From: Telluribacter roseus
GTDB lineage: Bacteria; Bacteroidota; Bacteroidia; Cytophagales; Spirosomataceae
DNA: 64,000 nucleotides
Reading direction: 5' to 3'
Assembly: GCF_017355915.2 (NCBI RefSeq)
Contig: NZ_JAFEUV020000002.1
Coordinates: forward strand, 620,001 to 684,000
Below are positions 1 to 64,000 of the stretch, in pieces. Below the pieces are notes generated by a model. The model searched no databases and was not told where the DNA came from. It was given only the letters and a program-made list of their open reading frames with translations. How positions within the stretch are numbered: the first letter of the stretch is position 1; the number at the start of each line of letters is the position of its first letter. The translations under genes and the position numbers were made by a program.

Positions 1-140
1 GTGAAAGTAGCTGTGACAGGGATGCCCGCGTTGCGAATCTTGCATTTGACCGAGTAGGACTTGACAGACCAGGTAGTAACGGTCACGGGGGTAAACGCAC
101 AGAGCAGGCATAGTAGCCCAAGCGGGAGTAGTCTTATCAT
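1..140 (-). CDS. YceI-like secreted protein, 5' part only (runs off window)
   Basis: An ATG on the minus strand at 140 opens a frame with no stop to the window edge, about 46 codons. The N-terminus is a signal peptide (MIRLLPLGLLCLLCAF), followed by TTWSVKSYSVKCKIRNAG and then IPVTATF. This resembles the start of YceI-family lipocalin-like domains, where W-V-x-S and a K-I-R-N-x-G-x-P-V-x-G-x-F strand are common; family members bind isoprenoid-type lipids in the periplasm. The family call is by recall of the motif and rests on only about 25 mature residues. The frame itself is convincing because it combines an ATG, a signal peptide and an open reading frame to the edge. Confidence 0.6.
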   Translation of the reverse strand, partial: MIRLLPLGLLCLLCAFTPVTVTTWSVKSYSVKCKIRNAGIPVTATF

Positions 141-361
141 GAGGTAGTGAGAGGTGAGAATCAGTACTTACGCGTAACGGACTTTCCTGGGTGTGGTACC
201 TTATAAGGCTACTGCTACTGGCTAATAGGGATTAATAAGAAAAGGGATAAAGTGGTCAGGGGATGTAAAAGAGAACCTGGCAAAAAGGGTTTCCACCTGA
301 CCTATTGGCTACCTTATCCCTACTACTTATACAATGGGAGTATGAATCTAAACTAAAAAAA
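141..361. other. Intergenic stretch, no gene seen
   Basis: About 220 bases between the YceI-like start and the SDR terminator. It is AT-rich and no convincing ORF, RNA gene or repeat is visible. It should hold the promoter of the leftward YceI-like gene, but I could not pick a clear TAnnTTTG element. Confidence 0.5.
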
Positions 362-396
362 TAAAAAAAGCAAATAGCTGCGGCATAGCTATTTGC
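362..396 (-). terminator. Rho-independent terminator of the SDR gene
   Basis: Ten-base perfect arms GCAAATAGCT (370-379) and AGCTATTTGC (387-396) with a 7-base loop. Read on the minus strand, the hairpin is followed by a run of seven T residues. It lies 38 bases beyond the SDR stop codon. Confidence 0.8.
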
Positions 397-433
397 TTAC
401 TAATGAGTTATAGGTGCAGACTGCCTCTTTTTG

Positions 434-1210
434 CTACTTGGGGGCCATCCGGATGGCTCCGTCCAGCCGAATTACCTCGCCATTGAGCATAGGGTTTTCA
501 ACGATGGATCTGGCCAGCAGAGCGTATTCAGAAGGCCGGCCCAAGCGTGACGGAAAGGGTACCTGCTGGCCCAGCGAGATACGAGCCTCCTCGGGAAGAC
601 TGGCCAGCAGCGGCGTTTCGAAAAGTCCCGGTGCAATGGTCATGACCCGGATACCCGTCCGCGACAGGTCGCGGGCTATGGGCAGGGTCATACCTACGAT
701 ACCTCCCTTACTGGCTGAGTAGGCAGCCTGACCAATCTGTCCGTCAAAAGCGGCTACCGAAGCTGTATTGATAATCACCCCGCGCTCTCCTTCGCCATTG
801 GGTTCGTTGGTGCTCATCGCGAAAGCCGCCAGCCTGATGACGTTGAAGGTACCCACCAAATTGATATTGATGACTTTCTGGAATACATCCAGCGCGTGAG
901 GACCTACGGTGTCGCCCACTTTACCGATGGTCTTGCGGGCTTCGGCCACTCCTGCGCAGTTGACCACGATCCGAAGCGGTCCCAGCTCCCGGGCGGTATC
1001 AATGGCGTTTTGTACGGCGGCCTCATCGGTGACGCTGGCTTTTACGTAGCGTACCTTGCCGCTGAGTTCATTTTCGAGCGCCAGTCCGCGCTCTTCGTTC
1101 AGGTCCAGGATCACTACCTGTGCGCCCTGGTCCACAAACAGGCGGGTAGTGGCTTCACCCAGGCCCGAAGCGCCACCCGTGACCAGCGCCACTGCATTGG
1201 TAAGTTGCAT
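434..1210 (-). CDS. SDR-family 3-hydroxyacyl-CoA dehydrogenase (HSD17B10-like)
   Basis: A 258-residue classical short-chain dehydrogenase/reductase, the usual family length. The NAD(H)-binding TGGASGLG motif is at residues 11-18, NCAG at 84-87, the catalytic Ser at about 151, and Tyr164 and Lys168 in YSASK. An acidic residue after the second strand (ILDLN) favours NAD over NADP. The C-terminal [10 protein letters not shown] tail is typical of type II 3-hydroxyacyl-CoA dehydrogenases, which oxidise 3-hydroxy(-2-methyl)acyl-CoA in fatty-acid or isoleucine breakdown. It is cytoplasmic and monocistronic, with its own terminator. The substrate is inferred from the tail and overall resemblance only. 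Confidence 0.88.
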
Positions 1211-1292
1211 ATCGTTCTAAGGAAATTAGTCCTATACCTTCTTATTGATTAGGTATGTAGAGTTGTTGAAATGCTATAAAATCAATTAGGTT

Positions 1293-1359
1293 TGTCAGGC
1301 TGAGCGGAGTCGAAGCCCGGGCTTCGACCGCCAGGCGGCTCTGTCCGCTCAGCCTGACA
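1293..1359. repeat. Nested palindromic intergenic repeat
   Basis: Perfect 16-base outer arms TGTCAGGCTGAGCGGA (1293-1308) and its complement (1344-1359) enclose an inner 20-base palindrome, GTCGAAGCCCGGGCTTCGAC (1309-1328). The outer arm matches a sequence I recall as widely repeated between genes in Bacteroidota, so it is probably a REP-like element. It sits between the starts of the SDR gene and the end of the TrpF-like gene. Confidence 0.7.
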
Positions 1360-1417
1360 GAATTTTACAAGTTAATTCATTTATCAATAACCGGTGCTGT
1401 ACGTAAATGTTAGCTGA

Positions 1418-2068
1418 TTAATACCCAACGGCTCTGAAAAAGGCTTCCAGTTTAGCTCCGTCCAGCTTTCCATCTGTACGGACACTGCTGCATAGGTCCA
1501 GGCCGAACGGCTGCACCGTATCCAATGCCTCCTGTACATTCTCGGCTCTCAGTCCACCCGCCAGGAATACCGGCACTGCCGACTGCTCAACGATCCGGCG
1601 GCTCAGCGACCAGTTATGGACGCGCCCGGTACCACCAAGTTCCTTCACGGCCAGCTTGGGGTTGCCTGAGTCCAGCAGCAGCGCATCTACCTCCTGGGCC
1701 GCCATCAGGGCCTCTTCGACGGAGCTTTCGTCAATGACATGGATGACCTGCACGATCTTGACCGAAGGCAGCGACTGCCGGATGAGTTGGTAAGTACCTT
1801 CGGATACGGCATCGACCAGCTGGAGGGTATTGGTATGGACCCGGCGCTGGTGCGCTATGATATCGACGGCCGTGGTTTCGGAGGTGAGCAGGAAGGTAGC
1901 GATGGGCGGTGGTACGGTGGGGACAATCTGAGCGATAAGCTCGTCGGTCACTACACCCGGTCCGCTGGGCATACGACCCACCAGACCCAGTGCCGAAGCG
2001 CCGTACTGTACGGCCAGGCGTGCCTCTTCGATACTGCTGATGCAGCAGATTTTTACTTTGGGTAACAT
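1418..2068 (-). CDS. Phosphoribosylanthranilate isomerase (TrpF)-like protein
   Basis: A 216-residue TIM-barrel-like protein. It begins MLPKVKICCIS, corresponding to the KICG start of TrpF, where the Cys is the general base. It also has GLVGRMPSGPG, LLLDSG with the family acid Asp, a phosphate-binding GGTGRVHNW and LAGGL followed by ENV. TrpF isomerises N-(5-phosphoribosyl)anthranilate in tryptophan synthesis. Departures from the family are KICC for KICG and CSSVRTDGK for the usual phosphate loop SSGVE. No other trp gene is nearby, so it may be a divergent paralogue with another substrate. The start was set at the internal ATG at 2066-2068, because the in-frame extension upstream (81 codons, hydrophobic and AT-rich) is unlike the family and runs into the divergent MFS promoter region. 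Confidence 0.75.
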   Translation of the reverse strand: MLPKVKICCISSIEEARLAVQYGASALGLVGRMPSGPGVVTDELIAQIVPTVPPPIATFLLTSETTAVDIIAHQRRVHTNTLQLVDAVSEGTYQLIRQSLPSVKIVQVIHVIDESSVEEALMAAQEVDALLLDSGNPKLAVKELGGTGRVHNWSLSRRIVEQSAVPVFLAGGLRAENVQEALDTVQPFGLDLCSSVRTDGKLDGAKLEAFFRAVGY

Positions 2069-2291
2069 GGAAATGGTATGAATTGGTGAAAGTGTGTTTT
2101 TGAAGAATGAGGATGAAATTACAATCAGCAGGCAAGTAACGATAAATACAAAACATAGGAAAGCGTGCAGTACCTTAAAATTCAAAGTACTGGATGGTGA
2201 ACTAAGGTGATAATTTGTTGTTTCTCTGAAGTGCAGCAGCAGGTACATCTTGTGTACTAAGCCCGAATTGTTCTCACTTGTAGCATTAGCA

Positions 2292-3536
2292 TTGAAACCA
2301 ACCCGATCCAACGACGCCTACGCGGCCTTACGCTATCCCGACTTCCGCTTTTTTATTGCGAATAGTACCTTGTTTACGGCTACCATTCTGATCCAGGAGG
2401 TAATCGTAGGCTATGAGCTATACAAGATGACCCACGACCCGCTGTCGCTGGGATTGATCGGTCTGGCCGAGGTCATACCCTTTATCTGTACCTCGCTCTT
2501 CGGGGGCCACATTGCCGACCAGTACAACAAGACCACCATCATGCGTATCAGTCTGTCGGTTATTATTATGAGCTCAGTAGTACTGTACCTCATCTTTCAA
2601 CCGGGATTTATGGATGACCTTACGTTTCGGGAGCAAATGGTACTGATCTATTCGGCGTTTTTCCTGATTGGCTTTTCCAAGGGGTTTTACTCACCGGCGT
2701 CCTCTTCCCTTAAGCCGTTTCTGGTACCGCGGGAGATCTATCACAACTCCTCTACCTGGAGTAGCTCTTTCTGGCAGGCCGGGGCCATACTTGGGCCCGC
2801 CATCGCCGGCTTCCTGTACGCCTACATCGGCCTTACCCATACCCTACTGGTGGTAATAGGCAGCTTTGTGGTATGTCTGGTGTTGCTTTCGTTTATCAAA
2901 ACACTCCCTGCTTTTGTCAAAACCACTACGCCGCTGTTTGAAAGCCTGAAAGAGGGCTTCCGCTTTGTATTCCGTACCCGTATCGTATTGTACGCTATCT
3001 CGCTGGACTTGTTTTCGGTCTTGTTTGGAGGCGTGGTAGCTATTCTGCCTGTTTTTGCGGAGGATATCCTGCGTGTAGGTCCTGAGGGGCTGGGGGTACT
3101 GCGGGCGGCGCCGTCGGTGGGGGCACTGCTGACCATGTTTACCATGGCGTACTTCCCGCCCACGCACAATGCCTGGCGTAATATGCTGATAGCCGTAGGT
3201 GGATTTGGCGTATTTACTATTGTCTTTGCTTTATCTACTGACTTCTGGCTGTCGTGCCTGGCCCTGTTTATGACCGGTGCCTGCGATAGCGTCAGTGTCA
3301 TAGTCCGGCAGACCATCCTGCAACTGTTTCCGCCCGACGAGATGCGGGGCCGGGTAGCGGCCGTGAATGGTATGTTCGTAAGCTCCTCCAACGAGTTGGG
3401 GGCCTTTGAGTCAGGACTGGCGGCCAAGCTGATGGGGACTGTTCCCTCGGTAGTGCTGGGAGGCGTCTTTACCATCGGGGTGGTTTCATGGATCTACTAC
3501 CGCTCAAGGGACCTGTTCTCGGTGAAGCTGACCTGA
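2292..3536 (+). CDS. MFS transporter, EntS/MFS_3-like exporter
   Basis: About 414 residues and roughly 12 hydrophobic segments, the length of a typical major facilitator exporter. The first cytoplasmic loop has the MFS motif A in the form GGHIADQYNKTTIMR. The closing half has FxxGACDSVSVIVRQTILQ and MRGRVAAVNGMF, as seen in EntS/MFS_3 proteins, so it likely exports a small molecule at the inner membrane by proton antiport; the substrate is unknown. There is no ATG at the 5' end. TTG at 2292 gives a start just ahead of the conserved NDAYAALRYPDFR and is preferred; TTG at 2250 in the same frame is the alternative. It is transcribed divergently from the TrpF-like gene. Confidence 0.85.
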   Translation: MKPTRSNDAYAALRYPDFRFFIANSTLFTATILIQEVIVGYELYKMTHDPLSLGLIGLAEVIPFICTSLFGGHIADQYNKTTIMRISLSVIIMSSVVLYLIFQPGFMDDLTFREQMVLIYSAFFLIGFSKGFYSPASSSLKPFLVPREIYHNSSTWSSSFWQAGAILGPAIAGFLYAYIGLTHTLLVVIGSFVVCLVLLSFIKTLPAFVKTTTPLFESLKEGFRFVFRTRIVLYAISLDLFSVLFGGVVAILPVFAEDILRVGPEGLGVLRAAPSVGALLTMFTMAYFPPTHNAWRNMLIAVGGFGVFTIVFALSTDFWLSCLALFMTGACDSVSVIVRQTILQLFPPDEMRGRVAAVNGMFVSSSNELGAFESGLAAKLMGTVPSVVLGGVFTIGVVSWIYYRSRDLFSVKLT

Positions 3537-3672
3537 TATACATAGTTGCTCAGGACTAGCGCTATTTTGTACTATATTGTGGTTTACGGAGGATTACTTG
3601 TATTGTTTGGTTACTATCCAACCATTTATGTGGCAGTGGGTCTTAGAGATACTATAACTATTACCATAAGCC

Positions 3673-4308
3673 ATGAAAGATTACATATCACGTAGTACTG
3701 CGCTGGCGGCCTTCCTGCTAGCCATTCTGTTAACATCCTGCCGCACTCAGGATGACCCCCAACCGCAACCTCAGCCCCAGCCCAGCTCAGTTCTTATTGA
3801 CGGGAAAGCCTACCCGACGGTTACGATTGGAGATCTGACCTGGACGGCTGCCAACTATACGGGCAAGGGGGGAGTCGCCTACAATACCAACAACGAAAAG
3901 CCCGAATACGGGCGCTACTACACATATGAAGAAGCAAAAGCGGTGCCCCTGCCCGCCGGCTGGCGAATGCCCACAATAGAAGATTACAAGAAGCTGGCTC
4001 AATCGCAGGGGGTAACATTTACCGGTGACCGGGCTACCAACCAGGATGCTCTCAAAAAACTGGTTTCTGTTATCAATTGGCGGAAAGTGGCGGGTACCAA
4101 TGCCTCCGGCTTCAACGCCTACCCCGGTGGGTACTGCTTTAGGGAGGCGGCTCCGCAGGACGGGGACATCAGCGAGTACTGGACCGTCGGTGGACAAACC
4201 ATGAGTATCATGGAAAGTGCCAATGGGCTTAACCACAATATGTCATTTTATGATAACAGCGATAGTCCCGAGTACCGCTTTAACCTCCGGTTTGTAAAGA
4301 ACAAGTAG
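3673..4308 (+). CDS. FISUMP-domain lipoprotein
   Basis: A 211-residue secreted lipoprotein with signal peptide and lipobox LTSC (Cys23), followed by a low-complexity linker of alternating Gln-Pro (about 30-37). It then has a domain carrying VTIGDLTWTAANY, GRYYTYEEA and LPAGWRMPTIEDYKKL. These match the Fibrobacter succinogenes major paralogous (FISUMP) domain, common in Bacteroidota surface lipoproteins and without an agreed function. The W-R-(M/L)-P-T block is the family hallmark. It stands alone between a rightward MFS gene and a leftward beta-lactamase gene. The function cannot be stated beyond surface or periplasmic anchoring. Confidence 0.85.
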   Translation: MKDYISRSTALAAFLLAILLTSCRTQDDPQPQPQPQPSSVLIDGKAYPTVTIGDLTWTAANYTGKGGVAYNTNNEKPEYGRYYTYEEAKAVPLPAGWRMPTIEDYKKLAQSQGVTFTGDRATNQDALKKLVSVINWRKVAGTNASGFNAYPGGYCFREAAPQDGDISEYWTVGGQTMSIMESANGLNHNMSFYDNSDSPEYRFNLRFVKNK

Positions 4309-4342
4309 CCATCTGCTATTGCCCTACATACAGAGTAGTACA

Positions 4343-4380
4343 CAGCTGCAGGTACCTGACTAATCAAGTACCTGCAGCTG
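4343..4380. terminator. Convergent hairpin at the end of the beta-lactamase gene
   Basis: Thirteen-base perfect arms CAGCTGCAGGTAC (4343-4355) and its complement (4368-4380) with a 12-base loop containing the beta-lactamase stop codon. There is no strong T-run on either side, so termination is plausible rather than certain. It lies between convergent genes. Confidence 0.5.
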
Positions 4381-5160
4381 CCGCAGTATCGCTTTGGTGA
4401 TTTCAATGCGGCAAGTGCCAAACCTCCGGTTAGGTGTGCTGCGGGGTTTGATCAATCGGGTAGCAAAGAAGTACACATTATCCTTCCGCTCCACGTAGCC
4501 TACCCACCAGCCTGTATCCTTGCCGCCGTAGCGGGTCCAGCCGGTCTTGGCGCGGAGGGTGTAGTTGTCCGTGCGTTCCGATACCATGATCTGTTTGACT
4601 ATCTCAAAGGTACGTTTGGAGAAAGGGAGCTTCTCTTCGTAAAAGTCGCGCAGGAATGAGACCTGATTAGCGGGTGAAATAGCAAAATTTCCGAAGTTCC
4701 AGAAGTCAGCCCCTTCGCTGCCCGACAGGTCCTGATTGCCGTAGCCGCACCGTTTGAGGTAGTCGAGGTAGCGGTCTTTTCCTACTTTTTTCGCCAGTTC
4801 CACGTACACCCATCCCGCTGATTTCTCAAAAGCTTCCTTGATTGTCATGTCGTGGTAGATGTCCGGGCGGTAGCCGTACAGGACGGTATCGGTTTTGCCC
4901 ACCCAGGGTACTACCTCATTCTCATCCCTGACTACCCCCGTTTCCAGCACGATCAGTGAGTTGATGATCTTGAACGTAGAGGCGGGCAGGGTAGGTATCT
5001 GGCTATCGGCTTCGTTACTATAGATCCACTTCCGGTTTTTGTAGTCGTAGATCGTAGTGCTGCCCTCCATACCGCACTCCCGGAAAGGCTTCTGGAGGTC
5101 AATCTGTCCGTAAACCGTCGTTGACAGAAGCAGGATTATAGCGAGTAGTCGTGAGTACAT
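4360..5160 (-). CDS. Class D (OXA-type) beta-lactamase
   Basis: A 266-residue exported protein (signal peptide ending VYGQ) of usual class D size. The active-site Ser61-x-x-Lys64 lies in PASTFK, YGN is at 140-142 and K205-T-G is in the beta-3 strand. FWNFGNFAISPANQ matches the omega-region Trp/ISP block. The second motif, normally S-x-V, reads S114-A-G, so the valine that shields the carboxylated lysine is glycine here. The enzyme acylates beta-lactams through Ser61 with carbamylated Lys64 as base; it could also be a penicillin-recognising relative. It starts 5 bases after the phosphodiesterase gene ends, so the two are probably co-transcribed, with the phosphodiesterase first. Confidence 0.88.
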   Translation of the reverse strand: MYSRLLAIILLLSTTVYGQIDLQKPFRECGMEGSTTIYDYKNRKWIYSNEADSQIPTLPASTFKIINSLIVLETGVVRDENEVVPWVGKTDTVLYGYRPDIYHDMTIKEAFEKSAGWVYVELAKKVGKDRYLDYLKRCGYGNQDLSGSEGADFWNFGNFAISPANQVSFLRDFYEEKLPFSKRTFEIVKQIMVSERTDNYTLRAKTGWTRYGGKDTGWWVGYVERKDNVYFFATRLIKPRSTPNRRFGTCRIEITKAILRQLQVLD

Positions 5161-5165
5161 ACCCC

Positions 5166-5945
5166 TTACTTTCTCAGATAGTCTGCCAGCTCCACTACCT
5201 TATCGGTATTGATAAAGTCGGCGTTCAGGCTTTTAAGAGTGGCCCAGGCTTCGTGGGTATCGGGCGTAGCCCAGAGGCGAAACTTCTTACCCTGCGCGTG
5301 TGCCTGCTGTATCACCTGCTGAAGCTTTGCCCGGTCCGGCTCCGGCAGGGTACCCGTACCGTTCCAGCGGGAGTAGTTGCGGAACGACTGGCTGATGAGA
5401 CCAACGCGCTCGAGCTGCTGAGGGGTGTAGGTGATGTTGGGCCTGCCGTCGAAAGAGATGTAGTCCGGGTACCGTCCAAAATGTTCGGGAGCGGGCGTAT
5501 TACCGCTGATGACGATCCGGACCGAGCCCTTCGGCGCCAGAAGGTCTGCGTGGGGGGCCAGTTCCCTGATCAGAACTGTCATAGTGGGCTCAGCGGGAGT
5601 CTTGAAGTCGATCAGTAGCTGGAGCTGCGTGTTTTTATCTGTATAAATGCTGCCACCATTCTTCTTTATTTGAGCCAGTATCGGGTTGAGGTACAGCGAA
5701 GCGAAGGTGCGGCTGGGGGAGATGTCTTTAAGATCGTGGGCGGTATAAAGGGTATCATTCCGCAGGATCAGATCCGCTTCAATGGAGCCGTACTGCTGGT
5801 TATAGGCTTTCCAGAAGGGCTCGGCCTGCTCGTAGTCGTTATGGGAGTGGGCCTGGGCGGTGGTATATTTAATAGTACTTTGTGCCAGCACCGGATAAAC
5901 GTAAAGCAGCGTGGCGGTCAGCAGGCTCAATAATGGTAGTTTCAT
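5166..5945 (-). CDS. Secreted glycerophosphodiester phosphodiesterase / PI-PLC-like protein
   Basis: A 259-residue protein with a signal peptide ending VLAQ. The mature start contains AHSHNDYEQ, then SIEADLIL and LYTAHD, the His/Asp/Glu/His arrangement of the PI-PLC/GDPD TIM-barrel superfamily. The C-terminal half has GKKFRLWATPDTHEAW and ADFINTDKV, typical of the small Bacteroidota members. Such enzymes hydrolyse phosphodiesters of glycerophospholipids in the periplasm with a divalent metal. It is the first gene of a two-gene unit with the class D beta-lactamase. Substrate preference cannot be judged. Confidence 0.82.
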   Translation of the reverse strand: MKLPLLSLLTATLLYVYPVLAQSTIKYTTAQAHSHNDYEQAEPFWKAYNQQYGSIEADLILRNDTLYTAHDLKDISPSRTFASLYLNPILAQIKKNGGSIYTDKNTQLQLLIDFKTPAEPTMTVLIRELAPHADLLAPKGSVRIVISGNTPAPEHFGRYPDYISFDGRPNITYTPQQLERVGLISQSFRNYSRWNGTGTLPEPDRAKLQQVIQQAHAQGKKFRLWATPDTHEAWATLKSLNADFINTDKVVELADYLRK

Positions 5946-5978
5946 GGGAAAGGCAATGGCTTAAGGATTGAGGTTATG

Positions 5979-5986
5979 CAAATGTA
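5979..5986 (-). promoter_or_regulatory. Candidate -7 element (TAnnTTTG) of the phosphodiesterase unit
   Basis: TACATTTG on the minus strand, 33 bases before the ATG, fits the Bacteroidota primary-sigma -7 box. I did not find a good TTG at the expected -33 spacing, so the call is tentative. Confidence 0.35.
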
Positions 5987-6126
5987 CTAAGAACGGCTTA
6001 TTCCTGTACATGAGGCCACTATGGCATTTAAAAGTATGTTTTCGGGAGCAATTTCTATCTACAAACAGGATTATAGTTAATTTAGCCAATCGATTCTGAC
6101 AAGACAGATAAAATTTAAATCACTTC

Positions 6127-7797
6127 ATGGCAAATAATTCCTCTCTCTTTCGTAAAAAATCAGTAGCTAAAATTCTTAGTGATACCCAAAAGGCCGATAC
6201 AGGGGCCGGTCTGGAAAAAGTGCTCGGGGTGCGTGATCTGGTATCGCTAGGTATTGCGGCCATAGTAGGAGCGGGGATATTCAGTACCATTGGTCTGGCC
6301 AGCTTCAACGGCGGACCGGCCGTGTCACTCCTGTTCGTATTTACCGCCATTGCCTGCGTATTTACGGCTCTTTCCTACGCGCAGTTTGCCAGTACTGTAC
6401 CCGTATCGGGTAGTGCCTATACCTACGCCTACGTAACCTTTGGCGAGTTGTTTGCCTGGATTATCGGCTGGGCGCTTATCCTGGAATACGCCGTTTCCAA
6501 CATGGTAGTGGCTATTTCGTGGTCGGAGTACTTCGTGAGTATGCTGGCCGGGTTCGGGCTGCACCTGCCCGCCTACCTGACCATTGATCCCGGATCGGCC
6601 GCCGATGCTTTCGCCAGGCTACAGACGGTAGGAGCAGATGCACTGACCATAGCAGAGCGTGAGGCGGCCCGGGCCTACGAGACCGCTCCCCAACTCGGGG
6701 GTATGCGTATGATCCTGGACCTGCCGGCCGGGCTGATCACGGTACTCGTGACGGCGCTGGTGTACATTGGTATCAAGGAGTCACGGACGGCCAGTAATAT
6801 TATGGTGGTGCTCAAGATAGGGGTAGTACTGCTGGTGATTTTTGCCGGGGCTTTCTACGTCAAGCCGGAGAACTGGCTGCCTTTCGCGCCCAATGGAATG
6901 AAGGGAGTACTGAGTGGTGTAGCCGCCGTATTCTTCGCTTTTATTGGATTTGACTCCATCTCCACCACGGCCGAAGAGTGTAAAAACCCACAGCGTGATT
7001 TGCCCCGGGCTATGCTCTACTGCCTGCTGATCTGTACGGTGCTCTACGTACTGATTACGCTGGTACTAACGGGAATGGTCAATTACAAAGAGCTTAATGT
7101 CGACGATCCTTTGGCGTTTGTATTTCAGTACATTGGTCTGGACTTTATGGCGGGTGTCATATCCGTCAGTGCGGTGGTGGCCATTACCAGTGCCCTGCTG
7201 GTGTACCAGTTGGGACAGCCCCGGATCTGGATGACCATGAGCCGTGATGGCCTGCTTTGGAAGCCTTTTTCCCGGATTCACCCGAAGTACAAAACACCCT
7301 CCTTCGCCACCATCGTAACGGGTATTGTCGTGGCGGTGCCCGCTCTTTTCTTCAAGATGGACTTTTTCGTAGACCTTACCAGTGTAGGTACTTTCTTCGC
7401 TTTTATACTGGTATGTGCCGGAGTACTGTATATGGATCATTCGGGTATCTCGCGGCAGTCGCAGTTTAAAGTACCTTATGTTAATGGACAATTCATCGTA
7501 GGGGTACTCTTCGTGATTGCCTTTGGGTTTACTTTATCATCTGGTACATTGGGCGAATCTGTGGCTGATAAGCCACTGCTGGGCTTCTTCTGGATTACCT
7601 GGCTGGTACTTTCGGTACTGGCTTTCCGCCATAAGTTCTCGCTTCTGCCGGTACTGGGCATCCTGACTAACCTGTACCTGATGACGGAGCTGGGTACTTC
7701 CAACTGGCTGATCTTTGTGATCTGGCTGGTGATCGGGCTGGTGATCTATTTCAGCTACGGCTATAAGAAGAGCAAACTGGCTGAGGGGAACGAATAA
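6127..7797 (+). CDS. APC-superfamily amino acid permease (CAT-like)
   Basis: A 556-residue polytopic protein of the amino acid-polyamine-organocation superfamily. The first segment carries GIAAIVGAGIFSTIG, the substrate-binding G-x-G motif of TM1. FAFIGFDSISTTAEECKNPQRDLPRA in TM6 and the following loop is diagnostic of the cationic-amino-acid-transporter branch, as are the MSRDGLLW and YKTPSFATIVTG blocks. About 12-14 membrane segments are visible. A soluble insert of about 60 residues (roughly 150-210) separates early segments. It takes up amino acids across the inner membrane. It is monocistronic, followed by a strong palindrome, and divergent from the phosphodiesterase unit. Confidence 0.9.
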   Translation: MANNSSLFRKKSVAKILSDTQKADTGAGLEKVLGVRDLVSLGIAAIVGAGIFSTIGLASFNGGPAVSLLFVFTAIACVFTALSYAQFASTVPVSGSAYTYAYVTFGELFAWIIGWALILEYAVSNMVVAISWSEYFVSMLAGFGLHLPAYLTIDPGSAADAFARLQTVGADALTIAEREAARAYETAPQLGGMRMILDLPAGLITVLVTALVYIGIKESRTASNIMVVLKIGVVLLVIFAGAFYVKPENWLPFAPNGMKGVLSGVAAVFFAFIGFDSISTTAEECKNPQRDLPRAMLYCLLICTVLYVLITLVLTGMVNYKELNVDDPLAFVFQYIGLDFMAGVISVSAVVAITSALLVYQLGQPRIWMTMSRDGLLWKPFSRIHPKYKTPSFATIVTGIVVAVPALFFKMDFFVDLTSVGTFFAFILVCAGVLYMDHSGISRQSQFKVPYVNGQFIVGVLFVIAFGFTLSSGTLGESVADKPLLGFFWITWLVLSVLAFRHKFSLLPVLGILTNLYLMTELGTSNWLIFVIWLVIGLVIYFSYGYKKSKLAEGNE

Positions 7798-7816
7798 TCT
7801 CTTAAGTACCCGAAGT

Positions 7817-7849
7817 ACCCGTGGCACGGTTTCAAACCGTGCCACGGGT
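7817..7849. repeat. Palindromic repeat copy 1 / bidirectional terminator
   Basis: Perfect 16-base arms (ACCCGTGGCACGGTTT and its complement) around a single central C, between the convergent permease and lipoprotein genes. A sister copy lies at 8385-8413. It could act as a transcription terminator for both genes, although only a short T-run (GTGTTT) follows. Confidence 0.7.
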
Positions 7850-7869
7850 GTTTATGGAGGTAGTTAGCT

Positions 7870-8301
7870 TTACTTCGGACTCTTCCGGAGCTTCACCTTA
7901 ATGCTGTACTCTTCTTTGGGAGTAAGACTCTTGGAAAAATTGGGATAAGGTGCCACCTCCAGTAGCGTGAGTTTATAACGGGTGCCGTTTATATTGATAT
8001 AAGTGGTATCTGGCGCATCAGACGAGCATGCCCCCACACATAACTCTACCTCCTGAGGACTGGCAGACGAAGAACCTATGGGCTTTATCTCCAGGGTAAC
8101 AACTGCGTTACCTGTTTGTAAGCAGTAAGCATTGAGTGGGCATCTGCTGTCAACTACTTCCCGGAAGGTCAAGGTAATAGAGGGAGGAAGCTGAGCTGTT
8201 TCTTTGTATTTGATTTTCAAGTCTTCATTCCTGTAAATAGAGACTTCCTGACAGGCGGCTATACCTACGACGAGCATCCAGACAAGTACTTTATTCTTCA
8301 T
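7870..8301 (-). CDS. Small lipoprotein with DSRCP-x4-C motif (paralogue 1)
   Basis: A 143-residue lipoprotein: short signal peptide and lipobox IAAC (Cys17). The body is beta-rich with the motif DSRCPLNAYCLQTGNAVVTL and a later C-x3-C (CVGAC). The same arrangement is in the neighbour at 8534-8983 and in many uncharacterised Bacteroidota lipoproteins; four conserved Cys suggest two disulfides. The usual W-A-G after the second Cys is Q-T-G here. No function is known. It is flanked on both sides by near-identical palindromes. Confidence 0.75.
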   Translation of the reverse strand: MKNKVLVWMLVVGIAACQEVSIYRNEDLKIKYKETAQLPPSITLTFREVVDSRCPLNAYCLQTGNAVVTLEIKPIGSSSASPQEVELCVGACSSDAPDTTYININGTRYKLTLLEVAPYPNFSKSLTPKEEYSIKVKLRKSPK

Positions 8302-8384
8302 GGGGAAAGACTATACTGTTAGTTACGGCCTAAATATAAGTAGTTAAGGCATGATTCTGACACAAGACTGAACCGGCTCCTGAC

Positions 8385-8413
8385 CCGTGCCACGGTTTGA
8401 AACCGTGGCACGG
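8385..8413. repeat. Palindromic repeat copy 2
   Basis: Fourteen-base arms (CCGTGCCACGGTTT and its complement) around a central G. It has the same core as the element at 7817-7849, with the C/G pair next to the core swapped between arms. It lies upstream of the paralogue-1 lipoprotein gene, so the two copies bracket that gene. Confidence 0.7.
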
Positions 8414-8449
8414 ATAACCGGGTAATAAAGCACATTGCAGTATAAACAA

Positions 8450-8474
8450 GAAAGCCGCTTCAAAGCGGCTTTTC
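8450..8474 (-). terminator. Terminator of the second Cys-motif lipoprotein gene
   Basis: Ten-base arms AAAGCCGCTT (8451-8460) and AAGCGGCTTT (8463-8472) with a 2-base loop. Read leftwards, the stem ends in T residues. It lies about 60 bases beyond the stop of the leftward gene at 8534. Confidence 0.75.
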
Positions 8475-8533
8475 TGCTAGTGTGGCTCTATAAAAGTGTG
8501 GAAATACAGGTGTGATTATGTATGGTATCGTTA

Positions 8534-8983
8534 CTACATCTTCTCAATTCCCAACGTGATCGTGTAGTCCTCTTTTTTTACTTCCTTATCGGCCTTGGGT
8601 GACGGATTTACTGCTTTCAGTATAAAGCGATACGACTGTCCCGCCAGGGTATAGTTGAGAGTATCGGCGGTGCGGTAGGGGTTCTTGGGGTATAGCGTAC
8701 GGCAATCCCCCAGACACATCTTGACCAGTTCCGGCTCATTGCTGGCCGAGATACTTGAGGTAAGCGTCAGATCAACTGTAGCATTTCCTGCCCATACACA
8801 CTGTACACCCTCTGGACACCGGCTATCCTCCACTTCCGAAAACGTCAGCGTAGCTTTGGGAGATTCATTCAGCGTAACGGTCTCCTTGTACCTGATTCCC
8901 TGATCCCCCTGTTTATTTATGGATCCTTCCTGACAGGCTATGGTACTTGCTCCTATCAGAAGTAGTATGGCTAATTTTTTCAT
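8534..8983 (-). CDS. Small lipoprotein with EDSRCP-x4-C-x-WAG motif (paralogue 2)
   Basis: A 149-residue lipoprotein (lipobox TIAC, Cys17), evidently a tandem paralogue of the 7870-8301 product. The shared features are CQE-x-SI after the lipidated Cys, an RYKET/KYKET strand, EDSRCPEGVQCVWAGNATVDL, and a later CLGDC. This copy keeps the WAG of the wider family. It is likely an outer- or inner-membrane-anchored periplasmic protein stabilised by disulfides. It has its own terminator downstream, so the pair are separate transcription units despite adjacency. Function unknown. Confidence 0.78.
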   Translation of the reverse strand: MKKLAILLLIGASTIACQEGSINKQGDQGIRYKETVTLNESPKATLTFSEVEDSRCPEGVQCVWAGNATVDLTLTSSISASNEPELVKMCLGDCRTLYPKNPYRTADTLNYTLAGQSYRFILKAVNPSPKADKEVKKEDYTITLGIEKM

Positions 8984-9051
8984 ATATGTACTCAGTTTTT
9001 ATCTATGATCTCATTACTGCCAACATGGTTGGAATGTGGCAGAGAAAGATT

Positions 9052-10386
9052 CTAGAGTACCATTGAAAAAACCGTTCCTTCCCCTACTTCCGAATGGGCA
9101 GTAAGCTGTCCGCCGTGCTGCTGCAGGATCTGCCGTGACAGACTCAGCCCAATACCCGAGCCGGTCTTTTTGGTCGTGTAGAAGGGGATGAATATCTTCT
9201 CGAGGGCCTCGGGTTCAATGCCGTCGCCGTTGTCCCTGACCTCAATAATCACCGATTGGTTATCGGGTGAATACGCTATGAGCTCGATGAGCGGATGGGA
9301 CTGTTTGCTGAAAGCCTCGAGAGCATTCTTGACCAGGTTGATGAGTACCTGCTGCAACTGGTCATAATCGGCCCGAATGGATAGGTTTTCCGGTTTTACG
9401 TCTACCTGCCATAGTACCCCGGCGGAAGTAAGGTTGGCCTGTAGTAGCTGGATGACATCGCGCAGCAGATCACGCACCTCTACCTGAGCTAGGTTAGGCT
9501 TAGGCAGGGTAGTAAAGTCACGGTAGGCATTTACAAACTGCATCATACCCTGACTGCGTTTTTCCAGGGTGTACAAGGCTTCCTTAAGATCACTTACGGC
9601 TTCCTGATCAGTAGTGCTTTTCTCAATATCTTCATTCACGATCAGGCGCATGGTACCTACCAGCGACAGAATAGGCGTAAGGGAGTTCATGATCTCGTGG
9701 CGCAGTACCCGGGTCAGGTTCTGCCAGGCTTCTACCTCCTTCTGGTTGAGCTCCGTCCGGATGTTCTGCAGAGCCACGATGCGTACCCAGTTGCCCTGTA
9801 GCTGGATGGCGGTACCCTGTACGGCCAGGGGCTGGTCATTGGGGGTATTATATAGCTCCCTAACGCCCGTCTCCAGATCAGAGAGGAGCTCGTAAAGTCG
9901 GGGGTGGGTGTCCTGTAGCTCGCTCAGCTGCCGCAGGCGGTAGATGCCCAACATACGTAGCGCGGCGTTGTTGATCAGGTTGACCTGCCCGTTGGCGTCA
10001 AAAGAGATCAAGCCCGTACCGATGTGTTGTACGATGGCGTTGAGGTACTGCAGGTTGGCCTCCTTCTCAGCCCGCGCCTGCCGGAAGGCTCCCAGTACTT
10101 CGTTGAACTGCTGATTCAATTCCCGGAAGGTGGGCCCCATCTCATTATCAGAGCGGAACTTAATGGCAAAGTCGGAGTACCGTACCGACTCCAGAAAGTG
10201 GACAAACTTACGGTTGAATGAGGTGACGTATAGATAAACACTGCGCCCCACCTGCAGGGTAATCAGCCCCAGTATCCAGATGAGTAGCCAGGAGCGGGGC
10301 TCCTGTACAAGCAGGTAACCCAGTCCCATACCACAGAGGATCAGGAGACCTACCCGCCAAAAGATGCCAATAGAAAAATGACGCAT
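9052..10386 (-). CDS. NtrY-like sensor histidine kinase
   Basis: A 444-residue sensor kinase. Two N-terminal membrane segments (about 8-26 and 32-54) are followed by a HAMP-like linker, a PAS-like region near 112-148 (NAIVQHIGTGLISF), and an H-box with phosphoacceptor His230 (RHEIMNSLTP). The catalytic core has N354 (NLVKNALEAF), DNGDG (385-389), FYTTK and GSGIGLSLS. The periplasmic loop between the membrane helices is almost absent, so sensing is probably intramembrane or cytoplasmic. It is downstream of the NtrC-type regulator by 24 bases and surely its partner. In Bacteroidota this kinase/regulator pair often accompanies MacAB-like efflux genes, which fits the divergent neighbour. Confidence 0.9.
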   Translation of the reverse strand: MRHFSIGIFWRVGLLILCGMGLGYLLVQEPRSWLLIWILGLITLQVGRSVYLYVTSFNRKFVHFLESVRYSDFAIKFRSDNEMGPTFRELNQQFNEVLGAFRQARAEKEANLQYLNAIVQHIGTGLISFDANGQVNLINNAALRMLGIYRLRQLSELQDTHPRLYELLSDLETGVRELYNTPNDQPLAVQGTAIQLQGNWVRIVALQNIRTELNQKEVEAWQNLTRVLRHEIMNSLTPILSLVGTMRLIVNEDIEKSTTDQEAVSDLKEALYTLEKRSQGMMQFVNAYRDFTTLPKPNLAQVEVRDLLRDVIQLLQANLTSAGVLWQVDVKPENLSIRADYDQLQQVLINLVKNALEAFSKQSHPLIELIAYSPDNQSVIIEVRDNGDGIEPEALEKIFIPFYTTKKTGSGIGLSLSRQILQQHGGQLTAHSEVGEGTVFSMVL

Positions 10387-10410
10387 AAAAGGGTGCGCAG
10401 AGTTAGAGGC

Positions 10411-11775
10411 TTAGAGTCCGTATTTTTCCATCCTACGGTACAGGGCAGCCCGGCTCAGGCCCAGCTCGCGGGCCGTGTCAGTGATGTTGCCGTTATAGCG
10501 TTTGAGGGCTTTAACAATCATGTTCTTTTCCATTTCTTCCAGATCAAATCCGGTGGCAGCGGCTGGCTCCGGACCTGTGTTCTTGAGGAACAGGTCCTCC
10601 GGCTGGAGCGCATTGGACTGCGACAGAATCACCGCCCGCTCGATGGCGTGCTGCAGCTCACGGATATTGCCGGGCCAGTTGTACTGCTCCATTTTTTTAA
10701 CCAGCGCGGCACTCAGTGACGATACCGGACGGCTGTACTTCTTGCGGAACTGCTTGAGGTAGTGCTCGGCCAGCGGGGCTATATCCTGCGGACGCTCGCG
10801 CAGGGGTGGTAGTTCCAGTTCGATGGTATTGATGCGGTAGAGCAAGTCCTGCCGGAACTGCCGGTCGGCTACCATCTTATCCACATTTTGATTGGTAGCG
10901 CAGATGAGCCGGACATCTACCGGTATGGGTTTGTTGGAGCCTACGCGCGTAATACGCCGCTCCTGAATCACCGTCAGCATCTTGGCCTGCAGGGGTAGGG
11001 GCAGGTTGCCAATCTCATCCAGGAATATGGTACCTCCCTGCGCTTCTTCAAATCGTCCGGGGCGGTCTTCCTTGGCGTCGGTAAAGGCTCCTTTGACGTG
11101 ACCAAAGAGTTCGCTCTCGAACAAAGACTCGCTCAGGGCACCCAGGTCTACGGTCACGAAGGGCTTATCGGCACGCCTGGAGAGCTGGTGAATGTGGCGG
11201 GCCAGCTGGCTCTTACCGGTACCGTTCTCCCCTAGTACCAGTATGTTGGCATCGGTAGGCGCTACACGCTCTACGGTATCCAGTACCTGCTGCATGGCCA
11301 CACTACTACCTATGATAGACGTATCCGATGCTTTCTTTTCGGGTTTCCTGTCTTCACCGTTACCTGACTTATCCTTGCGGCTCTGCAGCGCATTCTCGAT
11401 CGTAGCCAGTAGCTTGTCGTTCTCCCAGGGCTTAAGTACAAAGTCAGCCGCGCCGGCTTTGATAGCCCGGACCGCCATTTCTACATCCCCATAGGCTGTG
11501 ATCATAATGACGGTTGTTTCGGGAGCTATGTCCAGGATGCGATCCAGCCACTGAAAGCCCTCGCGCCCACTGCTGACGTCACGGGTAAAGTTCATGTCCA
11601 GAAGGACAAGGTCGTAGGCTCCGTTGGTAACCAGGAAGGGAAGGCGTTCGGGGTTCTTCTCGATATCGGCCTGTTTGACGTGACGTTTCAGTAATAACTT
11701 GGCCGCACTGAGTACGTCCACGTCATCGTCCATGATAAGGATTTTGGATTGGGAGAGTTGCATGAATGATAGCAT
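10411..11775 (-). CDS. Sigma-54-dependent NtrC-family response regulator
   Basis: A 454-residue enhancer-binding protein. The receiver has phosphoacceptor Asp60 (VLLDMN) and Lys115. The AAA+ domain has Walker A GENGTGKS (182-189) and Walker B TIFLDE (249-254), and WPGNIREL is near 367-374. A Fis-type helix-turn-helix is at about 428-452 ([19 protein letters not shown]). The sigma-54 contact loop reads GAFTDA (229-234) rather than GAFTGA. Start ATG at 11775, with ATG at 11763 ([14 protein letters not shown]) equally possible. Phosphorylated by the kinase encoded next, it should activate sigma-54 promoters; the dyad pairs at 11.9, 25.2, 48.2 and 53.5 kb are proposed as its targets. Confidence 0.92.
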
Positions 11776-11906
11776 GAGTATGGGTCCGGATCAGTACGAG
11801 CCGCTTTTGGTGCAAGCAGGAGAGTGCAAAAACTATTCCTTATACTTGCCACAGAGCTTAAGCGACTAGCACTAAACAATTTACACAAATGTAGTAAAAA
11901 AGGCTT

Positions 11907-11942
11907 TGTTCGGCAGCGAACAAAAGTGTCCGATAATGAACA
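11907..11942 (+). promoter_or_regulatory. Paired enhancer dyads upstream of the adaptor gene
   Basis: Two 16-base dyads, TGTTCGGCAGCGAACA (11907-11922) and TGTCCGATAATGAACA (11927-11942), have centres exactly 20 bp apart. The first extends to 20 bases (TTTG...CAAA). They lie between the divergent NtrC-type gene and the adaptor, 74.5 bp (proximal centre) before the GG of the sigma-54-like element. They are proposed upstream activating sites for the neighbouring regulator and might also control its own gene. Confidence 0.7.
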
Positions 11943-12007
11943 ATCCAGTAGGGGGTAAAAATTAAGATATGGCTGAAATACAGCAAATTAGGCGGTTTCT
12001 GTTGTTC

Positions 12008-12022
12008 TGGCACGGGGATTGG
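12008..12022 (+). promoter_or_regulatory. Sigma-54-like -24/-12 promoter of the adaptor gene
   Basis: TGGCACGGGGATTGG: the -24 half is a perfect TGGCACG and the -12 half reads TTGG where the consensus is TTGC, with correct GG-N10-G spacing. Predicted start near 12034, leaving a leader of about 50 bases before the ATG at 12084. Confidence 0.7.
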
Positions 12023-12083
12023 GTATAGAGACCTAACAGATTGACAAACCTATTTAGCCATACATAAAGACATTCATAATACA

Positions 12084-13397
12084 ATGGAAATTAAAACACC
12101 CCCTTTTGGTACTCCCAAAAACGGCTTCGTCGAGAATAATTCTAGCTCTATGGATCGCATCAAGCCCAAGAAGTTTTGGAACAGCCGTCGTATTGGTGGT
12201 ACAGTCATAGGTGTGCTGCTCGCAAGCTTTATTATATACCAGTTCTTATTTGCCGACAAACGCAGTAAGCTGAACGTAGAGGTAGATAAGCTCACGGTAT
12301 CTACGGTAAAGCAGGGCGAGTTTGATGAATTTATCGCCGTGACCGGTGTGGTACAGCCCCTGAAGACCATCCAGCTGGATGCGATCGTAGGAGGGTACGT
12401 AACCCAGAAGCTCGTTGAGGGCGGTAATATGGTCAAGCAGGGTGATGTACTGCTCCGCCTCGAAAACCAGAGTCTGAAGCTCAACTTCCTACAGTCCGAA
12501 ACCGAAGCCAGCCGCCTCGTCAACGACCTGCAGAATACCCGTCAGCGCCTGAGAGTAGAACGCTTTAACCTGCAAAAGACTCTGAGCGAACTGGACTTTC
12601 AGATCGACCAGGCCCGTGATGCCCACCGTCGTAATGAGCAGCTGTTCCGTGACAAAGTAATTCCTGAAGCTGACTACCTGAAAACCAAGCGGGAGTTTGA
12701 GCGCCTGACCAAGCAGCGCGAAATTGAGGTAGAATCGCAGAGGTATCAGGAGGAAAACGCCAGGATGCAGATCACCCAGCTGGAAGGTACCCTGGCCAAT
12801 ACCCAGAAAAACGTAAGCCTGTGGCGCCAGACGCTCGATAACCTGGTGGTGAAGGCGCCGGTATCCGGTCTGCTGTCTTCTATGAACGTAGAGGTAGGTT
12901 CAAACATCAACCAGGGCCAGAACATCGGTCAGATCGATGACCTGGATGGCTTCAAAATGCGTGTCGGTATTGACGAACACTACATCTCCCGTATCTTCGT
13001 TGGCCTCCGCGCCTCCATGGACTTTGATGGCAAGACCTTTCCACTCGAAATCGTAAAGATCTATCCTGAAGTACGCAGCGGACGCTTTGAAGTAGATATG
13101 AGCTTTGTGCAGGGAGCCCCCGAGCGCATCAAGCGTGGCCAGTCTACCCCGATTCGCCTGCAGCTGGGCCAGCCTTCCAAGGCTACTCTGCTACCCGTGG
13201 GCGGCTTCTTCTCCGACACCGGTGGCAACTGGGTATACGTTGTCAACGGAGATGGTAGCAAGGCCTCACGCCGTAAGATCACCCTGGGCCGTAAAAATCC
13301 TGAGTACTTTGAAGTACTGGAAGGCCTCGAGCCCGGCGAAAAAGTCATCACCTCATCTTACGAGAATTTCGGGGATAATGAGGTGTTGGAATTCTAA
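12084..13397 (+). CDS. MacA/HlyD-type periplasmic adaptor (membrane fusion protein)
   Basis: A 437-residue adaptor. A cytoplasmic N-terminal tail of about 36 residues precedes one membrane anchor (IGGTVIGVLLASFIIYQFLF, about 37-56). Then follow the barrel-sandwich first half (VTGVVQPLKTIQLDA and GGYVTQKLVEGG-MVKQGD), a long alpha-hairpin coiled coil (about 130-255), the second lipoyl half (LVVKAPVSGLLSS) and beta-barrel and membrane-proximal domains. Such adaptors couple an inner-membrane ABC transporter to an outer-membrane TolC-type channel. No channel gene is in the window, so it must lie elsewhere. It is the first gene of the efflux cluster, under the sigma-54-like promoter. Confidence 0.9.
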   Translation: MEIKTPPFGTPKNGFVENNSSSMDRIKPKKFWNSRRIGGTVIGVLLASFIIYQFLFADKRSKLNVEVDKLTVSTVKQGEFDEFIAVTGVVQPLKTIQLDAIVGGYVTQKLVEGGNMVKQGDVLLRLENQSLKLNFLQSETEASRLVNDLQNTRQRLRVERFNLQKTLSELDFQIDQARDAHRRNEQLFRDKVIPEADYLKTKREFERLTKQREIEVESQRYQEENARMQITQLEGTLANTQKNVSLWRQTLDNLVVKAPVSGLLSSMNVEVGSNINQGQNIGQIDDLDGFKMRVGIDEHYISRIFVGLRASMDFDGKTFPLEIVKIYPEVRSGRFEVDMSFVQGAPERIKRGQSTPIRLQLGQPSKATLLPVGGFFSDTGGNWVYVVNGDGSKASRRKITLGRKNPEYFEVLEGLEPGEKVITSSYENFGDNEVLEF

Positions 13398-13477
13398 GGG
13401 AGGTTGTTAGGTGTTAGAATTCTAAAAGGAGGAGGGGAGGAAAGAAATAAGGGAGAAAAGTATTATCTTTTTTCCGG

Positions 13478-13843
13478 CTAGGACGTGAAGTTTTCAGTTC
13501 GGGTCTTGATCAGAGAGTGTAGCATAGAAGAGATGAGGCGTGTTTTGTTAATCAACTCTTCTCCTGATTCCTGGCTAAGTACCCCAATGCGTATAGCAAT
13601 CTGAATCTGTGTCCTGAGTTCCCCGGTAGACCCTTTGGCAATACGTAAGAACCGAATAAAATCCTTATTAGAATATCGTTCAAAACCTTCGGCTATGTTG
13701 GATGGAATAGACACAGCAGCCCGCTGCATCTGGTCCCTTAAACCAAAGTCTTTACAACCGGAGAGTAATTCGTACAAGCGTGTGGCAAGGGAGAAGCCTT
13801 CCTGCCATACTACCAGGTCCTCAAATTTTTCGATTTTAGCCAT
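13478..13843 (-). CDS. Four-helix-bundle (S23/IVP-type) protein
   Basis: A 121-residue all-helical protein matching the four-helix-bundle family first seen as proteins encoded in 23S rRNA intervening sequences. Diagnostic blocks are [14 protein letters not shown] near the N-terminus, [19 protein letters not shown], and [16 protein letters not shown]. Its role is unknown; the fold is small, soluble and oligomeric. It is oddly placed, antisense between the adaptor and ATPase genes that would otherwise form one operon, which suggests later insertion. No flanking rRNA-like sequence or terminal repeats were recognised. Confidence 0.88.
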
Positions 13844-13938
13844 GTATAACTAATTCAATAAGTAACGGAATCGGCGGCAGGTAACTAAAACCTTTCCTCC
13901 TTTCCTCCCTTCGTACCTTTTATCCTTCTAAAAAAGCC

Positions 13939-14616
13939 ATGCTCAGAACTACTAATTTGCAGAAAGTATTCACCACCGAAGAGGTGGAAACCACCGCCCT
14001 CAACGGCATTGATATGGAGATCAAGGACGGTGAATTTGTGGCCATTATGGGTCCTTCGGGATGTGGTAAATCCACCCTCCTGAATATCCTGGGGCTACTG
14101 GACAACCCTTCCGAAGGTACCTACGAGTTTTATGGTACGGATGTATCAAGAATGTCGGAGCGGCAGCGGGCGCAGATTCGTAAGGGCAACATTGGCTTCG
14201 TGTTCCAGAGCTTTAACCTGATTGACGAACTTACTGTGTATGAGAACGTCGAGCTACCCCTGCTGTACCTGAAGACGCCTCCCAATGAGCGCAAGGATCG
14301 CGTAGAAGCAGCCCTGACCCGCATGAACATGATGCACCGCCGCAACCACTTTCCGCAGCAGCTATCGGGTGGTCAGCAGCAGCGTACGGCTATCGCCCGG
14401 GCGGTAGTAGCTACTCCCAAAACCATCCTGGCGGATGAGCCTACGGGTAACCTCGATTCCAAGAACGGTGAAGAGGTAATGAACCTGCTCCGTCAGCTCA
14501 ACGAAGGTGGTACTACCATCATCATGGTAACGCACTCCCCCTACGACGCCGGCTTCGCCCACCGCATCGTCAACCTCTTCGACGGTAAAATCGTGACCGA
14601 AAAGGTACATGTATAG
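13939..14616 (+). CDS. MacB/LolD-type ABC transporter ATPase
   Basis: A 225-residue nucleotide-binding subunit of normal LolD/FtsE-class size. Walker A GPSGCGKST is at 38-46, the Q-loop Gln90 in FVFQS, the signature LSGGQ at 142-146, Walker B ILADEP at 163-168, and the H-loop His199. It powers FtsX-fold permeases by a mechanotransmission cycle rather than conventional substrate translocation. It is the only ABC ATPase gene in the window, against eleven candidate permeases. The ATG at 13939 follows a pyrimidine-rich leader like those before the permease genes. Confidence 0.93.
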   Translation: MLRTTNLQKVFTTEEVETTALNGIDMEIKDGEFVAIMGPSGCGKSTLLNILGLLDNPSEGTYEFYGTDVSRMSERQRAQIRKGNIGFVFQSFNLIDELTVYENVELPLLYLKTPPNERKDRVEAALTRMNMMHRRNHFPQQLSGGQQQRTAIARAVVATPKTILADEPTGNLDSKNGEEVMNLLRQLNEGGTTIIMVTHSPYDAGFAHRIVNLFDGKIVTEKVHV

Positions 14617-14767
14617 TAGCTGTTAGGAGTTAGCGGTTAGTTGTTAGTTTTCTTTTTACAGGAAATTTTCCAGGATTTATTCAGGTGGATTCACCCTAAT
14701 AAAACCAAGACATCTTATAAAGATCTGGCTTACAACTAATAGCTAACAGCTAATCCCTAAAATAGCC
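14617..14767. other. Intercistronic leader with GTTAG / CTAAC blocks
   Basis: Just after the ATPase stop come repeated GTTAG-type blocks (GCTGTTAGGAGTTAGCGG, then TTAGTTGTTAG). Just before the next ATG come complementary blocks (CTAATAGCTAACAGCTAA). The two ends can pair across about 100 bases. Similar CTAAC-rich leaders precede the permease genes at 51006 and 61530. Confidence 0.5.
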
Positions 14768-17173
14768 ATGATAAAGAACTACTTTCGTATCGCTTTCCGG
14801 AATCTGTGGCGGAACAAGATGTTCTCGCTGATCACGGTGCTGGGGCTGGCCGTCGGACTGGCGAGCTGCCTGTTGCTGTTTATGTACGTATCGCACGAGC
14901 TGAGCTACGACGATTTTCAGCAGAAGGCCGACCGGACGGTGCGCGTGACGATGGAGTATAGCATGGATGGGAACGTAGGCAAGGTTCCCGTAACCGGTAC
15001 TAAAGTAGCTCCTGAATTTGTCAGGGCTTTTCCCGAAGTAGAGGCGGGTGTACGGCTGCTGAACAGCTCAGCCATTGTACGCAACAACGAACAGAAGTTT
15101 AGTGAGAAGCGCTTCGTATATGCTGACTCCGCGCTATTCCACATATTTTCATTTCGGCTACTGAAAGGCAATCCGCAGACTGCCCTGGCCGGACCCAACC
15201 AACTGGTACTTTCGGAGTCAACGGCCCGGAAGTACTTTGGCGCTGAAGACCCTGTTGGCAAGGTACTGCGGGTAGATGCCCGCCGGGGCGAAACCGACTA
15301 TACCGTAACGGGTGTGGTGGAAGACGCTCCGCTTAATTCGCAGATCAAGTACGACGTGCTGGCTTCCTTCTCGACGCTTGATGCTTCCAAAAAGGAGGAG
15401 TGGTGGTCGGCCAACTACGCTACCTACCTGCTGCTCCGTACGCCGGAGGCACTGGCCGGTCTGCAGGCCAAAGTACCCGGCTACATGAAGTCCAGGTCGG
15501 CCGAGACCGAAATGACTGGTAAGAACTACCTGTCCTATACCCTCGAACCCCTTCGCCGGGTGCACCTGCATTCGGAGGTAGAGGGTAACTTCGAGCCGAA
15601 CGGTGACCTGCTTTACATCTATATCTTTGGCTCCATTGCGGTACTTATTCTGATTATAGCCTGCGTCAACTATGTCAACCTGGCTACGGCCCGGGCGGTG
15701 GAGCGGGCCCAGGAGGTAGGTGTACGTAAGGTAATGGGAGCGCTTCCTATGCAACTGTTTGGACAGTTTATCGGTGAGTCAGTCATTGTTACCTTCATCG
15801 CCCTGCTGATCGGGCTGCTGTTTGCGTACCTGGCTTTGCCGCTATTCAATCAGCTGTCGGACCGGCAGTTTTCCATTGAAGTGTGGCTCCAGCCAGCCAA
15901 CCTGCTGATCATCGCCGGTATTGGCGTGGGGGTGAGTTTTGTGGCAGGTAGCTATCCAGCTCTGGTACTAACCAATTATCAGCCGATCCGGGTCCTGAAA
16001 GGCCACCTCAAATCCACCGGCGCTGGTAACTTCCGCCGTACGCTCATCGTGTTTCAGTTTGCGATCACGGCCTTTCTGATCATCAGTACCTTTATCGTAC
16101 AGAACCAACTCTCCTACATTCAGAACAAGAAGCTGGGTTATGACAAGGATCACGTACTAGTGCTACCAGCCGACCGGCAGGTGGGGGAGAAAATACAAAC
16201 GCTTAAAAACGAATTGAAGCAGCACCCCGGCGTACAGCAGGCTTCGCTGGCGTACGAGTCGCCGGTGTTTGTCAAGGGCGGGTACGGGATGCGGCGCTCC
16301 GATAGATCCGAAGACCAGTACAAGATGGTATCGGGCCTGCCGGTGGATGAAGATTTCGTAAAAACCATGGGGCTGCGCATCCTGGCAGGCAGCGACCTGA
16401 CCCGGCAGGACATGGAGCTGGCGCCCGTTATGTACGGTGATACGGCCAACTACTACCATTTTATCCTTAATGAAGCTGCTGCCAAAGAGCTGGGCTGGAC
16501 CCCGCAGCAGGCCATTGGTCAGAAGATAGATATGGGCCAGAATCGTAAGGGTGAAGTAAAGGCCGTAGTGGAGAACTTTCATTTTGCCTCCATGCGCGAG
16601 ACGATCCGTCCGCTGGTCATCTTCCCCGAGGGGTATGGTAATGTACTACTGGTAAAGCTGTCGGGAAATCAGCTGCCGGGTACTTTGCAGTTTCTGGAAA
16701 GCAAATGGAACGCACTGATCACCAGCCGTCCCTTTGAGTACCAGTTTCTGGATGAGGAGTTCAATAAACTCTACGCTACCGAAACCCGCACCGGCCGTAT
16801 TTTCAGTGTGTTTGCGTTTCTGTCCATTTTTCTGGCGTGTCTGGGGCTGTTTGGCCTGTCGGCCTATACGACGGCACTCCGTACCAAGGAGATCGGTATC
16901 CGTAAAGTACTTGGCGCCTCCGTGGGTAGTATCGTAGCCCTGCTCTCGCAGGATTTTCTCAAACTTGTCCTGATCGCCATTGTCATTGCTTCGCCACTCG
17001 CCTGGTACGCCATGGATCGTTGGTTACAGGATTTTGTCTACCGCATCAACATCCCCTGGTGGGTATTCGTAGTAGCCGGACTGCTTGCCGTAGGTGTAGC
17101 GCTGGTAACGGTAAGTTTCCAATCGGTCAAAGCCGCTCTCATGAATCCGGTGAAATCTTTAAAAACGGAGTAA
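14768..17173 (+). CDS. FtsX/MacB-type ABC permease, double-length (permease 1)
   Basis: An 801-residue permease built as two MacB-like halves in one chain. The first half has a membrane helix (about 20-42), a periplasmic MacB core domain (about 45-280) and three membrane helices (about 285-405). The second has a helix near 427-450, a second periplasmic domain (to about 665) and three final helices. Each half has a coupling-helix motif: QEVGVRKVMGA near 315 and KEIGIRKVLGA near 707. The C-terminus is the family tail AALMNPVKSLKTE. Eight helices in one chain should mimic the MacB dimer and dock on the ATPase encoded 151 bases upstream, with the adaptor. Substrate unknown; efflux, toxin resistance or lipoprotein release are the family's options. 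Confidence 0.9.
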   Translation: MIKNYFRIAFRNLWRNKMFSLITVLGLAVGLASCLLLFMYVSHELSYDDFQQKADRTVRVTMEYSMDGNVGKVPVTGTKVAPEFVRAFPEVEAGVRLLNSSAIVRNNEQKFSEKRFVYADSALFHIFSFRLLKGNPQTALAGPNQLVLSESTARKYFGAEDPVGKVLRVDARRGETDYTVTGVVEDAPLNSQIKYDVLASFSTLDASKKEEWWSANYATYLLLRTPEALAGLQAKVPGYMKSRSAETEMTGKNYLSYTLEPLRRVHLHSEVEGNFEPNGDLLYIYIFGSIAVLILIIACVNYVNLATARAVERAQEVGVRKVMGALPMQLFGQFIGESVIVTFIALLIGLLFAYLALPLFNQLSDRQFSIEVWLQPANLLIIAGIGVGVSFVAGSYPALVLTNYQPIRVLKGHLKSTGAGNFRRTLIVFQFAITAFLIISTFIVQNQLSYIQNKKLGYDKDHVLVLPADRQVGEKIQTLKNELKQHPGVQQASLAYESPVFVKGGYGMRRSDRSEDQYKMVSGLPVDEDFVKTMGLRILAGSDLTRQDMELAPVMYGDTANYYHFILNEAAAKELGWTPQQAIGQKIDMGQNRKGEVKAVVENFHFASMRETIRPLVIFPEGYGNVLLVKLSGNQLPGTLQFLESKWNALITSRPFEYQFLDEEFNKLYATETRTGRIFSVFAFLSIFLACLGLFGLSAYTTALRTKEIGIRKVLGASVGSIVALLSQDFLKLVLIAIVIASPLAWYAMDRWLQDFVYRINIPWWVFVVAGLLAVGVALVTVSFQSVKAALMNPVKSLKTE

Positions 17174-17253
17174 AGCAGGAAAGGAGGAAAGTCCCAAAAG
17201 TGCTATTCAGTATAGTTACTTTTCTCCTTTCCTCCTTTTATCCTTATAAGTCC
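17174..17253. other. Purine/pyrimidine mirror leader between permeases 1 and 2
   Basis: Right after the stop the strand is purine-rich (GGAAAGGAGGAAAG). Before the next ATG it is the complementary pyrimidine tract (CTTTCCTCCTTTT). The two can form a long intercistronic hairpin placing a GGAGG in the stem. Confidence 0.6.
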
Positions 17254-19620
17254 ATGATCAAAAACTACTTCAAAATAGCCTGGCGAAATCTGACGAAGCA
17301 TAAGGCGTTCAGCTTCATCAATATTACGGGGTTAGCCGTAGGGCTAGCCACCACCATGCTGATCCTCCTGTGGGTAAAGGATGAGGTAAGTATGGACCGG
17401 TTTCATGCCAACTACGAGCGCATCTATAATGTCATGGAGCACCAGGCCAACGGCGCTGAGGTGGCTACCTTTTCATCCATTCCCATGCCGGCTGCGGCTA
17501 CCATAAAGCGGGATGTCCCGGAGGTAGAGGCGGCCTCGCGCATCTCCTGGGGCGATGAGAGGCTTTTTAACTATAAAGAAAAAACGTTTGTAGAGCGGGG
17601 GCTCTACGTAGATCCGGACTTCCTGACGGTTTTCACGTTCCCACTCTTGTCCGGCGATAGAAAGACCGCTCTCACCGAACCCAATACCGTACTCATCTCC
17701 GAAAAATTAGCTGCCAAGTACTTTGGTAGCGACGATCCTATCAACAAAACCATCCGGATCAGCCAGAAGCTGGACTACAAGGTAGTAGGAGTACTCAAGG
17801 ATGTACCCGCCAACTCCACCTACAAGTTTGACTGGCTGATGCCTATAACGGACTACATCCGGGAGCAGCAGATGAACCCGGATTCATGGGGAAACAACAA
17901 CATCCGCACAGCCCTACTACTAAAACCCGGTACAGAGGCAGAAAAAGTAAATCAGAAAATCAAAGATATGGTCGGCCAGCATGAAGCGGGCAGCAAAAAC
18001 ATTACGCTGTTTCTGCACGCGGCTCAGGACTGGTACCTGCGTTATGACTTCAAGAATGGACAGTACAACGGAGGAGGACGCATTACCTATGTCCGCCTAT
18101 TTACTATTGTAGCCATTTTTGTACTGCTGATCGCCTGTATCAATTTCATGAATCTATCCACGGCCCGTGCTACTCAGCGCGCCAAAGAGGTGGGGGTACG
18201 TAAGGTGGCGGGCGCTGACAAGCATGCGTTGGTCTGGCAGTTCCTGGGCGAATCTATGTTACTCACCGCTTTTGCTGGTGTGCTGGCCATACTTATCGTA
18301 TCTCTGGTACTCCCCATGTTTAATGACCTGCTGTCGCGACAGATTCAGGTTGAATGGCAGAATGAAACGTATCTGGCTACTTACCTGGGTATATTGCTTG
18401 TTACCAGCCTGCTGGCGGGGCTGTATCCGGCTTTTGTTCTCTCGGCCTACCAGCCGGTCAAGGTACTAAAAGCGGGGCGGATGCAACCCGGTGGCGGCGC
18501 AGTCCGGATCCGGCAGTCGTTGGTGGTGATGCAGTTTACGCTGTCTATCCTGCTGATCATCGGTACGCTGGTAGTATACCAGCAGGTCAACTACATCCGG
18601 AATATGAACCTCGGGTACAGCAGAGACAATGTACTGTTGTTTTCGACCGAAGACCTTAACTACAAACGGTACGAACTAGCGCATGCTGAATTTAGCAAAG
18701 TACCGGGTGTAGAATCGGTAACGGTGGCTAATACGGTATTCAACGGACCCACCAACCGTGAGAACGGCCTCCGCTGGCCGGGTAAGACCGAGGATGATAA
18801 AACCCTTTTTGCGGTAATCAACGGGGATCAGGATATGATACCTACTATGGGGCTGCAGCTTAAAGATGGCCGGAACTTTTCAGAAGACTTTGGTGCTGAT
18901 TCCACTCATATTATCATCAATGAAGAGGCCGCCCGGCGCATGGGATTGAAAGATCCCGTGGGAACGCCGGTTGAGTTTGGTGATACCTGGAAGGGCACGA
19001 TCATTGGCGTAGTCAAAGACTTTCATCTCTCGTCGATCCATTCACCCATTGAGCCTACTGTTATCACCTATCAGCCCCAGTATACCTGGATTACCTTGGT
19101 AAGGCTGGATGGACAGAACGTGCCCCAGTCGCTGGCGAAGCTGGAAGAAGTCTATAAATCTCTGCTGCCAGGCTATCCCTTCAAGTACCAGTTCCTGGAT
19201 CAGGAGTATGATAAAATGTACAAGAGCGAAATGCAGATCGGACAACTGGCCAGCTGGTTTTCGGGATTAGCCATTTTTATCTCCTGTCTGGGGTTGTTTG
19301 GGCTGGCTTCGTTTACGGTGGAGCGGCGCACCCGCGAAATTGGAGTGCGCAAAGTACTGGGCGCTTCGGTGGTGAGTGTACTTACCCTTATTTCCCGGGA
19401 GTTTGTCGCACTAGTACTTATAGCCCTGCTGCTGGCCGCTTATCCCGCCTGGTACCTCATGAATGACTGGCTGGGTAAGTTTGCTTACCACGTCGAAATA
19501 AGTTGGTGGGTTTTTGTACTGGGGGGGCTGCTGGTAGTGGGGGTGGCGCTACTAACTGTAAGTTTTCAGTCTATCAAAGCAGCGTTAATGAATCCGGTGA
19601 AGTCTTTACGAACAGAATAA
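17254..19620 (+). CDS. FtsX/MacB-type ABC permease (permease 2)
   Basis: 788 residues from the ATG at 17254, which gives the family start MIKNYFKIAWRNLTKHKAF. The frame is open further upstream into the 3' end of permease 1 but that extension is unrelated sequence. Coupling motifs are KEVGVRKVAGA (about 311) and REIGVRKVLGA (about 693). The first periplasmic domain is a little shorter than in permease 1 and carries WGNNNIRTALLL, a block shared with the permease at 56245. It ends VKSLRTE. It follows permease 1 by 80 bases and is probably co-transcribed from the adaptor promoter. Confidence 0.9.
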   Translation: MIKNYFKIAWRNLTKHKAFSFINITGLAVGLATTMLILLWVKDEVSMDRFHANYERIYNVMEHQANGAEVATFSSIPMPAAATIKRDVPEVEAASRISWGDERLFNYKEKTFVERGLYVDPDFLTVFTFPLLSGDRKTALTEPNTVLISEKLAAKYFGSDDPINKTIRISQKLDYKVVGVLKDVPANSTYKFDWLMPITDYIREQQMNPDSWGNNNIRTALLLKPGTEAEKVNQKIKDMVGQHEAGSKNITLFLHAAQDWYLRYDFKNGQYNGGGRITYVRLFTIVAIFVLLIACINFMNLSTARATQRAKEVGVRKVAGADKHALVWQFLGESMLLTAFAGVLAILIVSLVLPMFNDLLSRQIQVEWQNETYLATYLGILLVTSLLAGLYPAFVLSAYQPVKVLKAGRMQPGGGAVRIRQSLVVMQFTLSILLIIGTLVVYQQVNYIRNMNLGYSRDNVLLFSTEDLNYKRYELAHAEFSKVPGVESVTVANTVFNGPTNRENGLRWPGKTEDDKTLFAVINGDQDMIPTMGLQLKDGRNFSEDFGADSTHIIINEEAARRMGLKDPVGTPVEFGDTWKGTIIGVVKDFHLSSIHSPIEPTVITYQPQYTWITLVRLDGQNVPQSLAKLEEVYKSLLPGYPFKYQFLDQEYDKMYKSEMQIGQLASWFSGLAIFISCLGLFGLASFTVERRTREIGVRKVLGASVVSVLTLISREFVALVLIALLLAAYPAWYLMNDWLGKFAYHVEISWWVFVLGGLLVVGVALLTVSFQSIKAALMNPVKSLRTE

Positions 19621-19728
19621 GAGGAGGAGTAAAGGTAGAAATGGAGGAAAGGAGGAAAGTAATTTCTCCCTTCCTCCTTTTATCCTTTCCTGCTTTTCTC
19701 CTTACCAAGCAACCTTAACCAAAATGCC
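19621..19728. other. Purine/pyrimidine mirror leader between permeases 2 and 3
   Basis: GGAGGAAAGGAGGAAAG in the first half is mirrored by CTCCCTTCCTCCTTTT and CCTTTCCTGCTTTTCTCC before the ATG at 19729. It has the same layout as the gap before permease 2, with little other sequence between the two tracts. Confidence 0.6.
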
Positions 19729-22107
19729 ATGATCAGAAATTACCTCAAAGTAGCCCTGCGGAACCTGTTGAAAAACAAGGTCTACACCTTCATTAACATT
19801 TTTGGCCTGGCCGTGGGTATGGCGGTCGCTATCCTGATTGGACTGTGGATATGGGATGAGCTATCCTTTAACAAGTACCACAAGAACTACGACCGGGTAG
19901 CTCAGGTGATGCTCAACCAGACCTTCAATGGGAGTACCGGCAGTAGTCGGGCGGTATCGCTACCAATACGGGGGGAAATTCAGAATAAGTATGCAGCTGA
20001 TTTCAAGCACATAGCCCAGGCTTCCTGGAACTTTGATCACGTACTGGCCAACGGGCAAACCAAGATTATCAAGAGCGGCATGTACTCAGAGCCGGATCTG
20101 CCCGAGATGCTCTCGCTCCGCATGATTAAAGGCTCGTACCAGACGGCCCTTCGGGAGCCTTCGTCCATTATCTTGTCTGAGTCGGTTGCTAAGGCCCTGT
20201 TTGGTAAGGAAGAAGCGCTGAACAAGATCATTAAGATCGATAATAAGACCGACCTCAAAGTAACGGGTATCTTTGAAGACCTACCCTTCAACAACGATTT
20301 CCACGAAACCTACTTCTATATACCCTGGGCCGCTTACGAGGCCGACCAGGAGTGGGTCAAAAACTCAAAGGATCAATGGGGCAACCACTCCTTCCAGCTT
20401 TACGTCCAGATCAGTGATAAGGCTGACTTTGATAAAGTAACGGCTAAAATCAAAGACGTGGAGAAACCGCACTCTACGCCGCAGGAGAATCCAGAGTACT
20501 TCCTGCACCCCATGAGCAAGTGGCACCTGCACTCTGAGTTTAAGGATGGCAAAAATATTGGAGGCCGCATCACGTTTGTGTGGCTCTTTGGCATTATTGG
20601 CATCTTTGTGCTGGCGCTGGCCTGTATCAATTTTATGAACCTGAGCACCGCCCGTTCTGAGAAGCGAGCCAAGGAGGTAGGGGTCCGTAAAGCCATTGGT
20701 TCGCTGCGGGAGCAGCTAATCTTCCAGTTTTATAGCGAGTCGTTTCTGGTTGTTTCCTTCGCTTTCCTGCTGTCTATTATTATGGTGCTGCTGTCGCTGG
20801 GCTGGTTCAACGAGGTAGCCGGCAAGGAAGTACGTATCCCCTATGCAAATCCTGTATTCTGGCTCCTGATCCTGCTTTTTACGGCTATGACCGGCTTCCT
20901 GTCCGGAAGTTATCCTGCCTTGTACTTGTCTTCTTTCAACCCGCTCAGCGTACTGAAAGGTACCTTCCGGGTGGGGCGTTGGGCAGCGGTTCCCCGCAAG
21001 GTACTGGTAGTGGTACAGTTTACCGTTTCCATTGTGCTCATTATCGGTACCATTGTCGTTTTCAATCAGATCCAGCACGCCAAGAACCGTCCGGTGGGGT
21101 ACTCGAGGGAGGGACTCATTCAGACCAATATTAATAATGAGTTGAATGGCAAGTACGATGTGTTGCGGGACGGCCTGCTGAAGTCAGGAGCCGTGGCTGA
21201 GATGAGTGTGTCATCAAGCCCCGCTACCGGAGTATGGTCCAACCAGATCGGGTTCGAATGGGAAGGCAAAGACCCTAACTCGCTCCCGCTCTTTGGTACC
21301 GTGGCCTGTACACACGACTTTGGCAAAACCATCGGCTGGAATATTATTGAAGGACGGGACTTCTCCCGCGCGTACTCGACCGATACATCCGCCCTGATCC
21401 TGAACGAAGCAGCCGTAGAACTCACGGGATTGAAAGATATAGTAGGCAAAACCATTCGGTGGAACGATACGCCGTATCAGGTAGTGGGGGTGGTAAAGAA
21501 TATGGTGATGGAGTCGCCCTATACACCCATTAAGCCTACCATATTTACCATGAACTACGACTGGGCCAACATTATCAATATTAAGCTCCAGCCAGGTATA
21601 CCCGTAAAAGAAGCCATATCTAAGGTAGAAGCAGTCTTTAAAGTACATAGTCCCAATAGCCCGTTCGACTATAAATTTACGGATGAGGAGTACGATGCCA
21701 AGTTCCGGGCCGAAGAGCGTATCGGTAAGCTGGCGGGAGCCTTTGCCGGACTTGCCGTATTCATTAGCTGTCTGGGTCTATTTGGTCTGGCTTCCTTTAC
21801 CGCCGAGCAACGTACCAAGGAGATTGGCGTACGTAAGGTACTGGGGGCTTCGGTATTTACGCTGTGGCGACTCCTTTCTAAGGACTTTACCATGCTGGTG
21901 ATTATTTCCTTTTTCATCGCCGCACCCATTACCTACTACTTCATGTACGGGTGGCTGGAAACCTACGAGTATCGTACCGGTATTTCGTGGTGGGTATTTA
22001 TCTTGTCGGGCCTGGGTGCTATGGCTATTACCTTACTTACCGTATCGTACCAGAGTATCAAAGCCGCTATGATCAATCCGGTGAAGAGTCTTAAATCAGG
22101 CGAATAA
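19729..22107 (+). CDS. FtsX/MacB-type ABC permease (permease 3)
   Basis: A 792-residue tandem-half permease and the last gene of the adaptor/ATPase cluster. Coupling motifs are KEVGVRKAIGS (about 315) and KEIGVRKVLGA (about 696). It is closest within the window to the permease at 56245: both have EKRAKEVG, an AVPRK/GIPRK entry to the fifth helix, and a (P/A)NPV(F/Y)W helix start. The tail ends VKSLKSGE. A very strong terminator follows 43 bases after the stop, closing the unit. Confidence 0.9.
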   Translation: MIRNYLKVALRNLLKNKVYTFINIFGLAVGMAVAILIGLWIWDELSFNKYHKNYDRVAQVMLNQTFNGSTGSSRAVSLPIRGEIQNKYAADFKHIAQASWNFDHVLANGQTKIIKSGMYSEPDLPEMLSLRMIKGSYQTALREPSSIILSESVAKALFGKEEALNKIIKIDNKTDLKVTGIFEDLPFNNDFHETYFYIPWAAYEADQEWVKNSKDQWGNHSFQLYVQISDKADFDKVTAKIKDVEKPHSTPQENPEYFLHPMSKWHLHSEFKDGKNIGGRITFVWLFGIIGIFVLALACINFMNLSTARSEKRAKEVGVRKAIGSLREQLIFQFYSESFLVVSFAFLLSIIMVLLSLGWFNEVAGKEVRIPYANPVFWLLILLFTAMTGFLSGSYPALYLSSFNPLSVLKGTFRVGRWAAVPRKVLVVVQFTVSIVLIIGTIVVFNQIQHAKNRPVGYSREGLIQTNINNELNGKYDVLRDGLLKSGAVAEMSVSSSPATGVWSNQIGFEWEGKDPNSLPLFGTVACTHDFGKTIGWNIIEGRDFSRAYSTDTSALILNEAAVELTGLKDIVGKTIRWNDTPYQVVGVVKNMVMESPYTPIKPTIFTMNYDWANIINIKLQPGIPVKEAISKVEAVFKVHSPNSPFDYKFTDEEYDAKFRAEERIGKLAGAFAGLAVFISCLGLFGLASFTAEQRTKEIGVRKVLGASVFTLWRLLSKDFTMLVIISFFIAAPITYYFMYGWLETYEYRTGISWWVFILSGLGAMAITLLTVSYQSIKAAMINPVKSLKSGE

Positions 22108-22149
22108 CGGTACTTGCCTATCCGATTTCGAGAGAAATCTTTCTATCTG

Positions 22150-22196
22150 AAACTGTCGTGGAGACGCAGCTTATGGCGTCTCCACGACAGTTTTAT
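22150..22196 (+). terminator. Strong rho-independent terminator of the efflux cluster
   Basis: Eighteen-base perfect arms (22150-22167 and 22176-22193, AAACTGTCGTGGAGACGC and its complement) with an 8-base loop, the right arm running into TTTT. The inner GGAGACGC / GCGTCTCC resembles the GAGACGC palindromes at 28425 and 61450. Confidence 0.85.
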
Positions 22197-22641
22197 GCTA
22201 TAGCGCGGCGACAGTTGACCGCTGCTCCCATGTGCCTGCTGAATTAAGCCGCCGCTTCGTCCCATTTTTGCGGCTTTCCATCCCATCTAATCTAGGTTAT
22301 CCCATGTACTCACTAATCTTGTTGCTACCAACCCGGAAAGGGAGAGGGGAGCAACAATGACATTGGTAACAGAGGCTAACTCTGCTTTTCGTTTACCACT
22401 TGCCCTACCCAGTAACCGCTTATCATTTAAACCATAAATTCCAACAAGGTACCTTGTTACGCAAAGTACCTTTTTATATATTCGTTCATTATAATAGTTA
22501 AAGAAGAACAGAAGCCGGCCAAAAGAAACAGCATTCGCTTAGAAGAGTAACCCCACTCTAATTCGAAGTACCAATCAGCAATACCCTGAAAAACACAATG
22601 GTTTTCAGCGGAATCCCTATGCCTAACATAATCTATTAGCC
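22197..22641. other. Intergenic stretch, presumed promoter region of the barrel gene
   Basis: About 445 bases with no ORF of note. A GTACC-rich patch near 22448-22475 (AAGGTACC, then AAAGTACC) can form a weak hairpin. No convincing TAnnTTTG or sigma-54 element was picked out, although the barrel gene must be transcribed from here. Confidence 0.4.
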
Positions 22642-25107
22642 ATGAAAATTACTACCATGAAAAACAGAACGAGTACGATCCTGATGTCCTGGCTGGTGGC
22701 CTGTGGACTCCTGCTTTTCGCTCCGGCTGCTCTGGCCCAAAGTACCTCCGGTACAGCTTCCATCACCGGTACCCTGGCCGACTCTGCCAGCCAGAAGAAA
22801 CTGGATTTTATCACGGTTCACCTGATGACCAACCCTGGTACCCTCCTGAAAGTAGACTACACCCGGACGGACGGTACTTTTGCCTTTAAAGGCCTGCGCC
22901 CGGGCAAGTACCTGGTAAGCCTGGTAGGTGTAGGGTACCTGCCCAAAACCGTAGCCGCGGACCTTACGGATAGTACCCGGCAGCACCTGGATCTGGGCCC
23001 GCTCTACCTCAGCCAGGGTACCGTCGGGCTAAAAGAGGTAACGGTGAAGGCAGCCAAACCCATCGTGGTCCAGGAGGTAGACCGCATTGCCTATGACCTG
23101 CAGGCGGATCCGGAAAGCAAAGTTTTCAGCGTACTGGAAATGATGCGCAAGGTACCTCTGCTTTCGCTGGATGCCGATGACAACATCCTGCTCAAGGGCA
23201 ACACCGACTTCAGGATCCTGATCAACGGCAAGCCGTCCAGCATGGTTGAGCGGAACTACAAGGATATCCTGCGGTCTATGCCGGCTTCCTCCATTCAGCG
23301 CATTGAGGTTATTACCACGCCACCGGCCAAGTACGATGCCGAGGGGCTGGCGGGGATCATCAACATCATTACCAACAAAAAGGTCGACAATGGGTATAAT
23401 GGTACCTTGAATATAAGTGAGCGCTTCCCGATTGGCGGTCCCGGTGTGGGAGGCTCTTTTTCAGCCAAAGTAGGCAAGTTTGGTATGTCGGTCATTGGCG
23501 GGGCCAATACCTTTACTTCTCCGCGTATTTCGATTGCCACTCAGCGCACTACCACCGGCATGCAGCCAACGAGCCTTTTTCAGAACGGCAGCCAGCAGTC
23601 ACGTAATAATAGTGCTTATTTGGGATATGAACTAAGCTACGAACTGGACAGCCTGAACCTGTTTTCGGGACAATTTAATATTAACGGCAGCCGCTCCAAC
23701 GGGCGGATGGGGCAGGACAGCCGGCTCCTGCGCGATGACCTTCTTTTGCAAGGGTATAACCTGAACAATTTTACCCAGGGCCGGGGCACGGGTATGGATG
23801 CAGCACTGAACTACCAGAAAGGGTTCAGGGCGGATAAAAACCGGATGCTCACCTTTTCGTACCGCTATTTCTCGTACCGCAATGAGCAAAGAAACACGAT
23901 TGACATCACGGATGAGGTAGCCTACTTCCAGCCTGATTACCGCCAGCTAAACGATCAGGGCTTCGCCGAACAAACCTACCAGATGGACTACGTGTACCCG
24001 GTGAAAAAACTAACGGTTGAAGCCGGGGCCAAAGCCATTCTCCGGATCAACGAGAGTGATTTCCGGCACCACAGCCAGAACACCGAAACGGGGGAGTTTG
24101 AGATACAGCCCGGCCTGAGCAATCAGTTCCGGAACGAGCAGAATGTCTACGGCGCCTACAATACGTACCAGTACAACTTCAAAAACTGGGGCCTCAAAGG
24201 GGGCGTCCGTATAGAGCAGACGATCATTAACGCGGATTTTCAGTTTACCGAACTGAAGGTACGACAGAACTACTTCAACGTGATACCATCCCTATCTGCC
24301 AATCGGAAGTTCAAAGGTGGTAAGGCGCTGAATCTTGGTTATTCACAGCGTATACAGCGGCCGGGTATTTACCAGCTGAATCCCTTTGTGGACAGATCAA
24401 ATCCAAACTTTGAGCGGACGGGAAACCCTAACCTGCGGCCCGCCCTGGTCAATGATATCCAATTGGGCTATAACTGGTCCAAAAAAGGATCGGTTAATAT
24501 TGGACTGGGCTTTACGTATTTCCGGGATCTGATCTTTCCGGTGTCGATATATGACTCTACTACCCGGATTACCCGCACCACGTTTGGCAATACCGGCCGG
24601 GCCAAGCTACCTAGCGCAAGCCTGAACGTGAACTATCCGATTACCAAACGATGGAATATGAGCCTAAACAGCCGGGCGGCCTACGGTATGGTACAAGGAC
24701 TGGTAAACGGGGTGCTGATCAAAAACCAGGGACTCATGTACAATATGGCCTTGTCGACGGGCTACCGACTGGAGAAGGGGTGGCGCGTCAATGCGAATCT
24801 GAATGTCAACGGTCCTAACCTGAGCCTGCAGGGTACCTCCAACCGTATGATCAGCTCAGCGTTCAGCGTCAACAAAGATGTAGTTAAAGACAAGCTGTCC
24901 TTTTCGGCCGCAGTGAATAATCCTTTTACCAAATTCAGACGCGACTACCGGGAGTCCTTCGGGCCTGACTTTGTGCAGTCCAACGAGCGGCTGGATTATT
25001 TCCGCTCCTACCAGTTCAGCCTGAACTACAAGTTTGGAAAGCTGAAGGAAGCCATCAAGAAAAACAAGCGAGGCATCCGTAATGACGATGTCCAGACCGG
25101 GAACTAA
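22642..25107 (+). CDS. Outer-membrane beta-barrel protein with CarboxypepD_reg and plug domains
   Basis: An 821-residue TonB-receptor-like outer-membrane protein. A signal peptide ends ALAQ (start ATG 22642; ATG at 22657, MKNRTSTIL, is equally likely). A carboxypeptidase-regulatory-like beta-sandwich (about 35-120) is followed by a plug-like domain (KGNTDFRILINGKP and VITTPPAKYDAEGLAGIINI, about 185-245) and a 14-strand-type barrel to the end. The last residues are a charged tail rather than the aromatic C-terminus expected of many barrels. It resembles the OMP_b-brl_3 group, whose ligands are mostly unknown. 41 bases after its stop begin the enhancer dyads of the next permease. Confidence 0.85.
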   Translation: MKITTMKNRTSTILMSWLVACGLLLFAPAALAQSTSGTASITGTLADSASQKKLDFITVHLMTNPGTLLKVDYTRTDGTFAFKGLRPGKYLVSLVGVGYLPKTVAADLTDSTRQHLDLGPLYLSQGTVGLKEVTVKAAKPIVVQEVDRIAYDLQADPESKVFSVLEMMRKVPLLSLDADDNILLKGNTDFRILINGKPSSMVERNYKDILRSMPASSIQRIEVITTPPAKYDAEGLAGIINIITNKKVDNGYNGTLNISERFPIGGPGVGGSFSAKVGKFGMSVIGGANTFTSPRISIATQRTTTGMQPTSLFQNGSQQSRNNSAYLGYELSYELDSLNLFSGQFNINGSRSNGRMGQDSRLLRDDLLLQGYNLNNFTQGRGTGMDAALNYQKGFRADKNRMLTFSYRYFSYRNEQRNTIDITDEVAYFQPDYRQLNDQGFAEQTYQMDYVYPVKKLTVEAGAKAILRINESDFRHHSQNTETGEFEIQPGLSNQFRNEQNVYGAYNTYQYNFKNWGLKGGVRIEQTIINADFQFTELKVRQNYFNVIPSLSANRKFKGGKALNLGYSQRIQRPGIYQLNPFVDRSNPNFERTGNPNLRPALVNDIQLGYNWSKKGSVNIGLGFTYFRDLIFPVSIYDSTTRITRTTFGNTGRAKLPSASLNVNYPITKRWNMSLNSRAAYGMVQGLVNGVLIKNQGLMYNMALSTGYRLEKGWRVNANLNVNGPNLSLQGTSNRMISSAFSVNKDVVKDKLSFSAAVNNPFTKFRRDYRESFGPDFVQSNERLDYFRSYQFSLNYKFGKLKEAIKKNKRGIRNDDVQTGN

Positions 25108-25148
25108 CCCGGTACCTGATCCTAATCCAAAATCTTACAACAAAGCCG

Positions 25149-25204
25149 CGTCCGCACCTGAACAAAACTGTCCGATATCGGACAGTTTTGTTCAGGTGTC
25201 TGTT
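25149..25204 (+). promoter_or_regulatory. Enhancer dyad array upstream of permease 4
   Basis: Three 16-base dyads at 20-bp centre spacing: CGTCCGCACCTGAACA (25149-25164), the perfect TGTCCGATATCGGACA (25169-25184) and a weak TGTTCAGGTGTCTGTT (25189-25204). The whole of 25155-25198 is a flawless 44-base palindrome. It matches the arrays at 11907, 48143 and 53502. The palindrome might double as terminator of the barrel gene. Confidence 0.7.
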
Positions 25205-25238
25205 TATAATATACTGATATACAGCGAGGTGTCGGTCT

Positions 25239-25253
25239 TGGTATAGCTTTTGA
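25239..25253 (+). promoter_or_regulatory. Sigma-54-like promoter of permease 4
   Basis: TGGTATAGCTTTTGA keeps the GG of -24 and TTG of -12 at the right spacing, but has A for the final C. It lies 63.5 bp from the central dyad to GG, identical to the sites at 48234 and 53592. Predicted start near 25265, leaving a leader of only about 16 bases. Confidence 0.55.
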
Positions 25254-25280
25254 TTAAACCAAAATACCAACTCCAAAGCC

Positions 25281-27656
25281 ATGATCAAAAACTACCTCAA
25301 AATCGCCTGGCGTAACCTTTTGAAGAACAAGGTGTACTCCTTTATTAACATCATGGGACTGACCGTCGGTATGTCGGCCTGCTTCCTGATCTTCATCTAT
25401 GTCAATTTTGAGTTGAGCTATGATGCCTTCCACTCCAAAGCCGACCGAATCTACCGGTTGGTAACAGACATAAAAACGCCTTCCGAAACCATTAATACCT
25501 CGGCTACCTCCTGGGCCTTTGCTCCGGCTATCAAGGCTGATCTGCCCGAGGTGGAAGCCTTTACCCGGGTGAGTGGCGAAAGCCTGCTGGTCAGGAAGGG
25601 AGACATCAAGTTCCAGGAAGAAAATTCGGCTTATGCCGACTCCTCTCTTTTTCAGGTATTCGACTTTGAGCTGATCAAGGGAAATCCCAAAACGGCTCTG
25701 AAAGAGCAGTTAAGTATCGTACTTTCCGAAAAAGCCGCCGAAAAGTACTTTGGCAAAGAGGACCCCATAGGCCAGAACCTACTGCTAACTGGCGAAGGGC
25801 TGGTAGCGACGGTAACGGGCGTAATGAAAAATATACCTGAGAACTCGCAGGTAAAAGCGGATGTCTTTGTTTCCATGTCAACCTTTACCCAGCGGTTTGC
25901 CAAGGGTATTGATGATCAGTGGGGCAACTTTGGGGCTTCGACTTACCTGTTGCTGAAGCCCGGTACTACCGGAAGTACGCTGGAGAAAAAGCTTCCGGCT
26001 TTTCTGGAAACCCGGGCCGGTAAGCTGATGAAGGATAACAAGATGCACTACACGCTGTTTCTGGAACCGCTCAGAGACATATACCTGCACTCCACCCGTG
26101 AGAGCCAGGGCAATGCCAACAACGTGTACATCTTCTCCATAGTGGCGGTCTTTATTCTGCTGATTGCCTGTATCAACTTCGTAAACCTGACCACCGCCCG
26201 CTCGGCCGAACGGGCCAAGGAGGTAGGGGTACGTAAGGTAGTAGGCGCCCCCCGGGCGCTGCTGGCGCGGCAGTTTATCGCGGAGTCCATCCTGCTGTGT
26301 ATGATTGCCTTTGTACTTTCTATACTACTTTCTGCCCTGCTGATCCCGCTGTTCAACGATCTGGCGGGTAAGACCATCAGTACCGGCATTCTTGATAATG
26401 GACTGTATGTACTGGGCATGTTCATTGCCTCTATTCTCATTGGTATACTGGCAGGTTTCTATCCGGCTCTGGTCCTATCTTCCTTTGAGCCAATAGTCGT
26501 CCTGAAAGGTCGTTTTGCCACCAGTGTTCGTGGTATCTTGCTACGTAAGGGGCTGGTAGCGGCTCAGTTCGCTATTTCCATTGCCCTGATCATTGCTACT
26601 ATTATTGTCTTTACCCAGATGAACTACATGCGGGATCGTGATCTGGGTTTCAGTAAAGACCAGATGCTGATTGTGAACACGCAGGGTGACCCGGCCAAGG
26701 TTAATTTTAAGGAGTCGCTGGCTTCAATACCGGGTGTTATGTCTACCGCTCTTTCGTCCAGCGTACCGGGTGGTGGTAATCCCGGAGCTTACTCCGAAAT
26801 AGAAAACAAGAGCGGCGATCTGCAGATCGCTAACCTGGACCTGTACTTCGTTGACTTTGATTATATTCCTCACTATAAATTAAAAATGGCCGCCGGACGG
26901 CCCTTCTCACGGGAGTTTGGGACGGATACTACCCAGGCCATGGTCATGAACGAAGCGGCCACCAAGTTATTCGGGTACAGTACGCCGGAGGAAGCCATCG
27001 GCCGCCGATTTAAACAGTGGGGACGTGAGGGTAAAATTGTCGGAGTAATTAAGGATTTTCATTTCCGGTCCTTGCAGGAAAAAATCAAGCCCCTCACCAT
27101 GCGCATAGAGCCCGGGGGAAGCAGCCTGGTATCGGTAAAACTGGCAGGTGGTAACATTCCCGAAACCATCAAGGCCGTAGAAGCCAAATGGAACCAGCTG
27201 GTACCTAACCGGCCGTTCAGCTACTACTTCATGGACGAGTTCTTTGACCGGCAGTACCGCAGCGAAGAGCGTTTTGAGAAGCTATTCCTAAACTTTGCTA
27301 TCCTGGCTATTTTTATCTCTTGTCTGGGGCTGCTGGGGCTGGCATCATACAGTACCCTGCAGCGCACTAAGGAAATTGGAGTACGCAAAGTAATGGGCGC
27401 TTCGATCGGCAGCATCGTAGGGCTGCTTTCTAAAGATTTCCTGAAGCTGGTACTGATTGCCTTCCTCATTGCCTCACCCATTGCCTGGTACTTCATGTCC
27501 GAGTGGCTGCAAAACTTTGAGTACAGGACCGATATCCACTGGTGGGTATTCCTGGTAGCTGCGGTTATGGCCGTGACCATTGCCTTTGCCACCGTCAGTT
27601 TCCAGAGTATCAAAGCCGCGCTGATGAACCCGGTGAAATCGCTGCGGAGTGAGTAA
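25281..27656 (+). CDS. FtsX/MacB-type ABC permease (permease 4)
   Basis: A 791-residue orphan permease with no ATPase or adaptor gene adjacent. Coupling motifs are KEVGVRKVVGA (about 313) and KEIGVRKVMGA (about 697). The first periplasmic domain is compact and the second includes GRRFKQWGREGKIVGVIKDFHF, the conserved VVG-V-x-K-D-F-H strand of the family. It is preceded by the enhancer dyads and sigma-54-like element and, further up, by the outer-membrane barrel gene. It should use the ATPase encoded at 13939, or another encoded outside the window. Confidence 0.9.
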   Translation: MIKNYLKIAWRNLLKNKVYSFINIMGLTVGMSACFLIFIYVNFELSYDAFHSKADRIYRLVTDIKTPSETINTSATSWAFAPAIKADLPEVEAFTRVSGESLLVRKGDIKFQEENSAYADSSLFQVFDFELIKGNPKTALKEQLSIVLSEKAAEKYFGKEDPIGQNLLLTGEGLVATVTGVMKNIPENSQVKADVFVSMSTFTQRFAKGIDDQWGNFGASTYLLLKPGTTGSTLEKKLPAFLETRAGKLMKDNKMHYTLFLEPLRDIYLHSTRESQGNANNVYIFSIVAVFILLIACINFVNLTTARSAERAKEVGVRKVVGAPRALLARQFIAESILLCMIAFVLSILLSALLIPLFNDLAGKTISTGILDNGLYVLGMFIASILIGILAGFYPALVLSSFEPIVVLKGRFATSVRGILLRKGLVAAQFAISIALIIATIIVFTQMNYMRDRDLGFSKDQMLIVNTQGDPAKVNFKESLASIPGVMSTALSSSVPGGGNPGAYSEIENKSGDLQIANLDLYFVDFDYIPHYKLKMAAGRPFSREFGTDTTQAMVMNEAATKLFGYSTPEEAIGRRFKQWGREGKIVGVIKDFHFRSLQEKIKPLTMRIEPGGSSLVSVKLAGGNIPETIKAVEAKWNQLVPNRPFSYYFMDEFFDRQYRSEERFEKLFLNFAILAIFISCLGLLGLASYSTLQRTKEIGVRKVMGASIGSIVGLLSKDFLKLVLIAFLIASPIAWYFMSEWLQNFEYRTDIHWWVFLVAAVMAVTIAFATVSFQSIKAALMNPVKSLRSE

Positions 27657-27698
27657 TGTAGGAGGAAAGTGCCGAAAGTACATGTACGATCGGTGACT

Positions 27699-27750
27699 AC
27701 ATTATCCCTTCCTCCGCACGGCGGCCACCGCTTGGAGGAAGGGATAATGT
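27699..27750. terminator. Bidirectional terminator between permease 4 and the PIN gene
   Basis: Seventeen-base perfect arms (ACATTATCCCTTCCTCC at 27699-27715 and its complement at 27734-27750) between convergent genes. The 18-base loop is GC-rich (GCACGGCGGCCACCGCTT) and contains a variant of the 14-bp insert seen at 50959, 53649 and 61301. Confidence 0.7.
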
Positions 27751-27757
27751 AGAGATA

Positions 27758-28186
27758 CTATGATACGAAGTCAGATTGATACCGTTGCTCAAATTCTTCG
27801 TAGCGAAGTACCTGAATGGGAGGGAAGTCGATGGTTTTGATCTGGTGAATATGGCGGTCGTTGCTTACGATATAGTCAGACTGGCTGGCAAGGAAGCAAT
27901 CAATAAACTTATTGTCATCTTTGTCACTTTCAATGAGCTGCCACAGATACGATGGATTAAATAGGTGGATATTTGGAAGCATTAGCAAGAAGTCCAGTGT
28001 TGTATCGGTTCGCTGAAGACCATAGCGTAAGGCTATCTGTTCCTGGTACTCTATTAGAATTTCGTTTGATACGGCCAATTCATATTTCCCCTGAATTAGG
28101 GACTGATATAACCAGTGGTACTTATAGTGGGGAGCCAGAGATACCAAAAAGACGTTGGTGTCCAGAACAACGCGAAGTTTATTCAT
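27758..28186 (-). CDS. PIN-domain toxin of a type II toxin-antitoxin pair
   Basis: A 142-residue PIN-fold ribonuclease. Acidic metal-binding residues are Asp9 (VVLDTNVF), Glu46 (ILIEYQEQ), Asp90/91 and Asp96 (DDNKFIDCF), and Asp110 (SNDRHI). It belongs to the putative-toxin PIN family that cleaves RNA when freed from its antitoxin. Its ATG overlaps the upstream gene's stop by 8 bases, so translation is coupled. It lies convergent to permease 4. Confidence 0.85.
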
Positions 28187-28376
28187 TGAGCCAGCGGTCG
28201 AGGTCCTCTTCGGTAATGTTTTTTTCGGAGACTGCCTGTTCTACTTTACCGATAAGCTTATCTGAGAAGTAGTCAGCAAGCAATTTTCTGATGGCAAGAA
28301 GGTCCTTTTCGTCTGGCTGAAAAGAATATACATTCAGTAATTCGAGTTGCAGAGAGCTTAATTTCTGATTTTCCAT
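28179..28376 (-). CDS. Antitoxin of the PIN pair
   Basis: A 65-residue acidic protein starting [19 protein letters not shown], with [14 protein letters not shown] and a C-terminal [12 protein letters not shown]. This small protein type is found paired with PIN toxins in Bacteroidota; the N-terminal part probably binds DNA and the C-terminus the toxin. The ATG at 28374-28376 was preferred to an upstream in-frame start at 28436, whose extra 20 residues are hydrophobic and unlike the family. The 8-base overlap with the toxin gene supports the pairing. Confidence 0.75.
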
Positions 28377-28424
28377 ACCATTCCATTTGATATATAACAA
28401 AAATACTAAAAAATCGGGCGAGAC

Positions 28425-28452
28425 GTAGAGACGCAAGATATTGCGTCTCTAC
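28425..28452. repeat. GTAGAGACGC palindromic repeat, copy 1
   Basis: Twelve-base arms GTAGAGACGCAA and TTGCGTCTCTAC around GATA. An almost identical element (loop GATT) is at 61450-61477. Both lie in leaders just before a permease gene. I recall similar palindromes dispersed in cyanobacteria and Bacteroidota. Confidence 0.8.
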
Positions 28453-28511
28453 AATCTATTTTAAGCTAAAACTACCAGCTAATAGCCAATGTCTACCAGC
28501 TAGCAAAGCTC

Positions 28512-30962
28512 ATGATTAAAAACTACTTCAAAATAGCCTGGCGGAACTTATGGGGCCAGAAAGTGCTCTCCTTTATCAACATTATTGGTCTGACGGTGGG
28601 GCTGACCTGCTGCTTTCTGATTGGTATCTTCGTACGGCACGAATTGAGCTACGACCAGTTCCAGGAGCGCTTTGACCGTATATACCGCATTACCTACCTG
28701 CCCCGCTTCGCGGGTCTGGAGCAGCCGCTGGCCCTGACGCCCCCACCGGTATCACCACTGCTGGCCGAGACATTCTCGGAAGTAGAAACTTCTGCCCGGA
28801 TGTTCCGGAGTCCGGCTACGGTGGAGGTGAAGCAGTCGGGAGCTAATGCCGCCGCCAAGTACGACGAAGAACAACTTTACTTTACTGACCCGGCTATTCT
28901 GGATATTTTCTCCTTTGAGTTTGTAAAAGGAAATCCGCGGGAGGCGCTGCGGGATAAATTCTCCATAGTACTTACCGAGAAAACCGCACATAGGTACTTT
29001 GGCGAAGGAGACCCCATGGGGCAGACTCTCATCTACGAAGGCAAGTACCCTATGAAGGTGAGTGGTGTAGTCAAAGACTTCCCCGACAACTCCCACATTC
29101 ACCCGGAGCTACTGGCCAACTACGAAACCATGTACGCCACCGAAACTGAGCGGGCGCGAGAGAACCTGCCCTATAACTGGGTGATTTCGCACTCCTATAC
29201 CTACGTACTGCTGCGTCCAGGCCGCTCGCCCGACGGGGTCAATGCCCGTTTTCCGCAGTTCATCAAAGCCCATGCTGATGCCCAGGTGGCCGATGGCATT
29301 GATTACATGCTGGAGCCTATGCGTGACTTCTACCTACGCACCCGGACAGACAATACCCCCGAGCCTGTAGGTAGTATGTCGCGGCTGTACGTGTTCCTGG
29401 GGATTGCCGGGCTTACGCTCCTGATCGCCTGCATCAACTTCATCAACCTCTCGACGGCCCGCTCCCTGAAGCGTGCCAAAGAGGTTGGTATCCGTAAGGT
29501 ACTGGGCAGCCAGAAGCAGCAGCTGGTGTTGCAGTTTCTGGGAGAGTCGCTGCTGCTGAGTGGGATGGCGCTGGTGCTGGCACTGGTGCTGATTGGTGGG
29601 TTGCTACCGGTCCTGAATCAGCTGACCGACAAACAGCTGACCATGGAGTACTTCCTGAACGATGCCCTGCTGATGCTCCTGTTTGTAGGCATAGCCCTGG
29701 GCGCGGGTGTACTGTCGGGTATCTATCCGGCTTTTGTGGTGTCCGGTTTCCAGCCGGTCACGACCTTGAAAGGCAACTTCCTGAGCGGCAAGGCGCGTGG
29801 TGGTATGTTGCGTCAGGTACTACTGGGGGTACAGTTTGTGACGTCGGTGGCGCTGATCATTGGTACCCTGGTGATGTGGCGACAATTAGACTACTTACAG
29901 AATCAGCCGCTGGGCTTCAACAAAGACTTTATCATTACTGCTAATATCCGCAACCCTAAGATTACCAATGTATTCGCCACCGCTTCCGACAGCAGCTACC
30001 AGCGATTAAGTACCTTCCGCGAAGTACTGACGCAGAATCCGCAGGTTGAGGCGGTGACGCTATCAAGCCAGCCGTTGGGCAATGGTAGCGTACGGCGCAA
30101 CGTAGTACCCGAAGGCCGCACTGCCGAGGACAACCTGTTCGTGTCGGTGCTGGCCGTGGACTATAACTTTGCTGATACCTACGGTTTGCAACTGGTAGCC
30201 GGGCGGGATTTTTCGGAGCAGTACGGCACCGATAAAACCGAAGGGTACCTGATCAATGAAACCGCCGTGAAGGAATTTGGCTGGCCCTCGCCCGAAGCGG
30301 CAGTCGGAAAATCGCTCAATGTGGAAGGCCGGTCCGGTCGGGTAGTGGGTGTACTGAAGGACTTTCATAACCAGTCGCTGTACGGGCCTATCACCAGCCA
30401 GGTAATGAGCATCGTGCAGCCCCAGTTGACGCTGGTGTCCATAAAGCTCCGCCCCAACCAGGTGGAGACGACCCTGAAGCAGGTACAGGCCGAGTGGGAT
30501 AAGTACTTCCCCGAAAAGAGCTTCGACTACGAATTTGTAGATCAGAACCTGGCGCAGCTCTACGACCGCGAGCAGCGCCGCAGTACCCTCATCGGCTACT
30601 TCGCCGGACTGGCTATCCTTATTTCTTGTCTGGGTCTATACGGCCTTATATCGCTGGTGACGCAGCAGAAAACGCGCGAAATAGGTATCCGTAAAGTACT
30701 GGGGGCGAGTGTGGGAAGCGTGGTGCTTATGCTTTCCAGAGACTTTGTACTACTGGTGCTGGTGGCGATGGTCATTGCCTCGCCCATTGCCTGGTACTTC
30801 ATGGATAAGTGGCTGGCCGACTTTGCCTACAAGATTAACATGGAGTGGTGGATGTTCGTAGTGGCCGGCCTGCTGGTGACGGTAATTGCGTTGGTGACGG
30901 TTTCATTTCAGTCTGTCAAGGCAGCTTTGATGAATCCGGTAAAAAGCTTGCGAAGTGATTAA
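28512..30962 (+). CDS. FtsX/MacB-type ABC permease (permease 5)
   Basis: An 816-residue orphan permease. Coupling motifs are KEVGIRKVLGS (about 323) and REIGIRKVLGA (about 721). The first periplasmic domain is longer than in permeases 1-4, with an insert around 75-100. The second half replaces the usual LFGLAA(F/Y) helix with LYGLISLVTQQKTREIG. Start ATG 28512 gives MIKNYFKIAWRNLWGQK. No enhancer dyads precede it; its leader holds the GTAGAGACGC palindrome and a CTAAT-rich stretch. It could be read from a weak promoter in the gap or from the antitoxin side. Confidence 0.9.
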   Translation: MIKNYFKIAWRNLWGQKVLSFINIIGLTVGLTCCFLIGIFVRHELSYDQFQERFDRIYRITYLPRFAGLEQPLALTPPPVSPLLAETFSEVETSARMFRSPATVEVKQSGANAAAKYDEEQLYFTDPAILDIFSFEFVKGNPREALRDKFSIVLTEKTAHRYFGEGDPMGQTLIYEGKYPMKVSGVVKDFPDNSHIHPELLANYETMYATETERARENLPYNWVISHSYTYVLLRPGRSPDGVNARFPQFIKAHADAQVADGIDYMLEPMRDFYLRTRTDNTPEPVGSMSRLYVFLGIAGLTLLIACINFINLSTARSLKRAKEVGIRKVLGSQKQQLVLQFLGESLLLSGMALVLALVLIGGLLPVLNQLTDKQLTMEYFLNDALLMLLFVGIALGAGVLSGIYPAFVVSGFQPVTTLKGNFLSGKARGGMLRQVLLGVQFVTSVALIIGTLVMWRQLDYLQNQPLGFNKDFIITANIRNPKITNVFATASDSSYQRLSTFREVLTQNPQVEAVTLSSQPLGNGSVRRNVVPEGRTAEDNLFVSVLAVDYNFADTYGLQLVAGRDFSEQYGTDKTEGYLINETAVKEFGWPSPEAAVGKSLNVEGRSGRVVGVLKDFHNQSLYGPITSQVMSIVQPQLTLVSIKLRPNQVETTLKQVQAEWDKYFPEKSFDYEFVDQNLAQLYDREQRRSTLIGYFAGLAILISCLGLYGLISLVTQQKTREIGIRKVLGASVGSVVLMLSRDFVLLVLVAMVIASPIAWYFMDKWLADFAYKINMEWWMFVVAGLLVTVIALVTVSFQSVKAALMNPVKSLRSD

Positions 30963-31005
30963 TGGAGAATTAAGGATTTTTAATTCATTATGAAGGAATA
31001 GAAGA

Positions 31006-31170
31006 GGTGTCGCACCTACGGATCTTTTGTTGGCAGGCTACTTTTATTTCTACTAAAGTACCGTCCCTTCGAGGCTGGCTAGCAGTATTTAGCCCCGGAG
31101 TGGCACAACTTAAGTAGAAACATTAAAAAAGTCATAGTAAAAGCTCCATAGGAGCGGTACCATTCAACTT
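31006..31170. repeat. Dispersed intergenic repeat (AGCCCCGGAG / GAGCGGTACC type)
   Basis: Contains GTCGCACCTACGGAT, TTTCTACTAAAGTACCGTCC, TTAGCCCCGGAGTGGCACAA, TAGAAAC and AGCTCCATAGGAGCGG. The TTTCTACTAAAGTACCG block and the AGCCCCGG block recur at 61170-61380. I recall closely similar elements (AGCCCCGTAGGGGCG, TTTCTACAAA) scattered between genes in many Cytophagales genomes. Each segment is a small hairpin, so it may be a MITE- or REP-like array. Confidence 0.65.
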
Positions 31171-31290
31171 TTTCATACACTATTCATAAATAATAAAAGG
31201 TAATAAGATAATGAATTGGTAATGGTAACTTATTGGTATTAAAGGTGTTAGCTACTTTTACATTTCCTTAACACTCTTTTACGCGCGTTA

Positions 31291-31322
31291 TTGAGCCTTT
31301 GAAATAGCAGCCGTTACATTTG
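31291..31322 (+). promoter_or_regulatory. Bacteroidota -33/-7 promoter of the 31348 operon
   Basis: TTG at 31291-31293, a 21-base spacer, then TACATTTG at 31315-31322, fitting the TTG-N17-23-TAnnTTTG consensus of the primary sigma. Predicted start is near 31329, 19 bases before the ATG. Confidence 0.65.
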
Positions 31323-31347
31323 TCCGGTACACTAAATTTTTACCAAA

Positions 31348-31758
31348 ATGAAAATCAAGACCGGACTTATGTTTCTGGTGGCTTACGCACTGCTGAACAG
31401 CCTGACCTACGCCCAGGACCCATTCAAACACTGCACCGCCGCTTTTCTGGGTACTCAACTGGTGGTAGACGAGTACAGCCCTAAAGGCAAATGCGTACTG
31501 CTCGCTACTTCGGTAGGTGTCCTCACCGTTCAGACCGTTGATTTGTCTGCTGATAAGGTTAGCCGGGTGGCTGAGATCTTCTTCAAGGTTGCGATCAGGG
31601 ATAAGGAAACCAATACACTGGCGATGTACTCGAAAGAGGATTTTAAGCAGGTCGATATTCAAAAGGTACTGACCCGGTGCAAGCGGGGCGACTCCATTGT
31701 CCTGCTTTCCGTGAATAACCAGTACGCATTACCTCACAACGAAATCCTGATCCAATGA
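31348..31758 (+). CDS. Secreted protein of unknown function (GldM-tail-like)
   Basis: A 136-residue protein with signal peptide ending TYAQ. The mature part ends with QVDIQKVLTRCKRGDSIVLLSVNNQY, a pattern (V-x-I-x-x-(V/I)-L-x-x-x-x-x-GD) echoed in the next gene. I do not recognise the family firmly; the strand pattern is reminiscent of Ig-like tails in gliding-type proteins. It overlaps the next gene by 4 bases (ATGA), so the pair are translationally coupled. Likely periplasmic. Confidence 0.7.
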   Translation: MKIKTGLMFLVAYALLNSLTYAQDPFKHCTAAFLGTQLVVDEYSPKGKCVLLATSVGVLTVQTVDLSADKVSRVAEIFFKVAIRDKETNTLAMYSKEDFKQVDIQKVLTRCKRGDSIVLLSVNNQYALPHNEILIQ

Positions 31759-32204
31759 AAAAGCACCTGATTGTAAAGATAGCTATACTGGCGGCGCTGG
31801 TGGCCGGTACCTGTGGGTTTGGTCGGACGGAGGTAGAGGGTCTTAACGAAACTTCTGTTCTGCTAAACGGTAAGCCGCTGTATGCTGCCAGCCTGTCGGT
31901 CGGGAGTCGGGGTACTCTGGCTGTAGTAGTGGCCGATCCTGAAACGGATGAAGCCGTTAAAATTCCCTTCCGAATATACGTGAAACGGGGTACAGCGGTA
32001 GTGAGTCTAACGGGCTCCGATTTTGGCCAGCCGCTGCGGGAGGTGGAACTGGGCAAGATACTGGCGCATGCCCAGGCGGGGGATGAACTGGTGATTGAGC
32101 CAACGGAGAAAAGTCAGATAGAGGCAAGGCGGGTAATCCGGGTAAATGGTTTTCCGTTTTGTAACTGGCTGCTTTTGCGGAACAAAACCGGCGACGGTTG
32201 CTAG
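31755..32204 (+). CDS. Secreted protein of unknown function, paired with 31348
   Basis: 149 residues with an N-terminal hydrophobic signal (ILAALVAGTCGFG). The mature part has SVLLNGKPLYAASLSVGSR and REVELGKILAHAQAGDELVIEP, which parallels the C-terminal pattern of the preceding protein, so the two are probably diverged paralogues or partners. Two Cys near the C-terminus (FCNWLL and DGC) could form a disulfide. The ATGA overlap with the upstream stop indicates one operon leading into the membrane-anchored regulator 41 bases downstream. Confidence 0.68.
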   Translation: MKKHLIVKIAILAALVAGTCGFGRTEVEGLNETSVLLNGKPLYAASLSVGSRGTLAVVVADPETDEAVKIPFRIYVKRGTAVVSLTGSDFGQPLREVELGKILAHAQAGDELVIEPTEKSQIEARRVIRVNGFPFCNWLLLRNKTGDGC

Positions 32205-32245
32205 ATCAGGTACTTAATGGTTTGAATTGATGTATTAAAAAATCT

Positions 32246-33166
32246 ATGGGAAAGGTCGTAGTGGGCACCGTACTGTTGCTGTCGATGCTGTTGTTTGCGC
32301 AATTTGTCAGACTGGCTCCCGAAGATAATCGGCGGGAGGATAGACGTCAGTTTGCGCAGAAGGCAGACCTGGCCCTGCGGCGTACAGCCCACCACCTGCT
32401 GCTGGAACGGGGCGACTCCACTACTCTGATCCCGCCAGTGCGCCACGTCAGCGCTACGACTTACAGCATTCAACTGGAAGAGTCCTTTGATTATGACCGA
32501 ATCCCGGCCCTGCTGCAGGAGTCGCTCACCCTTCACCGCCTCAGTGTCGGGTACAACGTGGCCGTGCTGGATTGTGAAAAGGGTGAAGTGCAACTGGGCT
32601 ATAATATTCTTGATTTTACCGAGGCAGGCAAAGTACCCTGTACCGGCCGGCAACAGGCAGGTGGTTGTCACCTGCTGCAGGTAACCTTCGCTGCGCCCGA
32701 GGCCGCTCCCGCACCAACGCCCGCACCGGTAGGCATGTGGTGGGCGGGGACACTGGGCTTTTTGCTGGCGTCGGTTGGTGGACTGGTATGGTACCGAAGT
32801 ACGCGCACAAAGAGCCCGGCTACCGCTCCTGCTCTCCCGGATAAGGAGCGCCCGGCTGGCATACCGATCGGGCAAATACTTTTTCACCCTGCCGACCAGT
32901 CAATGGAAGTGGCAGGTACCCGCCAGTCGCTCACCTACCGTGAGGCCAAGCTGCTGCACCTTTTCGCCATCCATCCCAACCAACTGCTCGAACGTGACTT
33001 TATCCTAAAATCAGTCTGGGAGGATGAGGGAGTCATTGTAGGCAGGAGTGTGGATGTGTTTGTATCGCGGCTTCGTAAGCTTTTACAACCCGACTCCAGT
33101 GTCCGTCTCGTGGCAGTACACGGGGTGGGCTACAGGCTGGAGGTACGCGCGGAAGGAGAGGTGTGA
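32246..33166 (+). CDS. ToxR-like membrane-anchored winged-helix regulator
   Basis: 306 residues with an unusual layout. A membrane segment at the N-terminus (about 3-20) is followed by a periplasmic sensor region (about 21-160) with three Cys (near 109, 131 and 140) and a Pro/Ala-rich linker. A second membrane helix (WWAGTLGFLLASVGGLVWY, about 165-183) leads to a cytoplasmic OmpR/PhoB-type winged helix (LTYREAKLLHLFAIHPNQLLER, VDVFVSRLRKLL and VAVHGVGYRLEV). It has no receiver domain. It is thus a one-component transmembrane regulator like ToxR/CadC but with the DNA-binding domain at the C-terminus. The small secreted proteins upstream may feed its sensor domain, or be its targets. Function inferred from architecture. 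Confidence 0.82.
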   Translation: MGKVVVGTVLLLSMLLFAQFVRLAPEDNRREDRRQFAQKADLALRRTAHHLLLERGDSTTLIPPVRHVSATTYSIQLEESFDYDRIPALLQESLTLHRLSVGYNVAVLDCEKGEVQLGYNILDFTEAGKVPCTGRQQAGGCHLLQVTFAAPEAAPAPTPAPVGMWWAGTLGFLLASVGGLVWYRSTRTKSPATAPALPDKERPAGIPIGQILFHPADQSMEVAGTRQSLTYREAKLLHLFAIHPNQLLERDFILKSVWEDEGVIVGRSVDVFVSRLRKLLQPDSSVRLVAVHGVGYRLEVRAEGEV

Positions 33167-33212
33167 GTACTTTAAAGAGCAACTTTTACATTAACCTATA
33201 TACTCCTTAGCC

Positions 33213-33890
33213 ATGAAACATCTCCTGACAGTAGTAGTGCTCTGCACGCTGGTTCAATGGGTGGCGGTTCCGACTGCCAGCGCGCAAAAAAGAACGGAAC
33301 TGGATTTAACGCAGGTACTTAACTCTAACAAATACAAGGCTCAGAACCGGCAGGCAACTGTCCTGACCGGTGAATCAAGAAAAGCCATTCACATGGACGC
33401 CAAGCCCGGCGCGGGGATCATCTGGCTAAACGATGTAGAGTTTGGCAACGGCGAAATAGAATTTGACGTACGGGGTAAGGATGTGCTACAGCAGAGTTTT
33501 CTGGGGATAGCCTTTCACGGCAAAGATCTGGGGACCTACGATGCCATCTACTTCCGCCCCTTCAACTTCCGGTCCGATGACCCCGTCCGCCGCAGCCACA
33601 GCGTACAGTACATATCCATGCCCGGCTACGACTGGCCCAAGCTCCGCAGCGAATTTCCCGATAAGTATGAGCAACCCTTGGCCAACGCGCCCGACCCCAA
33701 CGGCTGGTTTCATGTAAAAGTAGTGGTCGCGTCGCCCAAGGTAAGTGTATTCGTCAACGGGGCTGAGCAGCCCAGCCTGGTGGTGGACAAGTTAAGTACT
33801 CAGCAGACGGGTTCGGTGGGGCTGTGGGTCGGGAATAATTCAGAAGGTGATTTTGCAAACCTGACCATTACACCGGCCGCTGGCCAATAA
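33213..33890 (+). CDS. Secreted concanavalin-like (LamG / DUF1080-type) protein
   Basis: 225 residues with signal peptide ending ASAQ. The mature part is a beta-sandwich with GIIWLNDVEFGNGEIEFDV, QSFLGIAFHG, FHVKVVVASPKVSVFVNG and a closing GSVGLWVGNNSEGDFANL. This is the pattern of LamG/3-keto-disaccharide-hydrolase-like domains that bind or cleave carbohydrates. No catalytic residues can be assigned. It starts 46 bases after the regulator gene and ends at a strong hairpin, so it is probably the last gene of the 31348-33890 unit. Confidence 0.75.
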   Translation: MKHLLTVVVLCTLVQWVAVPTASAQKRTELDLTQVLNSNKYKAQNRQATVLTGESRKAIHMDAKPGAGIIWLNDVEFGNGEIEFDVRGKDVLQQSFLGIAFHGKDLGTYDAIYFRPFNFRSDDPVRRSHSVQYISMPGYDWPKLRSEFPDKYEQPLANAPDPNGWFHVKVVVASPKVSVFVNGAEQPSLVVDKLSTQQTGSVGLWVGNNSEGDFANLTITPAAGQ

Positions 33891-33893
33891 TTA

Positions 33894-33938
33894 TCCCCTT
33901 TGGGAGCGGGTAAAGACTCGCTCCCAAAGGGGATTCTC
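33894..33938. terminator. Bidirectional terminator
   Basis: Fifteen-base perfect arms TCCCCTTTGGGAGCG (33894-33908) and its complement (33919-33933) with a 10-base loop, followed by TTCTC. It sits between convergent genes. Confidence 0.75.
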
Positions 33939-33984
33939 AGACTACAACTGCCTTAATCAAAAATATATAAGGGGTAGCACAGAA

Positions 33985-35130
33985 CTACTTATTGTGTAGT
34001 ACTTCATCCAGAAAGTTCTTTCGGGAGCCGCTGCCGTAGTTGGTCAGAATGACGAAGGTGGACTGCTGATCCGGGAAGTAGAAGACGTTGGCCTCGGCTC
34101 CGATCAGGCTACCATTGTGGCCGTAGCCGGTACCCAGTGTCGTGGAGGGCCATTGGTCAATGCCCAGCCCATAGATAGACTCCCCCTGACGGACGGGGAA
34201 GGGCGTCATCATTTCTTTCAGAGTGGCTGCACTCACGAGCTTTCCTCCAAACAAGGCTTCGCTGAATCTGAACAAATCAGATGCCGTAGATACCAGACCA
34301 CCGTAGGCTCCGTCCCCATCGGCGTGGTCCAGCGCCGTTACGTCCATCAGTTGGCCGTTGGCGTAGAAGTCGGCGTAGCCGCGGGCTACGTTATGATCTT
34401 CCCGTTTATCTATAAAGGTATTCTTCAGGCCCAGCGGTTGGTTGATCCGTTTGTCCAGTACGGCCTGTAGCGGTTTATTTTCTGTTTTCTCAATGATTTG
34501 TCCGAGCAGCAGGTAGTTGGTGTTGCTGTAGCTGTACCGTTCGCCCGGATTAAAGGCCAGGGCCCGGCCATACACATACCGCTGCAGTACTTCATCGGCG
34601 CTCATAGCGGTTCTGCGAGCGGGGTTATTTACCATATTCAACTGGTAGTGTATATCATCATTGACCGGGTCAAACAGGCCGCTGGTATTGCTAAGCAGGT
34701 GTCGCAGGGTGATCTGGTCGGCCTGCGGTATCTTTCCTTTTACCTTGGGCAGCAGATCAGCTAGTGTATCATCCAGCCCCAGTTTGCCCTGTTCTTTCAG
34801 GAGCATCACCAGAGTGGCAACAAATGTCTTGGAAATACTCCCGGCTCTAACGGGTGTATTGGTTTGCATAGGAGTCTGGTGCTCCAGGTTAGAGTACCCC
34901 TGCGCTCCCGCCCATACGGGCTCATTAGGTTTCTTTAGAAGCAGCACCGCACCGGGCAGGCGATTGGACTGTACGTAGTCGTCCAGGTACTGCTGATACC
35001 GTAGGTGGTTGGGGTGATTGGTATAGGTGTCGGTAGGGGTGAGATTGGGCTGCGGGATGGAGTCCTGCTCACAGGCGCTAAGGCTGATACATGCGACGGC
35101 CAGGGTCGCCCAAAAATATGTTGTTTTCAT
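33985..35130 (-). CDS. Serine beta-lactamase-fold (class C/PBP-like) lipoprotein, copy 1
   Basis: 381 residues: signal peptide with lipobox SLSAC (Cys20), then a beta-lactamase/transpeptidase fold. Ser98-x-x-Lys101 lies in GSISK, Tyr201-x-Asn203 in YSYSN, and H338-N-G in GYGHNG. The HNG in place of KTG is usual for EstB/D-aminopeptidase/DD-carboxypeptidase-like members, which hydrolyse peptides or esters rather than inactivating drugs. Envelope-anchored. It follows the small barrel gene by 30 bases in the same direction. A paralogue at 37657 is in a mirrored module. Confidence 0.88.
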   Translation of the reverse strand: MKTTYFWATLAVACISLSACEQDSIPQPNLTPTDTYTNHPNHLRYQQYLDDYVQSNRLPGAVLLLKKPNEPVWAGAQGYSNLEHQTPMQTNTPVRAGSISKTFVATLVMLLKEQGKLGLDDTLADLLPKVKGKIPQADQITLRHLLSNTSGLFDPVNDDIHYQLNMVNNPARRTAMSADEVLQRYVYGRALAFNPGERYSYSNTNYLLLGQIIEKTENKPLQAVLDKRINQPLGLKNTFIDKREDHNVARGYADFYANGQLMDVTALDHADGDGAYGGLVSTASDLFRFSEALFGGKLVSAATLKEMMTPFPVRQGESIYGLGIDQWPSTTLGTGYGHNGSLIGAEANVFYFPDQQSTFVILTNYGSGSRKNFLDEVLHNK

Positions 35131-35160
35131 GGCTGGTATATTGATACTAATGGGTACTAT

Positions 35161-35754
35161 TTACTTATTAAAATTCAAACGGGCACCCAGGTGCAGCGCC
35201 TGGTGCGGCAGGAGTATCTGGCTGAACGGCATTTCACCAAAGACTTCATAGCGGGTGAAGATGGCGCTGTGGTTGCGGAAGCGATAGCCCGCTCCCAGGC
35301 CCAGTGTAGGCATGAACTTAATCTGATGGGAGGAGGCTTTCTGATACCCTCCCGTCTCGTTGCGGACGTAGGAGGGAGCCATGGGCTGGAGTAGCATGGC
35401 TCCACCCCCGATGGTGGCGTCAGCATAGAGCCCGCCAAAGTACTTACGGTAGCCCAGTTCGGAGTTTATGAATAATCCGTTTTGTACGCGGGGATGGTGG
35501 TAGTACCCTACGCTTACGGCCTGAAAAACCTGCGAGCCGCTTCGGTTGCGGTAGTAGAGTTCAGTGCCGATCTTGATGCCCACGCCTCCTTTCTGCATCT
35601 TAGCCAACGTAGGCAGACTAATGGACTCCGAGAAGACCGAAACGGTCAGTGGGAGGCCTGGGCGGTTGTGCCGCGGGTGGATGGCATCCTGTGCTCGTAC
35701 GAGCGGCGTACTAAGGCACCCGGCCAGAAGTACGCATTTGAAAAGTAGTTTCAT
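35161..35754 (-). CDS. Small outer-membrane beta-barrel-like protein, copy 1
   Basis: 197 residues with signal peptide ending VRAQ. The body has alternating aromatic strands, for example GTELYYRNRSGSQVFQAVSVG, GYRKYFGGLYADATIGGGA, and TLGLGAGYRFRNHSAIFTRYE. The end ARLNFNK suits a barrel. It is clearly paralogous to the product at 37020 (shared LTVSVFSESISLP and the GYRFRNHSAIFTRYE block). It probably forms a small outer-membrane barrel of 8-10 strands. First gene of a two-gene unit with the serine-hydrolase lipoprotein. Confidence 0.75.
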   Translation of the reverse strand: MKLLFKCVLLAGCLSTPLVRAQDAIHPRHNRPGLPLTVSVFSESISLPTLAKMQKGGVGIKIGTELYYRNRSGSQVFQAVSVGYYHHPRVQNGLFINSELGYRKYFGGLYADATIGGGAMLLQPMAPSYVRNETGGYQKASSHQIKFMPTLGLGAGYRFRNHSAIFTRYEVFGEMPFSQILLPHQALHLGARLNFNK

Positions 35755-35784
35755 AAAACCTTGTTTTTAAGTAGACTGATGGGG

Positions 35785-35792
35785 CAAAGGTA
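35785..35792 (-). promoter_or_regulatory. Candidate -7 box (TACCTTTG) of copy-1 barrel unit
   Basis: TACCTTTG on the minus strand 31 bases before the ATG fits TAnnTTTG. No clear TTG occurs at the expected -33 distance. The mirrored gene at 37020 has CAACTTTG (36986-36993) at a similar distance. Confidence 0.4.
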
Positions 35793-35924
35793 GCATCAGC
35801 AACAAGGCGCGTGGGGGCGGCGAACCCCTACCGGTCAGCCCTAACCGGTGAGCGGCGGGTTAGCGGGAGTGAGCGGTAGGAGGAAAAGGGCATTTTGGAT
35901 GGGAAAATGGCCGCAGCGGTACTT

Positions 35925-36791
35925 TCAGGATGCACCCAGCCACTGGCGGAACTCAGGTACCCGCCGCCGGCTGACGGCAATCTCTTCGGCTGGGCGGGGG
36001 TGCAGGTGCAGCAGGAGCCGGCCGGAGCCGTCGTTCTCAACCTTCCGGATGGCGACACGGCTGGCGATAAACTGCCGGTTGGTCCGAAAAAACTCACTGG
36101 AAGGAAGTCGCTCGCTGAGCTGCTCGAGGGTAGCATCCACCGTAAACGACTGGTTGTCGACGGTCTTGACGATGCTGGTTTCGTTCGCTACAAATATGTA
36201 CGCGACCTGCTCGGTTGCCAGCGGTACAAATCCTTTCCCCTGATTGACGAGCAACGTTTTCATTTCGTTGCTCCGGCTCTCCGGAGCAGGAGCAGGTAAC
36301 GGTCCGGGAGCATTGGCTTCCAGTTCAGCGATCCGTAGCTGCAGGTCAGCTACTACCTGACGGTGGTAGGCCAGCAGCCAGTACATGGTATAGCCCATGT
36401 GCAGTAGTGTCGTAAAAAGCAGGCCGATGGGTACGTCGTTCGCAATAAGTATACTGAGGGTAGCCTGTGGTGGGCGCTCAATTACAATATCATTATAGAT
36501 AAAGCTAAATAAGGCTATGACCAGTGCGGTACAGCCCATGGCTACTCCTCCCTGGATAAAAAGCCGCTGTGTAGATTGGGTGGCCCAGGAGTACTGCCGG
36601 TCAAGGTACCGGATGAGAAACCGATTGCCTTCCCAGAGGATTCCGGTAACTCCGGTTATAACTAAGATGTCCAGGTAAAATTGAGAGCTTTTCAGCAGGT
36701 CGCCAACGGGTGTGATATCTCCGATAAGTCGGAAAAAGAAAGCCCATACCGGTATGCCTATCAGGCGGGGCCACTTGTCGGGGTAGTTCAT
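35925..36791 (-). CDS. LytTR-domain regulator with membrane N-terminus, copy 1
   Basis: 288 residues from ATG 36791 (MNYPDKWPRLIG). An upstream in-frame start at 36839 exists, but the paralogue at 38832 begins at the same MNYPDKW. About four membrane helices (20-160) form the sensor or anchor part. A coiled-coil linker (about 160-180) leads to a C-terminal LytTR DNA-binding domain with VPLATEQVAYIFVANETS, FFRTNRQFIASRVAI and AVSRRRVPEFRQWL. There is no receiver domain. It is likely the transcriptional regulator of the adjacent barrel/serine-hydrolase unit. Signal unknown. Confidence 0.85.
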   Translation of the reverse strand: MNYPDKWPRLIGIPVWAFFFRLIGDITPVGDLLKSSQFYLDILVITGVTGILWEGNRFLIRYLDRQYSWATQSTQRLFIQGGVAMGCTALVIALFSFIYNDIVIERPPQATLSILIANDVPIGLLFTTLLHMGYTMYWLLAYHRQVVADLQLRIAELEANAPGPLPAPAPESRSNEMKTLLVNQGKGFVPLATEQVAYIFVANETSIVKTVDNQSFTVDATLEQLSERLPSSEFFRTNRQFIASRVAIRKVENDGSGRLLLHLHPRPAEEIAVSRRRVPEFRQWLGAS

Positions 36792-37019
36792 GGCAGGAGA
36801 TACATAGTAGTTTGGGGGAAAGAGCCCATACCAGGGCAAAGATAAAGGAATAGGAACCTAAATCCGCCTCAGTACCGCGTAAAGCCATTTTTTATCTATG
36901 ATACTTCACCCTCCAATTCGGGAACTTCGGGTCCGGATCCAGTTCTTTCACCCTTCTTCGGCCAGCGCGGTACCATTTTCAGGGCCAACTTTGCATCGTT
37001 AATCACAAAAACAACAGCC

Positions 37020-37622
37020 ATGAAAAAAATCAAGTACTTCACCTGGGCCATCGCTTTGTTGGCTCTGGTCTCTGCGGCCAAAGCGCAGGATGCTCCTCTT
37101 TCCCGCCGTGCGCCGGGGGTACCCCTCAACGTGTCCGTATTCTCTGAGTCCATTAGCCTGCCCGACTTCAAGGGCTTCTTCCGTAATCCTAATCTGGGGG
37201 TACGGGTAGGTACTGAGTTTTACTACCGCAATCGCTCCAACGCCCAGGTGTTCCAGACCATCAACGTCGGCTTCTACCAGCAGAAGAGTCTGCACAACGC
37301 TTGGTTTGTCAGCAGTGAGGTAGGGTACCGGAAGTATATCGGCAACTTCTACGCCGATGCCACGATCGGGGGCGGCTACCTGCACCTGCGCTCTACCCGC
37401 TCCACCTACGAGCCAACGGGTCCGGGTGAGTATACCAAAGCTTCGCCCGTTCGTCACAAGTTTATGCCTACGCTGGGCCTCGGAGCGGGCTACCGCTTCC
37501 GCAACCACAGCGCCATCTTTACCCGCTACGAGGTATTTGGTATCATGCCCATCCAGCAGGATGTGCCCGTGCTGCCCCACAAAGCGCTGCACGTAGGAGC
37601 TCGTCTGAATCTTAATAAGTAG
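37020..37622 (+). CDS. Small outer-membrane beta-barrel-like protein, copy 2
   Basis: 200 residues with signal peptide ending AKAQ, paralogous to 35161-35754: shared NVSVFSESISLP, EFYYRNRSNAQVFQTINVG, EVGYRKYIGNFYADATIGGG, and GYRFRNHSAIFTRYEVFG, ending ARLNLNK. The strongest conservation is in the C-terminal half, consistent with barrel strands facing a shared partner. It is followed 34 bases later by its serine-hydrolase partner and divergently flanked by the copy-1 LytTR regulator. Confidence 0.75.
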   Translation: MKKIKYFTWAIALLALVSAAKAQDAPLSRRAPGVPLNVSVFSESISLPDFKGFFRNPNLGVRVGTEFYYRNRSNAQVFQTINVGFYQQKSLHNAWFVSSEVGYRKYIGNFYADATIGGGYLHLRSTRSTYEPTGPGEYTKASPVRHKFMPTLGLGAGYRFRNHSAIFTRYEVFGIMPIQQDVPVLPHKALHVGARLNLNK

Positions 37623-37656
37623 TACCCAATTGCAATTTTATTATTCAACAATAGCC

Positions 37657-38808
37657 ATGAAAAAGATAACGCATCAACTACTACTGGCCGCGCTATGCCT
37701 CGGCTTCACCGCCTGCGAACCCGAACTGACCGTACCTCAAACCTCCGCTCCGGCCCAGGTTGATTACAGCCAAAACCCGCGTCACCAGTTTTTCCAGACT
37801 GAGATCGAAAACTACCGCAAGGCTGCCGGTGCTCCTGGTGCCATCATGCTGGTCAAGACCCCGGCCAGTGGCTTGTGGGTAGGAGCCTCGGGTAAGTCCA
37901 ACCTCGAGCACGGCACCGCTATGCAGGGCACGGAGCGTATCCGTATTGGCAGCATTACTAAGCCCATGACTTCTACCATCATCCTGAAACTGAAAGAGCA
38001 GGGCAAGCTCAGCCTGGATGATAAGCTGGCCGACTGGCTCCCGCAGACCCAGGGCAACATCCCGAAAGCCGACCAGATCACCCTGCGCCAGCTGCTCAGC
38101 CATACCAGTGGCATTCGCAACCTCGGCGATGATAATATTCCTTTCAAGCTGGCACTCGTCAACCGACCAGCCAACGTAGACATGACCCGTCCCGATGAAA
38201 TACTGAAGCGGTACGTGTACGGAAAACCGCTGGCCTATGAGCCGGGCACCCACTTCCTTTACAGCAATACCGGTTTTATGTTGTTGGGAATGATTGCTGA
38301 GAAAGCTGGGCAGAAAACCTTGAAGACGCTATATCAGGAATATATCTTCACTCCCGCCGGTATGAGCGACTCTTACCTGGAAAAGCGCGATGATCCGCGG
38401 GTAGCCCGCTCGTACCTTGACCTCTACGGGGATGGCAAGCTGATTGATGTGGGGGACTGGGAGAAAAGCTACGATGACGGTGGTGCCGCCGGGGGAGTAA
38501 TCACAACAGTTACAGACCTGCTGAAGTTTTCGGAGGCCCTATTTGGAGGAAAGCTCCTGAATGAGCAATCGCTCAGTGAAATGAAAGGCTCGGTGAAGCT
38601 ACCTACCTGCCCCAACGGCGACTGTGAGTATGGATTAGCCCTTTCGACCTGGAATTTGGATATGGGTACTGGCTATGGGCACGACGGAGGAGTGGTAGGT
38701 ATAGATGCCCTATGGCTCTACTTCCCTGAGAGAAAAGCTACCATCATACTCTTTATTAACCGTAGTATCCCTACCGAAAAGCGGATCATTGAGCGGGTGC
38801 TCCAGTAA
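37657..38808 (+). CDS. Serine beta-lactamase-fold lipoprotein, copy 2
   Basis: 383 residues from ATG 37657, giving signal peptide MKKITHQLLLAALCLGFTAC with lipobox Cys20; an in-frame upstream start adds a non-signal-like prefix and was not used. The motifs are Ser99-x-x-Lys102 (GSITK), Tyr202-x-Asn204 (LYSNTG), and HDG in GYGHDGG in place of HNG in copy 1. Two extra Cys (PTCPNGDCEYG) near the C-terminal third may form a disulfide not present in copy 1. Envelope peptidase or esterase by family. Confidence 0.88.
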   Translation: MKKITHQLLLAALCLGFTACEPELTVPQTSAPAQVDYSQNPRHQFFQTEIENYRKAAGAPGAIMLVKTPASGLWVGASGKSNLEHGTAMQGTERIRIGSITKPMTSTIILKLKEQGKLSLDDKLADWLPQTQGNIPKADQITLRQLLSHTSGIRNLGDDNIPFKLALVNRPANVDMTRPDEILKRYVYGKPLAYEPGTHFLYSNTGFMLLGMIAEKAGQKTLKTLYQEYIFTPAGMSDSYLEKRDDPRVARSYLDLYGDGKLIDVGDWEKSYDDGGAAGGVITTVTDLLKFSEALFGGKLLNEQSLSEMKGSVKLPTCPNGDCEYGLALSTWNLDMGTGYGHDGGVVGIDALWLYFPERKATIILFINRSIPTEKRIIERVLQ

Positions 38809-38831
38809 GCAACTCCGGTAAGCATAAACTA

Positions 38832-39701
38832 CTACCGCTCCATCCAGGCCTTAAACTCGGCGGCTTTCTTCTTGCTGACTGTGACCTCCTCGGTATAGGG
38901 GGGGAGCAGTTGCAGGACGAAGCCGCCCTGTTCTTTTTGTTGCACCTGCTTAATGGCCTCTATGTTGGCAATCATCTGCCGGTTGATCCGGTAGAACTCC
39001 GTATCGGACAGCATCTGAGTGAGCTGGTCCAGCGTATGCTCCACCAGGTACTCCTGATTATCGAAGGCCTTTACAAAGCTGTAATCATTCACCTTATAGA
39101 TGTAGGCAATTTCTTCCGTAGATAAGGGTACCATGGCGCTTCCCTTGCTGACTACCAGGTTTTTCTTACCCACCCGCTCCGGCTCCGGAAACACAATCGG
39201 CCGTACCTGCGCGTCGGCCAGCTGCACCCTCAGGTCACGGAGCTGGGCTTCGTAGTGGCTGATCTGGGTTTGGTAGGTCCTGACAATGTTGATGATGGCG
39301 TAGATCAGGTTGATAAAGGTAATGAACACCAGCCCCATGGGTACATCTATGACAAACAGGTAGTGGATGTTATAGGAGGGGCCACGCTGCATGATCAGGT
39401 TGTTATACAGCATGATCGTACTGATCAGGATCAGGGTCGTCAATCCTAAATTAACGACCGCCTGCAACGTAAAGCGCTGAAAGGTGTCATTGATCCAGGA
39501 GTACCGCTCGTCGAAGTACCGGATCCAGTAGCGGTTGACTTCCCACGTAAGGGCTGTGATCACCAGGCCAGCCAGTATATCATAGTAGTAATCAGACTTT
39601 TGGAGCAGATCATACAGGGGAGTTGGGTCCCCGATATGACGGGTCAGTATGGCCAGAAACGGAATGCCCAGTAAGCGCAGCCATTTGTCGGGGTAGTTCA
39701 T
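38832..39701 (-). CDS. LytTR-domain regulator with membrane N-terminus, copy 2
   Basis: 289 residues from ATG 39701 (MNYPDKWLRLLG); a TTG two codons upstream is less likely. Helices around 10-155, a coiled coil (YQTQISHYEAQLRDLRVQLADAQ region), then LytTR: VPLSTEEIAYIYKVNDYS, FYRINRQMIANIEAI and TVSKKKAAEFKAWM. Paralogue of 35925-36791. It is convergent with the copy-2 hydrolase gene, so relative order differs from module 1, where all three genes run the same way. Confidence 0.85.
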   Translation of the reverse strand: MNYPDKWLRLLGIPFLAILTRHIGDPTPLYDLLQKSDYYYDILAGLVITALTWEVNRYWIRYFDERYSWINDTFQRFTLQAVVNLGLTTLILISTIMLYNNLIMQRGPSYNIHYLFVIDVPMGLVFITFINLIYAIINIVRTYQTQISHYEAQLRDLRVQLADAQVRPIVFPEPERVGKKNLVVSKGSAMVPLSTEEIAYIYKVNDYSFVKAFDNQEYLVEHTLDQLTQMLSDTEFYRINRQMIANIEAIKQVQQKEQGGFVLQLLPPYTEEVTVSKKKAAEFKAWMER

Positions 39702-39765
39702 GGGCAAAAGAGGTGGTGTGAGCTGATGCGTTCAGAAAATATTTACAAAAAAAACTAAAATTCTC

Positions 39766-39799
39766 TGTAACCTCCTCGGGTTACCCCGGTTTTCACGTC
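39766..39799 (+). promoter_or_regulatory. Possible ECF-type autoregulated promoter
   Basis: TGTAACC at 39766-39772 and CGTC at 39796-39799 resemble ECF -35 (AAC) and -10 (CGTC) elements, but the spacer (23 bases) is longer than usual. GTAACC and GGTTAC also form a short inverted repeat. Low certainty. Confidence 0.25.
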
Positions 39800-39825
39800 A
39801 AATTCCTAAACCACCAGCCAAACGA

Positions 39826-40377
39826 TTGAATTCACTAGCTGACAATGCCCTGATGCTAAAGGTCAAGGCGGGCGACCTGGACAAGATGGGACTGCTCTTT
39901 GAGCGGTACCACCGGGAGTTGTTCGGCTACCTGTACCACATGAGCGGCCGCCCCGATGTGAGTGAAGATATCGTCCAGACGGTGTTTTACCGGATGCTAA
40001 AGTACCGCCATAGCTTCACCGGCGAGGGCTCGTTTCGCTCCTGGATGTACCACCTGGCGCGCAACGTCCTGGTCGACACGGCCCAGAAGAACAAGCGGAT
40101 GGCGTACCACCACGATATGGTCGAATACGATGAAAAGATTGGCGGTGACCTGGCGGCTGACGAGCCGCTGCAAAAGGAACAGGAACTGGCCATGCTGCAG
40201 GAAGCCCTGGCGGGCCTGAGCCCGGAGTACCGCGAAGTACTGGTACTTAGCCGCTTTCAGGAGCTGAAGTACGAAGAGATAGCCCGCATCCTGGATACTA
40301 CCGAAGGCGCCATAAAGGTACGGGTGCACCGGGCTATGAATGAGTTAAAGAAGATTTACCTACGAATTGAACAGTAA
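39826..40377 (+). CDS. ECF-family RNA polymerase sigma factor
   Basis: 183 residues. Sigma-70 region 2 is near 20-90 (ELFGYLYHMSGRPDVSEDIVQTVFYRML and GSFRSWMYHLARN). Region 4 is near 125-180 (LAGLSPEYREVLVLSRFQELKYEEIARILDTTEGAIKVRVHRAMNELK). Start is TTG at 39826; there is no in-frame ATG before residue 10. It directs polymerase to envelope-stress-type promoters when released from its anti-sigma, encoded 10 bases downstream. Confidence 0.9.
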   Translation: MNSLADNALMLKVKAGDLDKMGLLFERYHRELFGYLYHMSGRPDVSEDIVQTVFYRMLKYRHSFTGEGSFRSWMYHLARNVLVDTAQKNKRMAYHHDMVEYDEKIGGDLAADEPLQKEQELAMLQEALAGLSPEYREVLVLSRFQELKYEEIARILDTTEGAIKVRVHRAMNELKKIYLRIEQ

Positions 40378-40387
40378 GAGATACAGC

Positions 40388-41209
40388 ATGAACTGCGATA
40401 ATGTAAAGGAACAACTGCCTGAATGGCTGAACGAACAGCTCCCGGCTGCTGAAAAGGCCGTGCTGGACGATCACCTGGCCCAGTGCCCTGACTGTCAGCA
40501 GGAGCTAAGCGCGACGCGGCAGCTGTGGCAACAGATGGGGAAGATCCGGGTACCGGAGCCTCGCCCCGAGCTGCGGATGCAGTTTTACGTCATGCTGGAT
40601 GAGTTCAAGGAGGAAGAGAAGGCGCAGCAGCGCAGTACCTGGGCCGAGTGGGTACATCAGCTGAAGCAGTGGTGGGAGCCCCGGCAGGCCCTGCGCCTGG
40701 CGTACAGCTTTCTGCTGCTGGGGGTAGGCGTGTTGGCAGGCTACTGGCTGCAGCTCCAGCGTACGCCCACGGTAGCCTACCAGCAACAGATTGACACCCT
40801 CTCCACGCAGGTAGAGGAAATGCGCCAGATGATGATGCTCTCCCTGCTCGAAAACCCTTCGGCTACGGAGCGGCTGCGGGCGGTCAGCTACACCAAAGAG
40901 ATCAGCGATGTGGACGGCCGCGTGATTGACGCCCTGCTCACGACCCTCAACAACGACCCGAACGTAAACGTACGCCTGGTGACGCTGGAAGCCCTGGCCG
41001 AGCTGGCCACCGACGCCCGCGTACGCGAAGGACTGGTCCACTCCCTCACGCAACAGGAGTCGCCCCTGGTACAGGTGGCCCTGGCGGACGTGATGGTCAA
41101 GCTGCAGATGAAGAAGTCCATCAAGCCCCTGCGGCAACTGCTCCACCGGGACGACATCAACGACCTGGTCAAGAGCAAAATCGAACAATCTATTAAGGAT
41201 CTATCCTGA
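40388..41209 (+). CDS. Membrane anti-sigma factor with zinc-finger and HEAT repeats
   Basis: 273 residues from ATG 40388. The N-terminal zf-HC2 anti-sigma domain has Cys (MNCDNV) and H-L-A-Q-C-P-D-C, the H-x3-C-x2-C zinc motif that clamps ECF sigma. A single membrane helix (LRLAYSFLLLGVGVLAGYWL, about 107-126) is followed by a periplasmic part with HEAT-like alpha repeats (VIDALLTTLNNDPNVNVRLVTLEALAELA, then VREGLVHSLTQQESPLVQVALADVM). HEAT repeats as the sensing end are a plausible protein-docking surface. It partners the sigma upstream and leads the operon with the two DUF4097 proteins. Confidence 0.85.
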   Translation: MNCDNVKEQLPEWLNEQLPAAEKAVLDDHLAQCPDCQQELSATRQLWQQMGKIRVPEPRPELRMQFYVMLDEFKEEEKAQQRSTWAEWVHQLKQWWEPRQALRLAYSFLLLGVGVLAGYWLQLQRTPTVAYQQQIDTLSTQVEEMRQMMMLSLLENPSATERLRAVSYTKEISDVDGRVIDALLTTLNNDPNVNVRLVTLEALAELATDARVREGLVHSLTQQESPLVQVALADVMVKLQMKKSIKPLRQLLHRDDINDLVKSKIEQSIKDLS

Positions 41210-41237
41210 CGACTAACTAAACCAACATCCATTAGCT

Positions 41238-42119
41238 ATGAAACTATTCTTTTTACTCCCCCTGCTGGGGGGGCTGGTGCTCTCTTGTGCTCCATCGATA
41301 GCGCAGAAACAGGAGTTCAAGGAAAAAGTGGTGCGGGAATTTGCCCTCACCGGCAGCGCCGGAGCCAGTACGCTGATTATCTACAACATCAACGGCTCCA
41401 TCCACGTAGAAGGTACTTCGTCCAACAAGGTCAGTATAGAGGTAGACCAGCAGCTCACGGCGAAGACGCCGCAGGGGCTGGAAGAAGGCAGGCAGGAATT
41501 TAAGCTGGGTTTTGAACAGGTAGGTGATACCCTCTATGCCTACATCGCTGAGCCATTCGACACCCGTCCCGGCCTGGATAGGTCAAGCCGGGAAAAGCGC
41601 AACTGGAACCATAAAGAACTGGGCTACGACTTCACCCTGGACTTTACCGTAAAGGTACCCCGCCAGATGAACCTGAACGTCTCGACCATTAACCGGGGAG
41701 ACGTGGTGGTGAAGGATGTGGCGGGAGCCCTGCGGGTGCGGAATATCAATGGCGCCATCGGACTCACCAATGCCTCGGGCCTGACGGATGCGCATACCAT
41801 CAACGGCAACCTGGAAGCCACCTACACGACCGCACCCGCCGACGCCTCAACCTACTACACCCTCAACGGCGATATTAAGGTAGTCTACCCCGCTAACCTA
41901 TCGGCTGATCTGGAGTTCAAGAGCTTCCAGGGAGAGTTGTATACCGATTTTCCGCAGGCCGAGGCCCTACCGGCGCGGGTAGTAAAGAACCAGACGCAGC
42001 GCGGCGACAAGACGGTGTACAAGCTGGATAAAACCACTTCGGTACGTATCGGAAGTGGTGGAAAGAACCTGCGCTTCGAGACCTTCAATGGCAATGTATA
42101 TATCAGAAAGCAATCATAA
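41238..42119 (+). CDS. Secreted DUF4097-type putative adhesin, copy 1
   Basis: 293 residues with a signal peptide (MKLFFLLPLLGGLVLSCAPSIAQ); Cys17 might be lipidated but the lipobox is imperfect. The remainder is repeated short strands with N-G-(S/D/N)-I turns, for example IYNINGSIHVEG, RNINGAIGLTNASG, HTINGNLEATY, YTLNGDIKVVYP and FETFNGNVYIRK, the beta-helix pattern of DUF4097. Such proteins are often encoded beside ECF/anti-sigma genes in Bacteroidota. It may be the periplasmic ligand of the HEAT-repeat anti-sigma, or a regulon target. Confidence 0.8.
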   Translation: MKLFFLLPLLGGLVLSCAPSIAQKQEFKEKVVREFALTGSAGASTLIIYNINGSIHVEGTSSNKVSIEVDQQLTAKTPQGLEEGRQEFKLGFEQVGDTLYAYIAEPFDTRPGLDRSSREKRNWNHKELGYDFTLDFTVKVPRQMNLNVSTINRGDVVVKDVAGALRVRNINGAIGLTNASGLTDAHTINGNLEATYTTAPADASTYYTLNGDIKVVYPANLSADLEFKSFQGELYTDFPQAEALPARVVKNQTQRGDKTVYKLDKTTSVRIGSGGKNLRFETFNGNVYIRKQS

Positions 42120-42138
42120 ATTACTTAATTATTCCAAA

Positions 42139-43017
42139 ATGAAGACTCTATTAACATACATAGTACTGCTTATAACTCCTGTTGCTACGCTACTCGCTCA
42201 GAACCCCATCACCGAAGAACTGGTCATTCCGCTGTCTGATCCCGCTAAGCCGGGGGCCCTGGAAGTAGGGCTGGTCAACGGCTCCATCAAGGTCATGACC
42301 CATACCGGCAAGGATGTGGTCATTGAGGCTACCTCAGGTGCCCGGGGCATGGCCAAAGGAGAGGGAAGTAAGGAGAAGATCAAAGAGAAAGTAAAGGGAG
42401 ACAACACCGCCGCCAGCGAGGCCCAATCCAGCGGCATGCGCCGCATCACGCCCAACAACGGACTGGAACTAACGGCGGAGGAACGTAGCAACCGGGTGAA
42501 GGTAAGTACCAACAGCCACGCCAAAGCTGTGGACCTGACAATAAAAGTACCGGAGCGCTTTTCGCTCAAACTAAGCAGTGTCAACGGAGGTACTATTTCG
42601 GTGGAGAATGTTAAAGGCGAGCTGGAAGTGGACAACGTGAACGGGCCCATTGAGTTGACCAACGTAGGCGGCTCGGCGGTGGCTAATACCATCAACGGAA
42701 GCATCAAAGCTACCTTTACCAACGTCAACGCCAACACACCCATGGCCTTTTCGACCCTCAACGGCCGCATTGACGTTACCTTCCCGCCCAACATGAAAGC
42801 CAACGTAAAAATGAAGTCAGACCGGGGTGATATCTACAGTGACTTCGACATGGATATTGACAAAAGCCAGCCGCAGGCTACGCGGTCCAGTCAGTCGGGC
42901 GTATACCGCGTGACGGTAGAGAACTGGGTCAACGGCAAGATCAACGGCGGCGGCCCGGAAATCATGATGAAGAGCATGCAGGGCAACATCTACGTGAGGA
43001 AGGCGGGGGGTAAGTAA
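42139..43017 (+). CDS. Secreted DUF4097-type putative adhesin, copy 2
   Basis: 292 residues from ATG 42139 (MKTLLTYIVLLITPVATLLAQ); an in-frame upstream start inside copy 1 would destroy the signal peptide. Same repeating N-G turns: GLVNGSIKVMTH, SVNGGTISVENV, DNVNGPIELTN, NTINGSIKATF, STLNGRIDVTFP and GNIYVRKAGG. A Lys/Glu-rich insert (about 75-100) interrupts the helix. Paralogue of copy 1, 19 bases downstream. Last gene of the sigma operon, followed by a hairpin. Confidence 0.8.
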   Translation: MKTLLTYIVLLITPVATLLAQNPITEELVIPLSDPAKPGALEVGLVNGSIKVMTHTGKDVVIEATSGARGMAKGEGSKEKIKEKVKGDNTAASEAQSSGMRRITPNNGLELTAEERSNRVKVSTNSHAKAVDLTIKVPERFSLKLSSVNGGTISVENVKGELEVDNVNGPIELTNVGGSAVANTINGSIKATFTNVNANTPMAFSTLNGRIDVTFPPNMKANVKMKSDRGDIYSDFDMDIDKSQPQATRSSQSGVYRVTVENWVNGKINGGGPEIMMKSMQGNIYVRKAGGK

Positions 43018-43048
43018 AGTAGGTAAGGTACTTGCCCGCAATAATTTA

Positions 43049-43102
43049 CAAAAGGATATGCAACAGCAGCCCTCTTCCGGTGTCTTTGTGCATATCCTTT
43101 TG
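43049..43102 (+). terminator. Hairpin at the end of the sigma operon
   Basis: Fourteen-base arms CAAAAGGATATGCA (43049-43062) and its complement (43089-43102) with a 26-base loop, the right arm containing TTTT. It is about 30 bases after the last stop. Confidence 0.55.
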
Positions 43103-43349
43103 CTCTTACTTGCATCCTAACCAAGCTCATTAACTGAGTAGCCATGATAAAAAATGTACGCTTCCAGTCAGGACAACAACGCCTTCTGTTCCTCCTATAT
43201 TCTGCCTTTTCCCAACCTGACAACCCAAACCTGTGAGACACCGATCTGGGTTTTAGGTCTGTTTACTGCTCCTTTAGTTACTGTATTGCCCTGTCTTTCA
43301 TTGAGCTTAAGGCGTAAGAGAAGAGGTTAGTTTAGGTTAAAAATAAAAA
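43103..43349. other. Intergenic stretch with a permease-like mini start
   Basis: Holds GCC ATG ATAAAAAAT at 43141-43155, like the starts of the permease genes, opening only a 30-codon frame (MIKNVRFQSGQQRLL..., stop near 43236). No other gene or RNA was recognised. It may be a remnant of a permease 5' end or chance. Confidence 0.3.
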
Positions 43350-43431
43350 ACTAATAAATTATTAGTATTCCTAATTGATTAGTAGTATAATTGTATACTA
43401 ATTCATTAGTAGACCGCCTAATCTATTAGTA
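43350..43431 (+). promoter_or_regulatory. Array of ACTAAT/ATTAGT operators before blaI-like gene
   Basis: Four dyads: 43350-43366 (5-base spacer), 43370-43383, the perfect TACTAATTCATTAGTA at 43396-43411, and 43417-43431, with a half site ATTAGT at 43448-43453. Centres of the last two are 20 bp apart. BlaI/MecI repressors bind short TACT/AGTA-type dyads in their own promoters, so these are the likely autoregulatory operators. Confidence 0.7.
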
Positions 43432-43456
43432 CTTTAACCTTTAACTTATTAGTGAT

Positions 43457-43816
43457 ATGAAACTGGCTAACCGAGAAGAACAGATTATGCACGCCTTTTG
43501 GACCCTGGGAAAGGCTTTCATCCGGGATGTGATTCCCCTCCTTCCTGACCCCAAGCCCCACTATAACAGTGTAGCAACTATGGTAAAAATTCTGGAAGGA
43601 AAGGGGTACCTAGCCCATGAAACGGTAGGAAATATGAACTGCTATCATCCGATCATTGCCCGCGAAGAATACCAGAATCACACCATTAAGGATATTGTCA
43701 ATCAGTACTTTGATAATTCGTACCCGCGCATGCTAGCTTATTTTGCCAAAGAGCAGAATCTGACCGAAGAGGAGTTGAAGGAGGTCCTGGAAATCATTAA
43801 AGCCCAGAAGAAATGA
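43457..43816 (+). CDS. BlaI/MecI/CopY-family repressor
   Basis: 119 residues, the usual size. An N-terminal winged helix (REEQIMHAFWTLGKAFIRDVI, HYNSVATMVKILEGKGYLAHE) precedes a helical dimerisation tail (LTEEELKEVLEIIKAQKK). It represses its promoter until the membrane sensor encoded next triggers its cleavage. Its stop overlaps the start of the M56 gene by 4 bases (ATGA). Confidence 0.92.
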   Translation: MKLANREEQIMHAFWTLGKAFIRDVIPLLPDPKPHYNSVATMVKILEGKGYLAHETVGNMNCYHPIIAREEYQNHTIKDIVNQYFDNSYPRMLAYFAKEQNLTEEELKEVLEIIKAQKK

Positions 43817-45564
43817 TACCTTACATTCTGCATACGGCCCTGCTTGTTGGCTGCTGCTATGTATTTTATAGGATTCTGCTGCAGAAAGAGACTTTCTACC
43901 AGCTGAACCGTTTCCTGTTACTGGCTTGCCTGTTGCTGTCGTTCCTGCTTCCACTGGCTCCTGTTCCTCATCAATGGGCGATTAGCCTACAGGGTACTCC
44001 CCCGACTGCCCAGCAGTCGGAACCGTCCGTATCTGGTAGAATTCAATCGGCCTCCGGGTTATCTCAGGGTGATCACCTGGTATCCGGCAACCTGACAACT
44101 GTACTACCAGAAAGTTCTTTTTATGTTGAACAGCTTGGTACTCTGGTTACGTGGATTTATTGGATTGGGGTAGCCGCCTTCAGCCTCAATTTCCTGGTAC
44201 AGCTCAGTATGTTAGGCTACCGGGCGTACTCGGGTCCGGTCATACGGGACGGGAGGTACCGTATTGTGGAATTAAGCGGCGATCAGGCCCCCTGCTCCTT
44301 TGGAAATACTATTTTTATCAATCCCGAAAAATACGACTGGGAGACCTACGAACAAATCCTGATACATGAGAAGGTTCATGTGCAGCAGGGGCATACCCTG
44401 GACCTCGTGCTCGCAGAGGTAATGCTGGTTTTTCAGTGGTTCAATCCTCTGGCGTGGCTGTACCGCAGAGAGATGGAAACCAACCTGGAGTTTCTGACTG
44501 ATGATCAGGTGCTTCAACAGGGTGACTGCGAGAAAACCGCCTATCAGATGAGTCTTTTGAAAGTAGCGGCTCCCCATTTTCCGCTCAGTCTTACGACCAA
44601 TTACAATCAATCACTTCTAAAAAGAAGAATAGCCATGATGAACGCGAAAAAATCAAATCTGAATTCAGCCTGGAAGTACTTCTTCCTGCTTCCAGTCCTG
44701 GTACTTACGGTATGCCTGCTCAATGAACCCATGGCAAGGGGGGAATCCATCAATGTGAATTTTGAACCGGTGGCCCAATCAAAGCCTGAAAAAGCAGAGG
44801 GTACCTGGTTGGCTACCCTGGAAGGAGACCGGGTGACGGTGCAGTTCTTTGACCGCTACGGCGATCGGAGCAGCCAGTTCCGACTTAGTGAATTAGAGGG
44901 ATACTCAGCGAAGGGCTCTGATACTTTCTCATTGACACGTGAAGCAGGTACTTTACAGTTAACAGGAAGCTTCAAAGAGAATAAAGGCTCAGGCCACTAT
45001 GAGTTCATAGGCAACAAGAGTTATCGCGACTTAATGAGCAAGGAAGGAATTCGTATCAAAGAAGATGAAGAACTGATGACATTCTTCTTGCTGGACATAT
45101 CCAACGCCTATGTACAAACGCTGAAAAAGCACGGATATACCCAACTGAAGAAGCAGGATCTTACTTCACTGGCCACTTTTGGAGTAGGTAAAGCGGACAA
45201 GCAGGATACACTTGATGTGCCGGAGCCCGGACCGGAAGATACTGATCCGCTGGGTGTAATGATCAACTCTAAAATGGTCGGGATTACCGATGAATTTATC
45301 AAGGGCTTTCATGACAAAGGTTACAAGAACATCCCGCCGGGTACCATGATCAATTTCAAATCAGTAGGGGTGACTCCGGACTATATCCAGAGTTTCGAAA
45401 AGGCGGGGTATCGGGATATACCCTACGGTACCATCATCAATTTTAAGTCAGTGGGAGTGACTCCTGAGTTTATCAGGAGCTTTGAAGACGCGGGATTCAA
45501 GAATGTTCCTTACGGTACCTATGTCAATCTAAAATCAACGGGTGTAACGCCACCAAAGGGCTAG
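43813..45564 (+). CDS. BlaR1-type M56 membrane metallopeptidase with C-terminal tandem repeats
   Basis: 583 residues. Membrane helices lie near 5-20, 34-50 and 108-135. The zinc-metallopeptidase motif is HEKVH at 185-189, and LVFQWFNPLAWLYRREME follows as in the BlaR1 family. Another helix near 290-305 leads to an extracytoplasmic region. Unlike BlaR1 there is no penicillin-binding domain (no SxxK/KTG); instead the region ends in three and a half 29-residue repeats (positions about 483-580) of the form INFKSVGVTPxxIxSFExAG(Y/F). It should cleave the BlaI-type repressor when its exterior domain senses a signal, which is probably not a beta-lactam. Confidence 0.85.
   Translation: MIPYILHTALLVGCCYVFYRILLQKETFYQLNRFLLLACLLLSFLLPLAPVPHQWAISLQGTPPTAQQSEPSVSGRIQSASGLSQGDHLVSGNLTTVLPESSFYVEQLGTLVTWIYWIGVAAFSLNFLVQLSMLGYRAYSGPVIRDGRYRIVELSGDQAPCSFGNTIFINPEKYDWETYEQILIHEKVHVQQGHTLDLVLAEVMLVFQWFNPLAWLYRREMETNLEFLTDDQVLQQGDCEKTAYQMSLLKVAAPHFPLSLTTNYNQSLLKRRIAMMNAKKSNLNSAWKYFFLLPVLVLTVCLLNEPMARGESINVNFEPVAQSKPEKAEGTWLATLEGDRVTVQFFDRYGDRSSQFRLSELEGYSAKGSDTFSLTREAGTLQLTGSFKENKGSGHYEFIGNKSYRDLMSKEGIRIKEDEELMTFFLLDISNAYVQTLKKHGYTQLKKQDLTSLATFGVGKADKQDTLDVPEPGPEDTDPLGVMINSKMVGITDEFIKGFHDKGYKNIPPGTMINFKSVGVTPDYIQSFEKAGYRDIPYGTIINFKSVGVTPEFIRSFEDAGFKNVPYGTYVNLKSTGVTPPKG
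45259..45560 (+). repeat. 87-bp in-frame tandem repeats in the M56 gene
   Basis: Repeat units begin at 45259, 45346, 45433 and (partial) 45520, each 87 bases apart, encoding 29-residue repeats. The second and third copies are the most alike, suggesting recent unit duplication. Confidence 0.8.
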
Positions 45565-45692
45565 TAGATCAGCCTGGCGCCCCATTAACTAAAGCCTCAG
45601 GTTATGGCAGAAGGGGTGGGGGTATAGCCTCCGCCCGCTGTCAACACCTCTAATTAAGATACTATTCAACACCTTTTACTATTCTGCTAGCC

Positions 45693-48137
45693 ATGAAAAA
45701 AAGTCTACTTGTTTGGTTGGGCAAACTATGCCTTTTCCTGCTGTTCTCAACTGTGTTGAAGGCCCAAACTACCCCTCCGGGAGTTATCTCGGGCCTCCTG
45801 CTCGACTCTACTACCACCAAACCCATTGAGTACGCTACCGTGGCGCTGCTACCCAAAGGCCAGACCCAGTCCACCGCCGGTACCCTTACAGACGGACAGG
45901 GCAGGTTCACCTTTACAGGAGTAGCGTTGGGTGAATATGAACTGGTAGTGAGCTTCCTGGGCTACGAGACCAAAACCATCCGTGGTATAGCGCTAACGGA
46001 GCAGCGGCCCCGCGCTAATGTGGGGCCCATTCAGCTACCGGTTGTGGCTACTAATCTGAAAGAAGTAAACGTGCAGGCCATGCGGCCTACCATTACGCAG
46101 GAAGCCGACCGGATGGTGGTGAGCGTAGAAGGTACCGCCATGGCGGCGGGCAACACGGCTTTTACGGTACTGGCCCGCTCACCGGGGGTATTCGTCGACG
46201 CCGAAGGCAATATTCAGCTCAACGGCCGCAGTGGTGTCACCGTGATGATCGACGGGCGGCTCACTTACCTCTCGGCGCGGGATCTGCGGGCGATGCTGGA
46301 AGGGATGTCGGCGGAGAATATCAAGAACATCGAGATTATCACTAATCCATCCGCTAAGTACGACGCTGAAGGTACCTCGGGTATCCTCAATATCAATCTG
46401 AAAAAGAATACGCAGCGGGGCATCAATGGTAGCGTGTATGCGGGCTATACCAATAACTTCCAGCAGTACGGCTATACCTACGGCGGAAACATCAACCACA
46501 AGAGCGGCCGCTGGAACTCCTTCCTGAACCTCGACGCGGCCCGTCGGGTAGGAGGCCGCGAAGCTACCTTCACCCGTATCTTCTACGGCCAGGACCGCAC
46601 CACCTACTTCGACCAGGTCGCTACCGGCAACTTTACAGCCGAAGGGCCGCCGTCGGTGCGGCTGGGCACGGACTACAGCCTCAACGACCGGCACAGCGTC
46701 GGGTTTACGTCCTACTACGTTACCAATCGCGCCGTGTCGGACTTCCTGACAGATACCTACATTGGTTACGCACCGGCTACGCCTTCGCAGTACATCGATG
46801 CCGATAATATCAGTAGCAACACGTTCACCAGCTTTACTTCTAATCTGCACTATACCGGCAAGTTGGATACGCTGGGTACCACGCTCTCGACGGACCTGGA
46901 TTATGCCCGCATCGGCAACCGGGGCGAGGCCAACTTCTACAACTACTTTACCGACCTGGCTACCGGACAGCAGACCCGGGATTTCTTGTATACCAATACT
47001 CCCAACGGCTACAATATATACTCGGCTAAGGTAGACTTCACGCGTCCGCTGGCACCTGGACACAAGATGGAGGCGGGGATAAAGGGCAGTCGAGTTGTCT
47101 CGGATAATGATTTTCGCTTCTACTTCAACAACGAAAGATTGGTACTAGACCCGCAGCGGACCAACCACTTCAACTACCGCGAGAGCATTCTGGCCGCTTA
47201 CGTCAACTGGAACGGCAAGCTCAGCAAGCGCTTTACCCTACAGGCGGGGCTACGGGCGGAGAATACCAGTTCGCTGGGTACCTCCTATACGACCGGGCAG
47301 GTGACCGAGCGCGACTACCTCAACTTCTTCCCCAGCCTGTTTTTGCAGCAAAAGGTACGTGAGGACTACCAGGTCAGCTACAGCTACAGCCGCCGCCTGA
47401 CGCGCCCCAACTACGGCAACCTCAACCCCTTCCGATCGTACCGTGACCCGTATACCTATACGGAGGGCAATCCGTACCTGCGGCCGCAGTACACCCAGTC
47501 GTTTGGGATTAACCAAACGTTTAAAAAGGTATATAATCTGAATGCCTTTTATAACTACAACCGCGATGTCATGGCCGAGATTCCTATACTGGACGTTGCC
47601 AATGCCACCACTATTTATACCACAGGCAATGTCAACGACGGGTATAACATCGGCTTCACGGGCGTAGCCCCGCTCAAAATTGCGAAGTGGTGGGACACCC
47701 AGAACACGACGGTACTTTCGTACAGCAAGTTCACGATGGTATCCAATGAAGGACCACTCGTAAATGACCAGGTGTTCTTCATGCTGCAGTCCAACCACAC
47801 CATACAGCTGCCGCTGGAGGTACGCATGGAGCTGAACCTGCTGTACCGTGGTCCGGCTGCCTCGGGCCTGTACCACATGGCACCCATGCATAGAGTAGAT
47901 GTAGCCTTCAAGCGGAGCTTCAAGAAGAAAAAGCTGGACCTGACCGTCAACGCCAATGACCTGTTCAAGGGCTTCCGCTACTACTGGACCACCGACATCG
48001 GCGGCAACGTCAACGAGTTTGACCAGTACTTCCGCTGGCGTAGTGTGGGCGCTACCCTCCGCTACAATTTCAGTAAAGGGCAGAAGGTAGACGTGAAGCG
48101 GAGAAACAACAGTCTGGAAGAAATGAATCGTACCTAG
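45693..48137 (+). CDS. Outer-membrane beta-barrel protein with CarboxypepD_reg and plug domains (2)
   Basis: 814 residues with signal peptide ending LKAQ. A regulatory-like beta-sandwich (about 30-115) is followed by a plug-like domain (about 150-235, including NIQLNGRSGVTVMIDGRLTYLS and IITNPSAKYDAEGTSGILNINLKKN) and a long barrel ending YNFSKGQKVDVKRRN and a polar tail. Same type as 22642-25107 but only distantly similar in the barrel. It follows the BlaI/M56 pair by 128 bases, so it may be under their control. Enhancer dyads for the next permease begin 5 bases after its stop. Confidence 0.85.
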   Translation: MKKSLLVWLGKLCLFLLFSTVLKAQTTPPGVISGLLLDSTTTKPIEYATVALLPKGQTQSTAGTLTDGQGRFTFTGVALGEYELVVSFLGYETKTIRGIALTEQRPRANVGPIQLPVVATNLKEVNVQAMRPTITQEADRMVVSVEGTAMAAGNTAFTVLARSPGVFVDAEGNIQLNGRSGVTVMIDGRLTYLSARDLRAMLEGMSAENIKNIEIITNPSAKYDAEGTSGILNINLKKNTQRGINGSVYAGYTNNFQQYGYTYGGNINHKSGRWNSFLNLDAARRVGGREATFTRIFYGQDRTTYFDQVATGNFTAEGPPSVRLGTDYSLNDRHSVGFTSYYVTNRAVSDFLTDTYIGYAPATPSQYIDADNISSNTFTSFTSNLHYTGKLDTLGTTLSTDLDYARIGNRGEANFYNYFTDLATGQQTRDFLYTNTPNGYNIYSAKVDFTRPLAPGHKMEAGIKGSRVVSDNDFRFYFNNERLVLDPQRTNHFNYRESILAAYVNWNGKLSKRFTLQAGLRAENTSSLGTSYTTGQVTERDYLNFFPSLFLQQKVREDYQVSYSYSRRLTRPNYGNLNPFRSYRDPYTYTEGNPYLRPQYTQSFGINQTFKKVYNLNAFYNYNRDVMAEIPILDVANATTIYTTGNVNDGYNIGFTGVAPLKIAKWWDTQNTTVLSYSKFTMVSNEGPLVNDQVFFMLQSNHTIQLPLEVRMELNLLYRGPAASGLYHMAPMHRVDVAFKRSFKKKKLDLTVNANDLFKGFRYYWTTDIGGNVNEFDQYFRWRSVGATLRYNFSKGQKVDVKRRNNSLEEMNRT

Positions 48138-48142
48138 GAGCC

Positions 48143-48179
48143 TGTTCGCAGGCGCGCAAAAACTGTCCGATATCGGACA
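48143..48179 (+). promoter_or_regulatory. Paired enhancer dyads upstream of permease 6
   Basis: An imperfect TGTTCGCAGGCGCGCA (48143-48158) and the perfect TGTCCGATATCGGACA (48164-48179), centres 21 bp apart. The second is the core of a 30-base palindrome (48157-48186) with A/T-rich ends that may also terminate the barrel gene. Confidence 0.7.
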
Positions 48180-48233
48180 GTTTTTGGCTTATATGGGTCT
48201 GTAACATATTGATATACAGAAGGTGTGGCGGAC

Positions 48234-48248
48234 TGGCATAGTGTTGGT
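48234..48248 (+). promoter_or_regulatory. Sigma-54-like promoter of permease 6
   Basis: TGGCATAGTGTTGGT: good -24 half; in the -12 half the G is kept and C is T. 63.5 bp from dyad centre to GG. Predicted start near 48260, giving a 208-base leader. Confidence 0.55.
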
Positions 48249-48467
48249 GCAGAGACAGGTGTGTATTACGTCTGGAAGGTACAAAGGGAGAAAAAGAGGA
48301 ATGTGCCGAAGGTAACGTCTTTACAGGCCTGTGGAAACACAGGCCATGGATAAAGAGACCCAGGCATGCACCGGGCAAGGTACCTAAGGCCTGTGAGACA
48401 CTGGCCCTGGATAAGGGACTATAAAACGTAAAAAAGCCTATAGCCTAAAGCATACAGCCTATCGCTT
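48249..48467. other. Structured leader of permease 6 with two hairpin repeats
   Basis: Two related units of about 34 bases: 48325-48359 (GGCCTGTG-GAAA-CACAGGCC hairpin with a GNRA-type loop, then ATGGATAAAGAGAC) and 48387-48419 (GGCCTGTGAGACACTGGCC, then CTGGATAAGGGAC). Also GTGCCGAAGGTA (48303-48314), shared with other permease leaders. Confidence 0.55.
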
Positions 48468-50864
48468 ATGATTGTCAACTACCTCAAAATAGCCTGGCGG
48501 TACTTATGGAAAAACCAGTGGCTGACGCTGATTAACCTGATGAGTCTGGCCGTTGGCTTGACGAGCTGTTTGCTGATCGGGCTGTACATTAGCCACGAAC
48601 TGGCCTACGACCAACACCACGTCCGGCAGCAGGAGGTGTACCGGCTGGTGGCTGATCGCAACTACACTAACGGTGAGCAGAAGAAGTATGCTACCGCTCC
48701 GGTACCCCTGGCGCAGCTGGTTCAGCAGGAGCTACCCGAAGTAGTACAAACTACGCAGGTATTCAGCCCGCAGTGGACTACGCAGAAGACCCTGGTGGCT
48801 TCCGGTCCTGACCGTACTTTTTACGAATCAGACCTCATATTTGCTGACTCCACTTTCTTTCAGGTATTAGGTGGCTATGCATTCATAGCGGGTCAGCCGG
48901 CCACGGCTCTGCTGCGCCCTAGTTCGGTGGTACTGACCGAGCGCGCCGCGCAGAAGTACTTTGGTAACCAGGACCCACTGGGGCAGAAGCTGACTCTGGA
49001 TGGAAAATACGAGGTTGAAGTAACGGGAGTACTACGTGATAGCTATTCGCCTTCACACCTGGAGGCGGACATCATCGCTTCGTTTGATATTGTAAAGGAG
49101 AAGTACAGCGATATGCTCTCACTCTGGGGCTGGGACCTGACTTATACCTACTTGGTAGTTAGTCCGGGCAGCCGCCCGGAAGTACTTTCTCAGAAGGTGG
49201 CCGGGCTGGTCAGTAAGCACCTGCCGGACTTTAAAGAAATGCGCGGGTACGAGTATGGGTTTGAGCTACAGCTGTTGACGGACATTCATCTCTACTCCGA
49301 CCGGCAGTGGGAAGTACAGCCCAACGGCAAGGCTCTCTATGTGAAAGTACTTGGCGTGGTGGCGGTATTGGTCCTACTGGTATCGTGTATCAACTCTATT
49401 AACCTGCAACTGACCCGCCTGTCGCGCCGGCTCGTGGAGATGAGCGTCAGGAAGGTACTTGGCGCGGGTCGTACCCAGCTCCCCCTGCAACTGCTGATGG
49501 AGGCCGCATTGCTCACCACCATAGCTCTGGTACTGACGGCTCTGTTTAGCTGGCTGGCCCTGCCCTGGCTCGAGCGGCTAACCGGAGAGTCATATAGCGA
49601 GGCGCTCCTGATAAGTACCGAATACAACGGGTTGGTAGTAGCGGGCATTGGAGTAATCATTGTGGCGGTAGGGCTACTGCCCGCGCGCTTCATTGCCCGG
49701 TTGAACCTGGCTGCGACCTTGAAAAATGGCTTGACCACCACCCGCTCACTCACCTGGCTGCACAAGGGCCTGCTGGTTGGGCAGTTTTCGGTTTCGGTAT
49801 TTCTGCTGATCGCCTCGCTGGTATTGTACCGCCAGCTGGACCACTGGCAGAGCCAGCCGCTGGGCTTTGAGAAGGAATCCGTCCTGATTGTGAAAGGGTA
49901 CGGTAGCAATGAACAGTTACCGGTCCTGAAAGAGGCATTTCGCTCCATCAAAGGTGTCGGAAAGGTAGCGGCGGCTTCCGGTGTGCCGGGTAGCACCATT
50001 GAGAAAATGCGGGTGATCTGGGAGGGGCAGTCGGAGCCGCGACCGGTGGATATGCTGTGGGTAGATGAGGACTTCGTAAGTACCCTCGGCATCGGTCTGG
50101 CCGCCGGACGCGATTTCTCTACCCGCTTTGGTACCGATACGACCGACGCCTACCTCATCAACGAAACCGCCGCCCGCACCCTGGGCTGGCAGCAGCCCCT
50201 GGGTAAGCAGGTACAGGTAGGAGGGCGCTTCGCCCCCAAAGGCAAGGTAGTAGGCGTCATCAAAGATATTCACCATGCCTCACTGCACCAGACCGTGGAG
50301 CCCCTGGTGATGCTGGTACGGCCCAGCGGCTATAGCCAGCTGGTGGTACGGGTACAGGGGCCGGTAGGTACCGTTATTACCGATCTCGAGAAAGCCTGGA
50401 AGCGGGTGGTACCTAACCAGCCCTTTGAATATGATTTTCTGGACCAGCAGCTCGCCCGGCAGTACCGGCGTGAGCTGGTATTCGGCGAGGTCGTAGTGGT
50501 ATTTACCCTGCTGGCGGTACTCATTGCCTGCATGGGCCTGTTTGGCTTGTCGGCGCTGATGGCCGAGCAGCGTACGAAGGAGATTGGTGTCCGCAAGGTA
50601 CTGGGAGCCAGTGTGGCCGGTATCGTGGCGCTGCTTTCCAGAGACTTTCTGGTGCTGGTACTCGTCGCTATCGCAGTAGCCTCGCCGCTGGCCTGGTGGG
50701 CCATGGACCAGTGGCTGCAGAACTTCGCCTACCACATCACGGTGGAGTGGTGGCTGCTACTCGTAGCCGGACTGGTAGCTATTGCGGTCGCGTTATTGAC
50801 AATAGGCCTACAAGGAGTCAAAGCCGCCCTGATGAATCCGGTGCGCACGCTCAGGAGCGAGTAA
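48468..50864 (+). CDS. FtsX/MacB-type ABC permease (permease 6)
   Basis: 798 residues, first of an unbroken run of six. Its N-terminal half is divergent: the usual NLATARS-x-RAKEVGVRKV block is NLQLTRLSRRLVEMSVRKVLG (about 322), so the first coupling helix lacks the E-V-G of all the others, while the second is canonical (KEIGVRKVLGA, about 704). The start MIVNYLKIAWRYLWKNQ also departs from consensus. The asymmetry could mean only one half engages the ATPase strongly. Preceded by the dyads and sigma-54-like site. Confidence 0.9.
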   Translation: MIVNYLKIAWRYLWKNQWLTLINLMSLAVGLTSCLLIGLYISHELAYDQHHVRQQEVYRLVADRNYTNGEQKKYATAPVPLAQLVQQELPEVVQTTQVFSPQWTTQKTLVASGPDRTFYESDLIFADSTFFQVLGGYAFIAGQPATALLRPSSVVLTERAAQKYFGNQDPLGQKLTLDGKYEVEVTGVLRDSYSPSHLEADIIASFDIVKEKYSDMLSLWGWDLTYTYLVVSPGSRPEVLSQKVAGLVSKHLPDFKEMRGYEYGFELQLLTDIHLYSDRQWEVQPNGKALYVKVLGVVAVLVLLVSCINSINLQLTRLSRRLVEMSVRKVLGAGRTQLPLQLLMEAALLTTIALVLTALFSWLALPWLERLTGESYSEALLISTEYNGLVVAGIGVIIVAVGLLPARFIARLNLAATLKNGLTTTRSLTWLHKGLLVGQFSVSVFLLIASLVLYRQLDHWQSQPLGFEKESVLIVKGYGSNEQLPVLKEAFRSIKGVGKVAAASGVPGSTIEKMRVIWEGQSEPRPVDMLWVDEDFVSTLGIGLAAGRDFSTRFGTDTTDAYLINETAARTLGWQQPLGKQVQVGGRFAPKGKVVGVIKDIHHASLHQTVEPLVMLVRPSGYSQLVVRVQGPVGTVITDLEKAWKRVVPNQPFEYDFLDQQLARQYRRELVFGEVVVVFTLLAVLIACMGLFGLSALMAEQRTKEIGVRKVLGASVAGIVALLSRDFLVLVLVAIAVASPLAWWAMDQWLQNFAYHITVEWWLLLVAGLVAIAVALLTIGLQGVKAALMNPVRTLRSE

Positions 50865-51005
50865 TGTATAATGGAAAATGTATAATGTATAATGGGTGAA
50901 AGCGCCTTATTTGCAGGTGCGATTCTTTGCATTTTTGAAAAACATTGAAAGCTAATACCGCGCGGCGGACCGTCTAAAAGCTAACAGCTGATAGCTAACA
51001 CAGCC
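50865..51005. other. Leader between permeases 6 and 7
   Basis: Starts with repeated TATAATG units (ATGTATAATGGAAAATG, TATAATGTATAATGGG), then a 14-base GC insert (50959-50972), and ends in CTAAC repeats (AGCTAACAGCTGATAGCTAA) just before the ATG. No dyads or sigma-54-like element. Confidence 0.5.
50959..50972. repeat. 14-bp GC-rich insert, copy A (CGCGCGGCGGACCG)
   Basis: Matches inserts at 53649-53662 (reverse orientation) and 61301-61314, and loosely 27715-27731, in otherwise AT-richer intergenic DNA. Confidence 0.55.
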
Positions 51006-53459
51006 ATGCTCACCAACTACTTCAAAATTGCCTGGCGGAATATAGTCCGCAACAAAACCTTCTCTGCAATTAATGTATTGGGGCTGGCCTTGGGTATGGC
51101 CTGCTGTATGTTGCTGCTGCTTTACATTCGCAGTGAGCTTTCGTTCGACCGGCACCACACCTTCGCTAAGGATATTTATTTACTACGAAGCGAAATATGG
51201 CGCAACGGTGATAAGATGGATAACCCGCGCGCGCCCTCGCCCTACGCCCAGGCCATCAAGGCGGAGTACCCCGAGGTAGTGCAGGTGACGCGTCTGTGGC
51301 CAAACTTTATCGAAAGCCAGGCTTTGCTGAAAATAGAGGAGCCGGGCCAGGCCGTAAAGTCCTTCTACGAAACCAACGGCTACCAGGTCGACTCTACTTT
51401 TTTCGACGTGTTTACGTATGACTTCCTGGAAGGCGATGCCCGCACGGCGCTGGCCGATCCTAAGTCGGTGGTGCTGTCGGATGACGTGGCCCGGAAGCTA
51501 TTTGGCGGAGTACCCGCCCTGGGTCGGACGATCCGCATTGGCGGGGCGAGTGGGTACGGCGAAAGCTATAACGTTACGGGCGTCTACCGAAACGAAAGTA
51601 CTCGCTCGCACATTGACGCCCGCTATTTTCTTCCCATGACGGCCGGTTGGGTGGGTGGCTTCCTGCGCGACCAGCCGCAGGACTTCACCAACAACAGTAT
51701 GTTTTTTACGTACGTCCGGCTGAGGGAAGGTACTAACGCGACGCAGTTTGCCCAGAAACTACCCGCTTTTGTAGACAAGTACGCCCGGCAGGATTTAAAA
51801 GCCACCGGTGTGGAAAAATACCTCTTCCTGCTGCCGGTGCCGGATATTCACCTATTTAGCAGGATCAATGCCATCGTGACACCTACCACCAGTACTACCT
51901 ACCTGTACGTGCTGGCTTCCATTGCCTTGTTTACGCTGCTCATTGCCTGTATCAACTTCATGAACCTGGCCACGGCACGTTCGGCCAAGCGGGCTGCGGA
52001 GGTAGGGGTACGCAAAGTAATGGGAGCTGGTAAAGGCAACCTGATCGGACAGTTTCTGGGCGAGTCGATGGTACTTACCTTCCTGGCGCTGATAGTAGCG
52101 GTAGCCGGGGTGTTACTTTTCCTGCCAGCGTTCAACCAAATGGCCGACAAAGCACTGGATATTCAGGACTTGCTTCGGCCCGAAATCATGTTGGCTTTAG
52201 TTGGGTTGGCTTTCCTGACCGGCCTGCTGGCGGGTAGTTATCCGGCGTTTTACCTGTCAGTCTTCAATCCCCTGGATGTGATCAAGGGTAGGTTTGTCAA
52301 TTCGGTTTCGGCTACGGCTTTGCGACGCGGATTGGTGGTGTTCCAATTTGTGATTTCGATCGGCTTGGTAGTGGCTACGCTGGTGATCCAAAGGCAGATC
52401 CAGTTCATGCGCGACCAGCCGCTGGGTTTTACCAAAGAGCAGCAATTGGTCATTCCGCTGCGGAGTGATAAATCCCGGCAGGCATACCACGCGCTGCGCC
52501 AGGAGATTTTACAGAATAATCAGATCACTGCGGCTTCAGGTACCTCTTACTACCCAGGCATCATCAATCCCAGCGACATATCGGTGTACCGTCCCGACCA
52601 AAGTGTGAACGAAGCATCGTTGGTCAAAACCAACTGGGTAGCACCAGATTTCATGCAAACAATGGGCTTTACGATGGTCGCGGGCCGCATGTTGTCGGAG
52701 AAATTTCCGGGTGATACCAACTCCCGAATGGTGGTCAACGAAGCAACCCTGCGCAAGTTTGGCATCCCGCTGCATAAGGCCGTAGGTGCCCGGCTCCACT
52801 TCCGCGAAGGCGACGACTCGATCTATCCCCTCGAGATTGTGGGCGTTGTCAAAGATTTTCACTTTGCGGATCTGCACCAGGCTATCGAGCCGTACGCTTT
52901 TTTTCTGCACCTGGGCAACGACTTCCGGTATATCATTGCCCACGTAAACACCAGCGACGTCAGCAAGGCACTTTCCGCTCTGGAATCCAAATGGAACGCT
53001 TTGATGCCGGGCGAGCCCTTTACATACAGTTTTCTGGATGAAGATTTCCAGCGCAACTACGCCGCTGACGCCCGTACGGCCCGGATTGTTAATTCTTTTA
53101 CACTTATTTCTATTCTGATCTCCTGCCTGGGGCTGTTTGGCCTGGCGGCCTTTGCGGCTCAGCAGCGCACCAAAGAAATAGGCGTACGTAAGGTACTTGG
53201 CGCGGATATTTTGAGTATCGTGTCGCTATTGTCCGGAGATTTTATCAAGCTAGTGCTGATCGCCCTGGTCCTGGCCACCCCCCTGACCTGGTACATTATG
53301 GAGCAATGGCTGCAGGATTTTGCGTATAAGATTAGTATTCAGTGGTGGATGTTTGTGCTGGCAGGTACCCTGGCCGTCCTGATCGCCCTGCTGACGGTAA
53401 TCAGTCAGAGCATCAGGGCCGCCCTGATGAACCCGGTGAAGAGTTTACGGGCTGAGTAA
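51006..53459 (+). CDS. FtsX/MacB-type ABC permease (permease 7)
   Basis: 817 residues, the longest here. Start MLTNYFKIAWRNIVRNKTF. Coupling motifs are AEVGVRKVMGA (about 331) and KEIGVRKVLGA (about 723). The first periplasmic domain is enlarged (extra PGQAVKSFYETNGYQVDSTFFDVFTYDF). The final helix is followed by ISQSIRAALMNPVKSLRAE, with ISQS for the usual SFQS. It has no adjacent ATPase gene and is probably read through from permease 6. Confidence 0.9.
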   Translation: MLTNYFKIAWRNIVRNKTFSAINVLGLALGMACCMLLLLYIRSELSFDRHHTFAKDIYLLRSEIWRNGDKMDNPRAPSPYAQAIKAEYPEVVQVTRLWPNFIESQALLKIEEPGQAVKSFYETNGYQVDSTFFDVFTYDFLEGDARTALADPKSVVLSDDVARKLFGGVPALGRTIRIGGASGYGESYNVTGVYRNESTRSHIDARYFLPMTAGWVGGFLRDQPQDFTNNSMFFTYVRLREGTNATQFAQKLPAFVDKYARQDLKATGVEKYLFLLPVPDIHLFSRINAIVTPTTSTTYLYVLASIALFTLLIACINFMNLATARSAKRAAEVGVRKVMGAGKGNLIGQFLGESMVLTFLALIVAVAGVLLFLPAFNQMADKALDIQDLLRPEIMLALVGLAFLTGLLAGSYPAFYLSVFNPLDVIKGRFVNSVSATALRRGLVVFQFVISIGLVVATLVIQRQIQFMRDQPLGFTKEQQLVIPLRSDKSRQAYHALRQEILQNNQITAASGTSYYPGIINPSDISVYRPDQSVNEASLVKTNWVAPDFMQTMGFTMVAGRMLSEKFPGDTNSRMVVNEATLRKFGIPLHKAVGARLHFREGDDSIYPLEIVGVVKDFHFADLHQAIEPYAFFLHLGNDFRYIIAHVNTSDVSKALSALESKWNALMPGEPFTYSFLDEDFQRNYAADARTARIVNSFTLISILISCLGLFGLAAFAAQQRTKEIGVRKVLGADILSIVSLLSGDFIKLVLIALVLATPLTWYIMEQWLQDFAYKISIQWWMFVLAGTLAVLIALLTVISQSIRAALMNPVKSLRAE

Positions 53460-53501
53460 CCGGGAGCCTTTCCGTCTAACGAATAAACTAGCGCCCAGCA
53501 G

Positions 53502-53537
53502 CGTCCGTACTTGAACAAAACTGTCCGATTTCGGACA
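53502..53537 (+). promoter_or_regulatory. Paired enhancer dyads upstream of permease 8
   Basis: CGTCCGTACTTGAACA (53502-53517) and TGTCCGATTTCGGACA (53522-53537), centres exactly 20 bp apart. Almost base-for-base like the array at 25149-25184, including the GAACAAAACTG linker. Confidence 0.7.
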
Positions 53538-53591
53538 GTTTTGTTTTATTAAATTACCTTAATTGGTTGGTAATCAGTTGTTATACTAGAC

Positions 53592-53606
53592 TGGCATAGG
53601 GTTGGT
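53592..53606 (+). promoter_or_regulatory. Sigma-54-like promoter of permease 8
   Basis: TGGCATAGGGTTGGT differs from the 48234 element in a single base. 63.5 bp from the dyad centre to GG. Predicted start near 53618, giving a leader of about 123 bases. Confidence 0.55.
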
Positions 53607-53648
53607 ATATCGGGAGGTGAACAGTATAAGGAATAAAAGGTACAAAAG

Positions 53649-53662
53649 CGGCCGCCGCGCGG
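53649..53662. repeat. 14-bp GC-rich insert, copy B (reverse orientation)
   Basis: CGGCCGCCGCGCGG interrupts AAGGTACAAA(A)G-GGAGAAAA. The homologous leader of permease 6 at about 48277-48297 reads straight through without it, which makes insertion the likely direction. Confidence 0.6.
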
Positions 53663-53740
53663 GAGAAAATTGCCGGAAGTAATCACTCTGCCTCCTTCTC
53701 CTTTCCTCCGTTCCTGCTTTTCTCCTTCAAAAAAACAGCC

Positions 53741-56170
53741 ATGATACAAAATTACCTCAAAATAGCCTGGCGTAACCTGCAGAAGCACCGGTTCTACTCG
53801 TTCCTGAACATTTTTGGACTGTCGCTGGGGCTGGCGAGCTGCCTGCTCATCACGCTGTACGTGATAGATGAGTTGAGTTACGACCGGTTCTTTGATAAGG
53901 CCGACCGGATTTACCGCGTAGATGCGGACATCAAATTTGGTGGGCCGGAGATGAAGCTGGCCGTAGCCCCCGATCCCATGGCTTTTACCATCAAGATAGA
54001 CTACCCGCAGGTAGAGGCGGCTACGCGCCTGCGTGAGAATGGAAGCTATTTGGTCAGACGAACCGGGCAAACCGGAAATATCAGGGAAGATAAAGTAACG
54101 TTTGCGGACTCTACCTTCTTTGATGTATTCTCGATACCCATGGTGGCCGGTGACCCCAAAACGGCCCTGACCGAACCGAATACACTGGTGCTTTCGGAGC
54201 GGGCTGCCAGGAAGTACTTTGGCAACGAAAGCCCCCTTGGTAAGACACTCCTGCTGGATAATGAGCATACTTACCGCGTGACGGGCGTCATGACTACCAT
54301 ACCGTCCAACTCGCATCTGGCGGACCTGAATATGCTGCTCTCCATGGCCTCACGGGCCGAAAGTCGCCAGAACAACTGGGGCGCCCATAATTTTTCGACC
54401 TACCTGGTACTGCAGGAGGGGGTAAAGGGGGCACAGTTTGCCAGGAACCTCGAAACTATACTCGAAAAATACACAGGTCCTTGGGTAAAGGGGTTTATGG
54501 GGTCTTCGCTGGATGATTTAAAAAAAGCCGGCAACTACATCCGCTACTCACTTATACCCATTACTGATATTCACCTGCACTCCGACCGGATGGCGGAGTT
54601 GAGCGTCAACGGTAACATCCAGTACGTCTACATATTCTCGGTGATCGCGGTATTCCTGCTGCTGATTGCCTGCGTCAACTTTATGAACCTGGCCACGGCC
54701 CGCTCGTCCAACCGGGCGCGTGAGGTAGGTGTACGTAAGGCCCTGGGGTCGGAGCGCTCGTCACTGGTAGCTCAGTTTCTGACGGAGGCCATGCTGCTGA
54801 GCTTTATTTCTTTAGCGCTGGCGCTGGTACTGGCTTACCTGGCGATGCCGTTTTTTAATCAGCTGGCCAGCAAACAGCTGGAAGTACCAACCGTGAGTCC
54901 GTACTTCTGGGCCATACTGCTGATGACCGGGGCCGGGGTAGGGCTGCTGGCGGGTAGTTATCCGGCTTTCTTCCTGTCGGGTTTTCAGGCCATCAAGGTA
55001 CTCAAAGGAAAGCTGGTCCTGGAGGGTCGGGGCGGACAGCTACGTAATACGCTGGTGGTGTTCCAGTTCATGATTTCGGTGATGCTGATTATCGGTACCA
55101 TCGTTATCTTCCGGCAGCTCAACTACATCCAGACCAAAACACTGGGATTCAATAAAGAACAGGTACTGCTGATTGACAACGCCTACGCCCTCGGTACCCA
55201 GACGGATGCCTTCAAGCAGGAAACCCTTAACCTGCCGCAGGTAGAGAGTAGCACCATTTCGTACTACATGCCTACGCCCTCCTCCCGCAGCGACAATACC
55301 TTCTATCCGGAAGGGCAGCAGCAGGACAAAGGCATGAGCATGCAGAACTGGCCCGTAGACCACGACTACGTCAGGACCCTGAATCTTGAGATTGTGGCAG
55401 GGCGGGATTTCAGCCGTGACTTTCCATCCGATTCGCTCGGAATGCTGGTCAATGAGTCGGCGGTAAAGCTGCTTGGCTTTACAGGCAACCCCATCGGAAA
55501 GAAAGTAATGACTCTCTTTGGCCCAAATCCTGAAGACCAGATAGCCTATACCATCATTGGCGTGGTGAAGAACTTCCACTACGAGTCGCTGCGCAAAAAC
55601 ATAGGTCCGGTGAGTATGGTACTGGGCCGCAGTCCGGGTATTATCGCTCTGAAACTAAAAACAGACGACATGATGGCCAGCGTAGCCAGCGTCGAGCAAC
55701 TCTGGAAGCGAATGGCTCCGGGGCAGCCGTTTGAGTACCGCTTCATGAACGATGATTTTGATAAGGAGTACCGCGCCGAGCAGCGCGTGGGCCAGATCTT
55801 CGTCACCTTCGCTCTGTTATCTATCCTGATCGGATGCCTGGGCCTGTTCGGTCTGGCGGCCTATACGGCCGAGCGCCGTACCAAGGAGATCGGGGTGCGC
55901 AAGGTACTCGGTGCTTCTATTGGAGATATCGTAACCATGCTCTCGCGCGACTTCATGAAGCTGGTACTGATCGCTATTGTCATAGCCTCACCCATAGCCT
56001 GGTACGCCATGAACCGCTGGCTCAGTGACTTCGCCTTCAAGGTTGATATCCAGTGGTGGATATTCGTAGCGGCCGGTCTGCTGGCCGTAGGTATTGCTCT
56101 GCTGACGGTAAGTTTCCAAAGTATCAAAGCCGCCCTGATGAATCCGGTAAAGTCATTGAAATCGGAGTAA
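53741..56170 (+). CDS. FtsX/MacB-type ABC permease (permease 8)
   Basis: 809 residues starting MIQNYLKIAWRNLQKHRFY. Coupling motifs are REVGVRKALGS (about 327) and KEIGVRKVLGA (about 715). The second periplasmic domain contains SYYMPTPSSRSDNTFYPEGQ, a region variable between paralogues that could set specificity, and then the conserved IIGVVKNFHYES. It has its own dyad/sigma-54-like control region inside the six-gene run, so transcription here can be independent of permeases 6 and 7. Confidence 0.9.
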   Translation: MIQNYLKIAWRNLQKHRFYSFLNIFGLSLGLASCLLITLYVIDELSYDRFFDKADRIYRVDADIKFGGPEMKLAVAPDPMAFTIKIDYPQVEAATRLRENGSYLVRRTGQTGNIREDKVTFADSTFFDVFSIPMVAGDPKTALTEPNTLVLSERAARKYFGNESPLGKTLLLDNEHTYRVTGVMTTIPSNSHLADLNMLLSMASRAESRQNNWGAHNFSTYLVLQEGVKGAQFARNLETILEKYTGPWVKGFMGSSLDDLKKAGNYIRYSLIPITDIHLHSDRMAELSVNGNIQYVYIFSVIAVFLLLIACVNFMNLATARSSNRAREVGVRKALGSERSSLVAQFLTEAMLLSFISLALALVLAYLAMPFFNQLASKQLEVPTVSPYFWAILLMTGAGVGLLAGSYPAFFLSGFQAIKVLKGKLVLEGRGGQLRNTLVVFQFMISVMLIIGTIVIFRQLNYIQTKTLGFNKEQVLLIDNAYALGTQTDAFKQETLNLPQVESSTISYYMPTPSSRSDNTFYPEGQQQDKGMSMQNWPVDHDYVRTLNLEIVAGRDFSRDFPSDSLGMLVNESAVKLLGFTGNPIGKKVMTLFGPNPEDQIAYTIIGVVKNFHYESLRKNIGPVSMVLGRSPGIIALKLKTDDMMASVASVEQLWKRMAPGQPFEYRFMNDDFDKEYRAEQRVGQIFVTFALLSILIGCLGLFGLAAYTAERRTKEIGVRKVLGASIGDIVTMLSRDFMKLVLIAIVIASPIAWYAMNRWLSDFAFKVDIQWWIFVAAGLLAVGIALLTVSFQSIKAALMNPVKSLKSE

Positions 56171-56244
56171 AGGAGGAGAGGAGGAATGTAATTTTCCTTT
56201 CCTCCCTTCCTCCTTTTTACCCTTTTTCCTTAAAATAAACAGCC
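56171..56244. other. Purine/pyrimidine mirror leader between permeases 8 and 9
   Basis: AGGAGGAGAGGAGGAA directly after the stop is mirrored by TTCCTTTCCTCCCTTCCTCC before the ATG, separated by only a few bases (TGTAATT). The most compact example of this layout in the window. Confidence 0.65.
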
Positions 56245-58599
56245 ATGTTCAGAAACTACTTTAAAATAGCTTTTCGAAGCCTTTGGAACAACAAAGGGTA
56301 TACTACTCTGAATGTGGCTGGGCTGGCTTTGGGGATGGCCTGTAGCTTTCTGGCAGCGTTGTGGGCGTATGATGAATTGACTTACGATCAGTTTCATGAA
56401 AATATTGGATCTATCTATCAGGTCAACCGGAACTCGGAGCGGGACGGGCAGATCTTTGTAAGTCAGAATACGCCGTATCCGCTAGCGAATGGATTAAGAC
56501 AAAACTTTCCGGATGTTAAATACGCCTGTCGGGTAGATCAGGACGATGCCCGTCTGTTAGCCGCCGGAGAGAAGAAGGTATACCGGAAAGCAGTTTTTGC
56601 CGACCCTGACTTCCTGAATATATTCACCTTCACCTTAACCGAAGGGGCAGCCAATTCGGCCTTATCCGATCCGCGGTCCGTTGTGCTAAGTCAGCAAACG
56701 GCGGAAGCCCTTTTCGGAGAAGAGAACGCCGTGGGAAGAATCATCCGGTTCAATAACGAAGTGGATGTAAAAGTAACGGGTGTACTGGCCGGGATACCGA
56801 CAAATTCGACCTTCCAGTTTGATTGCCTGTTTCCGTACAGCCTCAAGGCGGTGATGGATCCCTGGTTTCTTAAGCTGGATGATGTATGGGATAATAACGT
56901 AGTCAGAACGTACATCCAGCTCCAGCCCAATGTAACGGCCGCGAAAGCGGAGGCCAAAATAGTTAATTTCCTGACTACCCGTGACGAAACGGTCAAACAG
57001 ACCCTGATGCTGCACGCCATGCCCGACTGGCATTTGCGTAATACCTTTGAAAATGGAAAAATAGCCGGAGGACTGATTGATTACATCCGCATATTTTTGT
57101 GGATAGCCGGATTTGTACTGCTCATTGCCTGCATCAATTTTATGAATCTGGCGACGGCACGGTCCGAGAAGCGGGCCAAAGAAGTAGGTATCCGCAAAAC
57201 GATCGGCTCCTCCCGAACCAGGCTGATCCTGCATTTTCTGGGGGAGTCCAATCTGCTGGCATTTATGGCCTTTGCACTCGCAGTACTACTTATCCATGTA
57301 CTGCTTCCGTGGTTCAACGGGCTCACCGACAAAAGCATTCAGGTACCCTTTGCCAATCCCGTGTACTGGCTCATTGGGCTGGGCATCGCCTTAGCAACGG
57401 GGATGGCGGCTGGCCTCTATCCGGCTTTTTATCTGTCGTCTTTCCAGCCGGTCAGGGTACTTAAAGGTACGGTCAGATTGGGTAAAAACGCCGGTATACC
57501 CCGCAAGCTGCTGGTCGGGCTGCAGTTTACCATTTCAATACTGCTGATCATTAGCGTAGTCGTCATTAGTAAGCAGCTGGACTACACCAAAGATCGCTCT
57601 GTGGGGTATGATCGGAATAACCTGATCATGGCAGACTTTACGGAAGAACTAAAACAGAACGAAGAGGTACTTCGAAATGAATTATTGAACTCCGGCTACG
57701 TACATGCGGTATCGGCTACCCAGGCTCCCATGACCGAAATCAGGAATACGAACGGAGTAGGCTACGGTGGTGATAAAGAGATTGGGTTGGTCACGGTTTG
57801 CTCGGATTATAAGTACCTGAAAACCTTTGGCATCCGGCTGAAAGCGGGACGGGACTTTTCGCGGGAGTTTATTACTGATAGCTCCGCTGCCCTGCTGAAT
57901 GAGTCGGCGGTAAAGGAAATGAATCTTACGGATCCCATAGGCGAGCAAATTGAGTATGGCGGGAAAACCTACCACGTAGTCGGGGTGATCGAGGATGTAC
58001 TGATGGATTCACCCTACGCTCAGGTACGCCCTACCGGAGTATTCTTAAAAAAGGAAAGCCGCAACATTATTAACATACGCTTCCGGGACGGTGTAAACAG
58101 ACAGGAGGCTTTGGCCAGTACCAAAGCAATAGTGGAAGGCCTGGCCCCGGCTTATCCGTTTGCCTATCAGTTTGTGGATGAAGAATACGCCAAAAAATTT
58201 GCCACCGAAGAGCGGATCGGTAGCCTCATCAATGCGTTTGCTCTGCTTACTATTTTTATTTCCTGCCTCGGACTGTTCGGCCTGGCGGCCTATACGGCCG
58301 AGCGGCGCACCAAAGAAATCGGAGTACGCAAGGTGTTGGGTGCTAACCTGTCCAGCATTGTTATCATGCTTTCCAGAGAATATGTATACCTGATTGGAAT
58401 AGCCTCCCTCGTTGCTTCGCCTATTGCCTGGTACTTTCTGCACAACTGGCTACAGAACTACATCTATCGCATCGAAATACCCGGCTGGGCCTTTTTCTTT
58501 TCCGGCCTGCTGGCCATCACGATCGCGCTACTCACGGTAAGTTTCCAAAGCCTTAAAGCCGCCCTCATGAACCCGGTAAAATCGCTGCGCTCGGAGTAA
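56245..58599 (+). CDS. FtsX/MacB-type ABC permease (permease 9)
   Basis: 784 residues, the shortest here; start MFRNYFKIAFRSLWNNKGY. Coupling motifs are KEVGIRKTIGS (about 312) and KEIGVRKVLGA (about 690). Closest to permease 3 at 19729 (EKRAKEVG, GIPRKLL, FANPVYWL), so this subtype occurs in both permease clusters. Codon choice looks slightly more AT-rich than in its neighbours, which could mean a more recent arrival. 74 bases after permease 8. Confidence 0.9.
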   Translation: MFRNYFKIAFRSLWNNKGYTTLNVAGLALGMACSFLAALWAYDELTYDQFHENIGSIYQVNRNSERDGQIFVSQNTPYPLANGLRQNFPDVKYACRVDQDDARLLAAGEKKVYRKAVFADPDFLNIFTFTLTEGAANSALSDPRSVVLSQQTAEALFGEENAVGRIIRFNNEVDVKVTGVLAGIPTNSTFQFDCLFPYSLKAVMDPWFLKLDDVWDNNVVRTYIQLQPNVTAAKAEAKIVNFLTTRDETVKQTLMLHAMPDWHLRNTFENGKIAGGLIDYIRIFLWIAGFVLLIACINFMNLATARSEKRAKEVGIRKTIGSSRTRLILHFLGESNLLAFMAFALAVLLIHVLLPWFNGLTDKSIQVPFANPVYWLIGLGIALATGMAAGLYPAFYLSSFQPVRVLKGTVRLGKNAGIPRKLLVGLQFTISILLIISVVVISKQLDYTKDRSVGYDRNNLIMADFTEELKQNEEVLRNELLNSGYVHAVSATQAPMTEIRNTNGVGYGGDKEIGLVTVCSDYKYLKTFGIRLKAGRDFSREFITDSSAALLNESAVKEMNLTDPIGEQIEYGGKTYHVVGVIEDVLMDSPYAQVRPTGVFLKKESRNIINIRFRDGVNRQEALASTKAIVEGLAPAYPFAYQFVDEEYAKKFATEERIGSLINAFALLTIFISCLGLFGLAAYTAERRTKEIGVRKVLGANLSSIVIMLSREYVYLIGIASLVASPIAWYFLHNWLQNYIYRIEIPGWAFFFSGLLAITIALLTVSFQSLKAALMNPVKSLRSE

Positions 58600-58706
58600 A
58601 CCAGGGAGGAAGGGTAAGAAAGCAGGAAAGTGCCGAAAGTAAAAAATCCGCATCCACCTCCTTTTCTCCCTTCCTCCTTTCGAACCTTTTTCCTTTAAAA
58701 AATGCC
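58600..58706. other. Purine/pyrimidine mirror leader between permeases 9 and 10
   Basis: GGGAGGAAGGGTAAGAAAG with AGGAAAGTGCCGAAAGTA (the latter shared with 27663-27680), then CTCCTTTTCTCCCTTCCTCC before the ATG. Hairpin-capable as in the other intercistronic gaps. Confidence 0.6.
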
Positions 58707-61139
58707 ATGATCAAAAACTACTTCAAAATAGCCTTCAGAAACCTGTCCCGGCACCGGGGATTTACAGTCCTCAATGTACTGGGGCTGAGTGTAGGCGTGG
58801 CGGCTTCGCTCCTGCTGTTTATGGTGGTGCGGTACGAGCTGAGCTTTGACAAATTCCATACCGACCACGACCGGATCTATCGGGTTGTGCGGAAGCAGGT
58901 GTACCCCAGTGGGCAGGAAGACCTTTCGCCAGGGAATCCGCTGCCGGTAGTGGCTGCTCTGAAAGCGGATATACCCCAATTTGAAAAAGTAGTACCCGTG
59001 TTTGGTACCTTCGATCCGCAGGTGACCGTACTGGGCAGCGATCCCAACTCGACGGATGTAAGCACCAAATTTATTGAAGATGATGAGGGCCTGCTGGTTG
59101 GACCGGAATTCTTTGGCCTGTTTAATTACAGCTGGCTGGTAGGTAACCCTAAAGTACTTGCCGAGCCCAATGTGGTGGTGCTTTCGCGGAAGTATGCCGA
59201 GAAGTACTTCAAGGACCATCAAAAAGCGGTGGGACAGTACCTGAAGATTAACAATATCACTACCATGCGCGTAGCCGGGGTACTGGAAGATGCTCCCGCC
59301 ACGACGGACTTCCCGCTCAACCTGGTCATCTCGTACGAGTCCAAGCGGGCCCGGCCGGATCTGTTTGGGTTTGGGCAGTTCGATAGCTGGGGAAGCACCA
59401 GCAGCAACGATCAGGTATATGTACTCCTGCCCAAAAACTTCACGGTAGCCACCGCGAATACCCTGCTCGAAAAATTCTCACGCAAGCACTATGATAAGCG
59501 AAAGGAGAACGATATCAAAACCCACCTCCTGAGCCCGCTGGCGGATGTACACCACGACGAGCGCCTTGATAACTACAAGGGTAAGGTGGTGCCCCTGCAG
59601 CGCATCCGGAATATAGCCATTGTGGGGGCATTGCTGCTGCTGATGGCCTGCATCAACTTCATCAATATCTACTCTGCACTGGCTGCCAAACGCGCCAAAG
59701 AAGTAGGGGTACGTAAAGTACTGGGAAGCCAGAAAAGTCAGCTGGTCGCGCAGTTTCTGACGGAGACCTTCCTGGTGGTAGCCTTCTCGATGTTTGTAGG
59801 TATTATGGCAGCGTATCTGGCTTTGCCGCTTCTTGAAAAAATATTCAGTGTACCGGCCGATGCTACCTTGTATTTCACTCCGGAGCTTGGCATGTACCTG
59901 GTAGGATTTTTAGTAGTCATCACCCTGCTTTCGGGCGTATATCCATCCCTGATCCTTTCCTCGTTTTCGCCCCTGGATATTTTTCGGAAGCGGATGCCCA
60001 AAAGCTGGATGGGCGGCCTATCGGTGCGCCAGAGTCTTATTGTCTTCCAGTTTGCCACGGCTCTGGTACTTATCATTGGTACGGTGATTAACCTGCGGCA
60101 AATGGAGTACCTCAGCAAGCTGGACCTGGGTTTTGTGAAGGAAGGCGTGTACAATTTTCCGGTAGATACGGAGTACCGCCAGCGGTACCAGTCGTTGCGC
60201 AACGAGCTGCTGCAGATACCGGATGTCGGTTCGGTGTCCTTTTCGTCCGATCAGCCTTCTTCGGGCAATAACTGGCAGAGCAACTTCTCCTTCACAAAAA
60301 CATCGGAGGACGAGGATTTCAGTGTTTCCATGAAAATGGCCGACGGCGATTACTTTACCACCTACGGTCTGCAGTTCCTGGCGGGTGGTCCCTACGCGGC
60401 CAGCGATACCCTGACAAAGTATGTAGTGAACGAAACGCTCCTTAAGAAGCTGGGTATCCAGGATCCCAATTCGGTCATTGGAAAAGAAATGCGGGTAGGT
60501 AGAGGGAAACCGGCCCCTATTGTGGGAGTAGTGAAGAATTTTCATACCCATTCGGCCAAGGAAGACATCGATCCGATTGTGATTACGACGAATGAACAAT
60601 TCTACTGGGCAGGCGGAGTTAAGATTCAGTCTCAGAACCTGCCTCAGACGGTAGAAAAGGTGAAAGCGGTCTATGAGCGGGTTTTTCCGGAAGTACCCTT
60701 CAACGGTACTTTTTATGAGGAAAGCATTGAAAACTACTACCAGGCCGAGCGGCAGATGGGACTGCTGTACCGCACCTTTGCGGGACTTACCGTATTCATC
60801 GCCTGCCTGGGTCTGTTTGGACTGGCCGCTTTTACCGCCGAGCAACGTACCAAAGAGATAGGTGTTCGCAAGGTACTAGGCGCTTCAGTGCCCAGCCTGG
60901 TGACGCTGCTATCCAATGATTTTCTGAAACTGGTGGTCATCGCCATTGTCATTGCCACGCCCGTAGCCTGGTACCTGATGCAGGCCTGGATGGAAGACTT
61001 CAAGTACCAGGTCGGTATCGAGTGGTGGGTGTTTGTAGTAGCAGCCCTGCTGGCCCTGACGGTAGCCTTCCTGACGGTCAGTTTTCAGGCAGTTAAGGCC
61101 GCCCTGGTTAATCCGGTGAAGTCTTTAAAAACGGAGTAA
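58707..61139 (+). CDS. FtsX/MacB-type ABC permease (permease 10)
   Basis: 810 residues. The third-helix region reads NFINIYSALAAKRAKEVGVRKVLGS (about 331) in place of NLATARS, and KEIGVRKVLGA is near 716. The first periplasmic domain has an acidic insert (PNSTDVSTKFIEDDEG) and the second ends GTFYEESIENYYQAERQMG. Tail AALVNPVKSLKTE, with V for M. Followed by a 390-base gap holding repeats, so this may be the end of a transcript begun at permease 8. Confidence 0.9.
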   Translation: MIKNYFKIAFRNLSRHRGFTVLNVLGLSVGVAASLLLFMVVRYELSFDKFHTDHDRIYRVVRKQVYPSGQEDLSPGNPLPVVAALKADIPQFEKVVPVFGTFDPQVTVLGSDPNSTDVSTKFIEDDEGLLVGPEFFGLFNYSWLVGNPKVLAEPNVVVLSRKYAEKYFKDHQKAVGQYLKINNITTMRVAGVLEDAPATTDFPLNLVISYESKRARPDLFGFGQFDSWGSTSSNDQVYVLLPKNFTVATANTLLEKFSRKHYDKRKENDIKTHLLSPLADVHHDERLDNYKGKVVPLQRIRNIAIVGALLLLMACINFINIYSALAAKRAKEVGVRKVLGSQKSQLVAQFLTETFLVVAFSMFVGIMAAYLALPLLEKIFSVPADATLYFTPELGMYLVGFLVVITLLSGVYPSLILSSFSPLDIFRKRMPKSWMGGLSVRQSLIVFQFATALVLIIGTVINLRQMEYLSKLDLGFVKEGVYNFPVDTEYRQRYQSLRNELLQIPDVGSVSFSSDQPSSGNNWQSNFSFTKTSEDEDFSVSMKMADGDYFTTYGLQFLAGGPYAASDTLTKYVVNETLLKKLGIQDPNSVIGKEMRVGRGKPAPIVGVVKNFHTHSAKEDIDPIVITTNEQFYWAGGVKIQSQNLPQTVEKVKAVYERVFPEVPFNGTFYEESIENYYQAERQMGLLYRTFAGLTVFIACLGLFGLAAFTAEQRTKEIGVRKVLGASVPSLVTLLSNDFLKLVVIAIVIATPVAWYLMQAWMEDFKYQVGIEWWVFVVAALLALTVAFLTVSFQAVKAALVNPVKSLKTE

Positions 61140-61169
61140 TGTAGAATGAAGAATTAGTAGTGTACGAAG

Positions 61170-61380
61170 GAGTTACCAGCCGTTCAAAGGCGGCCCCATA
61201 GGGGTCTAACCTTAGTAGCAGATTAGCGAATTGGAGAGATTTGAGCCCCGGTAGTCGGACGGCCGATGCCGGGCGACACCAAGCCTCTTATGTGCCGCTC
61301 CGCGCGGCGGCCGCCTACGGAGCTTGGTTTACCCTTGTAATGCTATTTCTACTAAAGTACCGCCCCGATGGGGCTGAAAT
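61170..61380. repeat. Dispersed intergenic repeat, second copy with inserts
   Basis: Contains GGCCCCATAGGGGTC, TTTGAGCCCCGG, GGGCGACACC, GCCGCTC, CTACGGAGC, TTTCTACTAAAGTACCGCCC and GATGGGGCTGA. Related to the element at 31006-31170. Two blocks look inserted relative to it: about 20 bases after AGCCCCG, and the 14-base GC insert at 61301-61314 that splits the GCTCC-TAC-GGAGC hairpin. Confidence 0.6.
61301..61314. repeat. 14-bp GC-rich insert, copy C (CGCGCGGCGGCCGC)
   Basis: Lies inside an otherwise clean GCTC-CTACGGAGC hairpin of the dispersed repeat; removing it restores the palindrome. Same core as copies A and B. Confidence 0.6.
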
Positions 61381-61449
61381 AAAATTGGTTCGTACACTTC
61401 TGATGAAGAACGTAAAAGATAGAATGAATAATGAAGGGAGTTGACTAAC

Positions 61450-61477
61450 GTAGAGACGCAAGATTTTGCGTCTCTAC
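61450..61477. repeat. GTAGAGACGC palindromic repeat, copy 2
   Basis: Arms GTAGAGACGCAA and TTGCGTCTCTAC with loop GATT. Differs from 28425-28452 only in the loop. It is followed by CTAAT/CTAAC blocks before the ATG of permease 11. Confidence 0.8.
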
Positions 61478-61529
61478 AAGCCACAAAAAGCTAATACCTA
61501 ATTCCTAACAGCTAACGCCTAGCCTAGCC

Positions 61530-63944
61530 ATGATCAAGAACTACTTCAAAATCGCGCTCAGAAACCTGATAAAGCACAAAGCATTCAGCTTTATCAACAT
61601 CATAGGCGTAGCCATCGGGCTGGCCTGTTTTCTGCTTCTGGCTTTGTACGTGAAGGACGAACTGAGTTACGACCGTCACCACCAGCACGCCGATCGGATC
61701 TACCGCCTGTCGCGGACCTTCCTGTCCAAGGATGGTACCGAGTCGCTCCGGCTGGGGCACGCCGCGCCTCCCTTCGGGCCGCTGGTCAAGCAGGACTTTC
61801 CCGAGGTGGAAGAGGTAGTACGGATGCTGGAGACGAGTTGGCTGATCCGGCATAATGATAAAGTCTTCAACGAAGAGAATGCCTTCATGGCGGAGGCTAA
61901 TGTGTTCAAGGTATTTAGCTTTAATGTACTGAATGGTAATCCGGATAAGGCGCTGGAGAATCCTTTCTCCATCATGTTCTCCCGGCCCATGGCGGAGAAG
62001 TACTTTGGCAATGAGAATCCGGTGGGTAAGACCGTCCGGCTGGACAGCCAGTTTGACTTTACCGTCACGGGCGTGTTTGAGCCGCTGCCCGCCCAGTCGC
62101 ACTTCCACCCCGACTTCCTGCTGTCGTTCTCGACCCTGAACGACGACCGGCTTTATGGAGCCGAAGGCCTTCGCACCAACTGGGGCAACAACTCTTTCTC
62201 GACCTTCCTGCTGCTGCCCGAGGGCTACGACCCGCAGAAGCTGGAGCGGGCCTTTCCGGCTTTTCAGGACCGGCACATTCCGCAGGACGGAGGCACCAAG
62301 GCTTCGTCGTACTCAGTACTGAATCTGATGAAGCTCACGGACATTCACCTGCGCTCCCACCTCGACTCCGAGATCGAGGCAAACGGCGATATACAGTACG
62401 TGTACCTGTTTTCGGCCATTGCCATCTTCATCCTGCTCATTGCCTGCATCAACTACATGAACCTGGCTACGGCCCGCTCGGCTTCGCGCGCCAAGGAGGT
62501 AGGGATGCGCAAAGTAGTAGGTGCTGTGCGTAATCAACTGGTAGGGCAGTTTCTGAGTGAGTCGGTGCTGCTGGTATCGGTGTCGGTACTGATTGCACTG
62601 GTACTGGTGGTGCTGTTCCTGCCGGTGCTGAATGAGTTTACGCAGAAGCAGTTGTCATTCGGCGTACTGCTCGACCCGCAGTTTCTGGCTATTATTCTCG
62701 CCATTACTCTTCTGACTGGCCTGGCCGCGGGTAGTTACCCCGCTTTCTTCCTGACGTCCTTCCAGCCTACCAGCGTATTGAAGGGCAAGATTGCCTCGGC
62801 CATGCGCAACGGTAAGCTGCGGCAGACGCTGGTCGTAGCGCAGTTCGCCATTGCGGTGGCGCTCATCATCAGTACCGTGGTGGTGTACAACCAGATGCGG
62901 TACATCCAGAACTACAAGCTGGGGTACTCCAAAGACCAGATGGTACTACTGCGCATGGTAGGAGATACCAGTACCAACTACGAAACCATCAAGCAGGAGC
63001 TGAAGCAGAACAGCGGCGTGGTGGAGGTAGGAAGTTCGTCGCGTATTCCGTCGGGGCGCCTGCTCGACTCGTACGGGGCACTGGTAATGAAAGGCGACTC
63101 CATGGCTCCGGCTGAGGTAGGTATCAAAGCCCTGACCGTTGACCATGATTTTATACCGGCCTATCAGATCGAGATGGCCGCGGGACGCAACTTTTCCCGC
63201 CAGCACACCACCGACGACTCTGCCGGTTTCATCCTGAATGAAACGGCGGTGAAAATGCTCGGTTGGAAAGATCCCCGCGAGGCTATCGGCAAAGGCTTCG
63301 GCTACGGCAATGACCGCGGACAGATCATCGGCGTTACCAAAGATTACCATTTCGAATCACTGCACCAGACGGTGGCGCCCATTGCCCTATTTCTGGAGCC
63401 CCGGCGACTCAACTGGATGTCCGTACACGTAGCAGGTGGTAACCTGCAGCAGGCCCTGGGGCATATTGAGGCTACTTGGAAGAAGCACTTCCCCGACCGG
63501 CCGTACAGCTACGAGTTTCTGGACCAGCGTTTTGGCCGTCTCTACGCCCGCGAGCAGACCCAGCAGGTACTCTTCGGGGTATTCGCTGGCATCGCCATCT
63601 TCATCTCCTGCCTTGGCCTGCTGGGACTGTCCATGTTTATGGCCGAGCAGCGTACCAAGGAGATTGGCGTCCGCAAGGTACTGGGTGCTTCGGTGGGCAA
63701 CCTGGTAGCCTTACTTTCCAAAGACTTCATGAAGCTGGTACTCATAGCGATAGTCATAGCCAGCCCCATTGCCTGGTACGCCATGGACCGCTGGCTGCAG
63801 GACTTTGCCTACCGCACCGACATCCAATGGTGGGTATTTGCGTTGGCGGGTATCGTAGCCATCCTTATTGCGCTCTTCACCATCAGCTTCCAGAGTATCA
63901 AAGCGGCGCTGATGAACCCCATAAAATCCTTACGAACCGAATAA
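61530..63944 (+). CDS. FtsX/MacB-type ABC permease (permease 11)
   Basis: 804 residues starting MIKNYFKIALRNLIKHKAF. Coupling motifs are KEVGMRKVVGA (about 322) and KEIGVRKVLGA (about 710). In the second half the usual LFGLAAF helix is LLGLSMFMAEQ. The tail is AALMNPIKSLRTE, with I for V. Thirteen bases separate its stop from the next ATG, so it is probably the lead gene of a small operon with that secreted product. No dyads precede it. Confidence 0.9.
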   Translation: MIKNYFKIALRNLIKHKAFSFINIIGVAIGLACFLLLALYVKDELSYDRHHQHADRIYRLSRTFLSKDGTESLRLGHAAPPFGPLVKQDFPEVEEVVRMLETSWLIRHNDKVFNEENAFMAEANVFKVFSFNVLNGNPDKALENPFSIMFSRPMAEKYFGNENPVGKTVRLDSQFDFTVTGVFEPLPAQSHFHPDFLLSFSTLNDDRLYGAEGLRTNWGNNSFSTFLLLPEGYDPQKLERAFPAFQDRHIPQDGGTKASSYSVLNLMKLTDIHLRSHLDSEIEANGDIQYVYLFSAIAIFILLIACINYMNLATARSASRAKEVGMRKVVGAVRNQLVGQFLSESVLLVSVSVLIALVLVVLFLPVLNEFTQKQLSFGVLLDPQFLAIILAITLLTGLAAGSYPAFFLTSFQPTSVLKGKIASAMRNGKLRQTLVVAQFAIAVALIISTVVVYNQMRYIQNYKLGYSKDQMVLLRMVGDTSTNYETIKQELKQNSGVVEVGSSSRIPSGRLLDSYGALVMKGDSMAPAEVGIKALTVDHDFIPAYQIEMAAGRNFSRQHTTDDSAGFILNETAVKMLGWKDPREAIGKGFGYGNDRGQIIGVTKDYHFESLHQTVAPIALFLEPRRLNWMSVHVAGGNLQQALGHIEATWKKHFPDRPYSYEFLDQRFGRLYAREQTQQVLFGVFAGIAIFISCLGLLGLSMFMAEQRTKEIGVRKVLGASVGNLVALLSKDFMKLVLIAIVIASPIAWYAMDRWLQDFAYRTDIQWWVFALAGIVAILIALFTISFQSIKAALMNPIKSLRTE

Positions 63945-63957
63945 ACAACCTAACGCT

Positions 63958-64000
63958 ATGAAAACTCTTGCAACCCTATTCCTATTGGCTATTAGCTTCA
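63958..64000 (+). CDS. Secreted protein, 5' end only (runs off window)
   Basis: ATG at 63958 followed by 13 codons of a signal peptide (MKTLATLFLLAISF) to the window edge. It starts 13 bases after permease 11 and is likely co-transcribed. Product unknown. Confidence 0.6.
   Translation, partial: MKTLATLFLLAISF

Follow-up and report, generated by a model that had tools for sequence, protein, structure and literature searches.

The window, a stretch of 64,000 nucleotides of Telluribacter roseus DNA analysed as a whole, carries the same gene order twice: an outer-membrane barrel gene, a pair of inverted repeats, a candidate promoter and a permease gene (barrel 22642-25107 with permease 25281-27656; barrel 45693-48137 with permease 48468-50864). 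What do the intergenic blocks do, and do they move together with the genes around them? The repeated order and the distant likeness of the two barrels (26% identity over 823 columns) had both been noticed in a preliminary description and are borne out here. The genes concerned are as follows.

9052..10386, - strand: histidine kinase (PAS, HATPase_c; Pfam), adjoining RR1
10411..11775, - strand: response regulator RR1 with receiver, sigma-54 AAA+ (GAFTDA) and Fis-type HTH (Pfam); proposed enhancer-binding protein
12084..13397, + strand: HlyD-type periplasmic adaptor (Pfam; NCBIfam DarC-like below cut-off)
13939..14616, + strand: ABC ATPase, LolD/MacB/DarD-like (Pfam, NCBIfam)
22642..25107, + strand: outer-membrane barrel 1 (OMP_b-brl_3, plug, CarboxypepD_reg; Pfam)
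25281..27656, + strand: FtsX/MacB_PCD duplicated permease, target 1 (Pfam)
45693..48137, + strand: outer-membrane barrel 2 (Pfam)
48468..50864, + strand: FtsX/MacB_PCD permease, target 2; first of a two-permease block, without a counterpart here in the sister species (genome G015)
51006..53459, + strand: FtsX/MacB_PCD permease, second of the two-permease block; 91% to genome G024, at most 62% in the G015 stretch
53741..56170, + strand: FtsX/MacB_PCD permease, target 3; its G015 orthologue keeps the dyad

The inverted repeat is a dyad, TGTCCG-N4-CGGACA, often accompanied by a degenerate partner that lies 20-22 bp upstream. Its cores are present in front of both permeases, as described before, at 25169-25184 and 48164-48179. 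The longer form CTGTCCG-N4-CGGACAG occurs three times in the 6.3-Mb genome, each time inside the window, and the reversed pattern has zero copies. Two further dyads were absent from the preliminary description: a fourth, degenerate one before the HlyD gene (core 11927-11942) and a fifth, strong and perfect one outside the window, at C2:709548, ahead of one more permease. Within the window the predicted sites, all on the + strand, are these.

11907..11942, +: HlyD promoter, tandem enhancer pair, TGTTCGGCAGCGAACA and TGTCCGATAATGAACA separated by 4 bp
11966..11990, +: HlyD promoter, middle palindrome, 12/17, centre 43.5 bp from the enhancer centre
12008..12023, +: HlyD promoter, -24/-12 element TGGCACGGGGATTGGG
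25149..25184, +: enhancer pair in tandem, CGTCCGCACCTGAACA and TGTCCGATATCGGACA separated by 4 bp; doubles as a terminator-like hairpin
25207..25231, +: middle palindrome with GATATACAG, 14/17
25239..25254, +: -24/-12 element TGGTATAGCTTTTGAT
48143..48179, +: enhancer pair, TGTTCGCAGGCGCGCA and TGTCCGATATCGGACA separated by 5 bp; seam on the left of the putatively exchanged block
48202..48226, +: middle palindrome with GATATACAG, 13/17
48234..48249, +: -24/-12 element TGGCATAGTGTTGGTG
53502..53537, +: enhancer pair, CGTCCGTACTTGAACA and TGTCCGATTTCGGACA separated by 4 bp; seam on the right of the putatively exchanged block
53560..53584, +: middle palindrome TTGGTAATCAG, 14/17
53592..53607, +: -24/-12 element TGGCATAGGGTTGGTA

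The dyad belongs to a wider set of sites. The compound of dyad and -24 element is found in 131 of 222 family genomes, and the reversed control in 1 of 222. The exact dyad with a -24/-12 element is found in 12 of 392 genomes of the phylum, including all four from the window's family and 8 of the other 388; some of those eight lack the palindrome, as judged by eye. Site counts cover the matches listed in a sample of named genomes, loci for 30 of the matches from the scan of 222 family genomes and the loci of other scans; on this basis, a partner dyad scoring at least 9/12 at 20-22 bp (offsets summed) accompanies 60/101 Bacteroidota sites vs 7/59 sites from other phyla. The reversed-pattern controls and the other-phylum sites argue against a chance origin. 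An FNR box was considered and rejected, its spacing being a mismatch. Barrels make up 8 of 90 upstream neighbours, and the barrel was thus dropped as a constant partner of the dyad. Genes downstream of the sites (n=96) encode mainly MacB_PCD (51), FtsX (44) and HlyD_3 (22) domains, followed by ABC_tran (6), OEP (4) and DUF4097 (2).

The dyads are most likely enhancer sites of RR1, to judge from linkage and protein architecture. RR1 joins a receiver, a Sigma54_activat domain and a Fis HTH in a single protein, the architecture of the NtrC family. The HTH and the loop motif GAFTDA, in place of GAFTGA, are present in all 30 RR1 loci examined. GAFTDA is among the loop variants that would keep activity according to PMC4641369. 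Directly upstream of RR1, and reading away from it, an enhancer pair, a palindrome-like element and a -24/-12 element are found in 29 of the 30 loci, with none at L220. An RR1 homologue (E<=1e-100) is encoded by 129/131 family genomes with enhancer and -24 element, vs 44/91 of the others; of the 47 genomes that lack both RR1 and the pattern, 38 belong to one small-genome genus. The exact pattern is absent from 44 of the 173 genomes with an RR1 homologue, though it passes over degenerate sites, the HlyD site of the window among them. The two genomes with the pattern and without an RR1 homologue are 66% and 63% complete.

The preliminary description had also called the promoters sigma-54-like, and the conserved -24/-12 register at Bacteroidota sites supports that reading. 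A box of the sigma-54 type, TGGYAYR followed by T[TG] at -12, is present at 101/108 Bacteroidota sites vs 20/59 other-phylum sites. The usual form of the -12 box is TTGC[AT]; the boxes in the window differ from it, reading TTG[GA] with a register that shifts by one base. In Bacteroidota, the distance from dyad to -24/-12 element takes phased values of about 44, 53, 65 or 73 bp, whereas the other-phylum matches are unphased. Out-of-phase gaps within 46-66 bp number 2/96 Bacteroidota spacings vs 18/57 others (Fisher p 2.7e-7; p-values here overstate independence, because the sites are related by descent and one genus supplies 38 of the 47 RR1-linkage negatives). At the HlyD site the -24 GG lies 74.5 bp from the core rather than 63.5 bp, one helical turn further away. 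A Rayleigh test of periodicity gave a weaker signal in the control group too, and its result is not used as support.

Between enhancer and promoter lies a further element. The block GATATACAG had been noted at the same offset in both promoters, and it does start at 25216 and 48211, 39.5 bp from the core centres. As a special 9-mer it was rejected: it is the middle part, in an imperfect version, of a 25-bp palindrome, YAANNNNYTGATWATCARNNNNTTR, that is present in many relatives. The palindrome scores at least 13/17 at 76/101 Bacteroidota sites (the other 25 score below 13) vs 2/59 other-phylum sites, a count that leaves the window's HlyD promoter outside the 101-site set and that is partly circular because it was in family matches that the palindrome was first recognised. 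The IHF consensus is WATCAANNNNTTR. Either strand of YAANNNNYTGATWATCARNNNNTTR fits this consensus: outer YAA and TTR are exactly four bases apart, and the inner steps are 9 bp apart, in keeping with the kink spacing of IHF; the window copies reach 12-14/17. The earlier suggestion of a bending-protein-like site at GATATACAG is thus favored by the match to an IHF-type consensus. A table in PMC6907758 prints WATCAANNNNTTR in its H-NS row. PMC8421141 describes the IHF site as asymmetric, with an A-tract arm and an alpha/beta heterodimer as its reader. The site here is palindromic and the genome has one HU/IHF-family match, at odds with an asymmetric IHF site; the palindrome may work like an IHF site and is not classed as one.

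The question of who reads the palindrome is addressed by a second efflux operon, whose enhancer is of another type. In 22 of 22 testable relatives the palindrome stands at the same place before this operon, scoring 13-17/17 (shuffled mean 6.3); 8 of the 30 loci were dropped because no strict -24 lies close to the gene, the gene start itself being absent from L312. Under looser criteria 24 of 30 loci had a -24, and all 24 scored at least 13, but this count is biased in that the -24 was chosen by the best palindrome. The palindrome is therefore unlikely to be a second site of RR1 itself. Its independence rests on this operon, because in a sample of 30 loci out of 44 matches all 13 palindromes with a proper -12 also carry the TGTCCG-type enhancer. 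The one HU/IHF-family match in the genome is nearest to IHF-beta and below the cut-off. The classical HU/IHF arm carries the motif RNP. This protein has RNIS in its place, and kinking by an intercalated proline can therefore not be assumed. Our best guess for the bender is nonetheless a shared, perhaps homodimeric, HU/IHF-like protein.

Taken together, the blocks are probably enhancer-dependent promoters of a local efflux/envelope regulon, run by RR1, a bender and sigma-54 polymerase. Sites, phasing, conservation and linkage to the RR1 gene are read from the DNA itself, and on them the following mechanism is proposed. Envelope stress or toxic peptides may be the inducers, upon which the neighbouring kinase would switch on RR1, whose dimers would occupy the tandem dyads 20-22 bp apart. 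A bender, most likely a homodimer of the HU/IHF type, would bind the 25-bp palindrome between enhancer and promoter and fold the DNA back, whereupon RR1, through its AAA+ domains, would contact sigma-54 RNA polymerase at the -24/-12 element and bring about opening. This would turn on the HlyD-ATPase-permease operon and, besides it, several other FtsX/MacB permeases. We propose that the need for all three sites to face one another accounts for spacings that differ by roughly whole helical turns.

Other readings of the palindrome and of the dyads were weighed against this looped promoter. The palindrome centre precedes the -24 GG by about 20 bp, a position at which contacts of the RNA polymerase alpha subunits are expected, and the palindrome could be such an UP-like contact; as it is clean, it could also be the site of a dedicated dimeric repressor or co-activator. 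Both would dispense with a bend site, and we regard them as rather unlikely, since in the long-spacing class the palindrome can lie 30-32 bp from the -24 and is still 42.5-43.5 bp from the enhancer, and since the exact YAA/TTR arrangement fits IHF on both strands. Much less probable still is that the dyads serve primarily as intrinsic terminators of the upstream barrel genes, near the permease promoters by accident. Three of them do fold as strong hairpins (-37.3, -30.7 and -21.8 kcal/mol), there is a terminator-like match at 25155, and a TTT run follows the core at 33/52 sites with a codirectional upstream gene vs 16/43 with a divergent one (p 0.014). However, the upstream gene is divergent at 43 of 95 classified sites, the pair that recurs upstream of RR1 in 29 of 30 loci folds weakly in its window copy, the HlyD promoter (-11.5 kcal/mol), and a terminator would not preserve helical spacing to the -24. 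Dual use of the dyads, as enhancer and terminator, is possible.

The regulated promoter is compatible with a further proposal, that control regions are exchange joints at which recombination gains, loses or swaps permeases, either downstream of a unit made of barrel and control region or in the interval from one dyad to the next. It had been suggested that the control cassette moves together with the permease 5' end. The control region does appear to act as an exchangeable unit, and the permease 5' end is excluded from it: each of the eleven permeases in the window has the start M..NY..[IV]A.R.[LI], whether or not a dyad precedes it. The permeases at 25281 and 48468 are 39% identical, within a range of 29-46%, and alignments of window promoters and permeases found no homology running past the sites into the permease 5' end. 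A flat rejection of any moving unit is contradicted by the different permease starts behind barrel 1. Synteny in relatives, the check proposed earlier, revealed the same control unit elsewhere or with different neighbours. Among 61 family genomes, barrel 1 and its control region are kept together in 4 of 10 barrel homologues, with a different permease behind the unit in each of the four (pairwise 32-42%). Orthologues of permease 25281 in G015 and G024 (91% and 81%) are located elsewhere, without the dyad. The G015 copy of barrel 1 is found some 70 kb farther on in the cluster, between orthologues of the genes at 72482 and 79336, with a 124-aa permease remnant first behind the unit; in G024 it follows the orthologue of the gene at 75570. 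In the window it sits between two permeases that adjoin each other in G015. Behind barrel 2 of G015, the left side of dyad 48164 is joined to the right side of dyad 53522, and the two intervening permeases are absent. The left side of this hybrid control region matches dyad 48164 at 54/60 positions vs 20/60 for 53522, and the right side scores 80 in alignment to 53522 vs 20.5 to 48164. The four mutually distant permeases, the relocated barrel 1 and the hybrid all speak for exchange joints. Against this, the detailed comparison spans three genomes, in which gain and loss are indistinguishable, and the dyad-permease pair at C2:709548 is kept, with its orthologues, in all three. We entertain exchange joints as a tentative reading, falling a little short of probable.

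Known sigma-54 promoters offer a precedent. In promoters of the NifA/NtrC/XylR type an IHF site lies between enhancer and -24, and IHF is involved at the Pu promoter. The blocks described here resemble them in their tandem enhancer dyads, -24/-12 element, intervening bending-type site and AAA+ response regulator. Unlike theirs, which is a consensus plus A-tract, the bend site here is symmetric, the spacing is short and helically phased, and two enhancer types share one bend site. We conjecture, at slightly less than even odds, that a homodimeric Bacteroidota equivalent of IHF may read the symmetric 25-bp palindrome as a regulator-independent loop architect of sigma-54 promoters. Different enhancer-binding proteins would swap only the dyads (TGTCCG vs TGTGCG) on the same phased frame, and interchangeable frames would be the joints for plugging permeases in and out of an exporter regulon. 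If true, the promoters of Bacteroidota sigma-54 regulons could be read by a grammar of enhancer dyad, symmetric bend site and -24/-12 element set at whole-turn spacing, and a likely regulator could be named for expanded FtsX/MacB exporter sets. One bend site serving two different enhancers would be a natural test of loop geometry, and exporter permeases could be rewired via whole-gene exchange at shared control regions.

Titles and abstract openings in the open-licence literature yielded no description of this enhancer, of the symmetric bend site or of gene exchange at it. According to PMC12316311, which presents its result as the first evidence, COG0577/FtsX-like permeases are predicted to be under sigma-54 control, Bacteroidia among the groups concerned. 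That paper scores promoters; its passages on this prediction name no enhancer, regulator or bend site, and its main text has zero mentions of IHF. The exporter genes resemble MacAB-TolC and the darobactin exporter DarBCD in having an HlyD adaptor, a separate ATPase and a MacB_PCD/FtsX permease, and differ in the many duplicated permeases within one contig region. NCBIfam scores lie below the cut-offs (DarC 192.5 of 450, DarD 273.4 of 375, DarB 127.5 of 700, ADOP 327.1 of 622.3). The proposed regulon would share envelope-stress logic with Phage-shock and Lia-type responses, and a DUF4097 toastrack gene is placed after one weaker site.

The feature is real; from the sequence, it is best read as a helically phased enhancer that together with a bend site and a sigma-54 promoter would control an exporter regulon. 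The window spans C2:620001-684000 of a Spirosomataceae genome, and its regulator pair and first exporter genes are as follows:

9052-10386, minus strand, histidine kinase adjoining RR1, with which it forms a two-component pair
10411-11775, minus strand, RR1, NtrC-type response regulator of the same pair
12084, divergent from RR1, HlyD adaptor
13939, divergent from RR1, ABC ATPase

Eleven duplicated MacB_PCD/FtsX permeases in the window are also divergent from RR1, and more lie past the window end. The sigma-54 loop of RR1 is GAFTDA in 30/30 RR1 loci, and its recognition helix is nearly invariant among them. A passage of PMC4641369 counts the GAFTDA variant as compatible with activity. GAFTDA is found in both exporter-linked regulators, RR1 and RR2 (L275:13269-14639); the loops of three other Sigma54_activat proteins examined are GAFTGA, GSFTGA and GAFTSA.

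Dyad cores of the form TGTCCG-N4-CGGACA start at 25169, 48164 and 53522, and at all three the core centre lies 63.5 bp from the GG of a -24-like TGG. The longer form CTGTCCG-N4-CGGACAG occurs three times in the 6.3 Mb genome, always within the window, and the reversed pattern has 0 matches in that genome. A degenerate enhancer pair, TGTTCGGCAGCGAACA and TGTCCGATAATGAACA, is located upstream of HlyD, where the -24 is 74.5 bp from the core centre, one turn beyond 63.5 bp. The shared offset of GATATACAG in two promoters, noticed in the preliminary description, was confirmed: the copies start at 25216 and 48211, each 39.5 bp from the core centre. A trained scan was run on the window, on the 39.7 kb that follow it and on four additional loci of enhancer-binding proteins; its training excluded the three pattern-found window sites and included the HlyD core among typed variants. 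Five strong sites were recovered (39.5-45.9): the window contains four, and the fifth, at C2:709548, lies ahead of another permease. A weaker enhancer-promoter (27.8) at C2:708290 (L274:4290-5499), beyond the window, precedes a DUF4097 toastrack protein, which suggests an envelope protein among the members of the regulon. The remaining matches were just two of these palindromes read on the minus strand (21.7, 18.6); neither the reversed sequence nor the four additional loci contained anything that reached the threshold. The enhancer before permease 25281 (permeases are named by their starts) extends to a 21-bp perfect stem at 25155-25198 (-37.3 kcal/mol, z -10.0), with an extra half-site on the downstream side. 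Such dyad hairpins may have a double role as terminators.

The pattern dyad-N(40-68)-TGGYAYR is present in 131/222 family genomes and 22/36 genera, compared with one match for its reversed control in the 222 genomes. RR1 homologues (E<=1e-100) occur in 129/131 pattern-positive vs 44/91 pattern-negative genomes; 47 genomes lack both, 38 of these being one small-genome genus. In 29/30 RR1 loci, the region directly in front of RR1 carries the enhancer pair, the middle element and the -24/-12; one locus (L220) has none of them there. In a phylum sample of 392 genomes, the exact form was found in 4/4 of the family and 8/388 others. Four sets of loci were pooled and re-scanned with spacings of 36-80, which yielded 59 other-phylum sites and 108 distinct Bacteroidota sites. 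The latter represent Cytophagales, Bacteroidales, Chitinophagales, Sphingobacteriales and Saprospirales; Eximiradiales and an unplaced genome contribute a single site apiece. Bacteroidota dyad-to-(-24) spacings cluster at 43-45, 51-55, 61-66 and 73-74 bp (in addition, 57 occurs twice and 78 once). Of the spacings in the 46-66 bp range, 2/96 in Bacteroidota vs 18/57 in other phyla lie in the gaps at 46-50 and 56-60 (p 2.7e-7), and T[TG] is present at -12 in 101/108 vs 20/59. An upstream partner dyad (at least 9/12), sought among these 101 sites, lies at 20 bp in 23, 21 bp in 26 and 22 bp in 11. The 96 distinct downstream genes include MacB_PCD (51), FtsX (44), HlyD_3 (22), ABC_tran (6), OEP (4) and DUF4097 (2), counts that overlap as one gene may match several families. 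Sigma-54 control of FtsX-like permeases, Bacteroidia included, was already predicted in the portion of PMC12316311 consulted; relative to that portion, the putative enhancer, regulator and bend site are new.

Between enhancer and -24 lies a 25-bp palindrome, YAANNNNYTGATWATCARNNNNTTR, which scores at least 13/17 within the spacer in 76/101 Bacteroidota sites vs 2/59 from other phyla; the window copies score 12, 14, 13 and 14. In the main class, 41.5-43.5 bp separate its centre from that of the enhancer and 19-21 bp separate it from the -24 GG; in the long-spacing class it is shifted by about one turn to one side or the other. The palindrome might be a second site of RR1 itself. Searching by palindrome and TGG alone gave 30 loci, taken from 44 matches; 13 had a proper -12 and all 13 a TGTCCG-type enhancer, so that sample was compatible with this explanation. 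It is countered by a second efflux operon of the genome (L275), which from its ORFs and family matches comprises HlyD2, then exporter-like genes, RR2 and a kinase. The HlyD2 promoter has a different dyad, CGTGCG-N4-CGCACG, with the same palindrome. Of 30 HlyD2 homologue loci taken, 22 with a strict -24 near the gene were kept and eight dropped before counting. All 22 counted loci carry the palindrome at one fixed position (13-17/17, against a mean of 6.3 after shuffling), together with a BGTGCG-like dyad 52-54 bp from the -24 that is one base off in a few of them. The recognition helices of RR1 and RR2 differ (SRAALYRR vs TRFALYRR).

A bending protein is the candidate we prefer for the palindrome. 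The palindrome fits, on both strands, the IHF consensus, WATCAANNNNTTR, and its inner steps are nine bases apart, the kink spacing of IHF/HU. According to the part of PMC8421141 consulted, the site that IHF itself recognises is asymmetric, in contrast to the palindromic element here. One gene of the genome gives the single matches to both PF00216 and PF18291; its product is nearest IHF-beta, yet below cut-off. This protein (C13:42227-42493, L202) has the arm tip RNIS. A homodimer of an HU/IHF-type protein would fit the palindrome, but this tip differs from the RNP of classical HU/IHF arms. The joint reading, a homodimeric bender on the symmetric palindrome, swappable enhancer dyads and frames acting as permease joints, is put forward tentatively, at slightly under even odds.

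The preliminary description proposed that the control cassette and the permease 5' end may move or be duplicated together. Barrel 1 (22642-25107) has homologues (E<=1e-150) in 10/61 genomes. A perfect dyad lies 50-73 bp past its last codon in four: the window's genome, the sister species G015, and the family relatives G024 and G050. The other six show a best dyad match of 7-9/12 within 700 bp downstream and no permease-like start among forward ORFs >150 aa in 1.5 kb. The next full permease differs in all four genomes (32-42% pairwise identity, the G050 one partial). That of G050 is 78% identical to window permease 61530, itself without a dyad, and that of G024 is 61% identical to permease 72482; in G015 a 124-aa permease remnant comes first. 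Orthologues of permease 25281 (G015 91%, G024 81%) have neither barrel nor dyad, the G015 one directly following the orthologue of permease 19729. Barrel 1 lies elsewhere in both, between orthologues of genes 72482 and 79336 in G015 and behind that of gene 75570 in G024. The window barrel is 77-78% identical to those of G015 and G024, which share 85%; RR1 identities are 98% (window vs G015) and 84% (window vs G024). Because the barrel identities are out of line with those of RR1, the window copy may have been acquired from outside.

At barrel 2 (45693-48137), permeases 48468 and 51006 are not at this place in G015. The left side of its single control region matches the first window dyad, 48164 (54/60 vs 20/60), and the right side, up to and including the permease start, matches the second, 53522 (score 80 vs 20.5), so these dyads are, by alignment, the apparent seams of a gained or lost permease block. 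All three genomes (window, G015, G024) retain the dyad-permease pair at C2:709548. The control unit has different neighbours in relatives, as proposed, without the permease 5' end: flanks align over the sites only, and permeases 25281 and 48468 are 39% identical, within the 29-46% range. Nor is the barrel a general partner of the dyad, such barrels being 8/90 upstream neighbours. That control regions are joints for permease exchange is a possibility we rate a little below an even chance. At L324:11456 (G024 C6:91456), a dyad promoter precedes a 57% orthologue of window permease 19729, and the window and G015 copies lack it, so orthologues differ by gain or loss of control sites.

At 43457-45564, immediately before barrel 2, lie a penicillinase-repressor (BlaI-type) gene and then a BlaR1/M56 peptidase gene with an 87-bp tandem repeat at 45340-45519. 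A 28-bp near-palindrome, GTAGAGACGCAAGATNTTGCGTCTCTAC, has two copies (28425-28452 and 61450-61477), each preceding a permease start by ~50-60 bases; 100 shuffles gave 0. By eye, a related-looking hairpin lies behind the permease ending at 22107.
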